Below are positions 1-64,000 of a stretch of DNA of 64,000 bases, in pieces. The notes beneath the pieces were generated by a model. The model was not told the DNA's origin, did no database searches, and worked only from the letters and a program-made list of their open reading frames with translations. The translations under genes and the position numbers were made by a program. How positions within the stretch are numbered: the stretch's first letter is position 1; each line of letters begins with the position of its first letter. Location: contig NZ_CP048114.1 in NCBI RefSeq assembly GCF_010093025.1, forward strand, positions 2,728,001-2,792,000. Reading direction: 5' to 3'. This DNA is from Edaphobacter sp. 12200R-103. Its GTDB lineage: Bacteria; Acidobacteriota; Terriglobia; Terriglobales; Acidobacteriaceae.

Positions 1-44
1 TCTTTCCAACCTGCACCATACAATGAAAGCCCTCAGGAGAAACC

Positions 45-989
45 ATGCGCGTTGTCATTATCGGCGGAACCGGACACATCGGCACCTATCTCACCCCACG
101 GCTGGTTGAGGCCGGACACGACGTTCTTTGTGTCTCCCGGGGGGCGAAAAGCCCATATCGTCCGAACCCGGCCTGGAAGGCCGTGCGTCCCGTCACCCTC
201 GACCGCGACGCCGAAGAGAACGCCGGCGTCTTTGGAGAAAAGATCGCCGCCCTGGACCCGGAGATCGTCATCGACCTCACCTGCTATCGCCTCGAGAGCG
301 CAGAGCAGTTGGCGAACGCGCTCCAGGGGCGCATCCAGCACTTCCTTCACTGCGGAACCATCTGGACGCACGGCCACAGCATCGAGGTGCCGACCACCGA
401 GGATGCCGCCAAATATCCCTTCGGCGACTACGGAATCCGTAAGCTGGCCATCGAGCAGTTCCTTCTCTCCAAAGCGCGGCGAGAGGGCTTTCCGGCGACG
501 CTCCTGCATCCCGGGCATCTGGTAGGGACAGGGTGGAACCCCATCAATCCGCAGGGCAACTTCAACCCGAGCGTTTTTTCAGATCTCGCCCAGGGGAAAA
601 CGGTCCGCCTTCCCAATCTTGGAATGGAGACCGTTCACCACGTTCACGCCGACGATGTAGCGCGGGCGTTTCTGTGCGCCATGTCTCACCGCAGCGTCGC
701 CATTGGCGAGAGCTTCCATGTCGTCTCACCGGCAGCCCTCACGCTCAGGGGATTCGCCGAACGCATGAGCGCATGGTATGGGCATACTGCCGACCTGGCA
801 TTTCTGCCTTGGGAGCAATGGAAAGATACGGTGGAAGAAAAAGACGCGCGCTTCACCTGGGATCATATCGCGCACTCGCCGAACTGCAGCATCGTGAAGG
901 CCCGCAGGCTGCTGGGATACGCACCCCGATACACGTCTCTTGAGGCCGTTCAGGAGGCAGTTACCGCGATGCAGTCTGCATCGCGGTAA
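45..989 (+). CDS. NAD-dependent epimerase/dehydratase family protein (314 aa)
   Basis: Extended SDR-type protein. The N-terminus is a Rossmann strand with the NAD-binding motif GGTGHIG at residues 7-13, and a candidate catalytic YxxxK (YGIRK) lies near residue 129. Length and motif layout fit the NAD-dependent epimerase/dehydratase family, which acts on nucleotide sugars or free sugar derivatives. The ATG has a good Shine-Dalgarno, AGGAG, six bases upstream. The gene converges on the lactonase gene and ends inside a perfect hairpin. Its upstream region is outside the window, so operon membership is unknown. Because it lies beside a sugar-oxidation locus I infer a sugar substrate, but the sequence does not identify it. 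Confidence 0.85.
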   Translation: MRVVIIGGTGHIGTYLTPRLVEAGHDVLCVSRGAKSPYRPNPAWKAVRPVTLDRDAEENAGVFGEKIAALDPEIVIDLTCYRLESAEQLANALQGRIQHFLHCGTIWTHGHSIEVPTTEDAAKYPFGDYGIRKLAIEQFLLSKARREGFPATLLHPGHLVGTGWNPINPQGNFNPSVFSDLAQGKTVRLPNLGMETVHHVHADDVARAFLCAMSHRSVAIGESFHVVSPAALTLRGFAERMSAWYGHTADLAFLPWEQWKDTVEEKDARFTWDHIAHSPNCSIVKARRLLGYAPRYTSLEAVQEAVTAMQSASR

Positions 990-993
990 CTGC
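957..993. terminator. Perfect 17-bp hairpin across the epimerase stop codon
   Basis: GCAGTTACCGCGATGCA (957-973) and its exact reverse complement (977-993) are separated by a 3-nt loop. The stop codon at 987-989 lies in the right arm, so the last eleven codons form most of the hairpin. It sits between two convergent genes and is followed by TTTAT on the + strand. A terminator or mRNA 3'-end stabiliser is the likely role. Confidence 0.7.
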
Positions 994-1003
994 TTTATCG
1001 GAT

Positions 1004-2029
1004 TCAGCGCGTTTCGTTCCAGTGCACCATCGGCAGCCCTGCTATGGGAGCACGGAAGTAAGGGATGTTGTTCGCTCGCAGCGATCCGATATAGATCGTC
1101 TGCAAATCCGGCCCTCCGAAGGTGACACTCGCCATCCACGGCGCGATGCCTTGCCCGGTAGCAAACAGAACGTCTTCGGTGACCTTGCCGGCGAAGAACT
1201 GCTTCTCCAGCGCATCCACTTTTGCCGGGTCGCCTTCATCCAGCAGCACGCGCTGGTCTCCCTCAGGAGTCAGCACAAACAGCTTGTCGGAATAGACGCA
1301 GGTTCCCCACAAGTTGCCAAAGCTGTCGAAGGCGATGCCGTCCGGCCAGGCGCCCTTGCCGAGGCTTGAAGGACCAAAGACCTCTCTCTGCCCCAGCGAA
1401 CCGTCCTCGTTCACGCGGAGCCGGCTGATGCAGCCTCCGGTCGTCTCCACGACGTACATATACTCTTCCTTCGCGTCCATGCGGATCTCATTGGTGAAGT
1501 GAAACCCATCCGCCACAATGCGAAACTTGCCGTCGATATACCGCGCAATGTAGCCATCCGGAAGATCCGGCTTGAGAGCATGCATCCAGTTCTTGATGCG
1601 GGTCGAGACGGTGATCCAGATGCGCCCTTTCGAGTCGCGCAGCACAAAGTTCACCTTGCCGATCGCCTCTCCATCGATGCTGTCGGCCAGGACCTTCGAG
1701 TCGCCGGTGCGGGTCATCACCTCCAGCCGGTCCGTCCCGAAGTTTGAGATCAGGATATCGCCGTTCTCAGCGAAGGCCAGGCCGTTGGGCAACGTCCCGG
1801 TAAGATAGCGCGTCGCCTCGCTGTCAGCGTTGGTGAAATGCGACGAGATCTTCTGCGTGATAATCTCCTGGGTGCCATCGTGGCGCATCCGCACGACTCC
1901 GCCGCGCGAATCTGCCGACCACAACGTTCCATCCTTTTCGGCAAGAATGCATTCGGGGCGCTGAAGGCCCTGGCCGATGTACTGCAGTTTGGACCGGTCA
2001 ATCTCAAAATCCAGAACAGGATTCCGCAT
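1004..2029 (-). CDS. SMP-30/gluconolactonase/LRE family protein (341 aa)
   Basis: Six-bladed beta-propeller of the SMP-30/gluconolactonase family. Typical blade segments are visible, such as LQRPECILAEKDGTLW near residue 22 and GAWPDGIAFDSFGNLW in the second half. Family members hydrolyse aldonolactones using a bound divalent metal. Next to sugar dehydrogenases and an aldonate dehydratase, the expected job is opening the lactone made by oxidation of the sugar. The start is ATG with GGAG about nine bases upstream. No signal peptide is apparent, so it is probably cytoplasmic. It is a single-gene unit with tandem operator-like palindromes at 2058-2095. Confidence 0.85.
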   Translation of the reverse strand: MRNPVLDFEIDRSKLQYIGQGLQRPECILAEKDGTLWSADSRGGVVRMRHDGTQEIITQKISSHFTNADSEATRYLTGTLPNGLAFAENGDILISNFGTDRLEVMTRTGDSKVLADSIDGEAIGKVNFVLRDSKGRIWITVSTRIKNWMHALKPDLPDGYIARYIDGKFRIVADGFHFTNEIRMDAKEEYMYVVETTGGCISRLRVNEDGSLGQREVFGPSSLGKGAWPDGIAFDSFGNLWGTCVYSDKLFVLTPEGDQRVLLDEGDPAKVDALEKQFFAGKVTEDVLFATGQGIAPWMASVTFGGPDLQTIYIGSLRANNIPYFRAPIAGLPMVHWNETR

Positions 2030-2057
2030 CTGTCTTTTACTCCGGGAAATTTGAATG

Positions 2058-2095
2058 ATTGCACATTACGCAATTCAATTTGCAAGATTAGCATT
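2058..2095. promoter_or_regulatory. Tandem operator-like palindromes upstream of the lactonase gene
   Basis: ATTGC-ACATTAC-GCAAT at 2058-2074 and TTTGC-AAGATTA-GCATT at 2079-2095. Both have 5-7-5 geometry and start 21 bp apart. The same architecture occurs in five other promoter regions of this locus. I infer that it is bound by the IclR protein encoded at 2193-2993. Confidence 0.7.
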
Positions 2096-2132
2096 TGACG
2101 TCGCTGCGAACAACAACAGCGCGTTTCTCGCA

Positions 2133-2168
2133 CAAGAAAAAAGCATCCGGTGCGACCCGGATGCTTTT
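2133..2168 (-). terminator. Rho-independent terminator after the IclR gene
   Basis: AAAAGCATCCGG (2139-2150), loop TGCGAC, CCGGATGCTTTT (2157-2168). Read on the minus strand, the stem is followed by a run of T. It closes the TIM-barrel/IclR transcript before the lactonase promoter. Confidence 0.85.
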
Positions 2169-2192
2169 CGATGATATTTTCTTCAGAAGCGA

Positions 2193-2993
2193 TCAGGCGC
2201 TCTGCTCTGCAGCCTCTTCCGATACGCTGAGAAGCTGGCCGATCTTCTTCGCGCATTGAATGACCGATTTTGAATGCGCCGGATAATGCTCTTTGAGGAA
2301 GCGCGAGGCAGGCGCCGAGATGCCGATCGAACCGACCACCATACCGCTGTTCAGGCGAATGGGAGCCGCAACGCAACGCATTCCCTCCATGAACTCGGCC
2401 TCATCGAGGGCGTATCCCCGCTCCTGGATCCCGGCACATTCCTTCACGAGAGCGGGAAGGGTTTTGATGGTGGTCTTGGTGTACTTCTGCAGCGGTTCGC
2501 TGCCGAACAACGTGCGAAGCTCCTTTTCGCCGTAGTCCGCCAAAAGGGCCTTGCCGTGCGCCGTTGCATACAGCGGCACCAACTCTCCGGTCTGCCCGGC
2601 AACCACCAGCACGTGGCGGGCGTGCACTGAATCGATAAACAACGCATTCCTGCCCTCTCGAATGGCAAGATGCGCAGTTTCGTTCAATGCATTGGCGAGG
2701 GCCTTCAGCTCCTGATGAGCTACCCGCACCAGCATGTTGCTCCAGTCGTACTGGCGGGAGAGGGTCCACATGGCTGAACCAAGGATGTAGTCCTTGCGTC
2801 CAGCCGGTGTGGAGAGAAAACCTCGTCTACGCAGTGTCTGTGCCAGTCGGAAGGCGCTGCTGCGGTCCACTCCCAGCAGGTCCGATAACTCGCCAAGAGT
2901 GACTGGTTGTGTAGATGTAGCGACTGCCTGCAGAATCGTCAGGCCGCGGTCGAGACTCTGGATAAATGGAACTTGGGCAACTTTCTTTGGCAT
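2193..2993 (-). CDS. IclR-family transcriptional regulator (266 aa)
   Basis: It has the two-domain IclR layout: a winged helix-turn-helix at about residues 12-75 (ILQAVATSTQPVTLGELSDL followed by VDRSSAFRLAQTLRRRGFL) and a C-terminal effector-binding domain containing VVAGQTGELVPLYATAHGKA and GISAPASRF. IclR proteins are dimers that bind palindromes and respond to small carboxylic or sugar-acid ligands. I chose ATG at 2993, preceded by AGGAG; an upstream TTG at 3029 would overlap the previous gene. It lies 13 bp downstream of the TIM-barrel gene, so the two are probably co-transcribed. In E. coli, IclR-type genes accompany the yagF and yjhG dehydratase genes, which supports a role as local regulator of sugar-acid catabolism. 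Confidence 0.9.
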   Translation of the reverse strand: MPKKVAQVPFIQSLDRGLTILQAVATSTQPVTLGELSDLLGVDRSSAFRLAQTLRRRGFLSTPAGRKDYILGSAMWTLSRQYDWSNMLVRVAHQELKALANALNETAHLAIREGRNALFIDSVHARHVLVVAGQTGELVPLYATAHGKALLADYGEKELRTLFGSEPLQKYTKTTIKTLPALVKECAGIQERGYALDEAEFMEGMRCVAAPIRLNSGMVVGSIGISAPASRFLKEHYPAHSKSVIQCAKKIGQLLSVSEEAAEQSA

Positions 2994-3006
2994 CGGCTCC
3001 TGCTGC

Positions 3007-3915
3007 TCACGCCCGGAATCTGACTCCAATCGACCGCAGGTAATCCCGGCTCTCCTTTACCAGGGTTGCGGGAGGCACCGGCGGTGAACCTTTGAAGTCA
3101 TTATCAAGCTCGACCATTACCATACCACTAATCTTCCGGCCTTCCATCACATCCAGAATTCCGGCGACATCGACCTGGCCCTGTCCCAGGGGGCAATAGC
3201 CCAGCAGTTGATCGCTTTTTCCGTTGAAATCTTTGAGATGCATATGCTGGACCAGCGGCAGGAAGTCCTTCACTACCTTCAGAGCGTCCTGTCCGCCCTT
3301 GGTAAGTTGTCCGACATCCGGACCAAACTTCAGATGATTGGTATCAACTGCATCCAGAACTGCGTAGGTTTCATCCCGCGATTCAATACAGGTTCCGGTG
3401 TGCTGGTGCAGCACCGGCGTCAACCCCTGATCGGTCACGGTCTTGGAAAGCTCATTCAACGTGCTGATAATGTTTGATTTATTCGCTGCAAAATCGTACG
3501 TCTGGCGGGGAACCTGATTGGGGCCGACGACAAAAACTCTCCCCCCATTTTTCTTAATCAGTCCGCACCATCGAACCGCCTTGTCCAGTTCATCCTTTTT
3601 CTTTTCCGGGTCGGTCAGATTGATCGTGCAATACCCCGAGATCAGCGGAATGTTGTTCTTCTTCAGGACCGTCCGAAGCCCTCCGTGCTCTTCCGCTCGC
3701 GCAAGGACTTCACCAAAGGTCTCAAAGCCGTAAAATCCTGAAGAAGAAACCGATTCGATCGCCTGATCGACCTCCGCATTCCGCCAGGTGATTCCGGTGT
3801 GGCCCAAGTGGATTTTCCTCTTCTTCTGGGCAGCAAAGGCTGGCATCGTCGCCAAGCTGGCCGCGGCCAGGGCGCTTTGTGAAAGAAATGTACGGCGACT
3901 CAGATAGCGATTCAA
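3007..3915 (-). CDS. Tat-exported sugar phosphate isomerase/epimerase-like TIM-barrel protein (302 aa)
   Basis: Xylose-isomerase-like TIM-barrel protein. The N-terminus MNRYLSRRTFLSQSALAAAS has a twin-arginine motif and an Ala-rich h-region, so export through Tat is likely. The body has family-like segments such as HLGHTGITWR, LHQHTGTCIES and HMHLKDFNGK, the last placed like the metal-binding His/Asp region. The start is TTG with GAGGAGG at good spacing; no ATG would keep the signal peptide. It heads the operon with the IclR gene. The substrate is unknown; other exported members modify free sugars or inositols. Two tandem operator-like palindromes lie at 3955-3992. Confidence 0.85.
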   Translation of the reverse strand: MNRYLSRRTFLSQSALAAASLATMPAFAAQKKRKIHLGHTGITWRNAEVDQAIESVSSSGFYGFETFGEVLARAEEHGGLRTVLKKNNIPLISGYCTINLTDPEKKKDELDKAVRWCGLIKKNGGRVFVVGPNQVPRQTYDFAANKSNIISTLNELSKTVTDQGLTPVLHQHTGTCIESRDETYAVLDAVDTNHLKFGPDVGQLTKGGQDALKVVKDFLPLVQHMHLKDFNGKSDQLLGYCPLGQGQVDVAGILDVMEGRKISGMVMVELDNDFKGSPPVPPATLVKESRDYLRSIGVRFRA

Positions 3916-3954
3916 GAACTGCCTCCTCGGAAAGCCCGGCCTGGTGACGACTAC

Positions 3955-3992
3955 AATGCGTCAAGTGCAATCAGGCTTGCATACCACGCAAT
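3955..3992. promoter_or_regulatory. Tandem operator-like palindromes upstream of the TIM-barrel/IclR operon
   Basis: AATGC-GTCAAGT-GCAAT (3955-3971) and CTTGC-ATACCAC-GCAAT (3976-3992), 21 bp apart. Their position ahead of the operon carrying the regulator suggests autoregulation. Confidence 0.7.
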
Positions 3993-4131
3993 CAATCTGC
4001 ACCGGCTTCATCATCCTTGTCAAGGAGGATGGCCTCGATTCCCGCAGGAATATCGTATGCCGGCGCATCTTTCAAGAAGGCCTCGAACAATCCTTGACGC
4101 ATCCTTATAGGACAGATAAGATTCTGGCGTG

Positions 4132-4169
4132 TTTGCATTATGCGCAATGGAGTTCTCGCTTTGCGCAAT
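4132..4169. promoter_or_regulatory. Tandem operator-like palindromes upstream of the SDR pair
   Basis: TTTGC-ATTATGC-GCAAT (4132-4148) is nearly perfect. The next, TTCTC-GCTTTGC-GCAAT (4153-4169), keeps only the right half but the same 21-bp phase. Confidence 0.7.
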
Positions 4170-4234
4170 GAATAAAACAAGCCCGACATGATCCGACAAG
4201 TTCTGTCAGGCCGGAACCGTGAAGGAGATTCACT

Positions 4235-5014
4235 TTGCCCGACTATTCCAGCTTCGGCCTCGAAGGCAAAATCGCAGTCGTTACGGGAGCATCGCAGGGC
4301 ATAGGGCGAGCCATTGCGCTTGGTCTTGCGCAAGCGGGCGCTCACCTTGTGCTCGCAAAATATCCGGGGCCTCGCATGGACGATATCAGGGAGTTGCAGC
4401 GGGAGATCGAGGCGCTCGGGAGAAAGGCCCTGATCGTCGTCACCGATGTCAACAAGGTCGAGGACTGCCGCTCTTTGATAGATCGCACGGTCGCCGAATT
4501 CGGGCGCGTCGACATTCTCGTCAACAATGCCAGCTGGACCGGAACCGGCGATGCCGTGGACGTCACCGAAGAAGAATACGACAAGACCTTCGATGCCACG
4601 GTCAAGAGCGTCTTCTTCGCTTCGCAGGCAGCTGGACGCGTCATGTTGAAGCAGGGCGGCGGCCGCATCATTCATATCGGATCGAACTTTGGAGAGATCG
4701 CCTTTAAAAAGAGGGCGGTTTACGCCGCGGCAAAGGCTGCGGTGCACCACATGGCGAAGGCGCTTTCGCTCGAGTGGGCCCATCAGGGAGTGCTTGTCAA
4801 CACGGTGGCGCCCTGCATCACGGAGACGGACTCGCGCAAAAACATCCTGGAGCGCCCCGGCTACAGGGAATGGGCAACGCAGGAGATGATTCCGAGGGGC
4901 CGGTGGAATCAGCCGGAAGATCTGGTCGGCGCTGTCCTTTTTCTTTCCAGCAACTTTGCCGACATGATCGTCGGACATACCCTGATGGTGGATGGCGGTT
5001 GGACGATTCACTAA
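4235..5014 (+). CDS. SDR family oxidoreductase (259 aa)
   Basis: Classical short-chain dehydrogenase. It has the cofactor motif VTGASQGIGRAIALG near residue 15, NNAS after strand 4, and the active-site YAAAK in the second half. It ends with the family-typical VDGGW near the C-terminus. Members oxidise sugars and polyols or reduce keto acids with NAD(P). The start is TTG with AAGGAG eight bases upstream. It is followed by a second SDR after an 86-bp gap, probably in one transcript under the operator pair at 4132-4169. A role as sugar or aldonate dehydrogenase is inferred from the neighbouring lactonase and dehydratase. Confidence 0.88.
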   Translation: MPDYSSFGLEGKIAVVTGASQGIGRAIALGLAQAGAHLVLAKYPGPRMDDIRELQREIEALGRKALIVVTDVNKVEDCRSLIDRTVAEFGRVDILVNNASWTGTGDAVDVTEEEYDKTFDATVKSVFFASQAAGRVMLKQGGGRIIHIGSNFGEIAFKKRAVYAAAKAAVHHMAKALSLEWAHQGVLVNTVAPCITETDSRKNILERPGYREWATQEMIPRGRWNQPEDLVGAVLFLSSNFADMIVGHTLMVDGGWTIH

Positions 5015-5100
5015 GCACTGTACTCATCGACGCATCCAAAGAGTCTCGCTGCGATGCAACGTATCTTTCGCTGAAGCAATAACCAAAGGACACAACAAGA

Positions 5101-5856
5101 ATGAAGCTGAAGGGAAAAGTCGCAGTTGTTACAGGTGCCGGCCAGGGGATAGGCCGCGGCATCGCTGAAGCCTTCGCCGACCAGGGAGCCGATGTCGTCA
5201 TCAATGACCTCACGGTTGATTCCCGTACGGATGAAGTCCTTAAAAATATTCAGAGCAAAGGCCGGCGTGCTGTCGTTATCGGAGGCAACGTCTCGTTGCG
5301 CGAAGACGTGGAACGTCTCTTTGATCAGGCATGGGATGCCCTCGGCCCTGTCGATATCCTCGTCAATAATGCCGGCATCGAAACCATCGTTCCCTTCATC
5401 GAGCTTACGGACAAGCAGTGGGAAGACGTAACCAACACCAATCTGAAGAGCGAGTGGATGTGTTCGCAGGCCTTCTGCAAGCGTCTCATCGCGGAAGGGC
5501 GCAAAGGCGCCATCGTCAACATCGGATCCATCCAGGCAGCCCGCGTACTGCCCGGCCGCACCCATTACGCTCCCAGCAAGCTTGCCATCGAGGCGATGAC
5601 CCGTAACATCTCCGCTGAAGTTGGCTCCTATGGCATCCGCGTCAACTGCATTCATCCCGGCCTGATCGAAACCCCCATGATCCGGTGGGTGCTTGAAAGC
5701 CCCGATATTCTTCCTCATGTTGTAGCGCAGATCTCGCTTGGACGCCCTGGCCTTCCCTGCGAGATCGGATCGGTAGCGGCATTCCTCGCCTCCGATGAGG
5801 CAGCCTACGTAACTGGCCAGGCTCTGTATGTCGATGGTGGGTGGGTGGGCAAGTAG
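5101..5856 (+). CDS. SDR family oxidoreductase (251 aa)
   Basis: A second classical SDR, starting almost directly with the Rossmann motif VTGAGQGIGRGIAEA (residues 10-24). NNAGIE is followed by Ser in the NIGSIQ segment and the catalytic YAPSK. It ends in YVDGGWVGK. The ATG is preceded by AAGGAC. It resembles glucose-1-dehydrogenase and FabG-like SDRs; substrate cannot be assigned from sequence alone. Its partner SDR and the operator upstream place it in the sugar-oxidation regulon. It converges on the quinoprotein gene with a shared bidirectional hairpin between the two stops. Confidence 0.88.
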   Translation: MKLKGKVAVVTGAGQGIGRGIAEAFADQGADVVINDLTVDSRTDEVLKNIQSKGRRAVVIGGNVSLREDVERLFDQAWDALGPVDILVNNAGIETIVPFIELTDKQWEDVTNTNLKSEWMCSQAFCKRLIAEGRKGAIVNIGSIQAARVLPGRTHYAPSKLAIEAMTRNISAEVGSYGIRVNCIHPGLIETPMIRWVLESPDILPHVVAQISLGRPGLPCEIGSVAAFLASDEAAYVTGQALYVDGGWVGK

Positions 5857-5867
5857 TCCTTGCCCCT

Positions 5868-5906
5868 TCGAAAGAAGAAAGGGCGCCTCGGCGCCCTCTT
5901 CTTTTG
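5868..5906. terminator. Bidirectional terminator between SDR and quinoprotein genes
   Basis: A GGGCGC / GCGCCC stem (5881-5886, 5891-5896) is flanked by GAAGAA on the left and TTCTTTT on the right, which extend the stem and supply T-rich tails on both strands. Confidence 0.85.
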
Positions 5907-5925
5907 CTTCTCTGATATCGGAAAG

Positions 5926-8199
5926 CTATTTCTTTGCCACATCCCGCTCCGGCAGTGCGAAGACATAATATCCCTGCTTCTGATCTGCCGGATCTCCTGA
6001 TTTCGCGTTTGCAGTCGGCTGATCGCCAACTCTCCTGTCGGAATTCGCACGCGCACTCATCGCAATGTACTGTCTGCCGTTTACCTCATAGAGGGTTGGA
6101 ATCCCCTCAGGTCCGCCGGCCACCTTGAGCTCGGTGATCTGCTTGCCCGTGTCTTTGTCGTAGATGTGTATCTTGGAATCGGACCGGGTCCCCACAATAA
6201 TGAGCCCGCCCGCAGTGACGACAGCACCTCCACGTGGCCAATAGCTTCCGGTATTCCGAATGCCTTTCTCGGCCAGTTCCGTAACTTCTCCCAGAGGAAT
6301 CTGCCACTTGATCTCGCCTTTGTTCATGTCATAGGCGGTCAGGGTCGACCATGGAGGACTAATGGCTGAGAGTCCCTCCTTTGAGTTCATGTACCCGTAT
6401 CCTGTCCAATACCGCGTTCCGCCAGGCCCCAGCTTCTCTGCCGCCTCCTTTGGAGGAGCCATGATTCGCGCCAGGACATCCGCCGGAAGATTCGCCTTTT
6501 CTGGAGACTTCAGATAGGCCAGCAGATGATCGATATCGGCATTATCCAGATCAGGGAATGCCGGCATCGGCGCCATACCGTTCTGTACGGCATTGCGAAC
6601 ACGATCTCCTCCTACACGATCCATCACTCCCTGAAGTGATGGAATCGCCGGTGGCTGGCCCTTGCGATCCGCCCCGTGGCAGGTCTGACAGTTCTGGAGA
6701 TAGACCACCATCCCCTTCGTCTCCGGAGAGCCTGGGATCTCGCGCTTCGGCGGCTTAGGCGCAAGATGGAGGAGTGAAGGCGCATCTTTAGAGACAACAT
6801 AATAGGTATTGGTGGCAGGATCGATCGAAGCCGATCCCCAGTTTGCCCCACCATTGTTCCCCGGCGTCTCCATCGTGGTCGCCAGGCTCGGCGGGGTAAA
6901 GATCCCTTCCTGTCTCGCAGCCTTTATCTGCTCCCGGATCTCCTCACGCTCCTTGGGATCGGAGATATAGGGATTCACCATATCAGGGGTGAACTTCTGA
7001 CGCGCAAAGGGCGGGATGTGGATCGGGAACGGCTGCGTGGGCCAGCTCTGTTCGCCAGGCACGTCAGACTTCGGGACGGGCCGCTCTTCAATCGGCCAGA
7101 TCGGTTTTCCGTTCGTCCGATCGAAGACGTAGACAAAGCCATTCTTGCCCGCCTGTACAACGACATCGACCATCTTCCCGTCGTGCTTGATGGTCATCAG
7201 CTTCGGACCCGTCATCAGGTCGTAGTCCCAAAGATCGTGATGAGTCGTCTGGAAATGCCAGATGTACTTTCCTGTACGCGCATCGAGGGCCAGCAGACAG
7301 TCCGAAAAGAGATTCATCCCGTGCCGGTCCGCGCCATAAAAATCATAGGTCGGCGAACCGAGCGGGAAGTAGACAATCCCCCTCTTCTCGTCGATGGAGA
7401 ACTCACCCCAGTTGTTCGTTCCGCCTACATACTTGTAGGCATCTTTGGGCCATGTGTCATAACCCATCTCTCCAGGGTGCGGGATAGTGTGAAACTGCCA
7501 GACCAGCTTTCCTGTCACGACATCGAAGGCGCGAAGGTCTCCTGGAGGCGATTCATACTCTTCGCCTGTAGCGGCTCCTGTGATGTACAGGTTTTCGAAC
7601 ACGCGGCCCGGAGTATTAGACTGAATCTGCCGCATCGTCGATGGCTCGCGTCCCAATCCCTGCCTCAGGTCGACCGCTCCATCCTTCCCGAAGCTCTGAA
7701 TGTCCTTTCCCGTACGCGCATCGATCGCATGAAGAAAGTTATTCATCGAAAACAGAATGCGCCGGTCCGACCGGTCCCTGCTCTCCCAATACGTCATTCC
7801 GCGGTGTGAGATCAGCCGTGGATTATGCGTGTCATAGGTCCAGATCTCTTTTCCGGTTGTTGCGTCCAGCGCGACCACCGTATTGTTCTTGCCATAGACA
7901 TACATCACACCGTCGATGACAAGCGGATTCGATCCGTAGCGAAAGCCGTTGTTGCCCGCGGGGTAAAACCAGACCTGCTTCAGGTCCTTTGCATTTGTGC
8001 GATTGATCTGCTTCAGCGCAGAGTACTGATCGTCGCTGTTCGAGCCGCCGTAGGTCGTCCACGACACATTCGAAGCTCTTGTAGCAGCAGTCGCCGCATC
8101 GACCGTCTGCAAGGGATGCCGAACATACAATGCCGCAGCCGCCCCAACCACGAGAACCCACGTTCCCGCTTGCATCTTCCATGAAATTCGTTGCATCAT
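5926..8199 (-). CDS. PQQ-dependent dehydrogenase with inserted cytochrome c domain (757 aa)
   Basis: Quinoprotein beta-propeller. After an N-terminal membrane or signal segment (about residues 11-27) the PQQ blades begin, with repeats such as VVALDATTGKEIWTYDTHN and LLALDARTGKYIWHFQTTHH. The propeller is interrupted by a class I cytochrome c module carrying the single haem site CQTCH at about residues 502-506 and a probable Met ligand in GMAPMPAFPDL. The last blades resume after it (STLTAYDMNKGEIKWQIPLG). Such enzymes oxidise sugars or alcohols in the periplasm and pass electrons to the respiratory chain. It lies 73 bp downstream of the Gfo/Idh/MocA gene and is probably co-transcribed. No PQQ synthesis gene is in the window. 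Confidence 0.92.
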   Translation of the reverse strand: MMQRISWKMQAGTWVLVVGAAAALYVRHPLQTVDAATAATRASNVSWTTYGGSNSDDQYSALKQINRTNAKDLKQVWFYPAGNNGFRYGSNPLVIDGVMYVYGKNNTVVALDATTGKEIWTYDTHNPRLISHRGMTYWESRDRSDRRILFSMNNFLHAIDARTGKDIQSFGKDGAVDLRQGLGREPSTMRQIQSNTPGRVFENLYITGAATGEEYESPPGDLRAFDVVTGKLVWQFHTIPHPGEMGYDTWPKDAYKYVGGTNNWGEFSIDEKRGIVYFPLGSPTYDFYGADRHGMNLFSDCLLALDARTGKYIWHFQTTHHDLWDYDLMTGPKLMTIKHDGKMVDVVVQAGKNGFVYVFDRTNGKPIWPIEERPVPKSDVPGEQSWPTQPFPIHIPPFARQKFTPDMVNPYISDPKEREEIREQIKAARQEGIFTPPSLATTMETPGNNGGANWGSASIDPATNTYYVVSKDAPSLLHLAPKPPKREIPGSPETKGMVVYLQNCQTCHGADRKGQPPAIPSLQGVMDRVGGDRVRNAVQNGMAPMPAFPDLDNADIDHLLAYLKSPEKANLPADVLARIMAPPKEAAEKLGPGGTRYWTGYGYMNSKEGLSAISPPWSTLTAYDMNKGEIKWQIPLGEVTELAEKGIRNTGSYWPRGGAVVTAGGLIIVGTRSDSKIHIYDKDTGKQITELKVAGGPEGIPTLYEVNGRQYIAMSARANSDRRVGDQPTANAKSGDPADQKQGYYVFALPERDVAKK

Positions 8200-8272
8200 G
8201 CCTGCCTCTTGCCCGTGGTCTTATGCGACAGCTCCGATTCGATCCATCGGTTCCTTAGGATCGCGCGGCTCT

Positions 8273-9691
8273 TTAGACTGGTAGCTCCCATCCCTTGCGA
8301 CGGGGTCTTGCGAACAACGCGTTCGCACTCTCGGAATTCAAAAACCTTCTCTGCTTGCCGTTGAAGTGAAGCACCGTGCCGTGGTGCGCGATGGCAATGT
8401 TTCCCAGCAGACATAACTCTGTAATGTGCCCGCCATAGGCCCAGCTGCATGAAGGCTGTTTGCCCTGGCGGGCTGCGTCCACCCACTCTGTCCAATGACT
8501 CACCGGGCGCTCAATCGTCTTCGCTGGCCGCCTGAAGGTCCGATCCAGATCCTCTGGAAACAGCCAGACCTGCTTCTGCGCCCCCGGTTTACTGCTGTAC
8601 ACCGGCCCATAGACCAGCACACCCTTGCTGCCATAAATAATTCCCCCGCCCGTCGGCAGAGGCTCATCCTTCTTCCATCCCGGAGGGGCCGGCGGCGTGT
8701 CGTACCCCCACCACTTGATCGACACTGGCCCGCGGCTCCCCTTTGCCGGGAATCGATAATTCACATGCGACACACGCGCAAACATCTCCTTCGCAATCGC
8801 GCCTGAATATCCCGCATCGGCATCTCCCTCAATCGTCTCCGGATAGTCCAGCTCCAGCGCCCACACCAGAGGATCGAGAAAGTGCGGCCCGTGATCGCCC
8901 AGAATTCCCGTTCCGAAGTCCTCCCAATTGCGCCAGCGCAGCGGAAGATACATCGGGTTATAGGGCCGCATGGGCGCCGGGCCCACAAAGAGATCCCACT
9001 TCACCTCATCCGGAGTCGGAATCTCGCGATGGACCTGCTCCACATCGGAGTAGGGATTGATGTACCGCTTCCCCGCTGCCCAGTCCGTCTGGAATACGTC
9101 AGCCCGCGTCACCTCACCGATGGCGCCCGCGCGAATCCACTCCACGATCAGACGAACATCTTCCGAGGCATGCCCCACGATGCCCGTCTGCGTCGCCTGC
9201 TTCGGATGCCGTCGCGCCGAATCCATCATGGCCCGCACTTCATGGATCGTGGCCGCCAGAGGTTTTTCGCAGTACACGTGCTTGCCCATCTTCATCGCGG
9301 TCAGCGCGGCCTGGGCGTGAACGTGATCGGCGGTGCAGACCACCACCGCGTCAATCTGCCTGTCCATCTCCTCCAGCATGCGTCGCCAATCGTCGAAGCG
9401 CTTCGCTGCCGGATGCTCCGCAACCACTTCGCTCGCAGGAAGCACTCTGTCAGGAAGCTGCGCCCTCGTGCGCCAGTCCACGTCACAGACTGCCACAATA
9501 TTTTCCCCGGCGAGTTCTCTCAGGTTGGTTGCCCCGTAGTTCCCAATCCCGATAAAGGCGATGTTCATCCGGTCCAGCCACGACGGAGCTTTAGGGACCC
9601 CCATCCCCATCGCTCGCATCGCATTGAATCCACCGAAGGCCGCCGCCCCTGCCAGCACGCGACGCCGAGAAAGCGTGAAGGTCTCCTTCAA
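8273..9691 (-). CDS. Tat-exported Gfo/Idh/MocA family oxidoreductase (472 aa)
   Basis: Glucose-fructose oxidoreductase-like protein. A twin-arginine signal SRRRVLAGAAAFGG is followed by the Rossmann motif IGIGNYGATNLREL and the conserved EKPLA block of the family. Members use bound NAD(P) to oxidise or interconvert sugars; exported ones often keep the cofactor tightly bound. I chose the TTG at 9691, preceded by a G-rich Shine-Dalgarno about six bases away. A TTG six codons upstream (9709) is also possible. It heads an operon with the quinoprotein, and an operator pair lies at 9726-9763. Two exported sugar-active enzymes in one transcript suggest periplasmic sugar oxidation. Confidence 0.88.
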   Translation of the reverse strand: MKETFTLSRRRVLAGAAAFGGFNAMRAMGMGVPKAPSWLDRMNIAFIGIGNYGATNLRELAGENIVAVCDVDWRTRAQLPDRVLPASEVVAEHPAAKRFDDWRRMLEEMDRQIDAVVVCTADHVHAQAALTAMKMGKHVYCEKPLAATIHEVRAMMDSARRHPKQATQTGIVGHASEDVRLIVEWIRAGAIGEVTRADVFQTDWAAGKRYINPYSDVEQVHREIPTPDEVKWDLFVGPAPMRPYNPMYLPLRWRNWEDFGTGILGDHGPHFLDPLVWALELDYPETIEGDADAGYSGAIAKEMFARVSHVNYRFPAKGSRGPVSIKWWGYDTPPAPPGWKKDEPLPTGGGIIYGSKGVLVYGPVYSSKPGAQKQVWLFPEDLDRTFRRPAKTIERPVSHWTEWVDAARQGKQPSCSWAYGGHITELCLLGNIAIAHHGTVLHFNGKQRRFLNSESANALFARPRRKGWELPV

Positions 9692-9725
9692 CGACGGCCC
9701 CCCTTGCAAAGTCCACCCTGAATTT

Positions 9726-9763
9726 ATTTCGTAATACGCAATATCATTTGCGCATTACGGAGC
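9726..9763. promoter_or_regulatory. Tandem operator-like palindromes upstream of Gfo/quinoprotein operon
   Basis: ATTTC-GTAATAC-GCAAT (9726-9742) and TTTGC-GCATTAC-GGAGC (9747-9763). Each keeps one strong half and the pair keeps the 21-bp phase seen elsewhere. Confidence 0.65.
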
Positions 9764-9815
9764 AGAATAGTAACAACGCCAGACGAGCATCGTCAAGAAA
9801 ACATAATTTTCTGTA

Positions 9816-12110
9816 TCAGCGGAAGATCTGTGCCAGCAAGGCCTGCGCGTGCTGGCTCACCTCGGGATTACTTCCCCGCGCGGCCATCTGCAGATAGTTC
9901 AGTGCCTCGTCTCTCTGTCCCTGCTGCAGAAGAACAAGGGCCAGACTCAGGCTCACCTCCGGATTGGCTGCATTCACTGCCAGTGCACGGCGATACTCGG
10001 CCGCTGCATCGGCAAACCGGCCCTCCGCCCCCAGAAGATCCCCAAGGTCCGAATGGATGCCCGCATCCGACGGCAACAGCCGGGCTCCTTCCCGCAGCTC
10101 CCGCTCCGCGTCAGCATTTCTACCTGTCAGGATCATCAGCAGGCCCAGTCCGTGATGTGCATCTCCATAATCCGGCTTCAGCTCGATCGCCCTCTTGAAA
10201 TTGGCTTCCGCCTCATCGAGCCTCTTCTCTCCAACCAGCAGATTGGCCAGGTTGTTGTGCGGCTCCGGCAGGTTCGGCCGCAGTCGGATTGCCTCACGGA
10301 ACTCCTGTTCTCCGGCACCTCTGTCTCCTCGCGAAACAGCCAGCAGGCCACTCAGGTCATGTACATCCGGCCGATCCGGATTGACTGCCAGGGCGCGCGT
10401 AGCCGCATCCTGAGCCTCGGCCTGTCTGCCTTCATGGAAGTAGGTATTCGCCAGGTTTGCCAGGAATCCATCGTCCTGTGGAAACCGGTCTGCACCTCGC
10501 TTCAGAACCTCCACGGCACGATCCCTCTGGCCGCTGTTCAGCAAAGCGGATGCCAGCTCGTGCAGGGCCGCCCGATCGTCAGGGCGAAGCTTCAGGGCCT
10601 CGTTGAAAGACCGCACCGCGTCTTCGGTCTTTCCCACACGCGCATAAGCCTTGCCCAGGGCGACGTAAGGCTCCGGCCATCGTGGATGCTGCCGGTCGAT
10701 CTGTGAGCGTAATTGTCCTATGCCGTCAATCCCGACATCGTTCACCCTGGCCACGGCGAGCAGCAGCTCCTCCCGAGCCGTTGGCTGCGACTCCGGATAG
10801 AAGATCCTGACCGGCGTGTGGTCCTCAGCCGGATGCGGCTCCGGGAAAGGAGCGCGAAGATCGCGCGAGGGACGAATGCGCTGAATGTAATGGTCCGTGA
10901 GTACGATATGGACCGACCCCTCGGTCCGTCGTTTCGGCATGTGACAGCTCAGGCAGTCGCTTCCCTGCTTCATCACGACATTCTTATGGTCCACCTTCTG
11001 GTGGCACTGTTCGCAGGTCGCGATGTATTGCTTCTTCGCTCCATCGCCGTGCGGAACATCGTGAGGATTGTGGCACGTCAGGCAGGTCATCTGGCTGTTG
11101 CGGAAACATGCCGACCGTAGCAGCTGGTAGCCTGCGTGCGCCACCTCGAAGTCGTCTGCCTTCGGGTCTTTCGGGCGCTCAAAGTATGTCTTATAGTCGC
11201 CCAGCTTCTCTCCCGGATGGAATGAATACTGCTCGCGATCGTAGTTGCGTATCGCGCTCGGCACATGGAGCGCGCTGGTCTCCATATGGCATTGCATGCA
11301 GACCTCCATCTGGCGGTCGCGCGGCAGCTTTGCCGGATTCACGATCCTGCTGCGAATCTCTTCAACACTCGCCTTCCCTCCCATGGCCGCCGAAACATGC
11401 GCCGCGCCCGGGCCGTGGCATCGTTGGCAGCCGATTCCCTCCGGCATCTTTGCTGGAAAGATCGAATCGTCCTGGGTCGCCGCGACTGCATCCGTAATCT
11501 CCGGATATCCGTTATGACAGGACATGCACTCCGATCCGATCGCTCCCTGCATGTCCTGCTGGTCCACCTTGTCGAATCCCGGACTCATGTTCCACGAGCC
11601 CGAGTTCTCGACATACCAGCTCACCGGCAGCTCCACCAGTCTGCCCTGCCCCGTGCGGTGCAGGTAGGTCCGCGCATGATTCCCGGACCCGAGGATGTAA
11701 TCGACCGTCTCTTCGCGCACATTCTCCTCGCGCCCGCCCGGCCCCACCGTGAACCGTCTCTGAAAGAACTTTCCATCCCGCTCGATCATTCTGTAGTGCA
11801 GGCCGGAAGGCTGATGTACGAAGGTGTTCTTCTTCGTGTAGTCCTCGATTATGTTCGAAGATGTTGGGCGATAGAAAGACCGCGCCATCCCCACCTTCTG
11901 ATAGGTTCTGGCAATCTGCCCATGACAGGTGGCGCAGACCTGCGGGTCCACATATCCGTTCTTCGATTCGGCCGATGCGGTTCGAGTCGCCGGAGTGGAA
12001 GAATGGGCCGGAGTCCTCCTGATCCAGAAAACCGCAACAACCACGGCAGAGAACACGACCAGGCCCACCCACACAAGCGGCTTGAGCTTCGACTTCCATT
12101 TTGAAGTCAT
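9816..12110 (-). CDS. Heptaheme cytochrome c with C-terminal TPR array (764 aa)
   Basis: Membrane-anchored multihaem cytochrome fused to tetratricopeptide repeats. An N-terminal hydrophobic anchor spans about residues 10-28. The haem-binding motifs in order are CATCH, CMSCH, CQRCH, CMQCH, CLTCH, CEQCH and CLSCH, seven in all, within the first 400 or so residues. From about residue 470 the protein is TPR-like, with repeated A-x-P-D-x-x-x-A patterns such as LRPDDRAALHELASALLNSG. The cytochrome part resembles the cytochrome c554 / doubled-CxxCH group. The TPRs could dock a partner such as the adjacent quinoprotein; that is inference. It is a single gene divergent from the SDR-MFS-dehydratase operon, sharing the operator region at 12156-12193. 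Confidence 0.9.
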   Translation of the reverse strand: MTSKWKSKLKPLVWVGLVVFSAVVVAVFWIRRTPAHSSTPATRTASAESKNGYVDPQVCATCHGQIARTYQKVGMARSFYRPTSSNIIEDYTKKNTFVHQPSGLHYRMIERDGKFFQRRFTVGPGGREENVREETVDYILGSGNHARTYLHRTGQGRLVELPVSWYVENSGSWNMSPGFDKVDQQDMQGAIGSECMSCHNGYPEITDAVAATQDDSIFPAKMPEGIGCQRCHGPGAAHVSAAMGGKASVEEIRSRIVNPAKLPRDRQMEVCMQCHMETSALHVPSAIRNYDREQYSFHPGEKLGDYKTYFERPKDPKADDFEVAHAGYQLLRSACFRNSQMTCLTCHNPHDVPHGDGAKKQYIATCEQCHQKVDHKNVVMKQGSDCLSCHMPKRRTEGSVHIVLTDHYIQRIRPSRDLRAPFPEPHPAEDHTPVRIFYPESQPTAREELLLAVARVNDVGIDGIGQLRSQIDRQHPRWPEPYVALGKAYARVGKTEDAVRSFNEALKLRPDDRAALHELASALLNSGQRDRAVEVLKRGADRFPQDDGFLANLANTYFHEGRQAEAQDAATRALAVNPDRPDVHDLSGLLAVSRGDRGAGEQEFREAIRLRPNLPEPHNNLANLLVGEKRLDEAEANFKRAIELKPDYGDAHHGLGLLMILTGRNADAERELREGARLLPSDAGIHSDLGDLLGAEGRFADAAAEYRRALAVNAANPEVSLSLALVLLQQGQRDEALNYLQMAARGSNPEVSQHAQALLAQIFR

Positions 12111-12155
12111 GGATATTCCGGACCTTTTGCTTCTCGCGCACCGGGCAGGAAACGC

Positions 12156-12193
12156 GTTGCTTATCGTGCACGTGCGGTTGCGCGATGGTGCAT
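12156..12193. promoter_or_regulatory. Tandem operator-like elements in the cytochrome/SDR divergent region
   Basis: GTTGC-TTATCGT-GCACG (12156-12172) and GTTGC-GCGATGG-TGCAT (12177-12193). The left half GTTGC repeats exactly 21 bp apart, but the right halves are degenerate, so this is the weaker member of the set. Confidence 0.5.
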
Positions 12194-12293
12194 CATCATA
12201 GCACTATGTTTTGGAGACTTGTCCAGCAGTTTCGCCCGCGTTAGCCTTGTGAAACGCTTCAGCGAGAGGTCTGCTTCACACTCTGACTACGAA

Positions 12294-13037
12294 ATGGAAT
12301 CTTCAGCACTGCCACTCATCGGAAAGACCGCTCTCGTAACCGGGGCCTCGCGAGGCATCGGAAGCGCTGCGGCCCTCTCGCTCGCACGCGCCGGATGCGA
12401 CGTTGCCGTAAACTACGTCCGATCGCAACAGGAAGCTCTCGCCGTCGTTCGCTCCATCGAACAGCTCGGGCGTCGCGCTCTCGCTGTTCAGGCGGATGTC
12501 TCCGCACCTACCGATGTCGAGCGCATGATGAAGACGATTCATGCCGGGCTGGGCGAGGTCCATATTCTGGTCAACAATGCAGGAATCAATCCTACGAAGC
12601 CGTTTCTGGAGCTCGATCTCGCGGACTGGAACCATACCCTTGCGACCAACCTTACCTCGGCATTCCTCGTCTCGCAGGCAGTCCTGCCCGCGATGCGAAA
12701 CCGCCAGTGGGGCCGACTCATCTTCATCTCCTCGGTCGCCGCACAGACAGGAGGAGTCGTTGGCCCGCACTACGCCGCCAGCAAAGCCGGGATGCACGGC
12801 CTGATGCACAGCTACGCCAACCTTCTCGCCAAAGAGGGCATCACCTCGAACGCGATCGCGCCCGCGCTGGTTGAAACAGAGATGATCCGCAACAACAGAA
12901 AGATTCGCCCCGACCTTATACCGGTTGGCCGCTTCGGCCATGCTGAAGAAGTAGCCGCCGCCGTCACCTTCCTTGCCACGATCAGCTACATCACCGGCCA
13001 GACCATCAACCTGAATGGCGGCTGGTACATGAGCTGA
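12294..13037 (+). CDS. SDR family oxidoreductase, FabG-like (247 aa)
   Basis: Classical SDR with VTGASRGIGSAAALS near residue 15, NNAGINPTKPF, a Ser in FISSVAAQ and catalytic YAASK. It ends in the typical NLNGGWYMS. It is the first gene of a tight operon with an MFS transporter, an aldonate dehydratase and an FAH-fold dehydratase, so oxidation of the imported sugar is a natural role. I chose the ATG at 12294 because it puts the Rossmann strand at the usual distance; a TTG at 12219 would add 25 residues with no SDR similarity. Neither start has a strong Shine-Dalgarno. Confidence 0.85.
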   Translation: MESSALPLIGKTALVTGASRGIGSAAALSLARAGCDVAVNYVRSQQEALAVVRSIEQLGRRALAVQADVSAPTDVERMMKTIHAGLGEVHILVNNAGINPTKPFLELDLADWNHTLATNLTSAFLVSQAVLPAMRNRQWGRLIFISSVAAQTGGVVGPHYAASKAGMHGLMHSYANLLAKEGITSNAIAPALVETEMIRNNRKIRPDLIPVGRFGHAEEVAAAVTFLATISYITGQTINLNGGWYMS

Positions 13038-13066
13038 TCTGCACCCCTGAAAGAACATCTGGAAAC

Positions 13067-14425
13067 GTGATTCAATCTTCTCCGAACCCGGACTCCATCC
13101 CCGAGGCACCTGTGTCGCTAAAACCAGACGCGCTCAAACCAGGCACGATCGAGGCAGACACCAGGGCTGCCGCCTGCCTCAAACGCCGCTGGATCTACGT
13201 CCTTCCCGCGGCCTTTGTCACCTATAGCCTCGCCTATCTCGACCGCGCCAACTATGGCTTCGGAGCCGCCGCCGGATTGGCTGAGACTCTCCACATCACG
13301 GAGGCGCAGACCTCGCTCCTGGGAGCGCTCTTCTTCCTCGGCTACTTCATCTTCCAGATCCCGGGCGCGACCTTCGCCAGAAAGCGCAGCGCGCGCTGGC
13401 TGGTCTTCGCCGCCCTGATTGTCTGGGGTACCCTAGCCGCGCTCACAGGCGTCATCCGCCACTTCTGGCTGCTCGCCATCGACCGCTTCCTACTCGGCAT
13501 CGCCGAAAGCGTCATCCTGCCGTCGATGATGCTTCTGCTCACTCGCTGGTTCACGCGCAGCGAGCGCTCCCGAGCCAACGCCCTGCTGATTCTCGGCAAT
13601 CCTGTCACGGTCCTCTGGATGTCCGCCATCACCGGCTATCTCATCCAGGTCTTCGGCTGGCAGAAGACCTTCATCATCGAAGGCATTCCATCCGTCCTAT
13701 GGGCGATCGTCTGGATCTTCATCATCCATGACCATCCCTCGCAGGCTGGCTGGCTCGGCCATGAGGCAGCCGAGGTGCTGGAGCAGCGTCTGAACGAAGA
13801 ACAGGTCACCATCGAGCCGGTCAAGTCCGTTCGCCAGGCACTAATGCGCAAGGATGTCCTCCTCCTCTCAGTGCAATACTTCGCCTGGAGCATTGGCGTC
13901 TACGGCTTCGTCCTCTGGCTCCCGACCATCATTCGCCACGGCGCTTCTCTCTCCATGGGGCAGACCGGCCTCCTGTCTGCCATCCCTTATCTGGCCGCGA
14001 TTATCCTCATGGTCGTCGTCTCGCATCTGTCGGACAAGAGCCTGAACCGCCAGAAGCTGGTCTGGCCGTTTCTCCTCCTGGCAGGGTTCGGCATGCTCGG
14101 CTCATTTTTCCTGGCCGACATCAGCTTCACCGCCGCATTCCTCTGCCTGATCGTCGCCGGAGGAGGCATGTATGCTCCCTACGGTCCATTCTTCGCCATC
14201 ATTCCCGAACGCCTGCCAAGCAACGTTACCGCAGAAGTGCTCGCGCTGGTAAACAGCTCAGGCGCCCTCGGAGCCTTCGTCGGAAGCTATCTCGTCGGCC
14301 TGCTCGAAGCTGTGACGCATAGCTCGCGCCCGGGCTTCCTGCTGATGTCGCTCTCTCTGATCGCATCTGCTTTGCTCACCCTCGCGCTGCCTCGCACAGC
14401 GCAACAGACCGCAGGACAAAACTGA
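13067..14425 (+). CDS. MFS transporter, anion:cation symporter (ACS) type (452 aa)
   Basis: Major facilitator superfamily protein with about twelve hydrophobic segments. After a 40-residue cytoplasmic N-tail the sequence [20 protein letters not shown] matches the first helix of the ACS/phthalate-permease-like group, whose members import hexuronates, galactonate, tartrate and similar organic anions. The start is GTG with GGAAA upstream. It lies 29 bp after the SDR and one base before the dehydratase gene. Its place in the operon suggests import of a sugar or sugar acid for the oxidative pathway. Confidence 0.88.
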
Positions 14426-14426
14426 T

Positions 14427-16439
14427 ATGAAGCACTCTTCTATCTCCGCCTCCAGCGTTCTTGAGACTCCCTCCGGACTCTTCGACACGCTGAAGACCCA
14501 CGCTCCGGGCCCGCAGGGATCTCTTCCCATCACGCCCGAGATGCTGCTCACCCAGCCTTCCGGAAATCTCTTCGGCCTCAGTCAGGACGCAGGTATGGGC
14601 TGGGACCCTGCACGTCTCCTCGACCCCGAATTCCTCATTCTCAGCACACACGGCGGCCTTCGCGCGCAGGACGGAACCCCCATCGCGCTCGGCTTTCACA
14701 CAGGCCACTGGGAAGTCGGCCTGCTCGTCGCCGAGGCCGCTCGCGAGTTCCGCAACCTCCACGCCATCCCCTTCGCCGGTGCCTGCACCGATCCCTGCGA
14801 CGGCCGCACCCAGGGAACGCCCGGCATGATGGACTCGCTGCCCTACCGCAACGACGCCGCCGTCGTCCTTTCGCGCCTGATCCGTTCGCTTCCTACCCGC
14901 AAGGGCGTGGTCGGCATCGCCACCTGTGACAAGGGCCTGCCCGCCATGATGATGGCGCTTGCCGGTTGCGGCGCCTATCCCAGCATCCTCGTTCCCGGAG
15001 GGGTCACGCTGCTGGCCGAAGAAGGTGAAGACGCAGGCAAGGTCCAGACTATCGGCGCCCGTTATGCCAAGCACCAGATCACGCTCGAGTACGCCGCCGA
15101 GATGGGCTGCCGCGCCTGCGCCACCCCCGGAGGAGGATGTCAGTTCCTCGGAACCGCCGCCACCTCGCAGGTCGTCGGCGAAGCCCTCGGTCTCGCCCTC
15201 CCGCACTCCGCGCTTGCACCTTCAGGCCAGCCCATCTGGCTCGACAGCGCCGTACGGTCCGCACGCGCTATACTCCGTATGACACACATGGGCATCGAGA
15301 CGAACCACGTCATCACCGATGCGTCCGTCCGCAACTCCATGGTGGTTCATGCCGCCTTCGGAGGCTCCACCAACCTCCTGCTTCACATCCCGGCAATCGC
15401 ACACGCCGCTGGCCGCCGCCGCCCCACGCGCGAAGACTGGACCGAGATCAACCGCCACATCCCGCGCCTGGTCGACGCCCTGCCCAACGGCCCGCAGAAC
15501 TTCGCCACGGTGCAGGTCTTTCTCGCCGGAGGAGTTCCGGAAGTGATGCTTCACCTCCGCCACGCCGGCCTGCTCGACACCTCCGTGCGCACCGTGACCG
15601 GCGAAACCCTCGACGAGAATCTCAACTGGTGGGAGCAGAGCGAGCGCCGCCGCGCACTCAAGCAGACACTTCGCACCCTCGATGGTGTCGATCCCGACGA
15701 GGTTATCTTCTCCCCGGACCGCGCCCGTGCCCGTGGTCTCACCCCAACGGTCTGTTTCCCCGTCGGCAATCTCGCACCCGAAGGCTCTGTCATCAAGAGC
15801 ACGTCCATCGATCCATCCCTGATCGACGAAAAGAATTGCTATTGCCACGTGGGTCCGGCTCGCGTCTTCACGACAGAGGAAGCTGCGATCGCCGCCATCA
15901 AGGATGGCCGTATCGGCAAAGGCCACGTCATCGTCCTCATCTGCGGCGGCCCCGCAGGTGCTGGCATGCAGGAGGTCTACCAGATCACCTCTGCCCTCAA
16001 AAATCTTCCAGACTGCAAGCACGTCGCCGTCCTCACCGACGCCCGCTTCAGCGGAGTCTCCACCGGCGCTTGCATCGGTCACATCTCCCCCGAAGCTCTG
16101 GCGGACGGTCCCATCGGTCGCATCCAGGATGACGACATCGTCGAGATTGTCATCGACCGCGAAGCCCTGCACGGCACCGTCAACCTCGTAGGCAGTGGAG
16201 ACGAGCGCTTCTCCGCAGAAGAAGGACAGCGCCGTCTCGAGTCACGCGTTCCACGCAGCGATCTCGCGCCCCACCCCATGCTGCCAACTGAGACACGCCT
16301 CTGGGCCGCTCTCACCCACGCCAGCGGCGGCATCTGGGGCGGCTGCGTCTATGACACCGACGCCATCCTTCAACGCCTGGAGAATAACTCCACGAAAAAG
16401 AATCGAAACTCCACTCCAACCCTTAAGGAAGCAAGATGA
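14427..16439 (+). CDS. YjhG/YagF-type D-xylonate (aldonate) dehydratase, IlvD/Edd family (670 aa)
   Basis: Long-form IlvD/Edd dehydratase. Segments including [76 protein letters not shown] and [16 protein letters not shown] match E. coli YjhG/YagF closely from memory. Length is also close (about 655 aa there). Probable iron-sulphur cysteines include C124 and C167. The reaction is dehydration of D-xylonate or a similar aldonate to the 2-keto-3-deoxy acid. It starts one base after the MFS stop and overlaps the next gene by ATGA. In E. coli the partner is an aldolase; here it is an FAH-fold dehydratase, which points to a Weimberg-type rather than Dahms-type route. Confidence 0.93.
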
Positions 16440-17260
16440 AGCTCTATCGCACAAAGACCGGTTTTTATGCTGAAGAAGGTGGCTCCTTCTACTCTGTCGA
16501 AACGTCCAACTGGGACGAACTCATCGCCAGTCCTGACATCTATCAGCGTGTTAAAGCCGCTCTTTCGGACAAGCCTGCTCCCGCACCGCAGCCGGCCGAC
16601 CTCCTCGCGCCCGTAGGCAGCCAGGAGATCTGGGCCTCAGGCGTAACGTACTTCCGCAGCCGCGACGCCCGCATGGAAGAGTCAAAGGATGCAGGCGGCG
16701 GAACCTTCTACGACCGCGTCTACCATGCGGAGCGCCCTGAGCTCTTCTTCAAGGCCACCTCGCGCCGCGTCGTCGGCCCAGGTCAGCCAGTTCGCGTTCG
16801 CTCCGACGCCAAGTGGTCCGTGCCCGAGCCAGAGCTTACCCTGCTCATCAGCTCGACCGGAACCATTACCGGCTACACCATCGGCAACGACATGAGCTCG
16901 CGCGATATCGAGGGCGAAAACCCCCTCTACCTTCCTCAGGCAAAGGTCTATGACGGAAGCTGCGCTCTCGGTCCTGCTCTGCTGCTCAGCTCCGAGCCGC
17001 TGCCGCGCACCACCACAATCCAGCTTCAGGTCGAACGCAATGGCTCCGTTGCCTTCTCCGGCGAAACGACCCTGGCCGAACTCAAGCGCGATCCCCAGCT
17101 CCTCGTCAGCTATCTCTTCCGCGACAACACCTTCCCCGACGGAGCATTTCTTATGACAGGCACCGGCGTCGTTCCTGCCGATGAGTTCACGCTCCTCAGC
17201 GGAGATATTGTTCGCATCACGATTGACGGAATCGGCACCCTCGAGAACCCCGTCGCCTAA
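16436..17260 (+). CDS. FAH-family protein, probable 2-keto-3-deoxy-pentonate dehydratase (274 aa)
   Basis: Fumarylacetoacetate hydrolase-fold protein. The core motifs are [15 protein letters not shown], the metal-binding acidic segment [11 protein letters not shown], and [20 protein letters not shown], followed by [11 protein letters not shown]. This pattern and length fit the 2-keto-3-deoxy-D-arabinonate dehydratase subgroup, which removes water to give 2-oxoglutarate semialdehyde. The start ATG overlaps the dehydratase stop, with AAGGA upstream, so the two enzymes are translationally coupled. The converging downstream gene encodes the matching semialdehyde dehydrogenase. Other FAH-fold activities (hydrolase, decarboxylase) cannot be fully excluded from sequence. 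Confidence 0.88.
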
Positions 17261-17268
17261 GACGGTAA

Positions 17269-17300
17269 AACCCTCACACGCCTAGGAGCGTGTGAGGGTT
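17269..17300. terminator. Bidirectional hairpin between convergent genes
   Basis: AACCCTCACACG (17269-17280), loop CCTAGGAG, CGTGTGAGGGTT (17289-17300), a perfect 12-bp stem. The aldehyde dehydrogenase stop codon (17282-17284) lies in the loop, so that gene's last codons are part of the hairpin. Confidence 0.85.
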
Positions 17301-18880
17301 CCATTCACCAGCCGCATAATTCCCAGCGAATTGCCCCGCCTCAGTTCCACCGGTAACAACGCATCCGGAAAATCCTGATAGCACACCGGCCGCACAAATC
17401 TTTCAATTGCCTTCGTCCCCACTGAGGTCGTGCGCGAGTCCGACGTCGCAGGATATGGCCCACCATGCACCATCGCGTGGCAAACCTCAACGCCTGTCGG
17501 ATATCCGTTGAACAATACCCTGCCAACCTTCCTCTCGAGAACTCGAATCAACTCTTCCGCGCCCGCAAGGTCTTCTTCGGTTCCGTGAATCGTGGCCGTC
17601 AGATGTCCGTGCAGCCTCTCAGCCGCGGCTACCAGGTCGTCCTTCTCTCCGTATTCGATCAGCAACGTCGTCGGTCCGAAGATCTCCTCTTCCAGGGCCT
17701 TGCTCGCAAGAAAATCCTTCAGGGCCACCTCAAAGACCGTCGCCGGAACCGCAGCGGCCTGCTTATCGGCCGCCTTTCCTTCTCCGGCAACCAGCTTCGC
17801 TTCGGCATGCTTCGTACGCTCTTCAACAGCGCCGCTGTATTTCGCTGCAATTCCCGGCGTCAGCATCCCCTGGTTGCCAAGTGCATCCACACCTTCGCGA
17901 AGCTGTTGTCCGAAGATAGCCATCTCCGATGCCGGACCGAACACCAGCCCCGGCTTCGTGCAGAACTGGCCTGAGCCCAGGGTGAACGATCCCTGCAGCC
18001 CCTTCGCCAGGGCCTCTCCACGCTCCTTCATCGCGCCCGGCAGAATGAACAACGGATTGGTGCTGCCCATCTCTGCATAGCAGGGAATCGGCTCGTCGCG
18101 CTCTGCAGCCAGACGCATCAGCGCCTTGCCTCCGTTCTGCGAACCCGTAAACGCAACCGCCTTGATGCCGGGATGCTTCACCAGCGCCACACCCACCTCG
18201 ACCCCGGCGTCGAACAGCAGCGAAAACACTCCCGCAGGCAGCCCGCTCTCTTTCACAGCATTCTGGATCGCCCGCCCCACAAGCTCGCTCGTCCCGGGAT
18301 GCGCAGGATGCGCCTTCACCACGACCGGGCAGCCCGCCGCCAGCGCGGATGCCGTATCCCCGCCCGCAACCGAGAACGCCAACGGAAAGTTACTCGCGCC
18401 AAACACTGCCACGGGCCCCAGCGGCCTCAACATCGAACGAATATCCGACCTCGGCAGCGGCTTCCGCTCCGGCAGAGCCTCGTCGATCCGCGCATCGACC
18501 CACGATCCCTCTTCGATGACCTCGGCGAACAGCTTCAACTGGCCCATCGTCCTCGCCAGCTCCCCTTCAAGCCGAGGCAGAGGCAGACCCGTCTCCTGGT
18601 TCGCCCGCTCCACAATCGCCGCCTTCTGCCCCGCCAGCCCGTCCGCAATGCTGCGAAGAAACGCTGCACGCTCCTTAGCCGGCCTGCTGGAATAAGGGAA
18701 AAATGCCGCAGTCGCCAGCGTTACTGCCTCGTCAATCTGCTTCCCGGTCGCCGCATAAAACGCCGGCTCCATCTCTTGTCCGGTCGCAGGATTTACTCCA
18801 TGGAACGTCGTCGTTCCGGGCACCACCGCACCGTCACCCACCAGGGAAAGCCCCGACAGTGAAATCTCCACTCCTGGCAT
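17282..18880 (-). CDS. Aldehyde dehydrogenase, probable 2-oxoglutarate-semialdehyde (2,5-dioxovalerate) dehydrogenase (532 aa)
   Basis: ALDH-superfamily enzyme with FGASNFPLAFSVAGGDTAS and the cofactor-contact segment GCPVVVKAHPAHPGTSE. Catalytic Glu is at about residue 270 (YAEMGSTNP) and catalytic Cys at about 307 (GSGQFCTKPGLVF). These blocks are characteristic of the alpha-ketoglutarate-semialdehyde dehydrogenase group, which completes non-phosphorylative pentose oxidation to 2-oxoglutarate. I chose ATG at 18880 because GGAG lies eight bases upstream and because a longer frame to 18964 would read through the operator at 18909-18946. It is a single-gene unit converging on the FAH-family gene. 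Confidence 0.92.
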   Translation of the reverse strand: MPGVEISLSGLSLVGDGAVVPGTTTFHGVNPATGQEMEPAFYAATGKQIDEAVTLATAAFFPYSSRPAKERAAFLRSIADGLAGQKAAIVERANQETGLPLPRLEGELARTMGQLKLFAEVIEEGSWVDARIDEALPERKPLPRSDIRSMLRPLGPVAVFGASNFPLAFSVAGGDTASALAAGCPVVVKAHPAHPGTSELVGRAIQNAVKESGLPAGVFSLLFDAGVEVGVALVKHPGIKAVAFTGSQNGGKALMRLAAERDEPIPCYAEMGSTNPLFILPGAMKERGEALAKGLQGSFTLGSGQFCTKPGLVFGPASEMAIFGQQLREGVDALGNQGMLTPGIAAKYSGAVEERTKHAEAKLVAGEGKAADKQAAAVPATVFEVALKDFLASKALEEEIFGPTTLLIEYGEKDDLVAAAERLHGHLTATIHGTEEDLAGAEELIRVLERKVGRVLFNGYPTGVEVCHAMVHGGPYPATSDSRTTSVGTKAIERFVRPVCYQDFPDALLPVELRRGNSLGIMRLVNGTLTRS

Positions 18881-18908
18881 ACTCAGGCTCCTTCGTTTCG
18901 CACTTCTG

Positions 18909-18946
18909 GAAACAACTTCTGCAATGATATTTGCGCATTGCGCAAC
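18909..18946. promoter_or_regulatory. Tandem operator-like palindromes between ALDH and 2-hydroxyacid dehydrogenase genes
   Basis: GAAAC-AACTTCT-GCAAT (18909-18925) and TTTGC-GCATTGC-GCAAC (18930-18946), 21 bp apart. The second contains the longer symmetric core TTGCGCATTGCGCAA. It could serve both divergent genes. Confidence 0.7.
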
Positions 18947-19069
18947 GATGAAAACACCCTGCAAAAAGGCCAGATCAGTGTAAATCAGATGGAAACAACA
19001 GCGTTCGAGCGCCGCATCGGCTCTGGGGTCACGTTTCCTTTTTCACTCTGATTGATGCAAACTCGTTGC

Positions 19070-20041
19070 ATGGTTCGTGTAGGCGTTGACGAAAATCTCT
19101 CCTCAGAGCTGTTGGCCGACTTTCCCCCCGAAGCAAAGATTGTCCGCATCCCTCGTAACTCAACCATGGAACACGAAGTCGATTTCTGGATCCTGCCCTT
19201 TACCCGCAAAGATGCCGCTGCGACCTTCTCTCGTCTGCACGGCGTAAAGGTCGTTCAGGCCATGATGGCAGGCGTCGACTGGATTCTTCCCTGGCTTCCG
19301 AAAGACATCACACTCTGCGACGGCCGCGGAATCCACGACATCTCCACCTCCGAGTGGGTGCTCTCCGCCATCCTTGCATCGCTCAAACGCATCCCCGCCT
19401 ATCGCGACCTGCAGAACCAGCACGAGTGGCGAGGCCAGGCCTCCGTACGCGATGACTTTGCCAGCGAAGGCGGAGTACAAACCGGCCAATATCGTATCCT
19501 CGGCGAAGACCTCGCCGGAAAATCCGTGCTCATTGTCGGTTACGGCTCCATCGGCAGCGCCATCGAATCGCGCCTCGCCCCCTTCGGCGTCTCCGTCACA
19601 CGCGTCGCCCGCAGCGCGCGCCAGCATCCTCGGGTTCATCCCGTCTCACAGCTCCAGGAACTTCTGCCCCAGTCAGACATCGTCGTCGCCATCGTGCCCT
19701 TTACGCCACAAACGGACAAGCTGTTCGGTGCGCGCGAGCTGGGCCTGATGAAGCCGGGGGCCCTGCTTGTTAACGCCGCTCGTGGCCCCGTCGTCGATAC
19801 CGCCGCCCTGCTCGACGCTCTCAACCAGCACAAAATCCGCGCAGCGCTCGACGTAACCGATCCCGAACCACTGCCGCCTGATCATCCTCTCTGGTCCGCA
19901 CCCAACTGCCTTATTACCCCGCACGTCGCCGGCTCCACACCGGAGTTCATTCATCGCGCATTCCGCTTCGGCGCCGCGCAACTGCGCCGCTATATCGCCG
20001 GTGAACCGCTCGAGAACATCGTTACCTCCGCCGGCTACTGA
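19070..20041 (+). CDS. D-isomer-specific 2-hydroxyacid dehydrogenase (323 aa)
   Basis: NAD-binding D-2-hydroxyacid dehydrogenase. The nucleotide-binding motif is GYGSIGSAIESRLAPFG; further conserved blocks are NAARGPVVD (substrate Arg), DVTDPEPLPPDHPLW (Glu) and TPHVAGSTPEF (catalytic His). Members reduce 2-keto acids such as glyoxylate, hydroxypyruvate or 2-ketogluconate. The start is uncertain: ATG at 19070 leads directly into the first strand, while ATG at 19055 would add five residues. Neither has a Shine-Dalgarno, so translation may be leaderless. It is divergent from the aldehyde dehydrogenase and shares its operator region. Confidence 0.88.
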   Translation: MVRVGVDENLSSELLADFPPEAKIVRIPRNSTMEHEVDFWILPFTRKDAAATFSRLHGVKVVQAMMAGVDWILPWLPKDITLCDGRGIHDISTSEWVLSAILASLKRIPAYRDLQNQHEWRGQASVRDDFASEGGVQTGQYRILGEDLAGKSVLIVGYGSIGSAIESRLAPFGVSVTRVARSARQHPRVHPVSQLQELLPQSDIVVAIVPFTPQTDKLFGARELGLMKPGALLVNAARGPVVDTAALLDALNQHKIRAALDVTDPEPLPPDHPLWSAPNCLITPHVAGSTPEFIHRAFRFGAAQLRRYIAGEPLENIVTSAGY

Positions 20042-20050
20042 AGGCAAAGC

Positions 20051-20095
20051 AGGAGCCGCGCCAAGTCTCCCCGGCGCGGCTCCTGAACTCTTAAA
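20051..20095 (+). terminator. Terminator after the 2-hydroxyacid dehydrogenase
   Basis: AGGAGCCGCGCC (20051-20062) pairs perfectly with GGCGCGGCTCCT (20073-20084) across a 10-nt loop, starting ten bases after the stop codon. The T-tract that follows is weak. Confidence 0.7.
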
Positions 20096-20143
20096 AGCTG
20101 AACTGAACGATAGAAGGCTCCGGTTTATGTATGCCCGGAGTTT

Positions 20144-20524
20144 CTACATGCGGCGCACACGAGGCATACGAGGAAGATCTTCGTCGTATTCGCCATCTTC
20201 TTCCTCGTCTTCATCCTCCTCGTCGTCATCGTCGTAGTAGCCTTCGTCTTCTTCCTCGTCTTCTTCGTCCTCTACATCTTCATCGTCGTCGTCATCTTCA
20301 TACTCTTCTTCGTCATCATCCTCATCTTCTTCGTCTTCATCGTCCTCGTACTCGTCGTCTTCTTCTTCCTCGTCTTCATCTTCGTAGTCTTCGTCGTCAT
20401 CGTCCACGCTGCGCGCGGCCACGACGAACCCCTCGAAGGGTAACGGTTCAAGTGAAGCAAACATGCTCAGATCAATGGGGCGAATTGACTCGATGATTTC
20501 CGTCGTTATGGGCTCAATGGCCAT
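20144..20524 (-). CDS. Asp/Glu-rich acidic low-complexity protein (126 aa)
   Basis: The first 38 residues are ordinary (MAIEPITTEIIESIRPIDLS, then MFASLEPLPFEGFVVAARSV). About 78 residues then follow that are almost only Asp, Glu and Tyr, and a short basic end LPRMPRVRRM closes the protein. The DNA at 20167-20405 is a triplet-rich tract. The start is ATG with AGGAGA nine bases upstream; a longer in-frame reading to 20698 lacks this signal. I do not recognise a family. Extreme negative charge with a basic tail suggests a cation- or protein-binding role, but that is speculation. It stands alone between divergent or unrelated genes. Confidence 0.75.
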   Translation of the reverse strand: MAIEPITTEIIESIRPIDLSMFASLEPLPFEGFVVAARSVDDDDEDYEDEDEEEEDDEYEDDEDEEDEDDDEEEYEDDDDDEDVEDEEDEEEDEGYYDDDDEEDEDEEEDGEYDEDLPRMPRVRRM

Positions 20525-20764
20525 TAACTTGTCTCCTGTTCGCACTATTGTATTGGGGTAGGATGCACGGAATAGCAAAAGGTAATCACGAAATTTAACG
20601 AATTTCCATTCACTGCGGCGAAGAAACTTAGAAGACGCCCCAGGATCGCCCGCTCCCTCTCCCTGCAGCCTTATCCATCTTAAATCCGCCTGTCGCAAAA
20701 CAGGTCACATGGCTCAATCCGGGTCACTTCGGACGAAGAAGTAAGGGTACTTCGGAGGATGCCG

Positions 20765-21427
20765 ATGAGCCCCTTGCTGCAGAGATCCCGCCCCCTGTCC
20801 CTCCTGCTCGGGATCTCCCTGGGACTCTCCTCATCGATCATCCCGGCACAGACGCCGACTCCTCCTCCCCAGACCATCGAAGAAGCTCTGCACCGGATGT
20901 CAGATCTTGCCGGCATCATCTTCGTCGGCGAGGTCACCTCCATTCGCGAACAGCCCGGCCAGCAGGGGGCCTCCGGATTTGTCGAGATCGATTTTCGCAT
21001 TTACCAGGCGGTCCGAGGCTGCACTGCCGGATCGACCTATACTCTGCGCGAATGGGCTGGCCTGTGGGAGGCAGGCGATCAGCGTTACCGCATCGGGCAG
21101 CGTCTGCTCATGATGCTCCACTCTCCCACCGCCTCCGGCATCTCTTCTCCGGTCGATGGAATGAATGGTGCTATTCCCGTTCTTCCCGCTCCCTCGAGTT
21201 CCCAGGTGCTTGCAGGCGCCGATGCAGCTCCTCAGCCTCTGGACGCCGATCTCAGGTGGATCGCCGCACAGATAGCGAGGCCCGCCCTCTATACCGCCTC
21301 CGATGCTCAGGTAACGGCCCAGTCCGCTCCCAATCCCCCTTCGACTGCAACGCTTCAGGCTGTGCAGCAGACGCCGCTCCCCTCCGTAGTCCAGATGCTC
21401 AGCTCCTGGCAGAAGGTGATTCCATGA
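20765..21427 (+). CDS. Secreted protein of unknown function, coupled to the next gene (220 aa)
   Basis: An N-terminal signal peptide (SLLLGISLGLSSSIIPAQ) is followed by a domain with IIFVGEVTSIREQPG and IGQRLLMMLHSP and a Pro/Ala/Ser-rich tail. I do not recognise a named family. ATG at 20765 is preferred because GGAGG is six bases upstream; the ATG at 20759 touches that Shine-Dalgarno. The stop overlaps the next start as ATGA, so the two proteins are translationally coupled and probably act together outside the cytoplasm. Confidence 0.75.
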   Translation: MSPLLQRSRPLSLLLGISLGLSSSIIPAQTPTPPPQTIEEALHRMSDLAGIIFVGEVTSIREQPGQQGASGFVEIDFRIYQAVRGCTAGSTYTLREWAGLWEAGDQRYRIGQRLLMMLHSPTASGISSPVDGMNGAIPVLPAPSSSQVLAGADAAPQPLDADLRWIAAQIARPALYTASDAQVTAQSAPNPPSTATLQAVQQTPLPSVVQMLSSWQKVIP

Positions 21428-24324
21428 TGCGTCTCCCGCGACTTGCGGACGCTTTCCTGATCCTGCTCTGCTGCTTTCCGTTAACAGCCTTCGCCAGCGG
21501 ACCACGATGGGCCACCGGCGCTCCCTACTACACCTCCCAGGGCAAGGCGATCGTCTGGTATACCTCCAGCCCGCAATACTTCACCGATGCCGGTGATCTC
21601 AGCCCGTATGTCAACCATGACGCGGCCAATACCATCGTCAAAGCGGCAGCTGATGTCTGGACCATTCCTAGCGCCAATTTCAATCTGATTTATGGTGGAA
21701 CGCTTGCAGAGCACGCCAGCCTCTCCAACATCTATCCCGACAGTACCGGCATCGTCTTTCCCGCCGATATTCAGAGCACCAGTTATCTCACCCGGCAGAT
21801 CGCCATTCTCTACGACTATGACGGCTCCATCACCGACCTTCTTCTCGGGGCTGGAGCAAGCTCTCCCTCAAGCTGCCGTCAAAATGCCGTGACCGAGAGC
21901 GTCGATTCCATCTCTCCCTCCGGATATATCCAGCACGCCATCCTTATTCTCAACGGACGCTGCACCGGCCCCGCTCCCGAACAGCAGCTTCAGCTTCAGT
22001 ATCGGCTCATGCGGGCCTTCGGGCGCATTATCGGCCTAAGCTGGTCGCAGACCAACGACAACGTCTTCACGGGGATACCTACTCCCAACCTGCAGCAGGC
22101 TCTGCACTGGCCCATCATGCATCCTATCGACATTCTCTGCGGCCCCTATACCTATCAGTGCATGCCTCAGCCGTTCACGCTTCGCGATGACGACATCTCC
22201 GGACTTGGCCTGCTCTATCCAGTCGGAAATCCCGCTGCCTCCGTTGCCGGCAAGACCGACACGCTTATTCGAGCCAACCGTATCTTTGGAACAATATCCT
22301 TTCCCAACGGACAGGGCATGCAGGGCGTCAACATCGTCGTCCACCGCCTGGAGCCCTCCTGGAGCATTCCCGATGACTGGGAGGATACCTCCGGTGTCTC
22401 CGGAATGCTGTTTCGCCGACGCAGTTCCACCCCCATCAACACTATCGCCGCCTCACCTCTCACCAACATGGGCAGCTCAGCGTCCAGCCTGGAGGGAGCC
22501 TACGAGATCTTCCGGACTCCGCTCAAGGACTGGGAACCTTGGCAAAATCTCATTCTCACCACGCAGCCGATCAATCCGCTTTACATCGGTCCCTACGCCG
22601 TCGGCCCGTACGATACTGGCACCGTCACCCCCTCCGGAAGCTCCATGCAGCAGAGTCGCCTGGTCAATGTTCCCTATTCCCAGGGCAGACTGGACTTCAT
22701 CGTCCCCGACGCGGCCTCCGGCTGCCACCCCTCCGGAGACGGTATCGAATCCGCTCCAGCTGCCGTTCCCGCTACCGGATGGTGGAACGGCAATCTCTGC
22801 AGCTACGGGCATACCGCGTGGTCCGCACTCTCCATTCGCGCAGGCCGCTCCTTTACCGTCGAGGTCTCCGCTCTCGACGAAAACTCTGTACTTACCACCA
22901 CCGGGATGCGACCCGTTATCGGGGTATGGAACGCCACCGATACCCTCGGAAGCAAACCTTCCATCGCGTACACCCCCGAAGCCTTCAACTCCTCCGTAAG
23001 CGGAATGACCGGCCTCACGATCCAGAGTTCCCTGGACCAGCAACTACGGCTCGCCATCATGGACCAGCGCGGCGATGGGCGCCCTGACTACAACTACCGG
23101 GCTCACATCCTCTACGCAGACTCCGTCAGCCCCTCCACAGTCCCAGCCAAGGGAGCCGCCATCACTATCTCCGGCATGGGTTTCCGCAACGGCGACATCG
23201 TCATGGTCAACGGCGTTCCTGCCCCCATCACAGGACTCACCGCAAACGCCATCACCGCAGTCACACCTTCGCTCCACCTTAGCGGTGCCACTGCCGCCGA
23301 TGTGACAGTCCGTGATCTCGCAACCAATGCCACCACCACCATGACTGCGGCTCTCAGCTATCAAGCGCCTCAGCCGGAGCTCGATCTGCTCTCTGCGCCC
23401 TCCGGGCTCGTGGTCGCGCAGGTCACAGCTTCCACCCCGCTCATCCTCAAGGCAGTAGCCGCCGATGGAACCAGCCCCATGCCGGGAGTCCCGGTCGTGC
23501 TTTCATCCGGTTCCGGCCAGCTTCGTTTTGAAGCCTGCGGCAGCACAGCCTGCTCGCTCGTCACCGGCCCGGCAGGAACCATCAGCACTGCCGTTACTCC
23601 CCTCTCATCCGGTCCCATCACCTTCACGGGGGCCAGCAGCATCGGCTCGGTTACCTCCAACTTCACTGCGATTCCTCACATCCAGACCGTCACAACGGCA
23701 AGCCCTCGGATCTTCCTCTCTGAAAAAGCCGTCCTTACCTGGAATCCCCAGGTCTCTCTTACAGATAACGGCACCCCAACCGCCGGAGTTTCCGTCCAGT
23801 GGACTGCCCTCTCCGGACCCATCTCCTTCCATCCGACGCAAAGCCTGGCCAACGATCAGGCCATCGCTCAGACCACAGCCACTGCCGGGCCGTTCCTCAG
23901 CGACACGCAGGCCACCGCCTCCGCCTGCGCATGGACTGCAATCTGCAGCGGCTTTACGGTCAAGTCCGTCACGGACGCACAGCTTCGGCTTGTTGTCGAC
24001 AACGGATCCGTTCAATCCATTCCAGCCTCCGCAACCTACTCTCCCGTCGTGTTTCGCGTCACCGATCCGGATGGCCATCCCGTCGCAGGAGCCCGGGTCA
24101 CCATTCATCAGACCCTCGGACCATCTCTTCCCGGATGTCCTCCCCGGGGCCGCTGCCCAATCGCTCCCGTCTATCAGACTGCCTCCAGCACCCTGATCTC
24201 CAGCCTCGACGGGACGATGAGTGCCTCTCCCCTGCAGGAGCCCGGAAGTTCAGCCGCTACACATCTTGCTGCAACCAGCGGCAAACAAGGCTTTCTTGCG
24301 CTCAACCTAAGCCAACAGCCCTGA
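21424..24324 (+). CDS. Secreted matrixin-like pseudoprotease with Ig/IPT-like domains (966 aa)
   Basis: A signal peptide (residues 1-24, ending AFASG) is followed by a metzincin-like domain. Near residues 195-210 the sequence RAFGRIIGLSWSQ occupies the place of the zinc motif HExGHxxGLxHSQ, but all three His and the Glu are replaced. A matrixin Met-turn (WPIMHP, about 230) and the closing motif DDDISGLGLLYP (about 255) remain. Later regions include an IPT/TIG-like module (DSVSPSTVPAKGAAITISGM near 570) and Ig-like blocks with PVVLSSGSGQL and VSVQWTALSGP. The likely role is a non-catalytic surface or binding protein. Start ATG overlaps the upstream stop. Confidence 0.8.
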   Translation: MMRLPRLADAFLILLCCFPLTAFASGPRWATGAPYYTSQGKAIVWYTSSPQYFTDAGDLSPYVNHDAANTIVKAAADVWTIPSANFNLIYGGTLAEHASLSNIYPDSTGIVFPADIQSTSYLTRQIAILYDYDGSITDLLLGAGASSPSSCRQNAVTESVDSISPSGYIQHAILILNGRCTGPAPEQQLQLQYRLMRAFGRIIGLSWSQTNDNVFTGIPTPNLQQALHWPIMHPIDILCGPYTYQCMPQPFTLRDDDISGLGLLYPVGNPAASVAGKTDTLIRANRIFGTISFPNGQGMQGVNIVVHRLEPSWSIPDDWEDTSGVSGMLFRRRSSTPINTIAASPLTNMGSSASSLEGAYEIFRTPLKDWEPWQNLILTTQPINPLYIGPYAVGPYDTGTVTPSGSSMQQSRLVNVPYSQGRLDFIVPDAASGCHPSGDGIESAPAAVPATGWWNGNLCSYGHTAWSALSIRAGRSFTVEVSALDENSVLTTTGMRPVIGVWNATDTLGSKPSIAYTPEAFNSSVSGMTGLTIQSSLDQQLRLAIMDQRGDGRPDYNYRAHILYADSVSPSTVPAKGAAITISGMGFRNGDIVMVNGVPAPITGLTANAITAVTPSLHLSGATAADVTVRDLATNATTTMTAALSYQAPQPELDLLSAPSGLVVAQVTASTPLILKAVAADGTSPMPGVPVVLSSGSGQLRFEACGSTACSLVTGPAGTISTAVTPLSSGPITFTGASSIGSVTSNFTAIPHIQTVTTASPRIFLSEKAVLTWNPQVSLTDNGTPTAGVSVQWTALSGPISFHPTQSLANDQAIAQTTATAGPFLSDTQATASACAWTAICSGFTVKSVTDAQLRLVVDNGSVQSIPASATYSPVVFRVTDPDGHPVAGARVTIHQTLGPSLPGCPPRGRCPIAPVYQTASSTLISSLDGTMSASPLQEPGSSAATHLAATSGKQGFLALNLSQQP

Positions 24325-24417
24325 TCTCCTCGTCTCCACGTCCCGCGTCTTTCCGCCTCTCTCGTGCATCAGAATTAATGACTGAAAGCCAGAGATAAAT
24401 CAAAAGGAGCCAAAGAT

Positions 24418-25779
24418 ATGGCGGCTGGCAACACTGTACGCAAACGAGTAGTCATCCTCGGTGGAGGTTTCGCAGGTATCAATGCCGCCATCGGGTTGGC
24501 CAAGCTTCCCGTCGACATCACCCTCGTCGACCGCAAAAATCACCACACCTTTCAGCCTCTCCTGTACCAGGTCGCTCTCGCTGTTCTCTCCCCCGCCGAG
24601 ATCGCACAGCCCATCCGCTCTATCCTTCGCGATCACAGGAACATCGAGGTCCTCATGGATGAGGCTGTCGGTTTCGAGCTTGCCGAAAAGCGGGTACAGC
24701 TTAAGACCGGAGCCCTGCTTGAATACGACTACCTGATCATTGCCACCGGATCGACGCACTCCTATTTCGGGCGCGACGACTGGGCCAAAATCGCCCCCGG
24801 CCTCAAGACCGTGGAAGACGCTACCGAGATCCGGCGCCGCGTTCTTCTTGCCTTCGAGCTGGCCGAGCGCCAGATGCAGGAAGCCGGCGTTCATCCTCCT
24901 CTGAAATTCGTCATCATCGGGGGCGGGCCCACCGGGGTCGAGCTTGCCGGTGCCATCAGCGACATCGCTCGCCTGTACATGGCGAGCGACTTCCGCCACA
25001 TCGACCCTGCAAGCGCCCAAGTCCAGATCCTCGAAGGTTCTCCTAACATCCTGGCGGCCTATCCTCCCGATCTTCAGAAGAGCGCCATCGAACAACTAGC
25101 CCACCTTGGCGTCTCCATCCGCACCAATGCCCACGTCAGCGACGTGCAGCCGGGCTACGTGATGGTAGGCGACGAACGGATCGATGCCACAGTAACCCTC
25201 TGGGCCGCCGGCGTTCAGGCCTCTGCCCTCGGAAAGCTTCTGGGCGTTCCCCTCGACCGGCGCGGCTGCGTCATCGTCGATCAGTTTCTCAACCCGCCCG
25301 ACCACCCGGAGATCTTCATCTGCGGCGACCTGGCGCATGTCGAAGAAAACGGCCATCAGGTTCCGGGCGTCGCCCAGCCTGCCATGCAGATGGGAGCTTA
25401 CGCCGCACGGCGGATCGGCCGTCTCGTCGCCCACGACCTGGGCAGCGACGGCACAGGACTGAATGAGCCCTTCCACTACTTCGACAAGGGCGACATGGCC
25501 ACCATCGGCCGCAAGGCCGCAGTCGCCAACATCAAATGGCCCTTCAAAGGCCACTGGAGCGGGCTGCCCGCCTGGATGGTCTGGCTGGTCATCCACATCT
25601 TCTTCCTGATCGGCTTCCGGAACCGCCTTGCGGTCTTCCGTCAGTGGGCCTGGACTTACCTGACCTTCCGCGACGGAGCCCGTCTGATCACCGGTTCCCA
25701 GGATCTCCCTGGCTGGGACTCAGACTACGGGATTCAGCGGGAGCCCGCAGCGGAGAAATCCACCATAAGCGCCGGGTAG
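24418..25779 (+). CDS. ndh: Type II NADH dehydrogenase (NAD(P)/FAD-dependent oxidoreductase, 453 aa)
   Basis: NDH-2-like flavoprotein. The FAD-binding GGGFAGINAAIGLAKL is at residues 15-30 and the NADH-binding GGGPTGVELAGAISDIA is near 165. The FAD-contact segment ICGDLAHVEENGHQVPGVAQ is followed by AMQMGAYAARRI. The C-terminal part is hydrophobic (WMVWLVIHIFFLIGFRN), as in NDH-2 enzymes that attach to the inner membrane. They oxidise NADH and reduce quinone without pumping protons. The ATG has AGGAG upstream, and a clear terminator follows. It is a single-gene unit. Confidence 0.92.
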   Translation: MAAGNTVRKRVVILGGGFAGINAAIGLAKLPVDITLVDRKNHHTFQPLLYQVALAVLSPAEIAQPIRSILRDHRNIEVLMDEAVGFELAEKRVQLKTGALLEYDYLIIATGSTHSYFGRDDWAKIAPGLKTVEDATEIRRRVLLAFELAERQMQEAGVHPPLKFVIIGGGPTGVELAGAISDIARLYMASDFRHIDPASAQVQILEGSPNILAAYPPDLQKSAIEQLAHLGVSIRTNAHVSDVQPGYVMVGDERIDATVTLWAAGVQASALGKLLGVPLDRRGCVIVDQFLNPPDHPEIFICGDLAHVEENGHQVPGVAQPAMQMGAYAARRIGRLVAHDLGSDGTGLNEPFHYFDKGDMATIGRKAAVANIKWPFKGHWSGLPAWMVWLVIHIFFLIGFRNRLAVFRQWAWTYLTFRDGARLITGSQDLPGWDSDYGIQREPAAEKSTISAG

Positions 25780-25839
25780 AGCTTTTCGGTATCCCGTCAA
25801 GGACCCATCTACCTTATGCATCACATATAAAAAGAGATA

Positions 25840-25870
25840 GGCGCTGCCGATCAATTCGGCAGCGCCTTTT
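25840..25870 (+). terminator. Rho-independent terminator after ndh
   Basis: GGCGCTGCCGA (25840-25850), loop TCAAT, TCGGCAGCGCC (25856-25866), then TTTT. A textbook intrinsic terminator. Confidence 0.9.
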
Positions 25871-25901
25871 ACTCTGCGAAAAATGACAGTGAGCGACCCA
25901 C

Positions 25902-26399
25902 TCAGGCCGAAAAGCTGGAACCGCAGCCGCAGCTCTTGGTCGAGTTTGGATTAATAAAGTTAAATCCCTGTCGCATCAGCGTCTCTTCGAAGTCCAGCAC
26001 CATGCCCGCCAGATAGAGGAAGCTCTTCGGATCGACGAAGACCCGCACCGGCTTGCCTCCCGTAGGATCGCCCGGCGTCTCAAGTCCCTCGCCGAAGACA
26101 AAGACTCGATCGCGATCGCGCGGCTGCGAGTCGAACCGTATGGAATAGCTCAACCCGGAGCACCCTCCGCCCATCACGCCCAGACGCAACCCACCCTGGT
26201 CCGGCGACACTCCCTCTTTTGCCATTGCGATGCGGATGCGCTTCAGAGCATTCTTCGTAATCTCCACCGCGGCCTTGGCGCGCGGCTCCTGACCTTCGGC
26301 AGTCAGCAGGGTCATCCCCGCCAGCGCATTCTTCGGCTGCTCCGGAGCGGCAGCTCGTGCGTCCTGCGAAGTGGTTGGCTGAATGGAAACCATGGACAT
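25902..26399 (-). CDS. iscA: Iron-sulfur cluster assembly accessory protein, HesB/IscA family (165 aa)
   Basis: A-type carrier. The three conserved cysteines are present: one in GVMGGGCSGLSYSIRF and two in the C-terminal SCGCGSSF. ITKNALKRIRIAMA is typical of the family's start. It has an N-terminal extension of about 50 residues rich in Ala, Pro and Gln compared with the usual 105-120 aa. IscA proteins carry iron or Fe-S clusters to target proteins. The ATG at 26399 has GAGG eight bases upstream. It follows iscU on the same strand with a terminator-like hairpin between them, so it may have its own promoter. Confidence 0.9.
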   Translation of the reverse strand: MSMVSIQPTTSQDARAAAPEQPKNALAGMTLLTAEGQEPRAKAAVEITKNALKRIRIAMAKEGVSPDQGGLRLGVMGGGCSGLSYSIRFDSQPRDRDRVFVFGEGLETPGDPTGGKPVRVFVDPKSFLYLAGMVLDFEETLMRQGFNFINPNSTKSCGCGSSFSA

Positions 26400-26491
26400 A
26401 ACGAAAACCTCACCAGTGCCTGCTGTATGCAGAAAACCAGACCTACGGAACACCGCCCTCATGGACGGAGGTCTCTAAGTGTCTGATGATG

Positions 26492-26538
26492 TAAAAAGCA
26501 CCCCGGACTCGCAAAACGGCAGCGAGACTCGGGGCGCA
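26492..26538 (-). terminator. Terminator after iscU
   Basis: On the minus strand a GC-rich imperfect stem (26499-26538) is followed by a T run at about 26493-26497. It lies between iscU and iscA. Confidence 0.65.
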
Positions 26539-26560
26539 ATTCTTCTTCGTGATGCGAAGC

Positions 26561-26980
26561 TTAGTGAGCCGATGCCGCTGCAGCCTCGGTCTCGGCAACA
26601 TTGTTCTTCTTCTTCCAGTCGCCGATGGCGGCGCGGATCGCATCCTCGGCCAGAACCGAGCAATGGATTTTGACGGGAGGAAGCGCAAGCTCCTTGACAA
26701 TGTCCGTGTTCGAGATCGCCAAAGCCTCGGCTACCGTCTTGCCCTTGACCCACTCCGTTGCCAGCGAGCTGGACGCAATCGCCGAACCGCAGCCGAAGGT
26801 CTTGAACTTCGCGTCCTCGATCACCTGAGTCTCGGGATTCACCTTGATCTGGAGACGCATCACGTCGCCGCACTCCGGAGCACCCACCAGGCCAGTACCG
26901 ACCTCCTGAGAGCCCTTGTCCATCGTGCCGACGTTCCGCGGATTATTGTAGTGATCTACAACCTTGTCGCTATATGCCAT
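26561..26980 (-). CDS. iscU: Fe-S cluster scaffold IscU (139 aa)
   Basis: IscU/NifU-N scaffold. The cluster ligands are visible: C37 followed by D39 (PECGDVMRL), Cys in FKTFGCGSAIASSS and Cys in KIHCSVLAEDA. LPPVK, the HscA chaperone-binding motif, directly precedes the last Cys. The C-terminal tail is longer and Ala/Glu-rich. IscU assembles Fe-S clusters with sulfur from IscS. The ATG has GAGG upstream. It is separated from iscS by 2.9 kb holding two unrelated genes, and is divergent from the tail-sheath gene. Confidence 0.95.
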   Translation of the reverse strand: MAYSDKVVDHYNNPRNVGTMDKGSQEVGTGLVGAPECGDVMRLQIKVNPETQVIEDAKFKTFGCGSAIASSSLATEWVKGKTVAEALAISNTDIVKELALPPVKIHCSVLAEDAIRAAIGDWKKKNNVAETEAAAASAH

Positions 26981-27103
26981 GGGAAAACCTCGCTCTCTTT
27001 AGATGATAACTCTTATCGTTCTGGTGCGCCATCTTTCGGTGGTTTTTGGAACTTCCGCCGAAACAAACACATACCAGTTCCCGATGGGAGTAAGCTTTCT
27101 GCC

Positions 27104-28327
27104 ATGCCGCCGCCGATCGACCCACCAAAGGGTTTTTCGAAGTTCTCCGTCCCGGGAGTCTATCTGGGTGAAAATCCTGTCGTTGCCAGGACGATCACCG
27201 GAACTCCTACAGGAATAGCTGCCTTTACAGGCCCGGCTCTGTCCGGTCCGACAGGACAAGTCTCGGCCCCGCTGAACTCCTTTGCTGAGTATCAGGCCAT
27301 TTATGGTGGAACCGAACCGCTCCAGTACGGCAATGGCGTGACGGCGCCGAACTATCTGGCAATGGCCGCGAGCGCCTATTTTCTGAACGGAGGCACGAAA
27401 CTCTACATCAGCCGCGTCGCCGGGGCGGATGGAAGTAACGCGGCTCCTCCTGTAGCGGATGACTATACCCGGGCACTGACGTTCTTCGAGGGAATCGCTG
27501 AAATCGACATCGTCGCCGCCCCCGGGGGTGCGGTCGCCGGAGTTTCGGGAGCTGCCTCCGTCGCCCCGATTCATGCGGCGCTCATCGCTCATACGGAGCG
27601 AACCGCGGCCTATCGCTTCGCCGTGCTCGATCCTCCCCCAGGGTGCGCCATCGCAGAGGTACAGGCAGTCCGGGCATCGCTCGACTCAAAAAACGCGGCA
27701 ATCTACTATCCGTGGATCACAATCGCCGATCCGAACGCTGCAGCAAGCTCAGAGGCGCGGATGCAGGTTCCTCCTTCGGGCGCGATATGCGGTCTTTATG
27801 CGAGCAACGATGCGCAACGCGGAGTCTTCAAGGCGCCTGCGAATCTTCCCATCGCAGGCGCACTCGGTTTTGAGGTGTCGTTGAACGAGCAGCAGAACTC
27901 CGTGCTGAATCAGGCGGGCATCAACTGTCTGCGCAGCTTTCCCGGTAAAGGGAACCTGGTGTGGGGAGCGCGCTCCGTCTCGCCGGATTCGGAGTGGAGA
28001 TACGTGAACGTATGCCGCTACCTTTTGTACCTCGAGCACTCCATCGATATAGGGACGCAGTGGGCAATTTTTGAAACAAACAACGCGACCGTGTGGACTG
28101 TCGTGCAGGCAAGCATCTCGGGTTTCCTCAACGCAGAGTGGCGCAAAGGAGCGCTGCTGGGAGTGAAGCCGGAGCAGGCTTATTTTGTCAGATGCGACCA
28201 GACGACGATGTCCCAGACCGATATTGACGCGGGAAGGCTGATTTGCCTGGTGGGAGTTGCCGTCATTCAGCCTGCGGAGTTTGTGATCTTCAGGATCAGC
28301 CACAATACCTCGAGCACGAGCAGCTGA
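27104..28327 (+). CDS. Orphan phage/contractile-injection-system tail sheath protein (407 aa)
   Basis: Tail sheath of contractile machines (phage tails, R-pyocins, T6SS-like and extracellular injection systems). The N-terminus FSVPGVYLGENPVVARTITG followed by PTGIAAFTG is the typical sheath start. The C-terminal block has every expected element: SIDIGTQWAIFETNN, WRKGALLGVKPEQAYFVRCD, QTTMSQTDIDAGRLICLVGV and PAEFVIFRI. The length suits a single-domain or short sheath. No tube, baseplate, spike, tape-measure or ATPase gene is adjacent. It faces away from iscU and converges with the phospholipase gene, the two stops being two bases apart. The ATG lacks a well-spaced Shine-Dalgarno. Confidence 0.88.
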   Translation: MPPPIDPPKGFSKFSVPGVYLGENPVVARTITGTPTGIAAFTGPALSGPTGQVSAPLNSFAEYQAIYGGTEPLQYGNGVTAPNYLAMAASAYFLNGGTKLYISRVAGADGSNAAPPVADDYTRALTFFEGIAEIDIVAAPGGAVAGVSGAASVAPIHAALIAHTERTAAYRFAVLDPPPGCAIAEVQAVRASLDSKNAAIYYPWITIADPNAAASSEARMQVPPSGAICGLYASNDAQRGVFKAPANLPIAGALGFEVSLNEQQNSVLNQAGINCLRSFPGKGNLVWGARSVSPDSEWRYVNVCRYLLYLEHSIDIGTQWAIFETNNATVWTVVQASISGFLNAEWRKGALLGVKPEQAYFVRCDQTTMSQTDIDAGRLICLVGVAVIQPAEFVIFRISHNTSSTSS

Positions 28328-28329
28328 TC

Positions 28330-29781
28330 TCAGCGCGCTGCGTTTTCACCGCTATCTTGCTCTTCATCGAGACCATAGGTGGGATACGGAAGCGGCTCAT
28401 TGCTCGTAGTCATCGTGTGAAGCGTCGCCAGGTCAGCCTGGAGATCCTTCCAGTTAGCGGACCTGGCTTTAGTGGCGAAGTTGATGTTCATGTCCGCGTA
28501 ATAGGCAAGAATATCCTCCTTGATTCCTGGAGGAATTGGCTGATCAGGCCTGGCCGCGAGCCTGTGCACCAAACGGCAATAGGTTGCATCAGTGAGAGGG
28601 TAGCCTCCAGGACGCACCGTCTCGCCGGTATCCAGATCGCGATTTCTAAGCGGGTGCCTCGGATCAGAGGAGCCGCGCGGTACAGGTTGCTCCGCTCCCA
28701 GCCTTGCCGGCAGTGGATCGCTGGGTGGAGGCTGTGAGTGCACATCCATGCTGGCCGCCTCGGCAGCCGAAGGCCGTGTGGCAGGTGGAGGGGTGAAACG
28801 TCTGACAGCAAAGTTAAGCGCATCAGCCGAGCGGAGAACTGATTGCATGTACGCCCGGTCAGTCTCCGTCGTAGGCCCTTTAACCGCTGCGAGCTTCAGC
28901 GGGCCGATCTTGGGCACGATGAAGAGGAAGCCCGCCAGAGTATAGGTTCCGATACCAGGTTTGCGCCGATAGGCATCCCAATCATTCTTCTTCGCTACCT
29001 CTGCGAGTTCTGCCGTGAGCCGTTGCAATTCAGGAGAATCGACCACCGGCGGTTCACTATGACGGTGTAGCAGGGTGACAGCGTAGGCGATGCGGGGAAT
29101 GAACCGGCTGACCGCAAAGCGGTATCCCTTTACGTTGACGCGACGGCCTTTGCCCGCTGAAAAATCTTCCGCCAGTCCATAAGTCTGATAGAAGGCCAGC
29201 TCCAGCTGCCGCTGCGGAACCTGGATGCCGACGTGTCGAAGATAGTGGACCGGGGCGAAGCGTCCACGGGCAATCTCGTTCACGTCAAAGGCAAACTCCG
29301 TCCGGACGTGCTGAGATTCACCCTCGGCGTAGCTGACTGACCGGCCATATCGCTCCCCGAGTTTCGGGAATTCGACCGGAACGGCAAGATTGGTGGCATA
29401 GGCGTGGCCAATGCTGTCGCCGATGTAGTGTGAGAGAGCACCGATTGCAAAGGCGAGTTCATCTGCATTCCCTGCATTGCGAAACAGATTCACCACAAAA
29501 TCCCCGGACCGGACGTAATGGGTCAGATCGGAGAAGAAAGAATCGCCGAACGGGTAATAACCAATGTCCTGAATGACACACCCCCCGTAGGCATAGGCGC
29601 GCGCATGTTCAATCTGGGCATCGGTGAGGGTGGGGTAGCGACTCTTGAGCAGGGGAACGATGGAAGCGTCCCAGGTAAGATCAATCAGCTGCTCGTGTGT
29701 CAGCAGGGAGTAGCCACCTGCCGAAGGGATAGCAAACAGACAAATCGCGAGAAGAATTGTAAGGGGCCGGAAGATTCGCAT
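28330..29781 (-). CDS. Secreted zinc-dependent phospholipase C family protein (483 aa)
   Basis: A signal peptide (TILLAICLFAIPSAGGYSLL) precedes a zinc-dependent phospholipase C/S1-P1-like domain. Metal-ligand candidates are THEQLI near the start of the mature protein and ALSHYIGDSIGHAYATN near residue 130, the usual H-x3-D-x3-H arrangement. After residue 340 the protein becomes Pro-rich, then ends in a helical tail (TYCRLVHRLAARPDQPIPPG). The family hydrolyses phospholipid headgroups, but many members are uncharacterised. It lies between iscS and iscU on their strand, separated from iscS by a terminator, so it is probably not part of the Fe-S operon. Confidence 0.8.
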   Translation of the reverse strand: MRIFRPLTILLAICLFAIPSAGGYSLLTHEQLIDLTWDASIVPLLKSRYPTLTDAQIEHARAYAYGGCVIQDIGYYPFGDSFFSDLTHYVRSGDFVVNLFRNAGNADELAFAIGALSHYIGDSIGHAYATNLAVPVEFPKLGERYGRSVSYAEGESQHVRTEFAFDVNEIARGRFAPVHYLRHVGIQVPQRQLELAFYQTYGLAEDFSAGKGRRVNVKGYRFAVSRFIPRIAYAVTLLHRHSEPPVVDSPELQRLTAELAEVAKKNDWDAYRRKPGIGTYTLAGFLFIVPKIGPLKLAAVKGPTTETDRAYMQSVLRSADALNFAVRRFTPPPATRPSAAEAASMDVHSQPPPSDPLPARLGAEQPVPRGSSDPRHPLRNRDLDTGETVRPGGYPLTDATYCRLVHRLAARPDQPIPPGIKEDILAYYADMNINFATKARSANWKDLQADLATLHTMTTSNEPLPYPTYGLDEEQDSGENAAR

Positions 29782-29880
29782 TCGTGATACTGCTGACGGA
29801 CAAGCAGCTATCTCTGCTGGATGTTTCGATTTGGCACAAGGTTGCCACCTGGCTCCTCACAATTACGCCGTCCAGAACAA

Positions 29881-29903
29881 GAGGCTGGGCAGCGCCCAGC
29901 CTC
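29881..29903 (-). terminator. Terminator after iscS
   Basis: GAGGCTGGGC (29881-29890) and GCCCAGCCTC (29894-29903) form a perfect 10-bp stem downstream of the iscS stop, with a moderately T-rich minus-strand tail. Confidence 0.75.
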
Positions 29904-29928
29904 GAACCTGCGAGTTGAAAAGCGCTCC

Positions 29929-31203
29929 CTAGTGAGCGGCCCATTCGATCTTCGTCAGGTCGATGCCTTCCTTGACCATCTCGTAGAGCGGGCTCAGCTC
30001 TCTGAGCTTTTGAACCACGTCGATGATCTTGTCAGAGACATAATCCACTTCGGCCTTGGTGTTGAAGCGTCCCAGGCCAAAACGGATGGAGCTATGCGCA
30101 ACGTCATCGCCCAGGCCAAGCGCCTTGAGAACATAGCTGGGCTCCAGTGTCGCCGAGGTGCAGGCCGAACCTGAGGAGACGGCGATATCGTTGATTCCCA
30201 TCAGCAGGCTCTCACCCTCGACATAGACGAAGCTCATGTTCAGGTTGCCGGGCAGGTGGTGCTCCATGTTGCCATTGACGTGAACATAGTCGAGAGCGGC
30301 TTCCAGCTTGTTCTTTAAGTAGTCGCGCAATTCCTTCTCACGCTTGCCCTCGGCCTCCATCTCGTTCATGGCGATCTCGCAGGCAGCACCGAGACCGACG
30401 ATGCCGGGAACATTCAGAGTTCCGGAACGCATGCCGCGCTCGTGGCCACCACCATTGATCTGTTCAGAGATCTGCACGCGCGGGTTGCGGCGGCGAACAT
30501 AGAGCGCGCCCACGCCCTTCGGTCCGTAGATCTTGTGCGCCGACAGGCTGAGCACGTCGATGTTGTCCTTCTGGACGTCGACGGGGATCTTTCCAACCGC
30601 CTGCACGCCGTCGGTGTGGAAGAGGATTCCTTTCTCGTGGCAGAGGGCGCCGATCTCGCGGATGGGCTGGATGACGCCGATCTCGTTGTTCGCATACATG
30701 ATGGAGACGAGGATCGTCTTGTCGTCGATGGCGCGCTTAAGGTCCTCAATATCGATCAGACCGTCGGCGCCGACAGGCAGATAGGTCACCCGATATCCCA
30801 TCTTCTCGAGCTTCTTGCAGGTATCGAGCACGGCCTTGTGCTCGGTCACCTGGGTGATGATGTGGTTGCCGCGCTCGCGGTACATCTCCGCGATTCCCTT
30901 GAGGGCGAGATTGTTGGACTCCGTCGCGCCAGAGGTGAAGATAATCTCCTTGGCCGTGGCTCCAATCAGCTTGGCGACCTGCTCCCGCGCCTTCTCCACA
31001 GCCTTCTCGGCCTCCCAGCCGAAGCTGTGGTTGCGGCTGGCGGCGTTGCCGAAGATTCCGGTCAGATAGGGCATCATCGCCTCCAGAACCCGGGGGTCCA
31101 GCGGCGTCGTGGCGTGATTGTCCATGTAGATCGGAAGGTGCACACCCTCCGGCAGAGGCTGTGCCGACTCTGCGATGACAACTCCGGTTCCATTGGTGCT
31201 CAT
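29929..31203 (-). CDS. iscS: Cysteine desulfurase IscS (424 aa)
   Basis: PLP-dependent cysteine desulfurase. The N-terminal [20 protein letters not shown], the [13 protein letters not shown] phosphate-binding region, and the PLP lysine in [13 protein letters not shown] are all present. The flexible catalytic-Cys loop reads [21 protein letters not shown], placing the enzyme in the IscS group. It supplies sulfur to IscU. The ATG is at 31203, 66 bp after the Rrf2 regulator, so iscR-iscS form an operon that ends at the hairpin at 29881-29903. Confidence 0.95.
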
Positions 31204-31269
31204 AGCGTTCCCACTCCTGACTTTTCTCTCTTAAAACTTTGTTTGTACTGCCGCCGCGTTTCGCCGCGG

Positions 31270-31734
31270 CTACAGGGCGATTGAAACCAGCCCGCCGCCA
31301 ACCGCATGAGCGCCGCCGCGTTCACCATCCCGCGGCTCTACCAGGTCAGCTATATAGATGCCGCTCAACAGGTCCTTGATGCTGTCGTTCACCTTGCGCA
31401 GCGGTTCCTTGATCGTGCAGGTGGAGGTCAGGTCACAGGCGCCGTGAATGGTAATGCAGCTGGTGATAAATAATGGGCCATCGATGGTCCGGATAACCTC
31501 AAAGGCCGAGATCTCACTGGCTGGACGAGCTAAAGCATACCCACCATTGGTGCCGGCATGCGAGACCAGCAACCCGCCCTTGGCCAGGGTCTGCAGAATC
31601 TTTGCGAGCAACTGCGGAGGAATATGGTAAGCCTCTGCGATGTCCTTGGCGCTATGCGCGGAGCCGCTCTTCTGCTCGGCCAGGTACTTCAGCGCCATCA
31701 GACCATAATCCGCTTTTTTGGTTAACCGAAGCAT
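31270..31734 (-). CDS. iscR: Rrf2-family Fe-S regulator, IscR/SufR-like (154 aa)
   Basis: Rrf2 winged-helix protein starting MLRLTKKADYGLMALKYLAE, with the recognition region AYHIPPQLLAKILQTLAKGG and wing SHAGTNGGYALARP. Three cysteines in SCITIHGACDLTSTCTI (C-x6-C-x5-C) sit where IscR binds its cluster. IscR-type proteins sense Fe-S status and repress or activate assembly operons. The start at 31734 matches the family; an in-frame GTG at 31797 would add 21 unrelated residues. It is directly upstream of iscS. The gene symbol is by context; a SUF-type regulator is the alternative. Confidence 0.88.
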   Translation of the reverse strand: MLRLTKKADYGLMALKYLAEQKSGSAHSAKDIAEAYHIPPQLLAKILQTLAKGGLLVSHAGTNGGYALARPASEISAFEVIRTIDGPLFITSCITIHGACDLTSTCTIKEPLRKVNDSIKDLLSGIYIADLVEPRDGERGGAHAVGGGLVSIAL

Positions 31735-31990
31735 CTGAGCCTGTTCTCGCCGGCCTAAGATTTGTCCGCAAGCGGAAACCTCCGCAGGACTCTTCACAGC
31801 ACAGCGGGACTTGTTTTAGTGTACGTCTCCGGCACAGGCAGTCGCAAGGCATTCGGGCGGGCCACAAGGCGCATGACGCGCTCGCCGGAGGCGCTAAAAT
31901 TCACCGTTCCATGTCATAGAGCGGGTTGACAACCCGAATGGAGACGGGCAGAATCCAACCAACTTATTCCCAATTCCCCATCTTCGATTC

Positions 31991-32152
31991 ATGAATACCG
32001 AGTGCAAACATCCCGTTGTGAAGATCGTCTCCAGAGATGAAGACGCAGAATATGTTGAATGCCAGACATGTGGCGAAATCTTTGATTCCAATGAATTTAG
32101 CGACATGGCGATCGAAGAGGAGGTCGAGGCTGAAGCCGAGGAAGAGAGCTAA
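31991..32152 (+). CDS. Small zinc-ribbon-like protein (53 aa)
   Basis: Short protein beginning MNTECKHPVVKIVSRDEDAE, with C5/H7 and then C24-x2-C27 (VECQTCGEIFD) suited to one zinc site. The acidic tail is MAIEEEVEAEAEEES. The compact ribbon plus acidic tail suggests a real gene. It has no strong Shine-Dalgarno. Its stop overlaps the stop of the convergent phosphatidyltransferase gene. I do not recognise a named family. Confidence 0.6.
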   Translation: MNTECKHPVVKIVSRDEDAEYVECQTCGEIFDSNEFSDMAIEEEVEAEAEEES

Positions 32153-32718
32153 GCCGTCGCAGGGTCAGCATTGATTCTGCGGAAGACAATCCAGGCATAC
32201 TGAGCCGCAGACACCGGAGCAAGGACCGCAATGAGCTGCAGCAGACCACCGGTCATTGCGCTCAACCCGGCGGCAGGCCACAGACGCTCCAGCAGCACAC
32301 ATACAACCCCCACAATCTGGATGAGGGTGTTGGCTTTGCCCAGTAGGCTGGGACGGAAATCCCGCATTGTGCCGGTAGCGAACAACAGCGTAGAAATTAG
32401 AAGAATTCCAAGATCGCGGCTGAAGACCAACACGGTCACATACCTTGGGATCAGGTTGGCGTGCGTCAGCACCATGAAGAGCGTACTGAGCAGGAGCTTG
32501 TCGGCGATTGGATCCATGTACTGACCGAGCGTCGTCCTCTGGCTGAGCCAGCGGGCCAGCAGGCCATCGAGGCCGTCGGTGATCCCTGCAACGACAAAGA
32601 GCGCGAACGCAGCCGGATAGTTATTGTCCAGAATCTCGATCACGAGAAACGGAAGAATGAACAATCGCAAAAGAGTAAGCAGATTGGGTGCGGCTCGGAG
32701 TTGGGCGAGAAATGGCAC
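32149..32718 (-). CDS. pgsA: CDP-alcohol phosphatidyltransferase, PgsA-like (189 aa)
   Basis: Integral membrane phospholipid synthase. The signature D-x2-DG-x2-AR-x8-G-x3-D-x3-D is present in TDGLDGLLARWLSQRTTLGQ followed by YMDPIAD, at about residues 47-73. Several hydrophobic helices follow. The family transfers phosphatidyl groups from CDP-diacylglycerol, most often to glycerol-3-phosphate (PgsA) or to make cardiolipin; length favours PgsA but the acceptor is not proven. The start is GTG (32718) without a strong Shine-Dalgarno. It lies just before the tRNA gene on the opposite strand. Confidence 0.88.
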   Translation of the reverse strand: MPFLAQLRAAPNLLTLLRLFILPFLVIEILDNNYPAAFALFVVAGITDGLDGLLARWLSQRTTLGQYMDPIADKLLLSTLFMVLTHANLIPRYVTVLVFSRDLGILLISTLLFATGTMRDFRPSLLGKANTLIQIVGVVCVLLERLWPAAGLSAMTGGLLQLIAVLAPVSAAQYAWIVFRRINADPATA

Positions 32719-32791
32719 GGTCGCTGAGATTACATCATCGTAAATGAAAGCGCTGCCTAGGATCGGAGAGGAAGCCGCCGACTGTAGGAAG

Positions 32792-32821
32792 TTGCTCTCT
32801 CTGCGTCTTTGCCAGTAGACT
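32792..32821 (+). promoter_or_regulatory. Candidate tRNA-Val promoter
   Basis: TTGCTC (32792-32797), an 18-bp spacer and TAGACT (32816-32821), placed 13 bp ahead of the tRNA. A plausible sigma-70-type promoter by eye. Confidence 0.4.
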
Positions 32822-32834
32822 AAAGAAACAACGC

Positions 32835-32911
32835 AGGCGCGTAGCTCAGTTGGTTAGAGCGCTACCTTGACACGGTAGAGGTCGTTGGTTCGAATCCAAT
32901 CGTGCCTACCA
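32835..32911 (+). tRNA. tRNA-Val (anticodon GAC)
   Basis: All arms fold. Acceptor AGGCGCG pairs with CGTGCCT (one G-T), the D-arm is GCTC/GAGC, and the anticodon stem CTACC/GGTAG has loop TTGACAC giving anticodon GAC (reads GTC, Val). The T-arm is GTTGG/CCAAT with loop TTCGAAT. CCA is encoded. Its 3' part, from the anticodon loop on, recurs imperfectly at 54282-54327, so this is the likely integration site of the following island. Confidence 0.97.
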
Positions 32912-32912
32912 T
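32867..32912. repeat. attL-like repeat within tRNA-Val
   Basis: Anticodon loop to CCA plus one base. Matches 54282-54327 with six differences, all transitions. Confidence 0.65.
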
Positions 32913-33022
32913 CCCTTTCAATAACATACGAGGCCTGCTGGAATTCTCCGCCGCGGGCGGGCGATCCGCATCAGATCGCGCACCTGTCGCATGTGCCCGC
33001 GTCGTGCGGCGATGCTGCTTCG

Positions 33023-36000
33023 TTAGTCCCCCAACTCATTCAACGAGCCAGCCAGCGTGATCATGAACTGATCGCTGGTAGATCCGTCGGGATCGGCCGC
33101 GTCCGGTTGTGCCGCCAGAACGGTCGTGTCCGACGGACCAGGCCACAGGGGCTGAATGCGACCGAGTCCGCCTTGCGCCAGCAGATCAGAGACAAGCGCG
33201 AAGGAAGAGTCCGGCCGGCTCAAGCGGATCCAGTCGGCCGGAGCAGCTTGTCCGCCGATGGGCGTTGCGACATGGAGCTTTGCGCCCATCAACGCACGCC
33301 GGTAGTTGCGAACCTTCTTCGAATAACCGTCTTCCAGCTGACGGTCGAAGGAAGCGATGGAGACGCTGCCATCGAAGGTCATGCCGCGCCGGCGGAAGTG
33401 CGCAGTTCCCACCAATGACCAGACATCGTCGACGATGATGGACGTCGTGCGAATGTAGGCAGTCCGGCCGGGGAAGCCAACGGGGTGAAAGACCGCAACG
33501 CGGTCCGGCGCAATGGTGGTTAGCATGGAGACAGCTTCGTTGCGCGCGTTGTAGTGGTAACGCGAGTAGGACTTGAAGTTCTCCGCGTAGTCGGTGAGCC
33601 GTGGCGTGCAGATGATCACCTTCAGGCACTTCATCGCCGTGAGACGGTCAGCGAGCTTCGCGACCAGGTCGACCTGATACTCCTTGGCAGGCGGAGAGAT
33701 GCGAGCAGTAGGAGCGAACTGCGGCGACTCGATGTAAATGAGTTCGCGCGCTTCTGAGATCGCTCGCAGCAACGACCATTGCACATCGCGGAGGCCATGC
33801 TTGGAGATGAAGAACTCCTTGCGAACCTCTTTCTGCAGACGCGGTTCGTTGTCGATGTTGACGGGGATGTTCGGCGCCGGCAGTCCCAGGCGGGTAGCGG
33901 CGGAGTTGATCATCTGCGTGACGGTGAGTCCGGCATCGGGCGGTGTCTGATCGCTGAGTTGCGAGGTCTCGCAGCCGACAGCGATGGTCCGCAGCAGAAC
34001 ACCAACGCTCGTGTTGGTGGTGTTGGCGGAGTCATCGGGTACGTTGAAGTTGTCGCCCATGGAGCCGACTACCCAACCCGGGTTGAGCCCATTGGTGGTG
34101 GGCCACGGGATCATCGGTTGAACACGTCGCATCGCGGCCAGCGCGGCATCATAGGCGAGAGCACCGGTGACGCGAACGCCGGGTGCGTGAACATCGGGGC
34201 CGCCGGGATTGCCTGGGTTGCCGAGATCATGCTGTGCGGATCGCGATTCGCCCGTGAGGCGGCCGCCGGTGACAATCGCATCCCAGAACAGAGTGCCGGT
34301 GGGCGCGGGGGTGCCTGGACCTGTGGTCCCCGTGAGCACTACCGTTTCAAATCGCGATTGCGTAGGCAGTCTGGGGGCCTGGCGGGGCGAAGGTTCCGCG
34401 GCGAGACTGATGGCGAGATCGATCACGTTCGAAGGGTTCGGGGTTGCCGGAGGTTGCGGCATCGGCACGCCGAACAACGGCGAAGGACCAACGCCTTCCA
34501 ACGCGGGGAGGAGCGGGGTTAAGACACCGGTGCCGTTGAAGGGCGGCGTGGGCGAGAGAGGACCGGCGGGGCCGTTCGCGACGCTCACGGTCAAGGCACC
34601 ATACAAACGGCGGCCGCCGCCTCGCGGTGCGACGACCAGATCGAGCGTCAGCGTGGCCGGTGACGGGCGTTGACCGCCATTGGCAAGCCGGAATGGATTC
34701 GGTACGAGTACGTCCGCAGCACCCGAGGCATCAGCGATGTTGGCGCCGCCATCGCCGCGGACGAAGGAAGGCTCTTCCGCGATAGCAGGGATCGCGACAA
34801 ACTGTTGCGGGTAGATGCGAATGTGCGCCTCCGCCGGAACGTTGGTCACCCGCACCACAACGTCATTCGACGGCAGCGCGACAAAAGAGGCCGTCAGGCT
34901 ACCAGCCGGCAGTGTCGCCGGAGGTGTTCCGCCCGGTGCTCCATTCTGTGCGGGAAAGGCTGGCCAATGCGCCGTCGCGCCTTGGGTGGGGGGCAGAATC
35001 AACGTGCCGTCGATCTCCTGCGACACGGCCATGATCATGCTTTGATTGGGGCGCGAAAGAACACGTGCGCACTCGGCCAGGGTGTCTGGACCGTCCACGG
35101 TGTAGTCAATGACCACTTGATCGCGCACCTCCGGGAGAAGCTCGGGAGGGATGCGACCATCGTCCTTTTGCACACCTTGCACATCAGAGCCCGAGCGGTT
35201 GCCGAGCAGACTCCACTTCACGTCGGCCACCATGACGCGCAAGAACTGCCGGTTCAATGCGGCGGGTGCGGTGATGGTGGGCGGCTGAAGATCAGCGCGC
35301 GCCAGCGTGCCATTCGTTGCCCACCCCCAACGCATGCGATTGTCATCGCCAGCGTCCGCCTTCACCTTGTCGCTGGCGCCGAGCGTGACCAGCGCGGTCG
35401 CTGGAATCTCCTCAGGAGTCATGACCCCGTCGCGGCCGATGACGATCTTGGCCGACGGAATGACCGGCCGGTAGTTGGCTCCGTGCGGATCGATGAAGTG
35501 CACCAGGGTGGTGCTGACCGTCTGTGCGATGGCTCGGATGCCGGTACCTGCATCGCCGGGTCCCCCCGTGACACCTGCGGGCTGGAGGCCGGGAAGCCAG
35601 GTCAACAGATGATCGAAGAGCGAGGCGACATAGATGGGATCGACGATCAGGCCGCGCCCATCGTGAAACGAGATGTCGCCGTTCACAGGTAGAGTGGCGT
35701 CAGCATCGTAGAACTGATTCGTCTTGAGGAACTCCGCACTGCGCACCAGCATGCAGACCGGAAAGGGATGGGTCACCGCGCCGTTGGAGGCGTAGCGTAC
35801 TGACATCAATCGTTCCAGCCGGTGAACAGCCTGGGGATGCAGACGAAAGACAGCGCAAGGCACCTGGAGCGGCTGGCCATCCGCGCCCAGAAACTGCGAC
35901 ACGGTTCCACCACGAGTGAGCTTCAAAGAGACTCGATCGCCGGAGGAGAAAGCCTGCTTGGTCGTGTTGTCGAAAGCACGAACCACCGTGAGCGCGTCCC

Positions 36001-36385
36001 CGGTTCTTGCGGTACACGCTACGGTCTCCTTCTTCGACCCGCTGTCATTGGAAAGCGTGAGCAGAACGGAGTCGCCGCCCGTGGGAGAAGGAAATCGATT
36101 GCCATCTCCGGCCGCGACATTGATCGTGGTGTCGTCCGCCGTGATGTTCGCTGACAGCGTGGAGGACGCGGGTGCGAAGGCGCCTTCCAGCAGACCTCGG
36201 AAGGGAGCGCGCAGTCCACCCGCGATGTGCAGAGTGAGCTGATTGGAGTCATAGCCGCCAATCGCCGCGGTGGACCAATGCGGGCTGAGCGCGAGCGTGG
36301 TGAGACCCAGCGCATCCAACCCGTCGTTCTGGAGGTTGGTCTGCGCGTTGGCCGCGGTGAGCGTGTAGATCGGAAGAGTCGCCAT
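33023..36385 (-). CDS. Giant operon protein A: tail-fibre-like segment and degenerate PLD-like domain (1120 aa)
   Basis: Third gene of the giant operon, with no signal peptide. Residues 80-155 hold a segment typical of phage tail-fibre and tail-adapter proteins: DDTTINVAAGDGNRFPSP, then TVVRAFDNTTKQAFSSGDRV. A long Pro/Gly-rich middle follows. From about residue 855 it resembles the second half of phospholipase D proteins (LLRAISEARELIYIESPQF). The HKD motif position (about 975) reads RTTSIIVDDVWSLVGTAHFR, so the catalytic His and Lys are Arg and Thr while Asp remains. The domain therefore probably binds rather than cleaves. The ATG has GGTGAG upstream, two bases after the previous stop. Overall function unknown. 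Confidence 0.7.
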   Translation of the reverse strand: MATLPIYTLTAANAQTNLQNDGLDALGLTTLALSPHWSTAAIGGYDSNQLTLHIAGGLRAPFRGLLEGAFAPASSTLSANITADDTTINVAAGDGNRFPSPTGGDSVLLTLSNDSGSKKETVACTARTGDALTVVRAFDNTTKQAFSSGDRVSLKLTRGGTVSQFLGADGQPLQVPCAVFRLHPQAVHRLERLMSVRYASNGAVTHPFPVCMLVRSAEFLKTNQFYDADATLPVNGDISFHDGRGLIVDPIYVASLFDHLLTWLPGLQPAGVTGGPGDAGTGIRAIAQTVSTTLVHFIDPHGANYRPVIPSAKIVIGRDGVMTPEEIPATALVTLGASDKVKADAGDDNRMRWGWATNGTLARADLQPPTITAPAALNRQFLRVMVADVKWSLLGNRSGSDVQGVQKDDGRIPPELLPEVRDQVVIDYTVDGPDTLAECARVLSRPNQSMIMAVSQEIDGTLILPPTQGATAHWPAFPAQNGAPGGTPPATLPAGSLTASFVALPSNDVVVRVTNVPAEAHIRIYPQQFVAIPAIAEEPSFVRGDGGANIADASGAADVLVPNPFRLANGGQRPSPATLTLDLVVAPRGGGRRLYGALTVSVANGPAGPLSPTPPFNGTGVLTPLLPALEGVGPSPLFGVPMPQPPATPNPSNVIDLAISLAAEPSPRQAPRLPTQSRFETVVLTGTTGPGTPAPTGTLFWDAIVTGGRLTGESRSAQHDLGNPGNPGGPDVHAPGVRVTGALAYDAALAAMRRVQPMIPWPTTNGLNPGWVVGSMGDNFNVPDDSANTTNTSVGVLLRTIAVGCETSQLSDQTPPDAGLTVTQMINSAATRLGLPAPNIPVNIDNEPRLQKEVRKEFFISKHGLRDVQWSLLRAISEARELIYIESPQFAPTARISPPAKEYQVDLVAKLADRLTAMKCLKVIICTPRLTDYAENFKSYSRYHYNARNEAVSMLTTIAPDRVAVFHPVGFPGRTAYIRTTSIIVDDVWSLVGTAHFRRRGMTFDGSVSIASFDRQLEDGYSKKVRNYRRALMGAKLHVATPIGGQAAPADWIRLSRPDSSFALVSDLLAQGGLGRIQPLWPGPSDTTVLAAQPDAADPDGSTSDQFMITLAGSLNELGD

Positions 36386-36387
36386 GG

Positions 36388-39300
36388 CTAGCTCACCACC
36401 TCTGTGTGTTCATCGGTGCGTCCGTCGGGCGAGGTCAACCGCACGACGAAGCTGGTGACGGAAACCCTGCAGAAGGCGTAGTAACCCAGGGTGGTGCCGT
36501 GGGGTCCCGGGACGCGACGGAGCAGCAAGGGATCATTGCCTGCCGGAGGACCCGTGTCGTTGTCGATGGGAATATCCGGCACGGGGATTTCGATCGTAAT
36601 GGGTGGAGCACCCTTGATGATGGGCCCCTTGATCACGGGCTCCGTCAATCCATGCGCGGCATTGATCAGGGCATCCTCCGACACCGTACGCAACGGCGTC
36701 ACCGCTTTGATAGCATCGCTCGCCTTCATCGTGTCAGACAGCGCGAAGGGAAACTTCGGCGGGACGGGACTCAGCAGCGGACGATAGGCGGTGACCTTGA
36801 GCAGATACGGCGGGTCGTCCACATTCACCTGCGCGTTGCACATGAACAAGAGCTGGGTGCCCGCGGGCGACGCAATCTTCTTCACCTGGAACTTGCCCAA
36901 CTTCGGCGGCGGCAGAACGGAACCGGCGGCGATGCGAACCACCTTTTCACTCATGCGGCCCAAGGGATCGGTGAGTTGAATAATCACATCGACTGGATCG
37001 TTCTCCGAAGCGCGGCGGAGATAGGCGGCATAATGACGCGGCGCCTTTGCGTTGGGATCGATGATCCAGACACCGGAACCGGTCGCGGGCTCAGTCGAGG
37101 GGATTGCGTCCATCTTCGAGGTAAAGTCGATCAATGGCGCGGCCGCGCCTTTCACCGTCGCCTTCACCGATAAAACATGAGGACCCAAAGGTGTTTTAGC
37201 GAGAGGTACCGTGCTGGTCCATTGCAGCAGGACGTCGCCGACGGCTCCGCCGGAGGGCCAGGAGACCGTCACCGCGGAGAGATTCGGCTTGCCGGAGGGA
37301 GGGATCACCACCCAAGCCGCGGAGCTTTCCCCCGAACGCCCGCCCAGATAGCCGCGCAGATCATCCGGATCCGACCAGGCAGCGGCGCGATACCAAACCC
37401 GCTTCCACGAACCCGCCGGCGTGTCATAGCCGGTCACCTTGTTGATGTTGGTCCCGAAGACATCGTCAGCGGTATCGACCGTCCATCCTGCGCCGTTGCC
37501 CGTGATGGTCGCCAGGGCCGGCCCCATCGTGTCCAACTCCTTCGCGGCATCATCCACCCGAACGCGGAACAGTTGTACCTTGCGGACGCGCGGTCCCAGA
37601 CGCGAACCGACCTCCACCCGAGTGCGATAGACCGGCGGATCGACACTGATGTCCAAGTAAGGCCGGACCTCCAACGTGGGCGGCGCGGGCTTCATGACGC
37701 GCGGAGCCGCGATGGCCTGCAGCGCGTCACCTGCATCCGGTCCTGACGGCCAGTCCGACTCCACTTGTCCCGCATTCACACCAATAACGATGAAGAGATG
37801 GATCGAGGTAGAGCCGCGTGGCAGCGCTATGTCGGTATTGTTGCCTTGAATCGGCCTGTCATTGCGGCGAGTGAAGTTCCATTTCGCCGGGTTGTCGCGG
37901 AAGATCTGCTTGAGCGTGGTGAGCCGTTCACTCAAAGTCTTCTCCGGCGGCGGCTCTGGGAGGCCCGCATCCATCAAGAGCTTCGACTCGGTTGATTCGT
38001 AAATGAAATAGCCTACCGCGTTCGTCGGCTGACCACTGGTGTTCCAGGTGAGCCGCGCATGACATTCACCCGCGGCATCAGGTAAAGATGCCAGCGTGAC
38101 AATATCCGGGATCATCTTCGGCGGACGCGGATCCGAGACCGAGATCACACTCGGATCATTCGACCAGGCACCTTGCCGTTGAGGAAGAATGCGTTCCTGA
38201 CCCATCGCCCACAGCGCCAAACCGATGTGACCGGTTGACGCGAAGTCGAGCGTGAAGTCAGTCAGGGTGACGCGATAACGGCGCGTCTCGTTGCCCTGCT
38301 GCGCGGGGGTTGCGACCAGCTTCTGCCCGTCTTCGGAGAGCAACTGGACCGCGGGAGAGTCCGGGCTCTCACCGGTGAAGGTGAGGTCGAGAATCGAACC
38401 GGTGTGATTCAACTTTCGCTCCAGCACACCGGGCACCGAGGTGATGGGCGGTGGATCGCCGCGATGTGCTGCCGCATAGAGGCGTCCGACAAAGCTGATG
38501 CGCCTGGGACGGCGGACGCGCCAATCCCATAGGAATTCAATGGTCAGCGTACCGGGGCATTCGGTGCCATCCGGTGTCGCCGGCTGTCCCGCGCTCAACG
38601 TCGCGGTGACGATACGCACATGGTCGACCGGCGGCTGCGTCACGTTGCTGTTGGCGACCGACCACACGCTCCACTGCCCATAAATGTCCTGCTGCGCGAC
38701 GCCGTAGCGGAGTTGGCGCGAACCCGGATTGGCAGGGATGGGTAGTTCGCGATCGACATCGGAGATCTGCCACCAGTCCGGAGGAATCGGAGTAGGCAAC
38801 GCGCTATTGATCACGCCGTACTTGTAGCCACCGCTGGGCCGCAGATTCATCAAAGGGCGCACGGGTTCAGCGGGCGACAGGCTGGATCGCATCACCGCGT
38901 AGGTGCGCGGCCGGATCAGTTCCAGATCGGCCGGACGGTCCCAGGTCACCTTCACCGAACAACGCCAATCGGCGTCGGTGGTCAACGGGCGGAGATTGCC
39001 CATCATCTCCGTGTAGAGGTTCGCGGGAGCCGGAGGGGCCAATGCTTGCGGAGGCGACGGTACCATCGCCGCCATTTCGTAAGGCTGCGAGTTTCCATCG
39101 AGACCCTTTTCCCAACGGGCCGTGATCATGTAGTCGTAACTCAGCGCCGTGGGAATGGACACGGCGGCGAAGTTCGCGGTGATCACGGGATAAGCCGTGC
39201 CGAAGCCCAGCGACAATGCGAGCCATGGGTCCACGCCCGCGGGCATCAGTGTGGCCGCGAGAGGCGAGAACTCGGTCGTGGAATCACTCACCGGCATCTT

Positions 39301-40149
39301 CTTCCCCGAAGAGTTCTCCGGGGGCGGCACAACAACAGTGATCTTCTTGTCGTACTGCTGATTGGGCGGTGTCGCGGGCAAGACCTTCTTCAGCAGATCG
39401 ATGATGCCGGTCTTGATCTCCTGCGTAACCAACTGATTCGTGTTGGGCGGCGTCCATGGCGGCACCGCTTCGCCGGTCGGCAGAGTGGGCTGCCAACCCA
39501 CTTGAGGCGCGCCACGCTCCAGACGCTGCAGGGCCGCGGATTGGGGCGTGGTCAACGCGGCGACCATGCCTTGCGGCGCCGCATAATGCGCGATGCCATT
39601 CCACTCTGGCACCGGAACCGGCAGACCGACATACTCGAACTTCTCCCAGCCCGATGCGGCCGAAAGCTGATCCACGGGAATGCCGGTGATGCTCTTGATG
39701 ACGACGGTGGGCGAGACCACCAGTCCATCGATGGAGGTAGCACTCACCTGAACCACGGTGCTTCCCGCATTCACCGCCACAATCGCATTGAAGTTGGAGA
39801 AGATCGGCGAGCCGGTATAGGCCAGAATGGTCCCAGTGGAGGTGGGGTCCACCTCCACAAAGACACGAAGCATGGGGCCGTCCGTCCATTCCACCAACTG
39901 ATTGCCCAGGAGGAAGCCTTGCGAGCGGACCGTATACTTCAATGCCTTCTCGCCCTTGCTTCCCTTCGGCCTGCGCCAGACGATGAACGGCTCTGTGGGT
40001 AGCCCCAGTTCGCGATGGATCATCCAACGGATCTGCAGCGTGTACCGGTTCGCACCCTGATACGGATAGCCGAGCCGCCGAGCAACCACAGCCCAGTCGA
40101 GATAGGCGGCTTCCGCCTTGAATTTATCCTGATCAACGACGTAGGCCAT
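36388..40149 (-). CDS. Giant operon protein B: multi-domain beta-rich protein of unknown function (1253 aa)
   Basis: Second gene of the operon; starts MAYVVDQDKFKAEAAYLDWA with no signal peptide. Most of the length looks like strung beta-sandwich modules, some fibronectin III-like (ARLTWNTSGQPTNAVGYFIY; VTVSWPSGGAVGDVLLQWTS). I do not recognise the family. ATG at 40149 is chosen because its A overlaps the TAA of gene C (TAATG) and GGAGGAGG lies about ten bases upstream, inside the codons for gene C's acidic C-terminus. This tight coupling argues that proteins B and C are made together and probably assemble. Confidence 0.7.
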   Translation of the reverse strand: MAYVVDQDKFKAEAAYLDWAVVARRLGYPYQGANRYTLQIRWMIHRELGLPTEPFIVWRRPKGSKGEKALKYTVRSQGFLLGNQLVEWTDGPMLRVFVEVDPTSTGTILAYTGSPIFSNFNAIVAVNAGSTVVQVSATSIDGLVVSPTVVIKSITGIPVDQLSAASGWEKFEYVGLPVPVPEWNGIAHYAAPQGMVAALTTPQSAALQRLERGAPQVGWQPTLPTGEAVPPWTPPNTNQLVTQEIKTGIIDLLKKVLPATPPNQQYDKKITVVVPPPENSSGKKMPVSDSTTEFSPLAATLMPAGVDPWLALSLGFGTAYPVITANFAAVSIPTALSYDYMITARWEKGLDGNSQPYEMAAMVPSPPQALAPPAPANLYTEMMGNLRPLTTDADWRCSVKVTWDRPADLELIRPRTYAVMRSSLSPAEPVRPLMNLRPSGGYKYGVINSALPTPIPPDWWQISDVDRELPIPANPGSRQLRYGVAQQDIYGQWSVWSVANSNVTQPPVDHVRIVTATLSAGQPATPDGTECPGTLTIEFLWDWRVRRPRRISFVGRLYAAAHRGDPPPITSVPGVLERKLNHTGSILDLTFTGESPDSPAVQLLSEDGQKLVATPAQQGNETRRYRVTLTDFTLDFASTGHIGLALWAMGQERILPQRQGAWSNDPSVISVSDPRPPKMIPDIVTLASLPDAAGECHARLTWNTSGQPTNAVGYFIYESTESKLLMDAGLPEPPPEKTLSERLTTLKQIFRDNPAKWNFTRRNDRPIQGNNTDIALPRGSTSIHLFIVIGVNAGQVESDWPSGPDAGDALQAIAAPRVMKPAPPTLEVRPYLDISVDPPVYRTRVEVGSRLGPRVRKVQLFRVRVDDAAKELDTMGPALATITGNGAGWTVDTADDVFGTNINKVTGYDTPAGSWKRVWYRAAAWSDPDDLRGYLGGRSGESSAAWVVIPPSGKPNLSAVTVSWPSGGAVGDVLLQWTSTVPLAKTPLGPHVLSVKATVKGAAAPLIDFTSKMDAIPSTEPATGSGVWIIDPNAKAPRHYAAYLRRASENDPVDVIIQLTDPLGRMSEKVVRIAAGSVLPPPKLGKFQVKKIASPAGTQLLFMCNAQVNVDDPPYLLKVTAYRPLLSPVPPKFPFALSDTMKASDAIKAVTPLRTVSEDALINAAHGLTEPVIKGPIIKGAPPITIEIPVPDIPIDNDTGPPAGNDPLLLRRVPGPHGTTLGYYAFCRVSVTSFVVRLTSPDGRTDEHTEVVS

Positions 40150-43100
40150 TAGTCTTCTTCCTCCTCCCACGGAGCGCGAGCCAAATTCAGATCGGCGATG
40201 ACGACATATTCGTCAGGGGCTCCGGGACCATCGAGATAGGTTTCATGCTGGGCGATCTTCTTCAAAGCCAGCTTCAGGTTCTTGCCTCGCGAGTTCGGCT
40301 TCAGCGTGATCAAGGCGCGTTGACCACCGGGCGCGGGCACGATCTTATCCACGATGTCGTCCCCGCCCGCGGCTTGAGCCACTACCAGCCAATCGACCGG
40401 GGTCATCTCATAGCGCTTGTTCTGCGCCGGAGTTGGGTCAATCGACTCTCTTGGCAGCAAGCGGCTACGCCACAGCGGTTCTGAGGCATCCACAATAATC
40501 GCAGCCGGCTGCGGAGTCGCTGACGTTTCCCAGAAGACCACCAGCCTTGGGTCGTGAGGAACTTCCATCGGTTCCAGACCCGCGCCGATGAAGTCTTGAT
40601 CGAGTTCGCTGCCTTGCGGCGTTCGCGACTCCGCGGCGTACTTGTTCGCGATCGCTTGCATCGCATTCGGATTCACCGGACGGTGTTTGACGCGGTTCAC
40701 CATGAAGGAAGCGCCAAAGTCCGCCAGGGTTTGGAATCCACCCGTGCTGAAGACGCGCCGCCAGATCGAAGTCCCCGCCGCGTCCTCCGGCGCATCCTTG
40801 TCCAGCATCTCGATGTCGAGCACGTAGTCCGTGTAGAGATCGAGCGGAATCGGGATGGTCACCTTGGAGTGCCGGATCCGCGTTCCGGATGACGGCACGC
40901 ACGATCCATCCAGGACCTTTTCGAGCGTCTCTTCAAACGGGTCGGCGATGCTCTTGGCCACCGGCTTCACCGTGTCCGCATTGATCGGGAACGGATGGGG
41001 CGCACCGGGTGTGGGAGCGGGCGGATGGTACGACGAAGCCTTCAGCCTCACCTGCAGGCGTTTGCCGTAAGTTTCATACAGCCGCACCACATTGTTGGTG
41101 GCAAAGATGATGTTGATCTCTTCCAGCGAAAAGAAGTGTTTCTCACCATCCTGCGGAATACTGGCCAACATCCACGGATCCAGCCGCGCGGGCGGATCGG
41201 GATCGGTCCGGAACCAGTAGGTCTGGGTTTGGTCGGTGATCGTCTTCTTGTCGGTCGGCGATCCACCGGCAGGACGGCGTTCCCGCGACGCATCCCACTT
41301 CACCGTGACGCTATAAACCGTGTTCTTCGCGAGCAGCGCATAGTCTCCCGCTTCCGAACTCAGCACGGTGCCGGCAATCCCCTTCTTCTTGGTTTGCTCC
41401 GTGGTGTCGTAGTCATAACGCCACACCTCCGCCGTGCGCATAGCGTCGATCGCCGCGACATAGAACGGCCGCCAGGTGATTTCCTTGTCCATCGAGGGCG
41501 TCCAGGACTTCAAGCCCACTTGCACCTGAGTGCCCTTGGGATGGCCCTTCACCGTGACGATGACAGGGACATAGCCCTGCTGCTGCAATGCCTGCGCGTG
41601 TTGAACCAGCTTGTATAAACTCCCCATCCAAAGCCCGGTGGGATCGATCCACTTCGCCGGATAGGGCACACCCGGTGTTGCGTCTGCCGGGATCACAATG
41701 TGTTCGGTCAGCGTGTTTTCCTGATCGTCCATCACCGCAACCGTGAGTTGCCCAGTAGTGAGGACCACTCGATTCACGAACAAATAGAAGGTGCCGTAGT
41801 CGAGCGCGCCGGTTCCGAAGACCACCGCGTCCACCAGCGGTCCTGGCTTGTAGCCGCGCTTGTGCAGGCGCTCCAGGAGGGTCTTGTCGCGATCCGTCTT
41901 CGGATCGGTCTTGAAGCGCATGAAATCGTCGCGGAAGGGCGACGCCAACACGCGGCTCTGGCAGTTCTTCGGCGCCGCAGCCGCAGCCGTGGTGGTTGCC
42001 GGATGGATGACCATCGACTGCAACGCAGCTCGCGGAATCGCGATGCCGCTGTTCAGGTTGCGCACGACATCGTTCAGCGTCAGGGCTTGCGCGGGCACGG
42101 TGTCCATCCGCTTCACGCCCTTTGCCGACTCGATAATGGGCAGGCGCATGGCGATGGGCTGCGGAGCAGTCGAGACTGGTGCCGTTGAGCCGCCCGGGAG
42201 CGTAGTCCCCGGAGTGGTCGGCTTCCGGTCCGGCGGGCAGACCACCGCGAGTCCTTCCACCTGCGCCGGGATCACGCCGCGCATCTGATCCAACTTGCGA
42301 TCACCGGAGCGCCAGCGTTCCGTCACTCGCAACGTCAAGTCCGTGGGGCCGGAGCGCAGAGTTCCCGGAGGGTCGGGCCATGCCGTTCCATCCAGCCACC
42401 AGCCATATGGCGAGGGGCCGAGGATCTCCTGAAGGAAGGTCCACAGCACTGGCGTCGGGGGTGCGATGGGCGTGCAGACGGTGCCCCAGTGCTCGACGAT
42501 GGTCTCCTCGAGGAACTTGCTCGACTCGATCGCCTTCGGTGTCGCTTCCGGAATCCAGCTCAACAACGCGAGCTGCGCTTCCAGCGCTTTGTCGCCGCTC
42601 TTCTGTTTCCACCAGGTCGCTGGCGTTCCGCCTTCGGTCACAGAGCCGGAGAGTTCAATGCTCTTCAGCGTGTATTTGAAGAAAGTATCGCCATGGGCGA
42701 TCCAGCCATCCGGCGGAGCTTCGGAGCTGCCCTGCAGATCCTTGCCCTTGAATTGAACGCCGTTGGCCAACGGCGGAGCCGACATCATCAAGACCGGAAT
42801 CGCATCGATGGGCACAATGGGTAGATCCGCGGGCTGCGATGCGCCTTCTTTGCCGTCGCCAATCCCGCCGTCGACAGGCCGGTCGGTGGCCGTGCCCATC
42901 ACCAATGCGGGCGAACGACTGATCAGCTTCAACGTCTTGGACAGCGCCGGAGGATCCGGAACCGGGACAGAGTTATCCCCAAGGGCAAAGTGGACGCACC
43001 CGGAGATGGTGAAGAAGAGGAAGTCGATCTCGCCACAGATATCGCCTTCGATGCGGCAGATCTCGTTGCCGCCAGCATCCTCTCCCATATCGACCTTGAG

Positions 43101-46100
43101 GTTGGCCCAGGCCGAAATGCTGATGATCCAGAGATGCAGCGATCCGCGGACGTAGAGGATGCCCGCGAAGCGGAAAGGATCGAAGCCGACAATGGCGTCG
43201 AAGCCGGCCGCAAGTTCCGCATAAAGCCCCGCGGGCTTCGATCCCCAAATGAACGCCACATGGAGACCGGTCGCAATGGAAAAGCCCGTGACGGCAGGAA
43301 GGTTCGGAATCCCGGAGATGCCGTTGCCGGCAATCATGAGGTATCCGCTGCCTTCAAACACGCTGAGAATGTCGGCCTGAATCTGGTCGTTATACTTGCC
43401 CAGATAGAGGTGCCAGTCCGGAATGTTGTTGAAGTTGAAGAAGGCTTCAACCGGAATGCGAATGCGAAGAAGTGGCTCGACTTTGAACTCAGCAGAGATG
43501 CCGATGGTCAACGTGCCGCGGCCCATGTCGAGATCGATGACGGCGAAGAGCAGGCCCTCTGCGTCGCCGCCCAGGTCGGGCATCGGCATCAGCAGGTTCG
43601 CCTTCATCATCAACAGCAGGCGCGGCCCGGGGAGTTCCAGTAAGATGACGCCCTTCAGGTTGAAGATGACGCTGGAACCCATGGTGCCGAGAATGGCGCC
43701 GACACCGAAGGCCCAACTGTTGACATTGCTCTTCCAGAAAGCAATGTCGGTGGGATTGCCGCCCGTTGCTTTGAGCCATGCCAAGGCCGGCGCCTGGTTG
43801 TCCGCGGGGACGTCGTCTTCATTGCGCTTGTAGTGCATTGCAAAGAGACCCAGGAATCCATAGATGCCCAGACCCGAACAGCCCAGGGGAATGGCCACGG
43901 GGAACTCAACGTACAGCGTGACAATCACGCCCGTGGCCGGCCCCCCTGGCTCGCTCGCGGGAATCTGGCGGATGCCGATGCCCGCGGCCACGCGCACCGA
44001 GACCGGCACGATCGTGAGATCGATATACCCCTTGATCTCGGTCTCACTCAACTCGAGATAGCCGCGGCCGCGCAGAGCTCCCGGAATATCGATGCCGGCA
44101 CCGAAGGCGGTGAGCTCCACCTTCACCGGATCTTCCAGACGGGCACGGATGCGCGCGCGATCGATCGACACGACACCGAGATCAATTGCAAAGCCGAGAT
44201 CGACTTCGATCAACATCGGGTTGTTGCGCGCAATGCGCGCGCCCAGAATCTTCAGAATCGATCCCAACGGATCGGCGACTTCAATCGCACCGGGCTTCGA
44301 CAGATCGATGGAATAGCCCTTCGACGAGTCGAACATCGGCCGGAATTGGAACGGCAAACCGCCCGGAGGGCTACCGAACATGATGCCGATCGCTTTGTAG
44401 CGAACCACCAGCGGCGATTCGCGCTTAATCTTCACCAGCCCCAGGAAGTCCGCGCTGATCGCGGTCTCAATGTCGAAGAGGACCGTGGTGGACCATTCGC
44501 CTTTGGCATTCGCCGTGACGTTCAGTTCGCCGCCGTACCAGATGATGCGCTCCGTGCGCATCCATCCCAGACCGGCAATCAAAGCGCAGAGGCCGAAGCC
44601 CGCCGCGGAGACACCGAGTTCCGCCAACGCCCCTTCCTTGGCCACTGCTCCAGCGCCTTCCGCAATGAGCGGCAGGAACACACAGGAGGTCCCAAAGAAG
44701 TCCAGGCCGAAATTCTTCGGTCCGGGATCGGGCGGTTGATTTGGGCGCGTGCCTAGCAGCGCAAGACCATCGCGGTCGGCCGGATCGGCACCGAAGTAGC
44801 CGGTGACGATCACTGTGTCGGTTGCATCGTCGATCTGTACGACAATCCGGATGTCGATCAGACCGTCCGCGGGGTTCTGGCTGCCCAGCCCCTGCCATTG
44901 CGGCATCGTGGTGCCAGGACCGGCGCCGTCGCGCAGCCGGTTCTCCGCGGCAGTCTGATAGTCGAACTTGCCGAAGACTTCGCAGGCAACAAATTGATTG
45001 CGAACGATGCGGACCTTGGCGCCGAGTTGCCGAAACCAGGATGGTGGTTGTGGCGGCTCCGCGGCCGGCGTCGGATCGGGGACTGGAATCGGCTGCGGCG
45101 TCGGGTTATTGGGATTCGCTCGCCGGGAGACATTGCCTTCGGTCACCGTGCCCGCGCCGGGGCCGGGCGTCCAGGAGGCCTCCGCCTTCCAGAAGTTGCG
45201 ACGGGTGGCGAGCGTGGTCCCTTGCGTGGTCCACTGCGACATCTCCGCGACAGGTGACGGAGTGAATGTATAGGAACGGCTAGCCAGTTCCGGCGTCTCC
45301 GCCAGAACCTTGTCGAACATCGCCTTCAATCCATCCGCACGACGCTGGGCCAGCGCGGTGTTGTAGGTGAGCGATTGCTGGGTGTTCTGACCTTCGTAGC
45401 TGGCATATCCCTTAATCGCGATGTCGGAGTGATTGGGGATGCCCATCAGCGTGCCGCGTAACGCGCTGATAGAGTCGGAGCCCGAGAACCAGTTGCTGGT
45501 AGCGCCATCATCGGGCGCCGGTTCAGTGCGGGAGTTCGCGGAATTCGTCGAGTAGGCGTTGCCCTCATTCGGCGCAGGATGATCGAAGCGATAGTAAGCC
45601 GTGAACTGTCCCGTACTCGGATCGCCCGGGAGTTCCGCTCGCACGCTGACGCTCTCGCCCGGACCGACGTTCACCGTGACTGTGGTGCTGGACCCGGCGG
45701 GCGATCCATTCACCGTCCAGGTAGGCGTTCCGCTGCGATCCAGGCCGATGGTCGCCGTCGTGGGAGTCTCACTCACCAGCCGCAAGCGCGGTGCGTTGAC
45801 CGCTACGCCGCCTTGCGTCACCGATGTGGTCTGCAGGTCGACGGGCGCGTTCTGAGTGGTGGAGGGTTGCGAGCCAGGAGGCGGAAGGGCGGGAGTTGAG
45901 ATCCGGGTTGCGTGGATCGTCAGCGTTTGATTCTTCGGCGGGGCGCTGGTGTCGGTCGCATTGATGACGATGGTGCGGGACGTCGCGGTGGAGAGATCGA
46001 TGTCATGCTCGCGGCCGTTCTGTGCGGCTCCTCCGTCGAACGTGGCAGACGTGGTAATGGGCGTTCGCCCGCCATCGACATCAATGATCATCCGCGTGCG

Positions 46101-47183
46101 AGACGGCAGTTGCACGGTGGCTTCGGTATCGCTGGTCTGCGTGATCCCGTAGCTCTGCATCGTCTCGTCATAAAAACGAGCGCCCAGCTTGAGTGGACCT
46201 GCCCCCTGATTGAGAACCTGAAGTTCGAAGTCGCCGGTGACTCCGGCAGACGGACCAAAGCCGATGAGCAGATTGCGGACCCCGCCATCGACCGCGAGAT
46301 CTCGGGCGCCGTGGGGCGCGACAAAGAGACGGATCTCCGGCAGGTAGAGGCCGGTCCAGTTCTCGTCGTATCCGAACTGGCTCAGAATGTCGGGCGGCGT
46401 GGAGTTGGTGGATAGGTCCAGCACCGCGGACCGGAATCCAAAGCCCACAACGTTCGATGAACCGATGAACGCGTAGGGCGGGTCCATGGTAATCAGCTCG
46501 GCGATGGCCAGGTCGCCGGGATCATCCAGGCCTGATGCGCCTGCGGAGAGCAGGGTTGCGTTGAGCGGGCTTTCGAAGGCCGATGTCTGCGACAGGCGCA
46601 TCTTGATCTTCGGCAGCGTGAACTTCACCTGCTGGTTCTGTGGATCCTCCACCAACTGCCCGTCGGGTTCGCGCTTGGCGCCACGCAGAAAGGGAGGACG
46701 CAGCACGATGGACGTGAGGATGAAGTCGAGAACGAACTCGGTGTTGGGGTAGTCCGAAGGCGGTGCGTCGGCGGGAATGAAGTCGTATTGCTGGAGCACC
46801 GCGGCTGCGTTCGCAAAGCCACCCGCGCCGCCAATCGCGGTCACGGCCTGCGTGATGGTGGCTGATGCGATGCGTGGAACGGTGAGTTGAAACTCGATCT
46901 TGGCATCGCGAACATCGATCCAAGGATTCCGGCGCCCCGGGTCATTCAGGGGATGATTCTCTGAGTTCTGAGCATCGACGCCCATGACCATACGGTCAGG
47001 GTCGATATACGGCTGGACATCGCCGAAAAATCGGACGGTCCCCCGAACGACAATCCCTTCGGGTCCAATCGAGGTCTCGTGCTGATCGACGGCCAATGCC
47101 GCCAACGCAGGATGCCACGCCCCAAAGCCCCCGCCCCGTAAAACATAGGGCGTCATCAAGTCGAACAGCGACAAATCAGGCAC
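40149..47183 (-). CDS. Giant operon protein C: 2344-aa beta-rich protein with OmpA-C-like segment
   Basis: First gene of the operon. The start is GTG with a strong AGGAGGT Shine-Dalgarno; there is no signal peptide (MPDLSLFDLMTPYVLRGGGF). At about residues 570-650 there is an OmpA-C/MotB-like segment (IAIKGYASYEGQNTQQ, then YNTALAQRRADGLKAMF). A short hydrophobic stretch, LGVSAAGFGLCALIAGLGW, lies near 860. Residues of about 890-1480 form a long run of amphipathic beta-strands (VSIDRARIRARLEDPVKVEL; GYIDLTIVPVSVRVAAGIGI) somewhat like large uncharacterised beta-rich families such as DUF6603; I cannot verify this. The C-terminal third has more beta modules and ends PWEEEED. Function unknown. 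Confidence 0.7.
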   Translation of the reverse strand: MPDLSLFDLMTPYVLRGGGFGAWHPALAALAVDQHETSIGPEGIVVRGTVRFFGDVQPYIDPDRMVMGVDAQNSENHPLNDPGRRNPWIDVRDAKIEFQLTVPRIASATITQAVTAIGGAGGFANAAAVLQQYDFIPADAPPSDYPNTEFVLDFILTSIVLRPPFLRGAKREPDGQLVEDPQNQQVKFTLPKIKMRLSQTSAFESPLNATLLSAGASGLDDPGDLAIAELITMDPPYAFIGSSNVVGFGFRSAVLDLSTNSTPPDILSQFGYDENWTGLYLPEIRLFVAPHGARDLAVDGGVRNLLIGFGPSAGVTGDFELQVLNQGAGPLKLGARFYDETMQSYGITQTSDTEATVQLPSRTRMIIDVDGGRTPITTSATFDGGAAQNGREHDIDLSTATSRTIVINATDTSAPPKNQTLTIHATRISTPALPPPGSQPSTTQNAPVDLQTTSVTQGGVAVNAPRLRLVSETPTTATIGLDRSGTPTWTVNGSPAGSSTTVTVNVGPGESVSVRAELPGDPSTGQFTAYYRFDHPAPNEGNAYSTNSANSRTEPAPDDGATSNWFSGSDSISALRGTLMGIPNHSDIAIKGYASYEGQNTQQSLTYNTALAQRRADGLKAMFDKVLAETPELASRSYTFTPSPVAEMSQWTTQGTTLATRRNFWKAEASWTPGPGAGTVTEGNVSRRANPNNPTPQPIPVPDPTPAAEPPQPPSWFRQLGAKVRIVRNQFVACEVFGKFDYQTAAENRLRDGAGPGTTMPQWQGLGSQNPADGLIDIRIVVQIDDATDTVIVTGYFGADPADRDGLALLGTRPNQPPDPGPKNFGLDFFGTSCVFLPLIAEGAGAVAKEGALAELGVSAAGFGLCALIAGLGWMRTERIIWYGGELNVTANAKGEWSTTVLFDIETAISADFLGLVKIKRESPLVVRYKAIGIMFGSPPGGLPFQFRPMFDSSKGYSIDLSKPGAIEVADPLGSILKILGARIARNNPMLIEVDLGFAIDLGVVSIDRARIRARLEDPVKVELTAFGAGIDIPGALRGRGYLELSETEIKGYIDLTIVPVSVRVAAGIGIRQIPASEPGGPATGVIVTLYVEFPVAIPLGCSGLGIYGFLGLFAMHYKRNEDDVPADNQAPALAWLKATGGNPTDIAFWKSNVNSWAFGVGAILGTMGSSVIFNLKGVILLELPGPRLLLMMKANLLMPMPDLGGDAEGLLFAVIDLDMGRGTLTIGISAEFKVEPLLRIRIPVEAFFNFNNIPDWHLYLGKYNDQIQADILSVFEGSGYLMIAGNGISGIPNLPAVTGFSIATGLHVAFIWGSKPAGLYAELAAGFDAIVGFDPFRFAGILYVRGSLHLWIISISAWANLKVDMGEDAGGNEICRIEGDICGEIDFLFFTISGCVHFALGDNSVPVPDPPALSKTLKLISRSPALVMGTATDRPVDGGIGDGKEGASQPADLPIVPIDAIPVLMMSAPPLANGVQFKGKDLQGSSEAPPDGWIAHGDTFFKYTLKSIELSGSVTEGGTPATWWKQKSGDKALEAQLALLSWIPEATPKAIESSKFLEETIVEHWGTVCTPIAPPTPVLWTFLQEILGPSPYGWWLDGTAWPDPPGTLRSGPTDLTLRVTERWRSGDRKLDQMRGVIPAQVEGLAVVCPPDRKPTTPGTTLPGGSTAPVSTAPQPIAMRLPIIESAKGVKRMDTVPAQALTLNDVVRNLNSGIAIPRAALQSMVIHPATTTAAAAAPKNCQSRVLASPFRDDFMRFKTDPKTDRDKTLLERLHKRGYKPGPLVDAVVFGTGALDYGTFYLFVNRVVLTTGQLTVAVMDDQENTLTEHIVIPADATPGVPYPAKWIDPTGLWMGSLYKLVQHAQALQQQGYVPVIVTVKGHPKGTQVQVGLKSWTPSMDKEITWRPFYVAAIDAMRTAEVWRYDYDTTEQTKKKGIAGTVLSSEAGDYALLAKNTVYSVTVKWDASRERRPAGGSPTDKKTITDQTQTYWFRTDPDPPARLDPWMLASIPQDGEKHFFSLEEINIIFATNNVVRLYETYGKRLQVRLKASSYHPPAPTPGAPHPFPINADTVKPVAKSIADPFEETLEKVLDGSCVPSSGTRIRHSKVTIPIPLDLYTDYVLDIEMLDKDAPEDAAGTSIWRRVFSTGGFQTLADFGASFMVNRVKHRPVNPNAMQAIANKYAAESRTPQGSELDQDFIGAGLEPMEVPHDPRLVVFWETSATPQPAAIIVDASEPLWRSRLLPRESIDPTPAQNKRYEMTPVDWLVVAQAAGGDDIVDKIVPAPGGQRALITLKPNSRGKNLKLALKKIAQHETYLDGPGAPDEYVVIADLNLARAPWEEEED

Positions 47184-47743
47184 TTACGTACCTCCTAATT
47201 TGCCCGATGGACACACATCCCCTTAAGGCCCACTGGGCTCGGTCCCGTGTGTTTCCCGAAATGACACAGAACCAAATAAGGTCAGGGCTCTGGTCTATGG
47301 CGCGGATGGCGCCGGTTCCGCGATGTAGGTGCAAGTTGCAGGATGTTTTTTTGAAATGAAAACTTATCTTGACTTGAGCTCCGACGTCAAGGCAAAGATA
47401 TGCATTCTTTATGATTTTTTTTGCACTGTAACCGAAATGCGCCCTTTCACGCCCGAGTCGTAAACCCATACAGGCTTCAAATCATTCACATTCCTGGTAT
47501 CAACTTGCGTCAGCGGCGAATAACGAATGTGACTAGGATCTGTGGTTGACGTAGGCGAAATAAGACCTCGTTGCGTCGCCATCTTCATGCTGCAAATTCT
47601 AGGCAGAAAACTATACCAATTCTTTTGACACAGCTTTACCTGGTTCTTGGGTAACGCTGACAGGCAGGCCCTTTAAGGAACGTGAGATAGCGTAGCTGCG
47701 AGATGCATTCGCCGATTTCCCGGACATCAGCCTCAAATTCCTG

Positions 47744-47773
47744 TTGACAATTACTCGTCGCGGGGACTAATTT
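47744..47773 (+). promoter_or_regulatory. Candidate sigma-70-type promoter of the TonB receptor gene
   Basis: TTGACA at 47744-47749, an 18-bp spacer and TAATTT at 47768-47773. It lies about 100 bp before the start codon, with the operator-like element just downstream. Confidence 0.5.
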
Positions 47774-47787
47774 TCGCGCCACTTGCT

Positions 47788-47825
47788 ATTGGTCCATTCG
47801 CTCTTCTCACTGCGTATTATGCAAC
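47788..47825. promoter_or_regulatory. Operator-like element before the TonB receptor gene
   Basis: ACTGC-GTATTAT-GCAAC (47809-47825) has the 5-7-5 geometry of the sites in the sugar-oxidation locus. A weak partner ATTGG-TCCATTC-GCTCT sits 21 bp upstream. Being just downstream of the candidate promoter, it is placed for repression. Confidence 0.45.
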
Positions 47826-47873
47826 GAGTACTTTCTTTGCTCATTTGAGAAAACGTTTACTGGAGGTAAGTCG

Positions 47874-50800
47874 ATGCAACTGGGAAAGGCAGCATTGCGA
47901 AGGGTCGCGGTCGCACTTTTGTTTGCCGGCCTGGCGACAATTTCAGCGTACTCTCAAAACATCTTCGGCTCGATCGTCGGAACAGTAGACGATCAGTCGG
48001 GAGCCGTTCTCCCGAACGTGGCTATCACCGTCACGAACCCCGCGACAGGCGAAAAGCGCTCCGTCACCACCGATAATCAGGGAAACTATCAGGTCCTATC
48101 CTTGCCGCGTGGGGAATATACGATCGACATCGACGCCACCGGCTTTAAACATTTCACGCGCACCCCCATCAATGTGGTTGTAAACCAAGTAGTGCGCGTC
48201 GATGTCACCATGTCCATCGGCGAACAGACCCAGACGGTGGATGTGACCGGCGCGACTCCCATCCTGCAGACGGACACTACCTCGCTCGGACAGGCGATTG
48301 AAGGGACCGCGGTGCGCGACCTGCCGCTCAATGGTCGCAACGTGCTGGCCCTGGTTGCGCTGGTGCCGGGTGTGGTGCCGCAAGGTGCTTCCAATACCAA
48401 CCTCAGCGGGCAGAACGTGTTCGCAGCTGGCAACTTCCAGATCGGCGGCGGTAATGCCAACCAGGGATCGGTCCTGGTGGACGGTGTGTCCGTGAATACG
48501 TCGTATGGCAACGCCGTCGAGCTGGTGATGGATCAGGACAGCATTCAGGAATTCAATGTTCAAACACACAACAACACTGCGGAGTTCGGCAAGTACACGG
48601 GCGGTGTGATCAACATGAGCACCAAGTCCGGCTCAAATACTTTTCATGGCACGGCTTATGAGTACTTACGCAACACCGTGCTCAACGCAAATTCCTTTTT
48701 TGCGAAGAGAAACAACTCCGGAAAGCAAGCGTGGCACCAGAACCAGTTCGGCGCCAACATCAGCGGCCCGGTGATGAAGAACAAGATCTTTTTCTTTGGC
48801 GCTTACCAGGGCTACCGACAGACCAACGGACAGTTGGTTCTCGTTACGGTACCAACGGAGGCAGAACTGAAGGGTGATTTCTCCGGCATCAGCGCTCCCA
48901 TCTACGATCCTCTGACGACCTGCGGCACTCTCAACAATCCCGCTTGCACGGCAGCCCAGAGCGCGGGAACCGCTCCTACGCGGCGGCAGTTTTCCTATAA
49001 CGGCGTTGCGAACGTCATCCCCCCCAACCGGTTGAGCAGCGTAGCCAAGAACCTGATTGCATTTCCTATCTACGGACTGCCGAACGTTCCCGGAACGCCT
49101 TCACCACAAGGGCCATTGAACAACTTTTCGCGACTGGCCACCGCAGGCGGCATTAATGATCAGTACACTGCCCGCGGCGACCAGAACCTCAACTCCAAAT
49201 TCTCTATGTTCGAGCGCTACACGAGGTGGAACTCGAGGAACATCGACCCCCAGCCATTCCCGAACAATAATCTTTATTACATCGCTCTGGCGCCAGAGGT
49301 ATTCAGCACCAATCAGATCGTCGTGGGTGGCACGTACCTCTTCAACGCCAATTCGGTGGCTGACCTGCGCCTCGGCTATCTGCGGTGGAACTACAACCGC
49401 ATTCCGACTAATCTCGGCCTAAACGAATCGACGGCATTCGGCTGGCCTTCGTATATGGACTTCGGCCATTTGAACAACCTGCCAAAGTCCACCGCAGTTC
49501 CTATGATTAGCACTGGAGGGCCGATCAGCTACTACGAAGGCTCTGCCGGCTACATCTTCTCCATCAACAACAACTATTCGATCGCGTCGACCTATCAGAG
49601 AGTCTGGAAACGGCACACTTTCAAAATGGGCGTGGATTTGCGCCGGCTGGAGATGAACTATTTCCAGAACAACAACCCAGGCGGCATCTTTACCTTCGAT
49701 AACATCTTCACCTCACAGAGCACAGGATCGCCGGGAGCGACGGGCAACCCGCTTGCCTCCTTTGAGCTGGGATACGTCTCGACCAGCACCGCGCAGACGG
49801 TGCAGATTGCGCCGCCAACCTATCAGACCCTCCGCTACCAAGGCTACTTTTTCCAGGACACCTGGCAGATAACCAACAAGCTGACCGCCACGCTCGGGTT
49901 GCGCTACGAAGTGCCGGGCACCTTCATTGCACGGCATGGCTGGGCGAACACCTTCAACCCGACCGAAATAAATCCAATTTTGAACATACCAGGTGCCTAC
50001 GACCTGGTGAGTTCACCACAGCATCCTGCGGCGGGTGTCTACAACGAGAACTGGACCGACTGGGCGCCGCGAGTTGGCCTCGCCTATCGCCTCGACGACA
50101 ACACGGTCATCCGAGGAGCGTTTGGCAAATTCTTTGTCCCGGCAGACCTACAATTCCCCAGCGCTCCGCTGCAAGCAGGCGTCAATTTCCTGAACAATCT
50201 GATGGTCAATACGATCGACGGACAGCAAACTCCCTACAACACATTGGACAACCCATATCCGAGCGGGCTGCAAGGACCGCCGCACCGGGATCCAAGCTAC
50301 CAGCAGGTGCTGCTGGGGGGTAATGCTCAGGCCCTCTACGCTGATGAACCGAACGGCCTCACGTACCAATGGAACCTGACAGCCGAACGTCAGTTCTGGA
50401 AGGGGATCGCCCTGTCAGCGTCATATGCCGGACTGCGTGGCGAGCACCTGCCAATCAGCGTTCCGATCAATCCGTTGTCGGACAGCGTTATATCCCAGGC
50501 AGCCGCAGATCCGAACTGCTCATCGGGCAGTATCGCAAACTGCTTTCTGAACGTGCAGGCGGCTAACCCGTACTATCCGAAGATAAGCCAGGGGACTTTG
50601 CGAAACCCAACGGTGACCAGGAACCAGTTGCTGCGGCCTTTCCCGCAGTATGGCGGCATCACCAATAGCGGCCACTACGTTGGCATCAGCAACTATCATT
50701 CGCTGGAGCTCAAGCTGCAAAAGCGGATGCCGGGGAACGGGCAGATACTTGGGTCGTACACCTTCTCCAAGCTGCTGACCAATGCTGAGTACCTGACCTC

Positions 50801-51500
50801 ATGGCTCGACGCAACCGGTACAGGAGGCTTCTCGAACTACAACAACCTTGACGGTGAGTACGCGCTATCCAGCTTCGACGCACGTCAGCGACTGGTGGTC
50901 GCTTATGTCTATCCCCTGCCCTTCGGGAAGGGCCAACGGTTCCTTTTCAATCTCTCCGGAGTTGGCAACGCCTTGCTCGGCGGGTGGGGCGTGCAGGGCA
51001 TCACGACCTTCCAGCAGGGACTTCCACTTGCTTTGACCAATTCCACCAATACGCTCTCGACCTACGCATTCCAGGGTTCGATGCGTCCGATGTACGTCCC
51101 CGACGCGGCAGGTTGCAACGGAACCAAGAAGAACGGTGGATCAATGTATAACCGGCTGGGAGGACCTCTCGCAGCGACGACTTACTTCAACACTAGCTGC
51201 TTTGTGCAGCAGAGCGTCAATAACCCATACGTCTTCAATCGCTTCCAATACGGTAACGAGTCGCGTACCGATAACACGCTGCGCGGCCCTGGCCAAGCCA
51301 ACTGGGATATGTCTCTCTACAAGGACATCCCTATCCACGAGAATATGAAATTCAACTTGCGCGTGGAGGCATTCAACCTCTTCAACCGCGTACAGTTCGG
51401 CAATCCGAATACATCAGTTGGCAATGCTCTCTTTGGCAATATCACAACCCAGATAAACAATCCCAGGGCATTCCAGTTATCCGGACGATTTTTGTTCTAG
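47874..51500 (+). CDS. Oar-like TonB-dependent receptor with carboxypeptidase-regulatory domain (1208 aa)
   Basis: Outer-membrane receptor of the large acidobacterial type. A signal peptide (residues 1-27, ending SAYSQ) is followed by a carboxypeptidase-regulatory/CNA-B-like domain (IVGTVDDQSGAVLPNVAITV, to about 110) and a TonB plug (RDLPLNGRNVLALVALVPGV and SVLVDGVSVNTSYG). A long beta-barrel ends in the outer-membrane signal FQLSGRFLF with a terminal Phe. Such receptors import oligosaccharides or other large substrates using TonB energy. The ATG has GGAGG seven bases upstream. The convergent neighbour is a secreted beta-helix protein, which suggests a small glycan-use module inside the island. 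Confidence 0.93.
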   Translation: MQLGKAALRRVAVALLFAGLATISAYSQNIFGSIVGTVDDQSGAVLPNVAITVTNPATGEKRSVTTDNQGNYQVLSLPRGEYTIDIDATGFKHFTRTPINVVVNQVVRVDVTMSIGEQTQTVDVTGATPILQTDTTSLGQAIEGTAVRDLPLNGRNVLALVALVPGVVPQGASNTNLSGQNVFAAGNFQIGGGNANQGSVLVDGVSVNTSYGNAVELVMDQDSIQEFNVQTHNNTAEFGKYTGGVINMSTKSGSNTFHGTAYEYLRNTVLNANSFFAKRNNSGKQAWHQNQFGANISGPVMKNKIFFFGAYQGYRQTNGQLVLVTVPTEAELKGDFSGISAPIYDPLTTCGTLNNPACTAAQSAGTAPTRRQFSYNGVANVIPPNRLSSVAKNLIAFPIYGLPNVPGTPSPQGPLNNFSRLATAGGINDQYTARGDQNLNSKFSMFERYTRWNSRNIDPQPFPNNNLYYIALAPEVFSTNQIVVGGTYLFNANSVADLRLGYLRWNYNRIPTNLGLNESTAFGWPSYMDFGHLNNLPKSTAVPMISTGGPISYYEGSAGYIFSINNNYSIASTYQRVWKRHTFKMGVDLRRLEMNYFQNNNPGGIFTFDNIFTSQSTGSPGATGNPLASFELGYVSTSTAQTVQIAPPTYQTLRYQGYFFQDTWQITNKLTATLGLRYEVPGTFIARHGWANTFNPTEINPILNIPGAYDLVSSPQHPAAGVYNENWTDWAPRVGLAYRLDDNTVIRGAFGKFFVPADLQFPSAPLQAGVNFLNNLMVNTIDGQQTPYNTLDNPYPSGLQGPPHRDPSYQQVLLGGNAQALYADEPNGLTYQWNLTAERQFWKGIALSASYAGLRGEHLPISVPINPLSDSVISQAAADPNCSSGSIANCFLNVQAANPYYPKISQGTLRNPTVTRNQLLRPFPQYGGITNSGHYVGISNYHSLELKLQKRMPGNGQILGSYTFSKLLTNAEYLTSWLDATGTGGFSNYNNLDGEYALSSFDARQRLVVAYVYPLPFGKGQRFLFNLSGVGNALLGGWGVQGITTFQQGLPLALTNSTNTLSTYAFQGSMRPMYVPDAAGCNGTKKNGGSMYNRLGGPLAATTYFNTSCFVQQSVNNPYVFNRFQYGNESRTDNTLRGPGQANWDMSLYKDIPIHENMKFNLRVEAFNLFNRVQFGNPNTSVGNALFGNITTQINNPRAFQLSGRFLF

Positions 51501-51924
51501 CAGCAACTTCTACAATCCATCGAAGGCCGAGGTCCTGCCGCACATCTGCTGGGGCGGGGCTTTGCCCTTTTGCAAGGTGCGCTTGAGTCGCAACGGAACA
51601 CGAAAAGCGGTGGGGCCACCGTCGGAGCAGATTAATCACGTCCTCCATGCGCGAATAAGGCGCCTGCCGACCCACTCTTGGGACGCGGATATTCCCAATT
51701 CGCTTCGCTATGAGGCGCCGCACAGCGGCAATCAGCAGTTGTGTCCCAAACCCTAACGATTGATCTCCGCGCTGCAACGGATGTAGCAGCCGCTACGTCA
51801 GCGGCTTCGTTCAAACGCGCTTGTAAGAAGCAGATTCCACCCCACCCATCGGGGGGGGAATCTGCGCATGACTGGGGAAATGCAGCTTGGAAACGTCAGT
51901 AGAAATGTCGCGGTTCTCTGCGAT
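51501..51924. other. 424-bp gap between convergent TonB and beta-helix genes
   Basis: No convincing gene on either strand. It contains a strong inverted repeat at 51830-51865 and a short GGGC-TTT-GCCC-TTTT hairpin near 51557-51572 that may end the TonB transcript. Confidence 0.5.
51830..51865. terminator. Inverted repeat, possible terminator
   Basis: GCAGATTCCACCCC (51830-51843) pairs with GGGGGGGAATCTGC (51852-51865) with one mismatch across an 8-nt loop. It is about 60 bp after the minus-strand beta-helix gene. No T run follows, so termination is uncertain. Confidence 0.45.
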
Positions 51925-53889
51925 CTAGCGTGGGTCGATGGTTCGTGAACCTGCCGTATTTGTTAGATCAGCGAAAGGCCCAGGCATCCGGTTCGTCCCG
52001 GTGATTGAGTGGCCGTAGAAGTCCACATCGATTCCACCATACACCGGTAGAGGCTTCACTTCGCCTTTCACCGCCACGCTCATTTGTAGAGTGTCCGGGT
52101 TGAACGTCGTTGCGACTTCCGCCGTGGTTCCCGTCTTGTCCCAATCGTGCTGATCACGCCAGGACTCCAGGTTGTCCCACTCCGGCGGATCGGGAAATTT
52201 CACACGCAGGTAGGGCTGCATTCGCACTCGGCGGCCCGGAGCGAAGCCGTAGACATTTCCATCCGCAGTGTTGCGCGGGTTGTTGAACTCGATGGCCGAC
52301 TGGCCGATGCCCGAGAACACATTTCCGAAGACTCTAAGGTCATGTGCGTCGTTCGTGTGGCCGTTGATTGGGCGCGGTGCTCCGAGGCCTGACGCTGTAT
52401 CGATGCACACCTTGGCGCAGTCAATGAACAGGTTGTATGCGATGATGACGTGATTTGTGTCGCGGATCAGAACTCCGCCGGTGAGGTGGTCGAAGATATT
52501 GTTGTCAATCTCGTTCAACGCATCACTGCCCTCGATCTGAATCGCGTGTGGATTCACGTCGCCGGGAATGTCGGCGAAGACGTTCCCCGTGAGCCGATCA
52601 TTTGTGTTTCCGATATCGAGCCAGATTCCGTTGGCATGCCGGATGTGACGCACCACGTTATTCCGGAACAGCAGATTCCGCGTCCGATGCATCTTGGTCC
52701 CGCCCGACTCCGACAGGCGAGCTGCATCCTGCCAGCCAATCCACTCAAATAGGTTCTTTTCCACCAGCACATTCTGTGGACCACCCGTTCCGCCGAGTCC
52801 CTCAATTCCGCAGTACCGGAAGACGTTGTGGCGGACAACGTCAAAACCTACCGGCTGCGGCGGGCGCGCCGCTGCCCAGTCAACGTCACCGATGTCGAGC
52901 CCCACACTATTGGCCCACTCGAAAGAATTGTCTTCAAAGATGAAGTGGTTGCCGTGATTGGTCGAGACCAGCCCTCGTTGGGGATTTGGGTAACTGTTTC
53001 CGGCATACCGAAACTTGATGCCCTTCACCCGGATGTACGACTGGTACGGCTTCGCAGGAGAGAACACCGACTCCTCGTTCGTGATCTCGATCACGTGCTT
53101 CGCCGGATCATCGTCATTTGCCAGCCGGATATGCAAAGTCAGTCCGTCCGACTCGACCCACACTTTACCAGCGTAGGGCGAAAACTCCTGGTACAACGGC
53201 GTCCAGCGGATGTCGCTGAAGAAGCTTAGCGAGCGCGCCGACAGCCCCGCGAGAGCCGATGGCGATTCCACCTGCTCCAGCGGTTTGCCATCCACAAAGA
53301 CTATGCCCCGCCGCCGGAAGTAATTCCACATATTGTCTTTGGCGTAGTTGATCCAGTAGCGGTCGTCGGTCACGTTGTCGAGAGCGAACGGGTTATACCC
53401 AAGCGGGAACAGCTTGGGGTCAAGGTGAAGCTGGTATGCCTTCACAGGCTGATTCGTCTCCCGGTCCGGGCCGATGTTCCAGCCCTCGCTGGGCTGCCAT
53501 CCTGTCGTCACGGTCGCGCCTGATACAACGACATCCGCGCCCGGCGCCGCCTCGTAGCTAATCATCGCATCGGGACTTGTGCCTCCCCGGGCCGGGCGGA
53601 TCGCCTCGCGGTACACGCCGCTGGCGATAATGACATGTTCACCCGGCTGGAGCAGCTGAGCGGCATGGTTAATGGTGCGGAACGGATGCTCCTTCGTACC
53701 GGGCCCACTGTCGCTTGCATTCTTGGCATTTGCGTCGACGTAGTAGGTCTTCGTGAAGTGGAGCGGCTTCTCCCATGTCGGGAACTCGGTGCCGTCCGGA
53801 AGGCGGGAGTTATCGGCGAAAACGGCGGATGTTCCAGCCAGAAGGAGTAGGACAAGGAAAGGGGCGTGTTTCATCCGGCGGGGTACCAT
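51925..53889 (-). CDS. Secreted right-handed beta-helix protein, possible polysaccharide lyase (654 aa)
   Basis: A signal peptide (APFLVLLLLAGTSAVFADN) is followed by YYVDANAKNASDSGPGTKEH PFRTI, the usual opening of DUF1565/pectate-lyase-like beta-helix proteins. The helix coils then follow, with repeated N-x-F/I and V-x-x-N-x-F motifs (VLVEKNLFEWIG; LLFRNNVVRHIR; NEIDNNIFDHLTGGVLIRDT). Members degrade or bind acidic polysaccharides. No catalytic residues can be assigned with confidence. I chose ATG at 53889, with GGAAG nearby; ATG at 53874 is also possible. It converges on the TonB receptor. Confidence 0.82.
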   Translation of the reverse strand: MVPRRMKHAPFLVLLLLAGTSAVFADNSRLPDGTEFPTWEKPLHFTKTYYVDANAKNASDSGPGTKEHPFRTINHAAQLLQPGEHVIIASGVYREAIRPARGGTSPDAMISYEAAPGADVVVSGATVTTGWQPSEGWNIGPDRETNQPVKAYQLHLDPKLFPLGYNPFALDNVTDDRYWINYAKDNMWNYFRRRGIVFVDGKPLEQVESPSALAGLSARSLSFFSDIRWTPLYQEFSPYAGKVWVESDGLTLHIRLANDDDPAKHVIEITNEESVFSPAKPYQSYIRVKGIKFRYAGNSYPNPQRGLVSTNHGNHFIFEDNSFEWANSVGLDIGDVDWAAARPPQPVGFDVVRHNVFRYCGIEGLGGTGGPQNVLVEKNLFEWIGWQDAARLSESGGTKMHRTRNLLFRNNVVRHIRHANGIWLDIGNTNDRLTGNVFADIPGDVNPHAIQIEGSDALNEIDNNIFDHLTGGVLIRDTNHVIIAYNLFIDCAKVCIDTASGLGAPRPINGHTNDAHDLRVFGNVFSGIGQSAIEFNNPRNTADGNVYGFAPGRRVRMQPYLRVKFPDPPEWDNLESWRDQHDWDKTGTTAEVATTFNPDTLQMSVAVKGEVKPLPVYGGIDVDFYGHSITGTNRMPGPFADLTNTAGSRTIDPR

Positions 53890-53958
53890 ATGCTTCCGCG
53901 ATCGGATAGATTTGCCGCTGAATGAAGCGCGGGCACGGATCGCGCCACCATCGTACAC

Positions 53959-54482
53959 GGTGGCGAAGCAGGCGAGCCTGGACGACGTTTGGATCCACCC
54001 TGAGACAACAGTTCATAGTGGATTCATTGAGAAAGCTCCTATCGATTTATTGAGATGCGCCAGGCCAGCCCTGTATACCTGACTGGACTCTGAGGCGCCA
54101 TCTTCTCCGGGTGAAGGCGGCGTAGCTCCTTTGTCCTGCGGGCGGATTGACTCCTCCAAGAGCCATCCTGGGCCCCCTGCGAAAATTTGTGGGCCTTAGG
54201 CGAACAGGATGTGAAGGATTATCAGTGATTTTGGCAGTCTCTGATAGCCTGTAAGTTGTTGAATTACAATGTATTTAAATTTTGACGCGATAGAGACCGC
54301 TGGTTCGGATCCAATCGTGCCTACCATTGTTTCTCATTCCCTTCATCCGCAGCTCAGTCTACCTCGGACACCTTGCCGCAGGATTCAGCGAAGCCGACCT
54401 TCCGAAGGTGGAACCACGGCGCAGTTTCGCCGGAGTACGGACGATTTTGCAGTTCGGGAACCGGAACAAACGGCGAAACAGG
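53959..54482. other. Intergenic region containing the right island boundary
   Basis: No convincing gene. The stretch is AT-rich around 54255-54285, immediately before the tRNA-derived repeat at 54282-54327. Confidence 0.5.
54282..54327. repeat. attR-like partial copy of tRNA-Val
   Basis: Copy of the tRNA from the anticodon loop to CCA. The last 19 bases are identical to the tRNA end (ATCCAATCGTGCCTACCAT). Differences lie in the anticodon and T-stem parts, and all six are transitions. It cannot form a tRNA because the 5' half is absent. Confidence 0.7.
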
Positions 54483-54668
54483 TTACGCCTCACCTTCAGG
54501 ATCGGGGATACTGGACAGCGGGTCACTGGCGGGGAAGGAATCGGCCAGTGTCTTATCCAGATTTTTCTCGCGCCTCGCACGTTCATCGTTTGCAACGACC
54601 AGACGACCTTCTGGATCACTCGAGACGTATCTCCACTGGATCGCCACTTTCGCGCCGTGTTGCGCCAT
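54483..54668 (-). CDS. Small PASDP-motif protein (61 aa)
   Basis: The sequence has an N-terminal half ending ANDERARREKNLDKTL and the C-terminal motif ADSFPASDPLSSIPDP. The D-x-FPASDPxS motif recurs in small uncharacterised proteins of Acidobacteria and Proteobacteria. ATG has AGAGGT about six bases upstream. It is the first gene outside the right island boundary, on the opposite strand to the ACP gene. Function unknown. Confidence 0.65.
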   Translation of the reverse strand: MAQHGAKVAIQWRYVSSDPEGRLVVANDERARREKNLDKTLADSFPASDPLSSIPDPEGEA

Positions 54669-54884
54669 ATCGACCTCTTTCTTCGGGCGGAGAGCCTACC
54701 CACTTCCTCTTCTGATGCAGCCAGTCTGTCCGTGCAGCCCTCTTTTCCTCACAGAAGTCTTGAGAGAGGAGGAGCCACCGTAGATCCCATCCCATAAGGG
54801 GTTATCAATTTGGCGTCGTGTACCTTTACACTACCCAAGGCGCCCTGTACGTTTGAGAATCCGGGAAGAAAGGGAGACCCCCTG

Positions 54885-55130
54885 ATGGACGATATTGCAC
54901 AACGCTGTATCTCAATTATTGCCAAGGCGAAGAACATTCCTGCCGACACCATCACCCTCGACACCACCTTCGAGGAGCTGAACATCGACTCTCTCGACAA
55001 GATCAACATCTCGTTCGAGGTGGAAGAAGCGTTCGAGATCGCGATTCCTGACGACGCCCTCGGCTCACTCAAGACCGTCGGCGATGTGGTGCGCGGCGTG
55101 GAGCAGCTGGTGGCAGCGAAGGCATCCTGA
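54885..55130 (+). CDS. Acyl carrier protein (81 aa)
   Basis: Type II ACP. The phosphopantetheine attachment Ser is S36 in ELNIDSLDKINIS, the same position as in E. coli AcpP. Helix I (IAQRCISIIAKAKNI) and helix III (DVVRGVEQLV) are recognisable. It is acidic with the usual length. The ATG has GGGAG eight bases upstream. The beta-ketoacyl synthase gene starts 61 bp later, so the two form a dedicated chain-building pair. Whether this is the housekeeping ACP or a specialised one is not clear. Confidence 0.93.
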   Translation: MDDIAQRCISIIAKAKNIPADTITLDTTFEELNIDSLDKINISFEVEEAFEIAIPDDALGSLKTVGDVVRGVEQLVAAKAS

Positions 55131-55191
55131 GGAGTCCTTCCAGCATCCGCCGCGGCGACCTCTTAAAATCTATCGGGAGTTCCCTTCCATC

Positions 55192-56421
55192 GTGAATCGT
55201 GTTGTTGTCACAGGACTAGGCTGCATTACACCGATCGGTTCCTCCGTCCCGGCATTCCGAGAGAGTCTCTTCTCCGGTACCAGCGGGATTGCCCCTATCG
55301 TCAACGTTCCGGACGCTCCCGACGGGAACCCCGGGGTTCGTTACAGCCGGGCCGCCCAGGTCTTCGATTTTGATCCTTCCGCCCACCTCGACTCTGGAAT
55401 CATCACCGCGACCAACCGGAATACCCAGTTCGCCATCGTCGCCGCACGGCAGGCGGCAGAGCAGTCCGGGTTTCTCGCGCATCACGCTCCCGGAGATATC
55501 GCCATCATCATGGGATGCGCCTGCGGCGGCCGCTCCTCCGAGGAGAGCGAGGTCAAGAACCTCTACACCCGCAATGCCCGCGCACATCCGCTTACCATCG
55601 TGCGCACCATGTCCTCGGCAGGGGCAAGCAATATCTCCATCGACCTGAAGATCACAGGACCGACCCTGGACATCTCGACCGCCTGCGCGTCGGCCACTCA
55701 CGCCATCGGCCTCGCCTTCCACATGGTTCGCTCAGGGATGGCGGCAGCAGCCCTCGCCGGAGGCCATGAGGCTCCGCTCAGTTGGGGCTTCTATCGAGCG
55801 TGGGACTCCATGCGCGTCGTCTCACCGACTCAGTGCCGTCCCTTTGCCACCGACCGTGACGGCATGACGCTGGGAGAAGGCGCCGCCATGCTGGTGCTCG
55901 AGACGCTTGAGTCCGCGAAGGCGCGGAACGCCACCATCTTTGCCGAGATTGTCGGATTCGGCATGTCGGCCGACGCCAACCACATCACCCAGCCGCAGGC
56001 CGATGGTGCTGCCAGCGCCATGCGGAAGGCGCTCACCGACGCCCAGGCCTCGCCCGATGAAGTCGGCTATATCAATGCACACGGCACAGGAACCCAGGCC
56101 AACGACACCACCGAGGCCGCCGCCATCCACCAGGTCTTCGGCGAACGTGCTGCACACATTCCTGTCAGTTCCACCAAGGCGTTGCATGGCCACTCCATCG
56201 GGGCCAGCGGCGCTCTTGAAGCACTGGCTACTACCCTGGCGCTCCAGGAAGGCCGTCTCCCTCAGACCGCGGGTGTCTCGGCCCCCGATCCCTCTCTCAA
56301 CCTGGACATCATCACTGGCAAGCCCCGGACCACTGACCCCACCCTCGCTCTCTCCAACTCTCTCGCCTTCGGCGGGCTCAATGCCGTAATCGCTCTTCGT
56401 TCGTGGCAGGAAAAGACCTAA
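55192..56421 (+). CDS. Beta-ketoacyl-ACP synthase, FabF-like (409 aa)
   Basis: Condensing enzyme starting NRVVVTGLGCITPIGSSVPA. The catalytic residues are all present: Cys at about 165 (ISTACASATHAIG), His at about 297 (NAHGTGTQAND), Lys at about 329 and His at about 334 (STKALHGHSIGASG). It extends acyl-ACP by two carbons using malonyl-ACP. The GTG start at 55192 puts the first strand at the usual position, with GGGAG further upstream than ideal. It follows an ACP gene; no ketoreductase or acyltransferase is adjacent. Specialised lipid or fatty-acid synthesis is as likely as the housekeeping pathway. Confidence 0.92.
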   Translation: MNRVVVTGLGCITPIGSSVPAFRESLFSGTSGIAPIVNVPDAPDGNPGVRYSRAAQVFDFDPSAHLDSGIITATNRNTQFAIVAARQAAEQSGFLAHHAPGDIAIIMGCACGGRSSEESEVKNLYTRNARAHPLTIVRTMSSAGASNISIDLKITGPTLDISTACASATHAIGLAFHMVRSGMAAAALAGGHEAPLSWGFYRAWDSMRVVSPTQCRPFATDRDGMTLGEGAAMLVLETLESAKARNATIFAEIVGFGMSADANHITQPQADGAASAMRKALTDAQASPDEVGYINAHGTGTQANDTTEAAAIHQVFGERAAHIPVSSTKALHGHSIGASGALEALATTLALQEGRLPQTAGVSAPDPSLNLDIITGKPRTTDPTLALSNSLAFGGLNAVIALRSWQEKT

Positions 56422-56511
56422 CCTCTGCCGCATGAACACGGGCCGGACTTGCCGCAGGTTCTTCCGGTGTATCTCTTTGGCGTCCTGCTCCAGGCGGTAT
56501 AGGGTGAAGAC

Positions 56512-58308
56512 ATGAAGGCTTTAAAAAGTCTTTCGATCGTGATTCCAGCGGCGCTTCTGATCGCGTCTCTGATCGGCCTTTTCATGACGCAGAGCTCAAT
56601 GGCAAACCTGCCATTTCTGCGGGCAAAGGGTTTCTCCAGAAACAATGCACGCGGCCTCGTAGACCAGCGTCCGTGGCAGACGATTGAAGCGCTCTCTCCA
56701 CTTGCCATCTCTGCGGAGGAGAAGCGGCATGCCCGTGAGGCCGAGCGATTGGCAGATCATGAGGTCGATCAGGCCTTCGCCCTGGCGCTCCGTCAGGCAG
56801 CGCTCGACAGCCATGCCCTCAACGGGGATGCGATCAAGGTTCAGCAGAGAGTGACGGCGTTGCAGTCCGTCGTCAAGGATGACCAGGATCGGGTCAATAC
56901 GCTCACCGCAGCCTTGAAGACGCCTTCGACGAAGCCAGATGCTCCTGCCCAGGACGATCTTGACCTCGCCAAGGCGCAGCTCCAGCTCGATACCGACAAC
57001 CTGAACGATGCCGGCGAGGAGCTGGCCAGGCTTACGGGAGACAACCGCGACGAGATTCAGCGTGAGCTCGCAACCCGCCAGGCCGCCATGAAGAAGCGCG
57101 AGGAGCAGGCCGAGGCTGCGGGCCCCTCGGCCATGCAAACGGCAAGAGGCTATCGCACGCTCGCTGGCCGTATCTCCGGCTGGCTGGATCAGCGCAGCCG
57201 GGCCAGCCTGATTGCAACAGCGAAAGCACAGGCAGAGAGCGACGCAGCCACACTTGCCACCCAGCAGGCAGCCGTCGAGGCGAAGCTGAATGCTCCTGCC
57301 GACGACGCCGGACAGAACGCCGGCGCAAGATCGCGCGTAGCGCGCCTGGCACAGCTGCATTCACTTTCGCAGATTCGGTCCATCCTGGAGGATCGCGTCC
57401 AGACGCACAAGCAGCTGGCTGCTGTCTATCAGCAATGGTTCGATCAGGTAGGCCGCCAGCATCACATCGTCTTCCACCTTATTCTTCAGTCCATCGCGGC
57501 TATCTCATTTCTCCTGCTGTGCTCGGCCCTCATCACCCTTATGGCCGGCAAACTTCTCGACCGTCTGCGCATCGACCGCAGAACCCTGCTTACGCTTCGA
57601 ACGATCGTAACGCTCGTCATTCAACTCATCACTCTTCTTTTGGTCATTCTCATCATCTTCGGGGTGCCCAGCCAGATGCCCACCATCCTGGGACTGGTCA
57701 CGGCAGGACTAACTGTCGTTTTTCAGGACTTCATCCTGGCGTTCTTCGGCTGGTTTGTCCTCATGGGCAAGAATGGAATCCGTGTTGGCGACTGGGTGGA
57801 GATCAACGGCGTCGGGGGCGAGGTTGTTGAAGTCGGACTCTTCCGTACAGCAGTGCTCGAGACGGGAAACTGGACCGATAACGGCCATCCCACGGGCCGC
57901 CGGATCAACTTCATCAACAGCTTTGCCATTCGTGGCCAGTACTTCAACTTCTCCACCTCAGGTCAGTGGCTCTGGGACGAGATTCACGTCAACCTCCCCT
58001 CTGGCCCGCAAGGCTACAAAATTATCGAAGCGATCCACCAGGCGGTACGTCAGGATACAGAGGCCAACAGCAAGCTGGCCGTCAAGGAATGGCAGCGCGC
58101 CACTGGGAATCACGACCTGAGCCACTTTGGCGCAGAGCCATCCGTGGATATGCGTCCAGCCGCGTCAGGGTTCGAGGTCATCATAAGATATGTCACATGC
58201 GCCGCAGATCGGTTCAACATGCGCAACCGGATTTATCAAACTGTCATCGATCTCATGCATAAGAACGATGAAGCCGCCCTTCCAGGAGACGGAAAAGAAC
58301 CAGCCTGA
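56512..58308 (+). CDS. MscS-family mechanosensitive channel with N-terminal coiled-coil domain (598 aa)
   Basis: One membrane helix (residues 9-25) leads into about 290 residues of charged helical sequence rich in Asp, Ala, Gln and Lys, likely a periplasmic coiled coil. At least three hydrophobic helices follow from about 320. The pore-lining and beta-domain region follows (FFGWFVLMGKNGIRVGDWVE, then INGVGGEVVEVGLFRTAVLE), as in MscS. Such channels open under membrane tension and release osmolytes. ATG is preceded by AGGG. The acetate kinase start follows 24 bases after its stop, suggesting an operon with ackA and xfp. Confidence 0.88.
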   Translation: MKALKSLSIVIPAALLIASLIGLFMTQSSMANLPFLRAKGFSRNNARGLVDQRPWQTIEALSPLAISAEEKRHAREAERLADHEVDQAFALALRQAALDSHALNGDAIKVQQRVTALQSVVKDDQDRVNTLTAALKTPSTKPDAPAQDDLDLAKAQLQLDTDNLNDAGEELARLTGDNRDEIQRELATRQAAMKKREEQAEAAGPSAMQTARGYRTLAGRISGWLDQRSRASLIATAKAQAESDAATLATQQAAVEAKLNAPADDAGQNAGARSRVARLAQLHSLSQIRSILEDRVQTHKQLAAVYQQWFDQVGRQHHIVFHLILQSIAAISFLLLCSALITLMAGKLLDRLRIDRRTLLTLRTIVTLVIQLITLLLVILIIFGVPSQMPTILGLVTAGLTVVFQDFILAFFGWFVLMGKNGIRVGDWVEINGVGGEVVEVGLFRTAVLETGNWTDNGHPTGRRINFINSFAIRGQYFNFSTSGQWLWDEIHVNLPSGPQGYKIIEAIHQAVRQDTEANSKLAVKEWQRATGNHDLSHFGAEPSVDMRPAASGFEVIIRYVTCAADRFNMRNRIYQTVIDLMHKNDEAALPGDGKEPA

Positions 58309-58331
58309 TCCTGCACAGAGGAGATCCTTCT

Positions 58332-59534
58332 TTGAACCTGCTCATTCTCAACAGCGGCTCCTCGTCGATCAAATGCTCCATCTTCGCTGCCCACGATGAC
58401 TCTCCCCGCTCGCTGTACGAGGGCGAAGTGTCGGGGATCGGCTCCGAACACGCGTCATTCCGCTTTCATCGCACCGGCGAAGTGCAGCCCTCCTCCGCAG
58501 TTCAGGCGCAGGATCCGACAGAGGCGATCGGCAAAGTTCTCGAGGCGCTTACCCAGCCCTCCATGCCTCACATCGGCGCTGTCGGCTATCGCGTTGTCCA
58601 TCCCGGCCCGAAGATTCACGATCATGTGCGCATCGACGACGCCATCCTTCACGAATTGGACGAAGCCGCACGCTTTGCCCCGCTGCACGATCCTCCAGCG
58701 ACAGCCATCATCCGCGAGACCCGGAAACGCTTCCCCGACGCGCCGCACTTTGCCTGCTTCGACACCATCTTTCATCAAACGATGCCAGAGGTAGCCTCGG
58801 TCTACGCAATCCCATCCATCTATCGTGAGCAGGGCGTGCATCGCTACGGCGCGCATGGCCTCAGCTGCGAGTCCATCGTCGAGCAGATGCGCCGCACGCG
58901 AAGTTCACTCCCGCACCGCATGGCGATTGCTCATCTCGGCAGCGGATGCAGCGTTACCGCCCTGCTGGACGGCAGGTCGATCGACACTACCATGGGACTC
59001 ACCCCGACCGGAGGCGTCGTCATGGGGACCAGGCCCGGCGACCTCGACCCCGGGCTTGTGCTCTACCTTCTTCGCCAGATGAAGGGCGACCGTGACCAGG
59101 CCTCGAACTCTCTCGAGCAACTTCTAAATCATGCATCGGGCATCACGGCCCTCTCAGGTCTGCCAAACGATATGCGTGATACCCGCAAGGCCGCTGCCGA
59201 GGGCAATCAGAACGCCAGCCTCGCCATCGCGGCCTTTACTCGCAGCATTCGCAAGACGCTCGGCAGCTTCAGCTGGCTGATGGGCGGGCTGGACGCAATT
59301 GTCTTCGCCGGAGGCATTGGAGAGCATGACTCACAGACCCGCGCAGAGATACTCGCGCATTTGCAGCCGCTCGAAATTCATCTGGACGCAACATTAAACG
59401 TTGCCGCAAAAGCATCTTCCGAAGAACCGGTTCAGCGGCTTTCAACATCTGATTCAAAGACGGAGATTTTGCTCGTCCCTGCAAGAGAAGACTGGATGAT
59501 CGCCATTCATCTTCAGCGCATGCTTGGTCTCTGA
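58332..59534 (+). CDS. ackA: Acetate kinase (400 aa)
   Basis: Acetate kinase with [14 protein letters not shown] at the N-terminus (binding-site Asn and Ser), [11 protein letters not shown], the [16 protein letters not shown] block and FAGGIGEHD near the C-terminus. It converts acetyl phosphate and ADP to acetate and ATP. The start is TTG with AGGAGA eight bases upstream; no ATG is available before the conserved NSGSSS. The next gene is phosphoketolase, which makes acetyl phosphate, so the pair forms an acetyl-phosphate-to-ATP route. It is slightly divergent from AckA of enteric bacteria in length. Confidence 0.93.
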
Positions 59535-59604
59535 AGCGCTAATATACGTTTCACTGCACGTTCAGGCCCGGGAAACAAATTCGAACAAGGGAGAACTTCA
59601 AGCC

Positions 59605-62004
59605 ATGTCAGCAACCAGGACGAAGCGGCAGGAGACAGGAGCGCTCAGCGACGAAGAACTGCGTAAGATGGATGCCTACTGGCGTGCATGCAACTATCTA
59701 TGTGCCGGCATGCTTTACCTGCAAGATAATCCTCTGCTGCGCGAGCCTCTCAAGGCCGAGCATATAAAAAACCGCCTGCTGGGCCATTGGGGCTCCGATC
59801 CCGGCCAAAGCTTTACCTGGGTCCATCTCAACCGGCTGATCAAAAAGTACGACCTCAACGTGATCTATATCTCCGGGCCCGGCCACGGCGCTCCGGCAGT
59901 TCTATCGAACTGCTACCTCGAGGGAGTCTATTCCGAGATCTACCCGGACAAGAGCGAAGACATCGCCGGGTTGCAGAAGTTCTTCAAACAGTTCTCCTTC
60001 CCCGGCGGCATCGGCAGCCACTGCACGCCAGAGACGCCCGGCTCCATCCACGAAGGCGGCGAGCTTGGCTATAGCCTCTCGCACGGCTTCGGCGCGGCCT
60101 TTGACAATCCTGAACTGATCGTTACGGTAGTGGTTGGAGATGGCGAGGCCGAGACCGGCCCGCTGGCTACCAGTTGGCACGCCAACAAGTTTCTCGATCC
60201 CGTGCGCGACGGCGCTGTTCTGCCGGTCCTCCACCTTAACGGCTACAAGATCGCGAACCCGACCATCCTTGCGCGCATCTCGCACGAAGAACTCGACGCA
60301 CTCTTCCGCGGCTACGGCTGGACCCCCTACTTCGTCGAAGGCGACGACCCCGCTGCGATGCACCATCTGATGGCCGAGGTCATGGAGCGATGCGTCCTCG
60401 AGATCCGCGATATCCAGCAGAAGGCCCGCGACAAGGCATCACAATCGCCGGAGCGTCCCCGCTGGCCCATGATCGTCCTTCGCTCTCCCAAAGGCTGGAC
60501 CGGCCCCAAGGAGGTTGACGGTCACAAGGTGGAAGACTTCTGGCGCGCTCACCAGATCCCGATTCTCGATCCCAAGACAAACCCCAAGCACCTCAAGCAG
60601 CTCGAAGGCTGGATGAAGAGCTACAAGCCCGATGATCTCTTCGACAAAAAAGGCCGTCTCATCGAGGAGCTTCGCGAGCTCGCGCCAAAGGGCACGCGCC
60701 GCATCAGCGCCAATCCTCACGCCAATGGAGGCCTGGTGCGCAAACCACTCGAGCTGCCGGACTTTCGCAAGTATGCGATCGACGTTAAGAAGCCGGGACA
60801 GATCGAGGTCTCTCCCACCTATACGCTCGGTTCATTCCTCCGCGATGTTATGCGGCAGAACATGACCAGCTTCCGCGTCTTCGGTCCTGATGAAACTGCC
60901 TCCAACCGTCTGCAGGTTATCTATGAAGCCACCCCGAAGACGTGGATGGCAAAGATTCTCCCGGAGGACGCTGATGGCACCGACATCGCTCCCGATGGCC
61001 GCGTCATGGAGATGCTCTCCGAGCACACCCTCGAGGGCTGGTTCGAAGGGTATGTCCTCACCGGGCGTCACGGCTTCCTCTCCAGCTACGAGGCCTTCGT
61101 CCATATCATCGACTCCATGTTCAACCAGCATGCCAAGTGGCTGGAGAAGAGCAAGCTTGAGCTTCGCTGGCGTGCCCCCATCTCGTCGCTCAACCTTCTG
61201 ATCACCTCGCTGGTCTGGCGGCAGGACCACAACGGCTTCACCCATCAGGATCCCGGATTCGTCGATGTCGTCTCGAATAAAAGTCCGCACGTAACGCGGA
61301 TCTATCTTCCGCCCGACGCCAACTGTCTGCTCTCAGTCGCCGATCACTGCCTGCGCAGCACCAACTACGTCAACGTCATCGTCGCCGACAAGGCGCCCCA
61401 CCTTCAGTACCTCAGCATGGACGAGGCCGTCAGGCACTGCACGAAGGGCATCGGCATCTGGGACTGGGCCTCCACCGATGCCGGCTCCGAGCCCGATGTC
61501 GTCATCGCCTGCGCTGGCGATATTCCCACCGCGGAAGCCCTCGCCGCCACCGCCATTCTGCGCGAGCACTGCACCGACCTGAAGATTCGCTTCGTCAACG
61601 TCGTCGATCTCTTCCGCCTGATGCCCGAAACCGAACATCCTCACGGCCTGTCAGAGCGCGAGTTCGATTCACTCTTCACGCTCGATAAGCCGGTCATCTT
61701 CAACTTTCATGCCTACGCCTCGCTCATCCATAAGTTCACCTACCGGCGCAGGAATCATGACAATATCCATGTTCGCGGCTACAAGGAAAAAGGAAGCATC
61801 AATACTCCTCTGGAGTTGGCCATTCTCAATCAGATCGACCGTTTTGATCTGGCCATCGATGTCATTGATCGCGTACCGCGGCTGCAATCTTCCGCGGCCC
61901 ACCTCAAAGAATGGCTCAAGGACGAGATCATCGACAGCATCAACTACGCGCACCAAAACGGAATCGACCGCAAGGAGATTACGGGCTGGAAGTGGCCGCT
62001 CTAA
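59605..62004 (+). CDS. xfp: Xylulose-5-phosphate/fructose-6-phosphate phosphoketolase (799 aa)
   Basis: Thiamine-diphosphate enzyme. Signature blocks are [19 protein letters not shown] (about residue 91), [20 protein letters not shown], and the ThDP motif [20 protein letters not shown] (about 178). The C-terminal halves [10 protein letters not shown] and ITGWKWPL are also typical. It cleaves xylulose-5-P or fructose-6-P to acetyl phosphate and a shorter sugar phosphate. I chose ATG at 59605 with GGGAG upstream. It lies 70 bp after ackA on the same strand. Substrate preference cannot be read from sequence. Confidence 0.95.
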
Positions 62005-62172
62005 ATCCTGCGTAAGGCAGGGCTAGTTCTCTCTCCACTCCCGCCTCATGCAGCTTGAAATCCTCGTATCCGTTCTCATACAACACCTTCGCACTCGCCC
62101 TCATCCAAGATAGGGAGCAATTGGCCTCCCCGCCTTCTTGTCTACACCTATCGTGAGGAGTGATCTTTTTCC

Positions 62173-63366
62173 ATGCAGAATTTTGCATGCCTTCTCCGGC
62201 CCAAGGTGGCTGCGATCTCTGCTATCGTTCTGGTCGTATTGGCTCTGGGTGTGGGGGTTCACATGCGCGGCAGCCTTCCCCGGGCGTGGAAGATGCTCCA
62301 TATTCCCGCGAATACGCCCCTGTTCGCCGATACACGAGGCATTACCCACGCCATTGACTGTGTACGTCATGGTCAGGATCCCTACACCGTCAGCACCTTC
62401 GATCCCTGGCATCGGCTCTACAATTACCCCCCGGTCTGGCTGATGGCCCGACACCTCGGGGTGACCTCGCGCTCCTCCGATCTGATCGGACTTCTCTTCG
62501 CCATCGCAGCCATCAGCGCGTACATCTTTCTGCTGAATGCCCGGACATTTCTCACCCAGGCAATCGTATTCCTTGCCGTTGCCTCACGATGCGTTCTGCT
62601 CTCGATTGAACGCGGCAATAGCGACCAGATTGTCTTTTTCCTTCTTGTCTTCGGGTTCTTCCTGGCCTGGCTTCTGAAGCCGCCGCTCCGCTCTCGTATC
62701 GTCGGTGCGCTTATCGCCATTCTCACTGTCTTGAAGGTCTATCCCATCGCCGCCGCAACCGTATTTCTGCACCATCGGCGCGGATGGAGGCGCATACTGA
62801 CTACCACCCTGGTAGCGGCGACGGCTCTGCTACTGACCAGTGGCAGCCGGCTCGCGCAGGTAATCGCCAATACGCCACGCAATCCGGATATCTCCTTTGG
62901 CACCTTTCCGTTCTTTTATGCTCTCAGCCGCCACACAGTGCATGCCCTTGCGCCTCTTGTGCTGGACCACCGGCTCGCATCACCCATCGGTGCGTTTTTG
63001 CTCGGCGGGATAGGCATCCTTCTCGGAATGCGAGCTGGCGACAGAATCGACCGCTTCCTGCCCGCGCTCGATCTCACCCAGCCCCGCGGAGCCATCGCTA
63101 CTGCCTGCCTCTCTATCTTCTGCTTAGCCTTTATCGCAGGCGCCAGCTTCGACTATCGGCTCATCTACCTGACGGGAGCACTTGCGTGGCTGGTCGAAGA
63201 CCTCGACCATTCCGGAACGAAACGCTCTCTCGCCGCCACTCTACTGATCCTCGTTCTCCTCTGGAAGCCCTTCTGGCTTTCTTTTACAGGCGAACTGGTA
63301 GATGGAATGGTGTTTTTGATGAGCATGGCCTGGCTGGGCAATGCCCTCTTTTGCACGCAAAAGTAA
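62173..63366 (+). CDS. GT87-like polytopic glycosyltransferase (DUF2029 type, 397 aa)
   Basis: About ten hydrophobic segments. Characteristic GT-C/GT87 elements are the periplasmic DPWHRLYNYPPVW near residue 77, SIERGNSDQIVFFLLVF near 140, and LKVYPIAAA near 185. GT87 enzymes transfer mannose or other sugars from polyprenyl-phosphate donors to lipids on the outer face of the membrane. ATG at 62173 follows GAGGAG at a longish distance. The gene has no obvious operon partner; the acceptor is unknown. Confidence 0.78.
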   Translation: MQNFACLLRPKVAAISAIVLVVLALGVGVHMRGSLPRAWKMLHIPANTPLFADTRGITHAIDCVRHGQDPYTVSTFDPWHRLYNYPPVWLMARHLGVTSRSSDLIGLLFAIAAISAYIFLLNARTFLTQAIVFLAVASRCVLLSIERGNSDQIVFFLLVFGFFLAWLLKPPLRSRIVGALIAILTVLKVYPIAAATVFLHHRRGWRRILTTTLVAATALLLTSGSRLAQVIANTPRNPDISFGTFPFFYALSRHTVHALAPLVLDHRLASPIGAFLLGGIGILLGMRAGDRIDRFLPALDLTQPRGAIATACLSIFCLAFIAGASFDYRLIYLTGALAWLVEDLDHSGTKRSLAATLLILVLLWKPFWLSFTGELVDGMVFLMSMAWLGNALFCTQK

Positions 63367-63468
63367 AGCCAGCAGCCCTCACGCCTGCCTGCACAATCGA
63401 CGCACCGAAATCGAAGATCTTCGGCGTCGCCGATCGTCGGCTCCTGAGTATCTCTACTGCAAAAACTA

Positions 63469-63834
63469 CTAAGACAGCTTCATTCGCAGTTCTCGCTCTG
63501 CCCTGTACCAGTCGTGCTCGTGAAAGCCATGCTGGCGTCCACGCTCTACAAAGTAAGCATAAGCAAGCTCTGTAATCTCGACACGGGTAGGCTCTCTGCG
63601 CCCTGCGACCGGAGCAGCCGTTTGCTGCGCGTGCTCAACCTGCCCGGGCTCTTGCCCGGCTGAATGCTGCTGAACCGGCTCCTGTGGAACCACCTTCGCA
63701 GCCTTCTTCGCCGGTGAAGACTTGGCGGAGGCCGCCTTCACCTTCTTTTCTCCCGCGACCACCTTGGAGGAAGCCGTTGTTGCGTTTTTCGCCGGAGCTT
63801 TGCGGGGTTTCTTCTTCTCGTCTTCGACACTCAT
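63469..63834 (-). CDS. DUF2934 domain protein with basic low-complexity N-terminus (121 aa)
   Basis: The C-terminal 45 residues (ITELAYAYFVERGRQHGFHE and DWYRAERELR) match the short DUF2934 helix-turn domain common in Acidobacteria and Proteobacteria. The first 70 residues are Lys/Ala/Pro-rich, like histone-H1-type or AlgP-like tails (KKKPRKAPAKNATTASSK). The ATG has GAGGAG seven bases upstream. Function unknown; the basic tail may bind DNA or polyanions. Confidence 0.85.
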   Translation of the reverse strand: MSVEDEKKKPRKAPAKNATTASSKVVAGEKKVKAASAKSSPAKKAAKVVPQEPVQQHSAGQEPGQVEHAQQTAAPVAGRREPTRVEITELAYAYFVERGRQHGFHEHDWYRAERELRMKLS

Positions 63835-64000
63835 TGCAAATTCTCCTCACCTGGGGAAATCTTCGCCACACCGTGCCGGGCTGCTTCTAGTCTAGAGGAG
63901 GATCGTTTCAATCGTGTCTCTCTCGATCCGCTTATCGATCGAAATCGACAGGATGACGCTCTATCCACCAGCACGGCCTCGCTCCTGCCTGCGGAACGCC

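Follow-up and report, generated by a model that had tools for sequence, protein, structure and literature searches.

The window, a 64,000-nucleotide stretch of contig NZ_CP048114.1 of Edaphobacter sp. 12200R-103, carries on its minus strand three consecutive genes for giant proteins, which we call P1, P2 and P3 in operon order. P1 (40149-47183) starts with GTG and encodes 2344 aa, P2 (36388-40149) encodes 1253 aa if translation begins at the ATG at 40149 and 1260 aa if it begins at a GTG at 40170, and P3 (33023-36385) encodes 1120 aa. A likely ribosome-binding site, AGGAGG, was read from the sequence upstream of P1 (47191-47196, minus strand). All three open reading frames are intact, P1 and P2 overlap in a TAATG, and P2 and P3 are separated by a 2-base gap, which confirmed the single operon of coupled giant genes that a sequence-only reading of this DNA had described. 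That reading had also found the proteins to lack signal sequences, and hydropathy of the start regions agreed: no hydrophobic signal segment was present at any of the three starts by Kyte-Doolittle means over 12 residues, for which the best near-start values were 1.35 (P1), 1.0 (P2) and 1.41 (P3). Curated families in Pfam and NCBIfam were reached by neither P2 nor P3, and the only one reached by P1 is a DUF, so the trio still qualifies as the undescribed system it had been proposed to be; its newness rests on missing family matches and not on known function.

The tRNA-Val island

The operon sits on an island, as had been suggested. The left boundary is a tRNA-Val gene (GAC; 32835-32911, plus strand), the 3' half of which forms the left copy of a 46-nt direct repeat (32867-32912, plus strand). 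The right copy (54282-54327, plus strand) is identical at 40 of the 46 positions and reproduces the last 18 tRNA bases exactly, and the 19-base core of the repeat occurred at just these two sites in the whole genome with up to 2 mismatches allowed. The repeat bounds a 21.4-kb island at the tRNA-Val gene. Its right boundary is based on the repeat alone, and none of the genes to the right of the second copy was found near the tRNA in the same-genus relatives that we fetched. Besides the trio, the island encodes a TonB-dependent-receptor-like outer membrane protein of 1208 aa (47874-51500, plus strand) and a right-handed beta-helix protein of 677 aa (51925-53958, minus strand). A Pfam scan of the five large island genes found no integrase among them.

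We compared the site with eleven same-genus stretches. The block to the left of the tRNA (cysteine desulfurase, Rrf2, CDP-alcohol transferase) was kept in 10/11 stretches and the tRNA-Val followed the transferase within 0.4 kb in 8/11, trio genes were found in none of the eleven, and the genes directly after the tRNA-Val differed among the seven relatives inspected. One relative (G033, L093 6093-14779) carried an integrase and TrbE/TrbI-type type IV conjugation genes after the same tRNA-Val, which therefore serves as an integration site in the genus.

Two other genes in the window were noted in passing. The minus strand at 28330-29781 encodes a protein that resembles zinc-dependent phospholipase C and has a signal-like start; it was found at this place in 1 of the 11 relatives. 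A lone phage-type tail sheath gene (26549-28327, plus strand; Pfam E 3.4e-20) lies 4.7 kb from the trio. Two genomes of the genus, G012 and G024, have it at the corresponding position, and no P3 was found in either. The first 140-160 residues of the sheath open reading frame were conserved on their own in eight relatives that have no sheath part, and the match in G024 begins at residue 188; because of these two observations we place the true start of the sheath gene probably near residue 185.

Recurrence and horizontal spread of the cassette

Searches of 5.8 billion proteins returned 242 homologues of P1, 174 of P2 and 259 of P3 at E ≤ 1e-3, numbers that exclude chance. A P2 profile scan of GTDB genome contigs, which went through two peptide patterns and is not exhaustive, gave 22 loci. 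P1 preceded P2 in 20/22 loci, the contigs of the other two (L020 and L021) stopping ahead of P1, and P1 and P2 overlapped or lay within 16 bases of each other in all 15 loci measured, with some starts approximate. P3 followed P2 in 20/22 loci. The two others were Arthrobacter (L013 and L017), which kept P1 and P2 and had no P3 anywhere in the genome by P3 profile search; P3 is therefore not strictly needed. Failure of the trio to co-occur elsewhere had been named beforehand as a possible refutation, and the recurrence of order and adjacency over the 22 loci instead upheld co-occurrence.

Around these loci, 156 non-trio open reading frames contained a single gene family common to loci, from two Actinomycetota lineages and at 29% identity. 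This comparison used mechanical ORF calls over a span of about 3 kb upstream of P1 and at most about 6.6 kb downstream of P3 in most loci; it covered loci other than the window and set aside the near-duplicate pairs L022/L023 and L013/L017. Within the trio, identity matrices mirrored one another, with correlations of 0.974 for P1-P2 (120 pairs), 0.959 for P1-P3 (91 pairs) and 0.970 for P2-P3 (91 pairs). The rows of the matrices, and of the trees described below, were the window, 14 of the 22 loci and Rhizobium tropici; L002, L005, L007, L008, L010, L020, L021 and L023 were left out, as were proteins from MAGs and other sources that are closer to the window, such as a Polyangiaceae P1 at 73%. 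P1-P2-P3 is a self-contained cassette encoding three leaderless giant proteins. They have stayed together in bacteria that are only remotely related (identity to a Bacillota genome 55-63%), and a 14-kb cassette held together over such a distance must be under strong selection.

The loci belonged to Acidobacteriota, Bacillota, Actinomycetota, Pseudomonadota, Cyanobacteriota, Gemmatimonadota and Nitrospirota, with Polyangiaceae added as carriers through a protein name; isolates carrying the cassette included Pseudomonas fluorescens PS862, Edaphobacter modestus DSM 18101 and Paenibacillus montanisoli RA17. Trees paired taxa from different phyla. The window and Paenibacillus were sisters with support of 100/100 in both the P1 tree (16 rows) and the P3 tree (14 rows), and Edaphobacter and Pseudomonas fluorescens were sisters with 100/100 and 100/99, respectively; these pairings hold among the rows included, since closer proteins exist. 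Carriage was sporadic. Full-length P3 occurred in 1 of the 61 genomes of the relatives search, which was the window's own genome, and a divergent trio (24-36% identity) split over two contigs was present in G006. Surveys that scored up to two candidates per genome found full-length P3 in 2/396 Acidobacteriota, where five further matches were partial and four of these consisted of the tail-fibre part alone, and in 1/398 genomes of the phylum of Pseudomonas fluorescens PS862, namely PS862 itself. The cassette has moved horizontally between phyla. The case for transfer is built on tree topology, sporadic carriage and the repeat. Base composition was rejected as proof of foreign origin: the GC3 of the trio (0.73-0.75) falls among the values measured for other genes in the window (0.61-0.80).

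Phage sequences yielded no carrier. Profile scans of viral contigs with P1 and P3 gave no relative, and P1 had no match among phages. P3 matched 33 phage records, none spanning 80% of the query, and the best 20 of the 33 covered 8-16% of it, in the N-terminal part.

Domain content of P1, P2 and P3

P1 residues 988-1220 (43524-44222, minus strand) matched DUF6603 (PF20248) with 28.1 bits against a cut-off of 27, and 13/20 P1s matched this family at E ≤ 1. The score at the same place was 21.4, below the cut-off, in a six-frame search of the genome. In hhalign, the P1 profile gave no significant match to two ordinary DUF6603 proteins (probability 3% and 2%), and because it misses these, P1 would be a remote member of DUF6603 at best. 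The literature that we searched contained no mention of DUF6603 or PF20248. The long amphipathic beta region that had been predicted was found at residues 1001-1400 (42984-44183, minus strand), where beta-type periodicity reached z values of 5.2, 1.0, 3.1 and 3.7 in successive 100-residue windows; residues 301-400 also gave 3.3, and 46 such windows were tested over the three proteins. Two stretches of high family-mean hydropathy lie at residues 829-877 (44553-44699, minus strand), with further stretches at 899-919, 989-1008, 1053-1116 and 1158-1182.

The OmpA-C-like segment claimed for the trio, which falls in P1 (residues ~576-645; 45249-45458, minus strand), fared less well. Pfam OmpA was matched at E ≤ 1 by 4/20 P1s with a best E of 0.0078, the window's own P1 not being among the four, and the P1 family profile gave weak OmpA-C-like matches in the PDB (E 0.027 and 0.48). 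The sequence at this place, GYAS.EG, presumably is without the usual acidic residue. Two P1 homologues, P0082 and P0085, have an N-terminal extension annotated as an extra peptidoglycan-binding domain. A search of 20 P1s, P0082 among them, detected this domain in one (7e-11). The most conserved stretch of P1 scored 0.88, and the C-terminus was conserved as well, with an identity to the window of 0.63 at residues 2281-2340.

P2 is internally repeated over residues 374-1251 (36397-39030, minus strand; E 7e-7), in long stretches shifted by about 140-180 residues. FN3-like modules had been proposed for the trio; support for them in P2 is weak and consists of this repeat and one Pfam match (E 0.25) in 1/26 members. 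Neither P2 nor P3 had a Pfam family at E ≤ 1, and the best PDB match of P2 had an E of 1.1. The C-terminus of P2 (residues 1201-1253) had an identity to the window of 0.52, and its variable stretch (1081-1200) is internal.

P3 contains the phage-tail-fibre-like segment that had been noticed from the sequence, at residues 73-160 (35906-36169, minus strand; PHROG 8469, E 2.7e-20; PDB chain 8jov_1, E 1.5e-10). The likeness to phage tail-fibre proteins was confined to these roughly 90 of the 1120 residues. The module was present in 119/120 close P3s (BLASTP E ≤ 1), but was missing in the four deep branches represented by Nodosilinea, Brachymonas, Solirubrobacter and R. tropici. These deep-branching proteins kept P3 sequence on both sides of the missing module, weakly at the N-terminus in the case of R. 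tropici (E 0.005).

The C-terminal part of P3 holds a PLD-like lobe (residues 871-1067; 33185-33775, minus strand). The PLD-like domain of the sequence-only reading was borne out in its homology, since the lobe matched a Mycetohabitans PLD (BLASTP 8e-10; hhalign 1e-7, 94%), and not in its active site. Where a PLD has its HxKxxxxD motif, the window's P3 reads RTTSIIVDD (residues 979-987; 33425-33451, minus strand), and the catalytic H and K were absent in all 120 P3s examined (the window's own and 119 listed of the 259 found), of which 118 followed the second-motif pattern R-[STN]-T and the remaining two read RTT and RST. Both residues were also absent in G379, G006, R. tropici, Nodosilinea, Brachymonas and Solirubrobacter, and motifs among deep-branching P3s were IRSTT, LRSTT, LRGST, IETT and ICSTT. 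A first-lobe PLD motif was not detected in P3, as hhalign aligned the second lobe only. Family searches gave little more: Pfam PLDc_2 appeared weakly (E 0.34) in 1 of 24 sequences, and the single NCBIfam line for the trio was a sub-threshold match of P3 to cardiolipin synthase (E 0.15). Conservation of P3 peaked around the emptied motif, at 0.85 over 40 residues from residue 967 compared with a median of 0.56, and the site therefore seems to be kept for a non-classical role. The PLD-type lobe of P3 is without the catalytic H and K, and it should not be taken for a classical enzyme. Towards the C-terminus of P3, identity to the window was 0.66 at both 1021-1080 and 1081-1120.

Related clusters and possible function

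One related cluster lies on plasmids of endofungal Mycetohabitans (M. rhizoxinica HKI 454, pBRH02, and M. endofungorum). It also consists of three genes, encoding a 1322-aa protein, a PLD of 463-509 aa and a DUF6603-type protein of 2337-2496 aa. P1 residues 996-1500 were homologous to this cluster (hhalign 6.7e-21) and P3 residues 871-1027 to its PLD (8e-10). The cluster differs in that its gene order is another, its PLD is a separate protein and a P2 homologue was not demonstrable (best hhalign probability 8%). The Mycetohabitans PLD has a complete HKD second motif (HSKLMIVD), and its first HxK (HQK) is without a D at the usual place. The two plasmid-borne clusters (L103 and L105) lie near toxin-antitoxin genes. 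We found no account of the trio in the literature, and the sole mention in print that we found concerned the distant pBRH02 cluster, in one passage of the 2011 M. rhizoxinica genome paper (PMC3102044).

A divergent trio in the same order was present on pRtrCIAT899c of Rhizobium tropici CIAT 899, with identities of 31% (P1), 26% (P2) and 31% (P3); its P3 has likewise lost the H and K and differs by having no tail-fibre module. Plasmid pAMI4 of Paracoccus aminophilus carries a P1-like and a P2-like gene, and G379 has relatives of these two genes together with a P3-like protein. DUF6603 operons of Acidobacteriota (such as L118 and L122) resemble the trio in that giant proteins are encoded in a row and one of them is a DUF6603 protein. 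That protein is only about 1150 aa, however, and the two that we tested had no significant hhalign match to the P1 profile; five partners in L118 and L122 (976, 1578, 581, 1062 and 1485 aa) had no homology to P2 or P3, and the three L118 partners scanned had no Pfam family. Among the Acidobacteriota DUF6603 gene rows L118-L122, two had a PhoD-like or PLD gene nearby.

Several known types of system were considered and rejected. A polymorphic toxin does not fit conserved C-termini, a variable P2 part that is internal, the lack of any toxin-immunity feature in the trio and the near absence of common neighbours, and an insecticidal Tc complex does not fit the lack of Tc/RHS matches in P1-P3 in Pfam and NCBIfam. 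The strict contractile tail-like systems (eCIS, tailocin, T6SS) were rejected as well, as P1-P3 match no sheath or tube family and the window's own genome has no tail tube.

We tentatively favor, at less than even confidence, a leaderless beta-rich complex of P1, P2 and P3 that would be put together in the cytoplasm and, once released, directed at other cells or envelopes. The body would be P1, its amphipathic beta sheet or groove binding lipid or touching a membrane; lipid binding is a guess from the periodicity. Contact with the wall might be made through the OmpA-C-like part and, in two homologues, the peptidoglycan-binding domain. Repeated beta-sandwiches would make P2 a rod, and P3 would be the recognition end, with an optional tail-fibre module and a PLD-fold head that may bind rather than cleave. 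Action outside the producer, after lysis or by another route, on other cells or a host would be the least certain step, for which fibre-tipped toxin carriers offer an analogy. Support for such a complex comes from the cassette and its mirror correlations, the cross-phylum pairs, the leaderless starts, the tail-fibre module, the lost H and K, the peptidoglycan-binding domain of P0082 and P0085 and the amphipathic beta region, and further from the rarity of the cassette as island or plasmid cargo and from the distant PLD-bearing three-gene cluster on plasmids of fungal endosymbionts. Against it, two Arthrobacter do without P3, the OmpA-C-like part has weak matches, and neither a catalytic nor a pore domain could be recognised in the trio.

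Some of the same evidence would suit other functions. P1 could be the carrier groove and the P3 lobe a head-group binder in the handling of lipids or another hydrophobic molecule inside the cell or at its envelope, with no action on other cells. In P1 the amphipathic beta region and the hydrophobic stretches, and in P3 the PLD-type lobe, are compatible with this, as are the eight neighbours scanned in eight stretches around distant DUF6603 genes, which included one PLD and one PhoD-like protein, and the Mycetohabitans PLD. We nevertheless consider such a role unlikely, as rarity and island or plasmid carriage are unlike a housekeeping function, nearly all P3s examined carry the tail-fibre module, and lipid transport genes common to trio neighbourhoods were not seen. 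Export by a non-classical route could also give the producer a surface layer, a fibre or an adhesive structure, which would make use of the beta-type periodicity, the repeats and the OmpA-C-like and peptidoglycan-binding modules, but the producers are both Gram-negative and Gram-positive, with envelopes that differ, and no export genes common to the cassette loci were seen; we judge this quite improbable.

Two further explanations take the tail-fibre module as their starting point. As a decoy or sensor of a phage part, it could place P3 in an anti-phage or other intracellular conflict system, for which leaderless proteins, strain-specific carriage and a tRNA island would be suitable. No PADLOC-DB family was matched by the three proteins at E ≤ 1, so a known anti-phage defence was rejected, and with almost no common neighbours, and with P1-P3 of the window showing no recognisable domain of a nuclease, an NTPase or a membrane effector, we regard a conflict system in general as very unlikely. 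The module, together with the lone sheath 4.7 kb away, is also what could recommend the contractile tail-like or toxin-carrier machine that the sequence-only reading had raised. Tubes and sheaths were each found in 7 of 18 trio genomes (the window's own and 17 of the 22 loci, including two near-duplicates), a frequency that by itself neither supports nor excludes a link in other genomes. In the window's own genome the only sheath-like gene is that at 26549-28327, and there is no tail tube. The 18 include six Acidobacteriota (own, L003, L006, L009, L010 and L015), of which L010 alone has a tube, the lone sheath also stands in two relatives without P3, and the tail-fibre module is gone from four deep branches. 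In the strict sense, a tail-like machine is therefore highly improbable and, for this genome, largely refuted.

The leaderless complex, if it is what the cassette encodes, may represent a new kind of three-protein machine, made up of a body that binds lipid or touches a membrane, a rod, and a head for recognition that has an emptied PLD fold. We hold this to be possible rather than probable from the sequence comparisons. It would travel as a stand-alone cassette across many phyla, Gram-positives included, and would be one member of a larger group, others of which may still have an active PLD. If the complex is released, it would add a new type of leaderless assembly to carriers of the tail-like and toxin-complex kinds. 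Otherwise, the amphipathic beta region and the emptied but conserved PLD site would still be entry points to new biochemistry.
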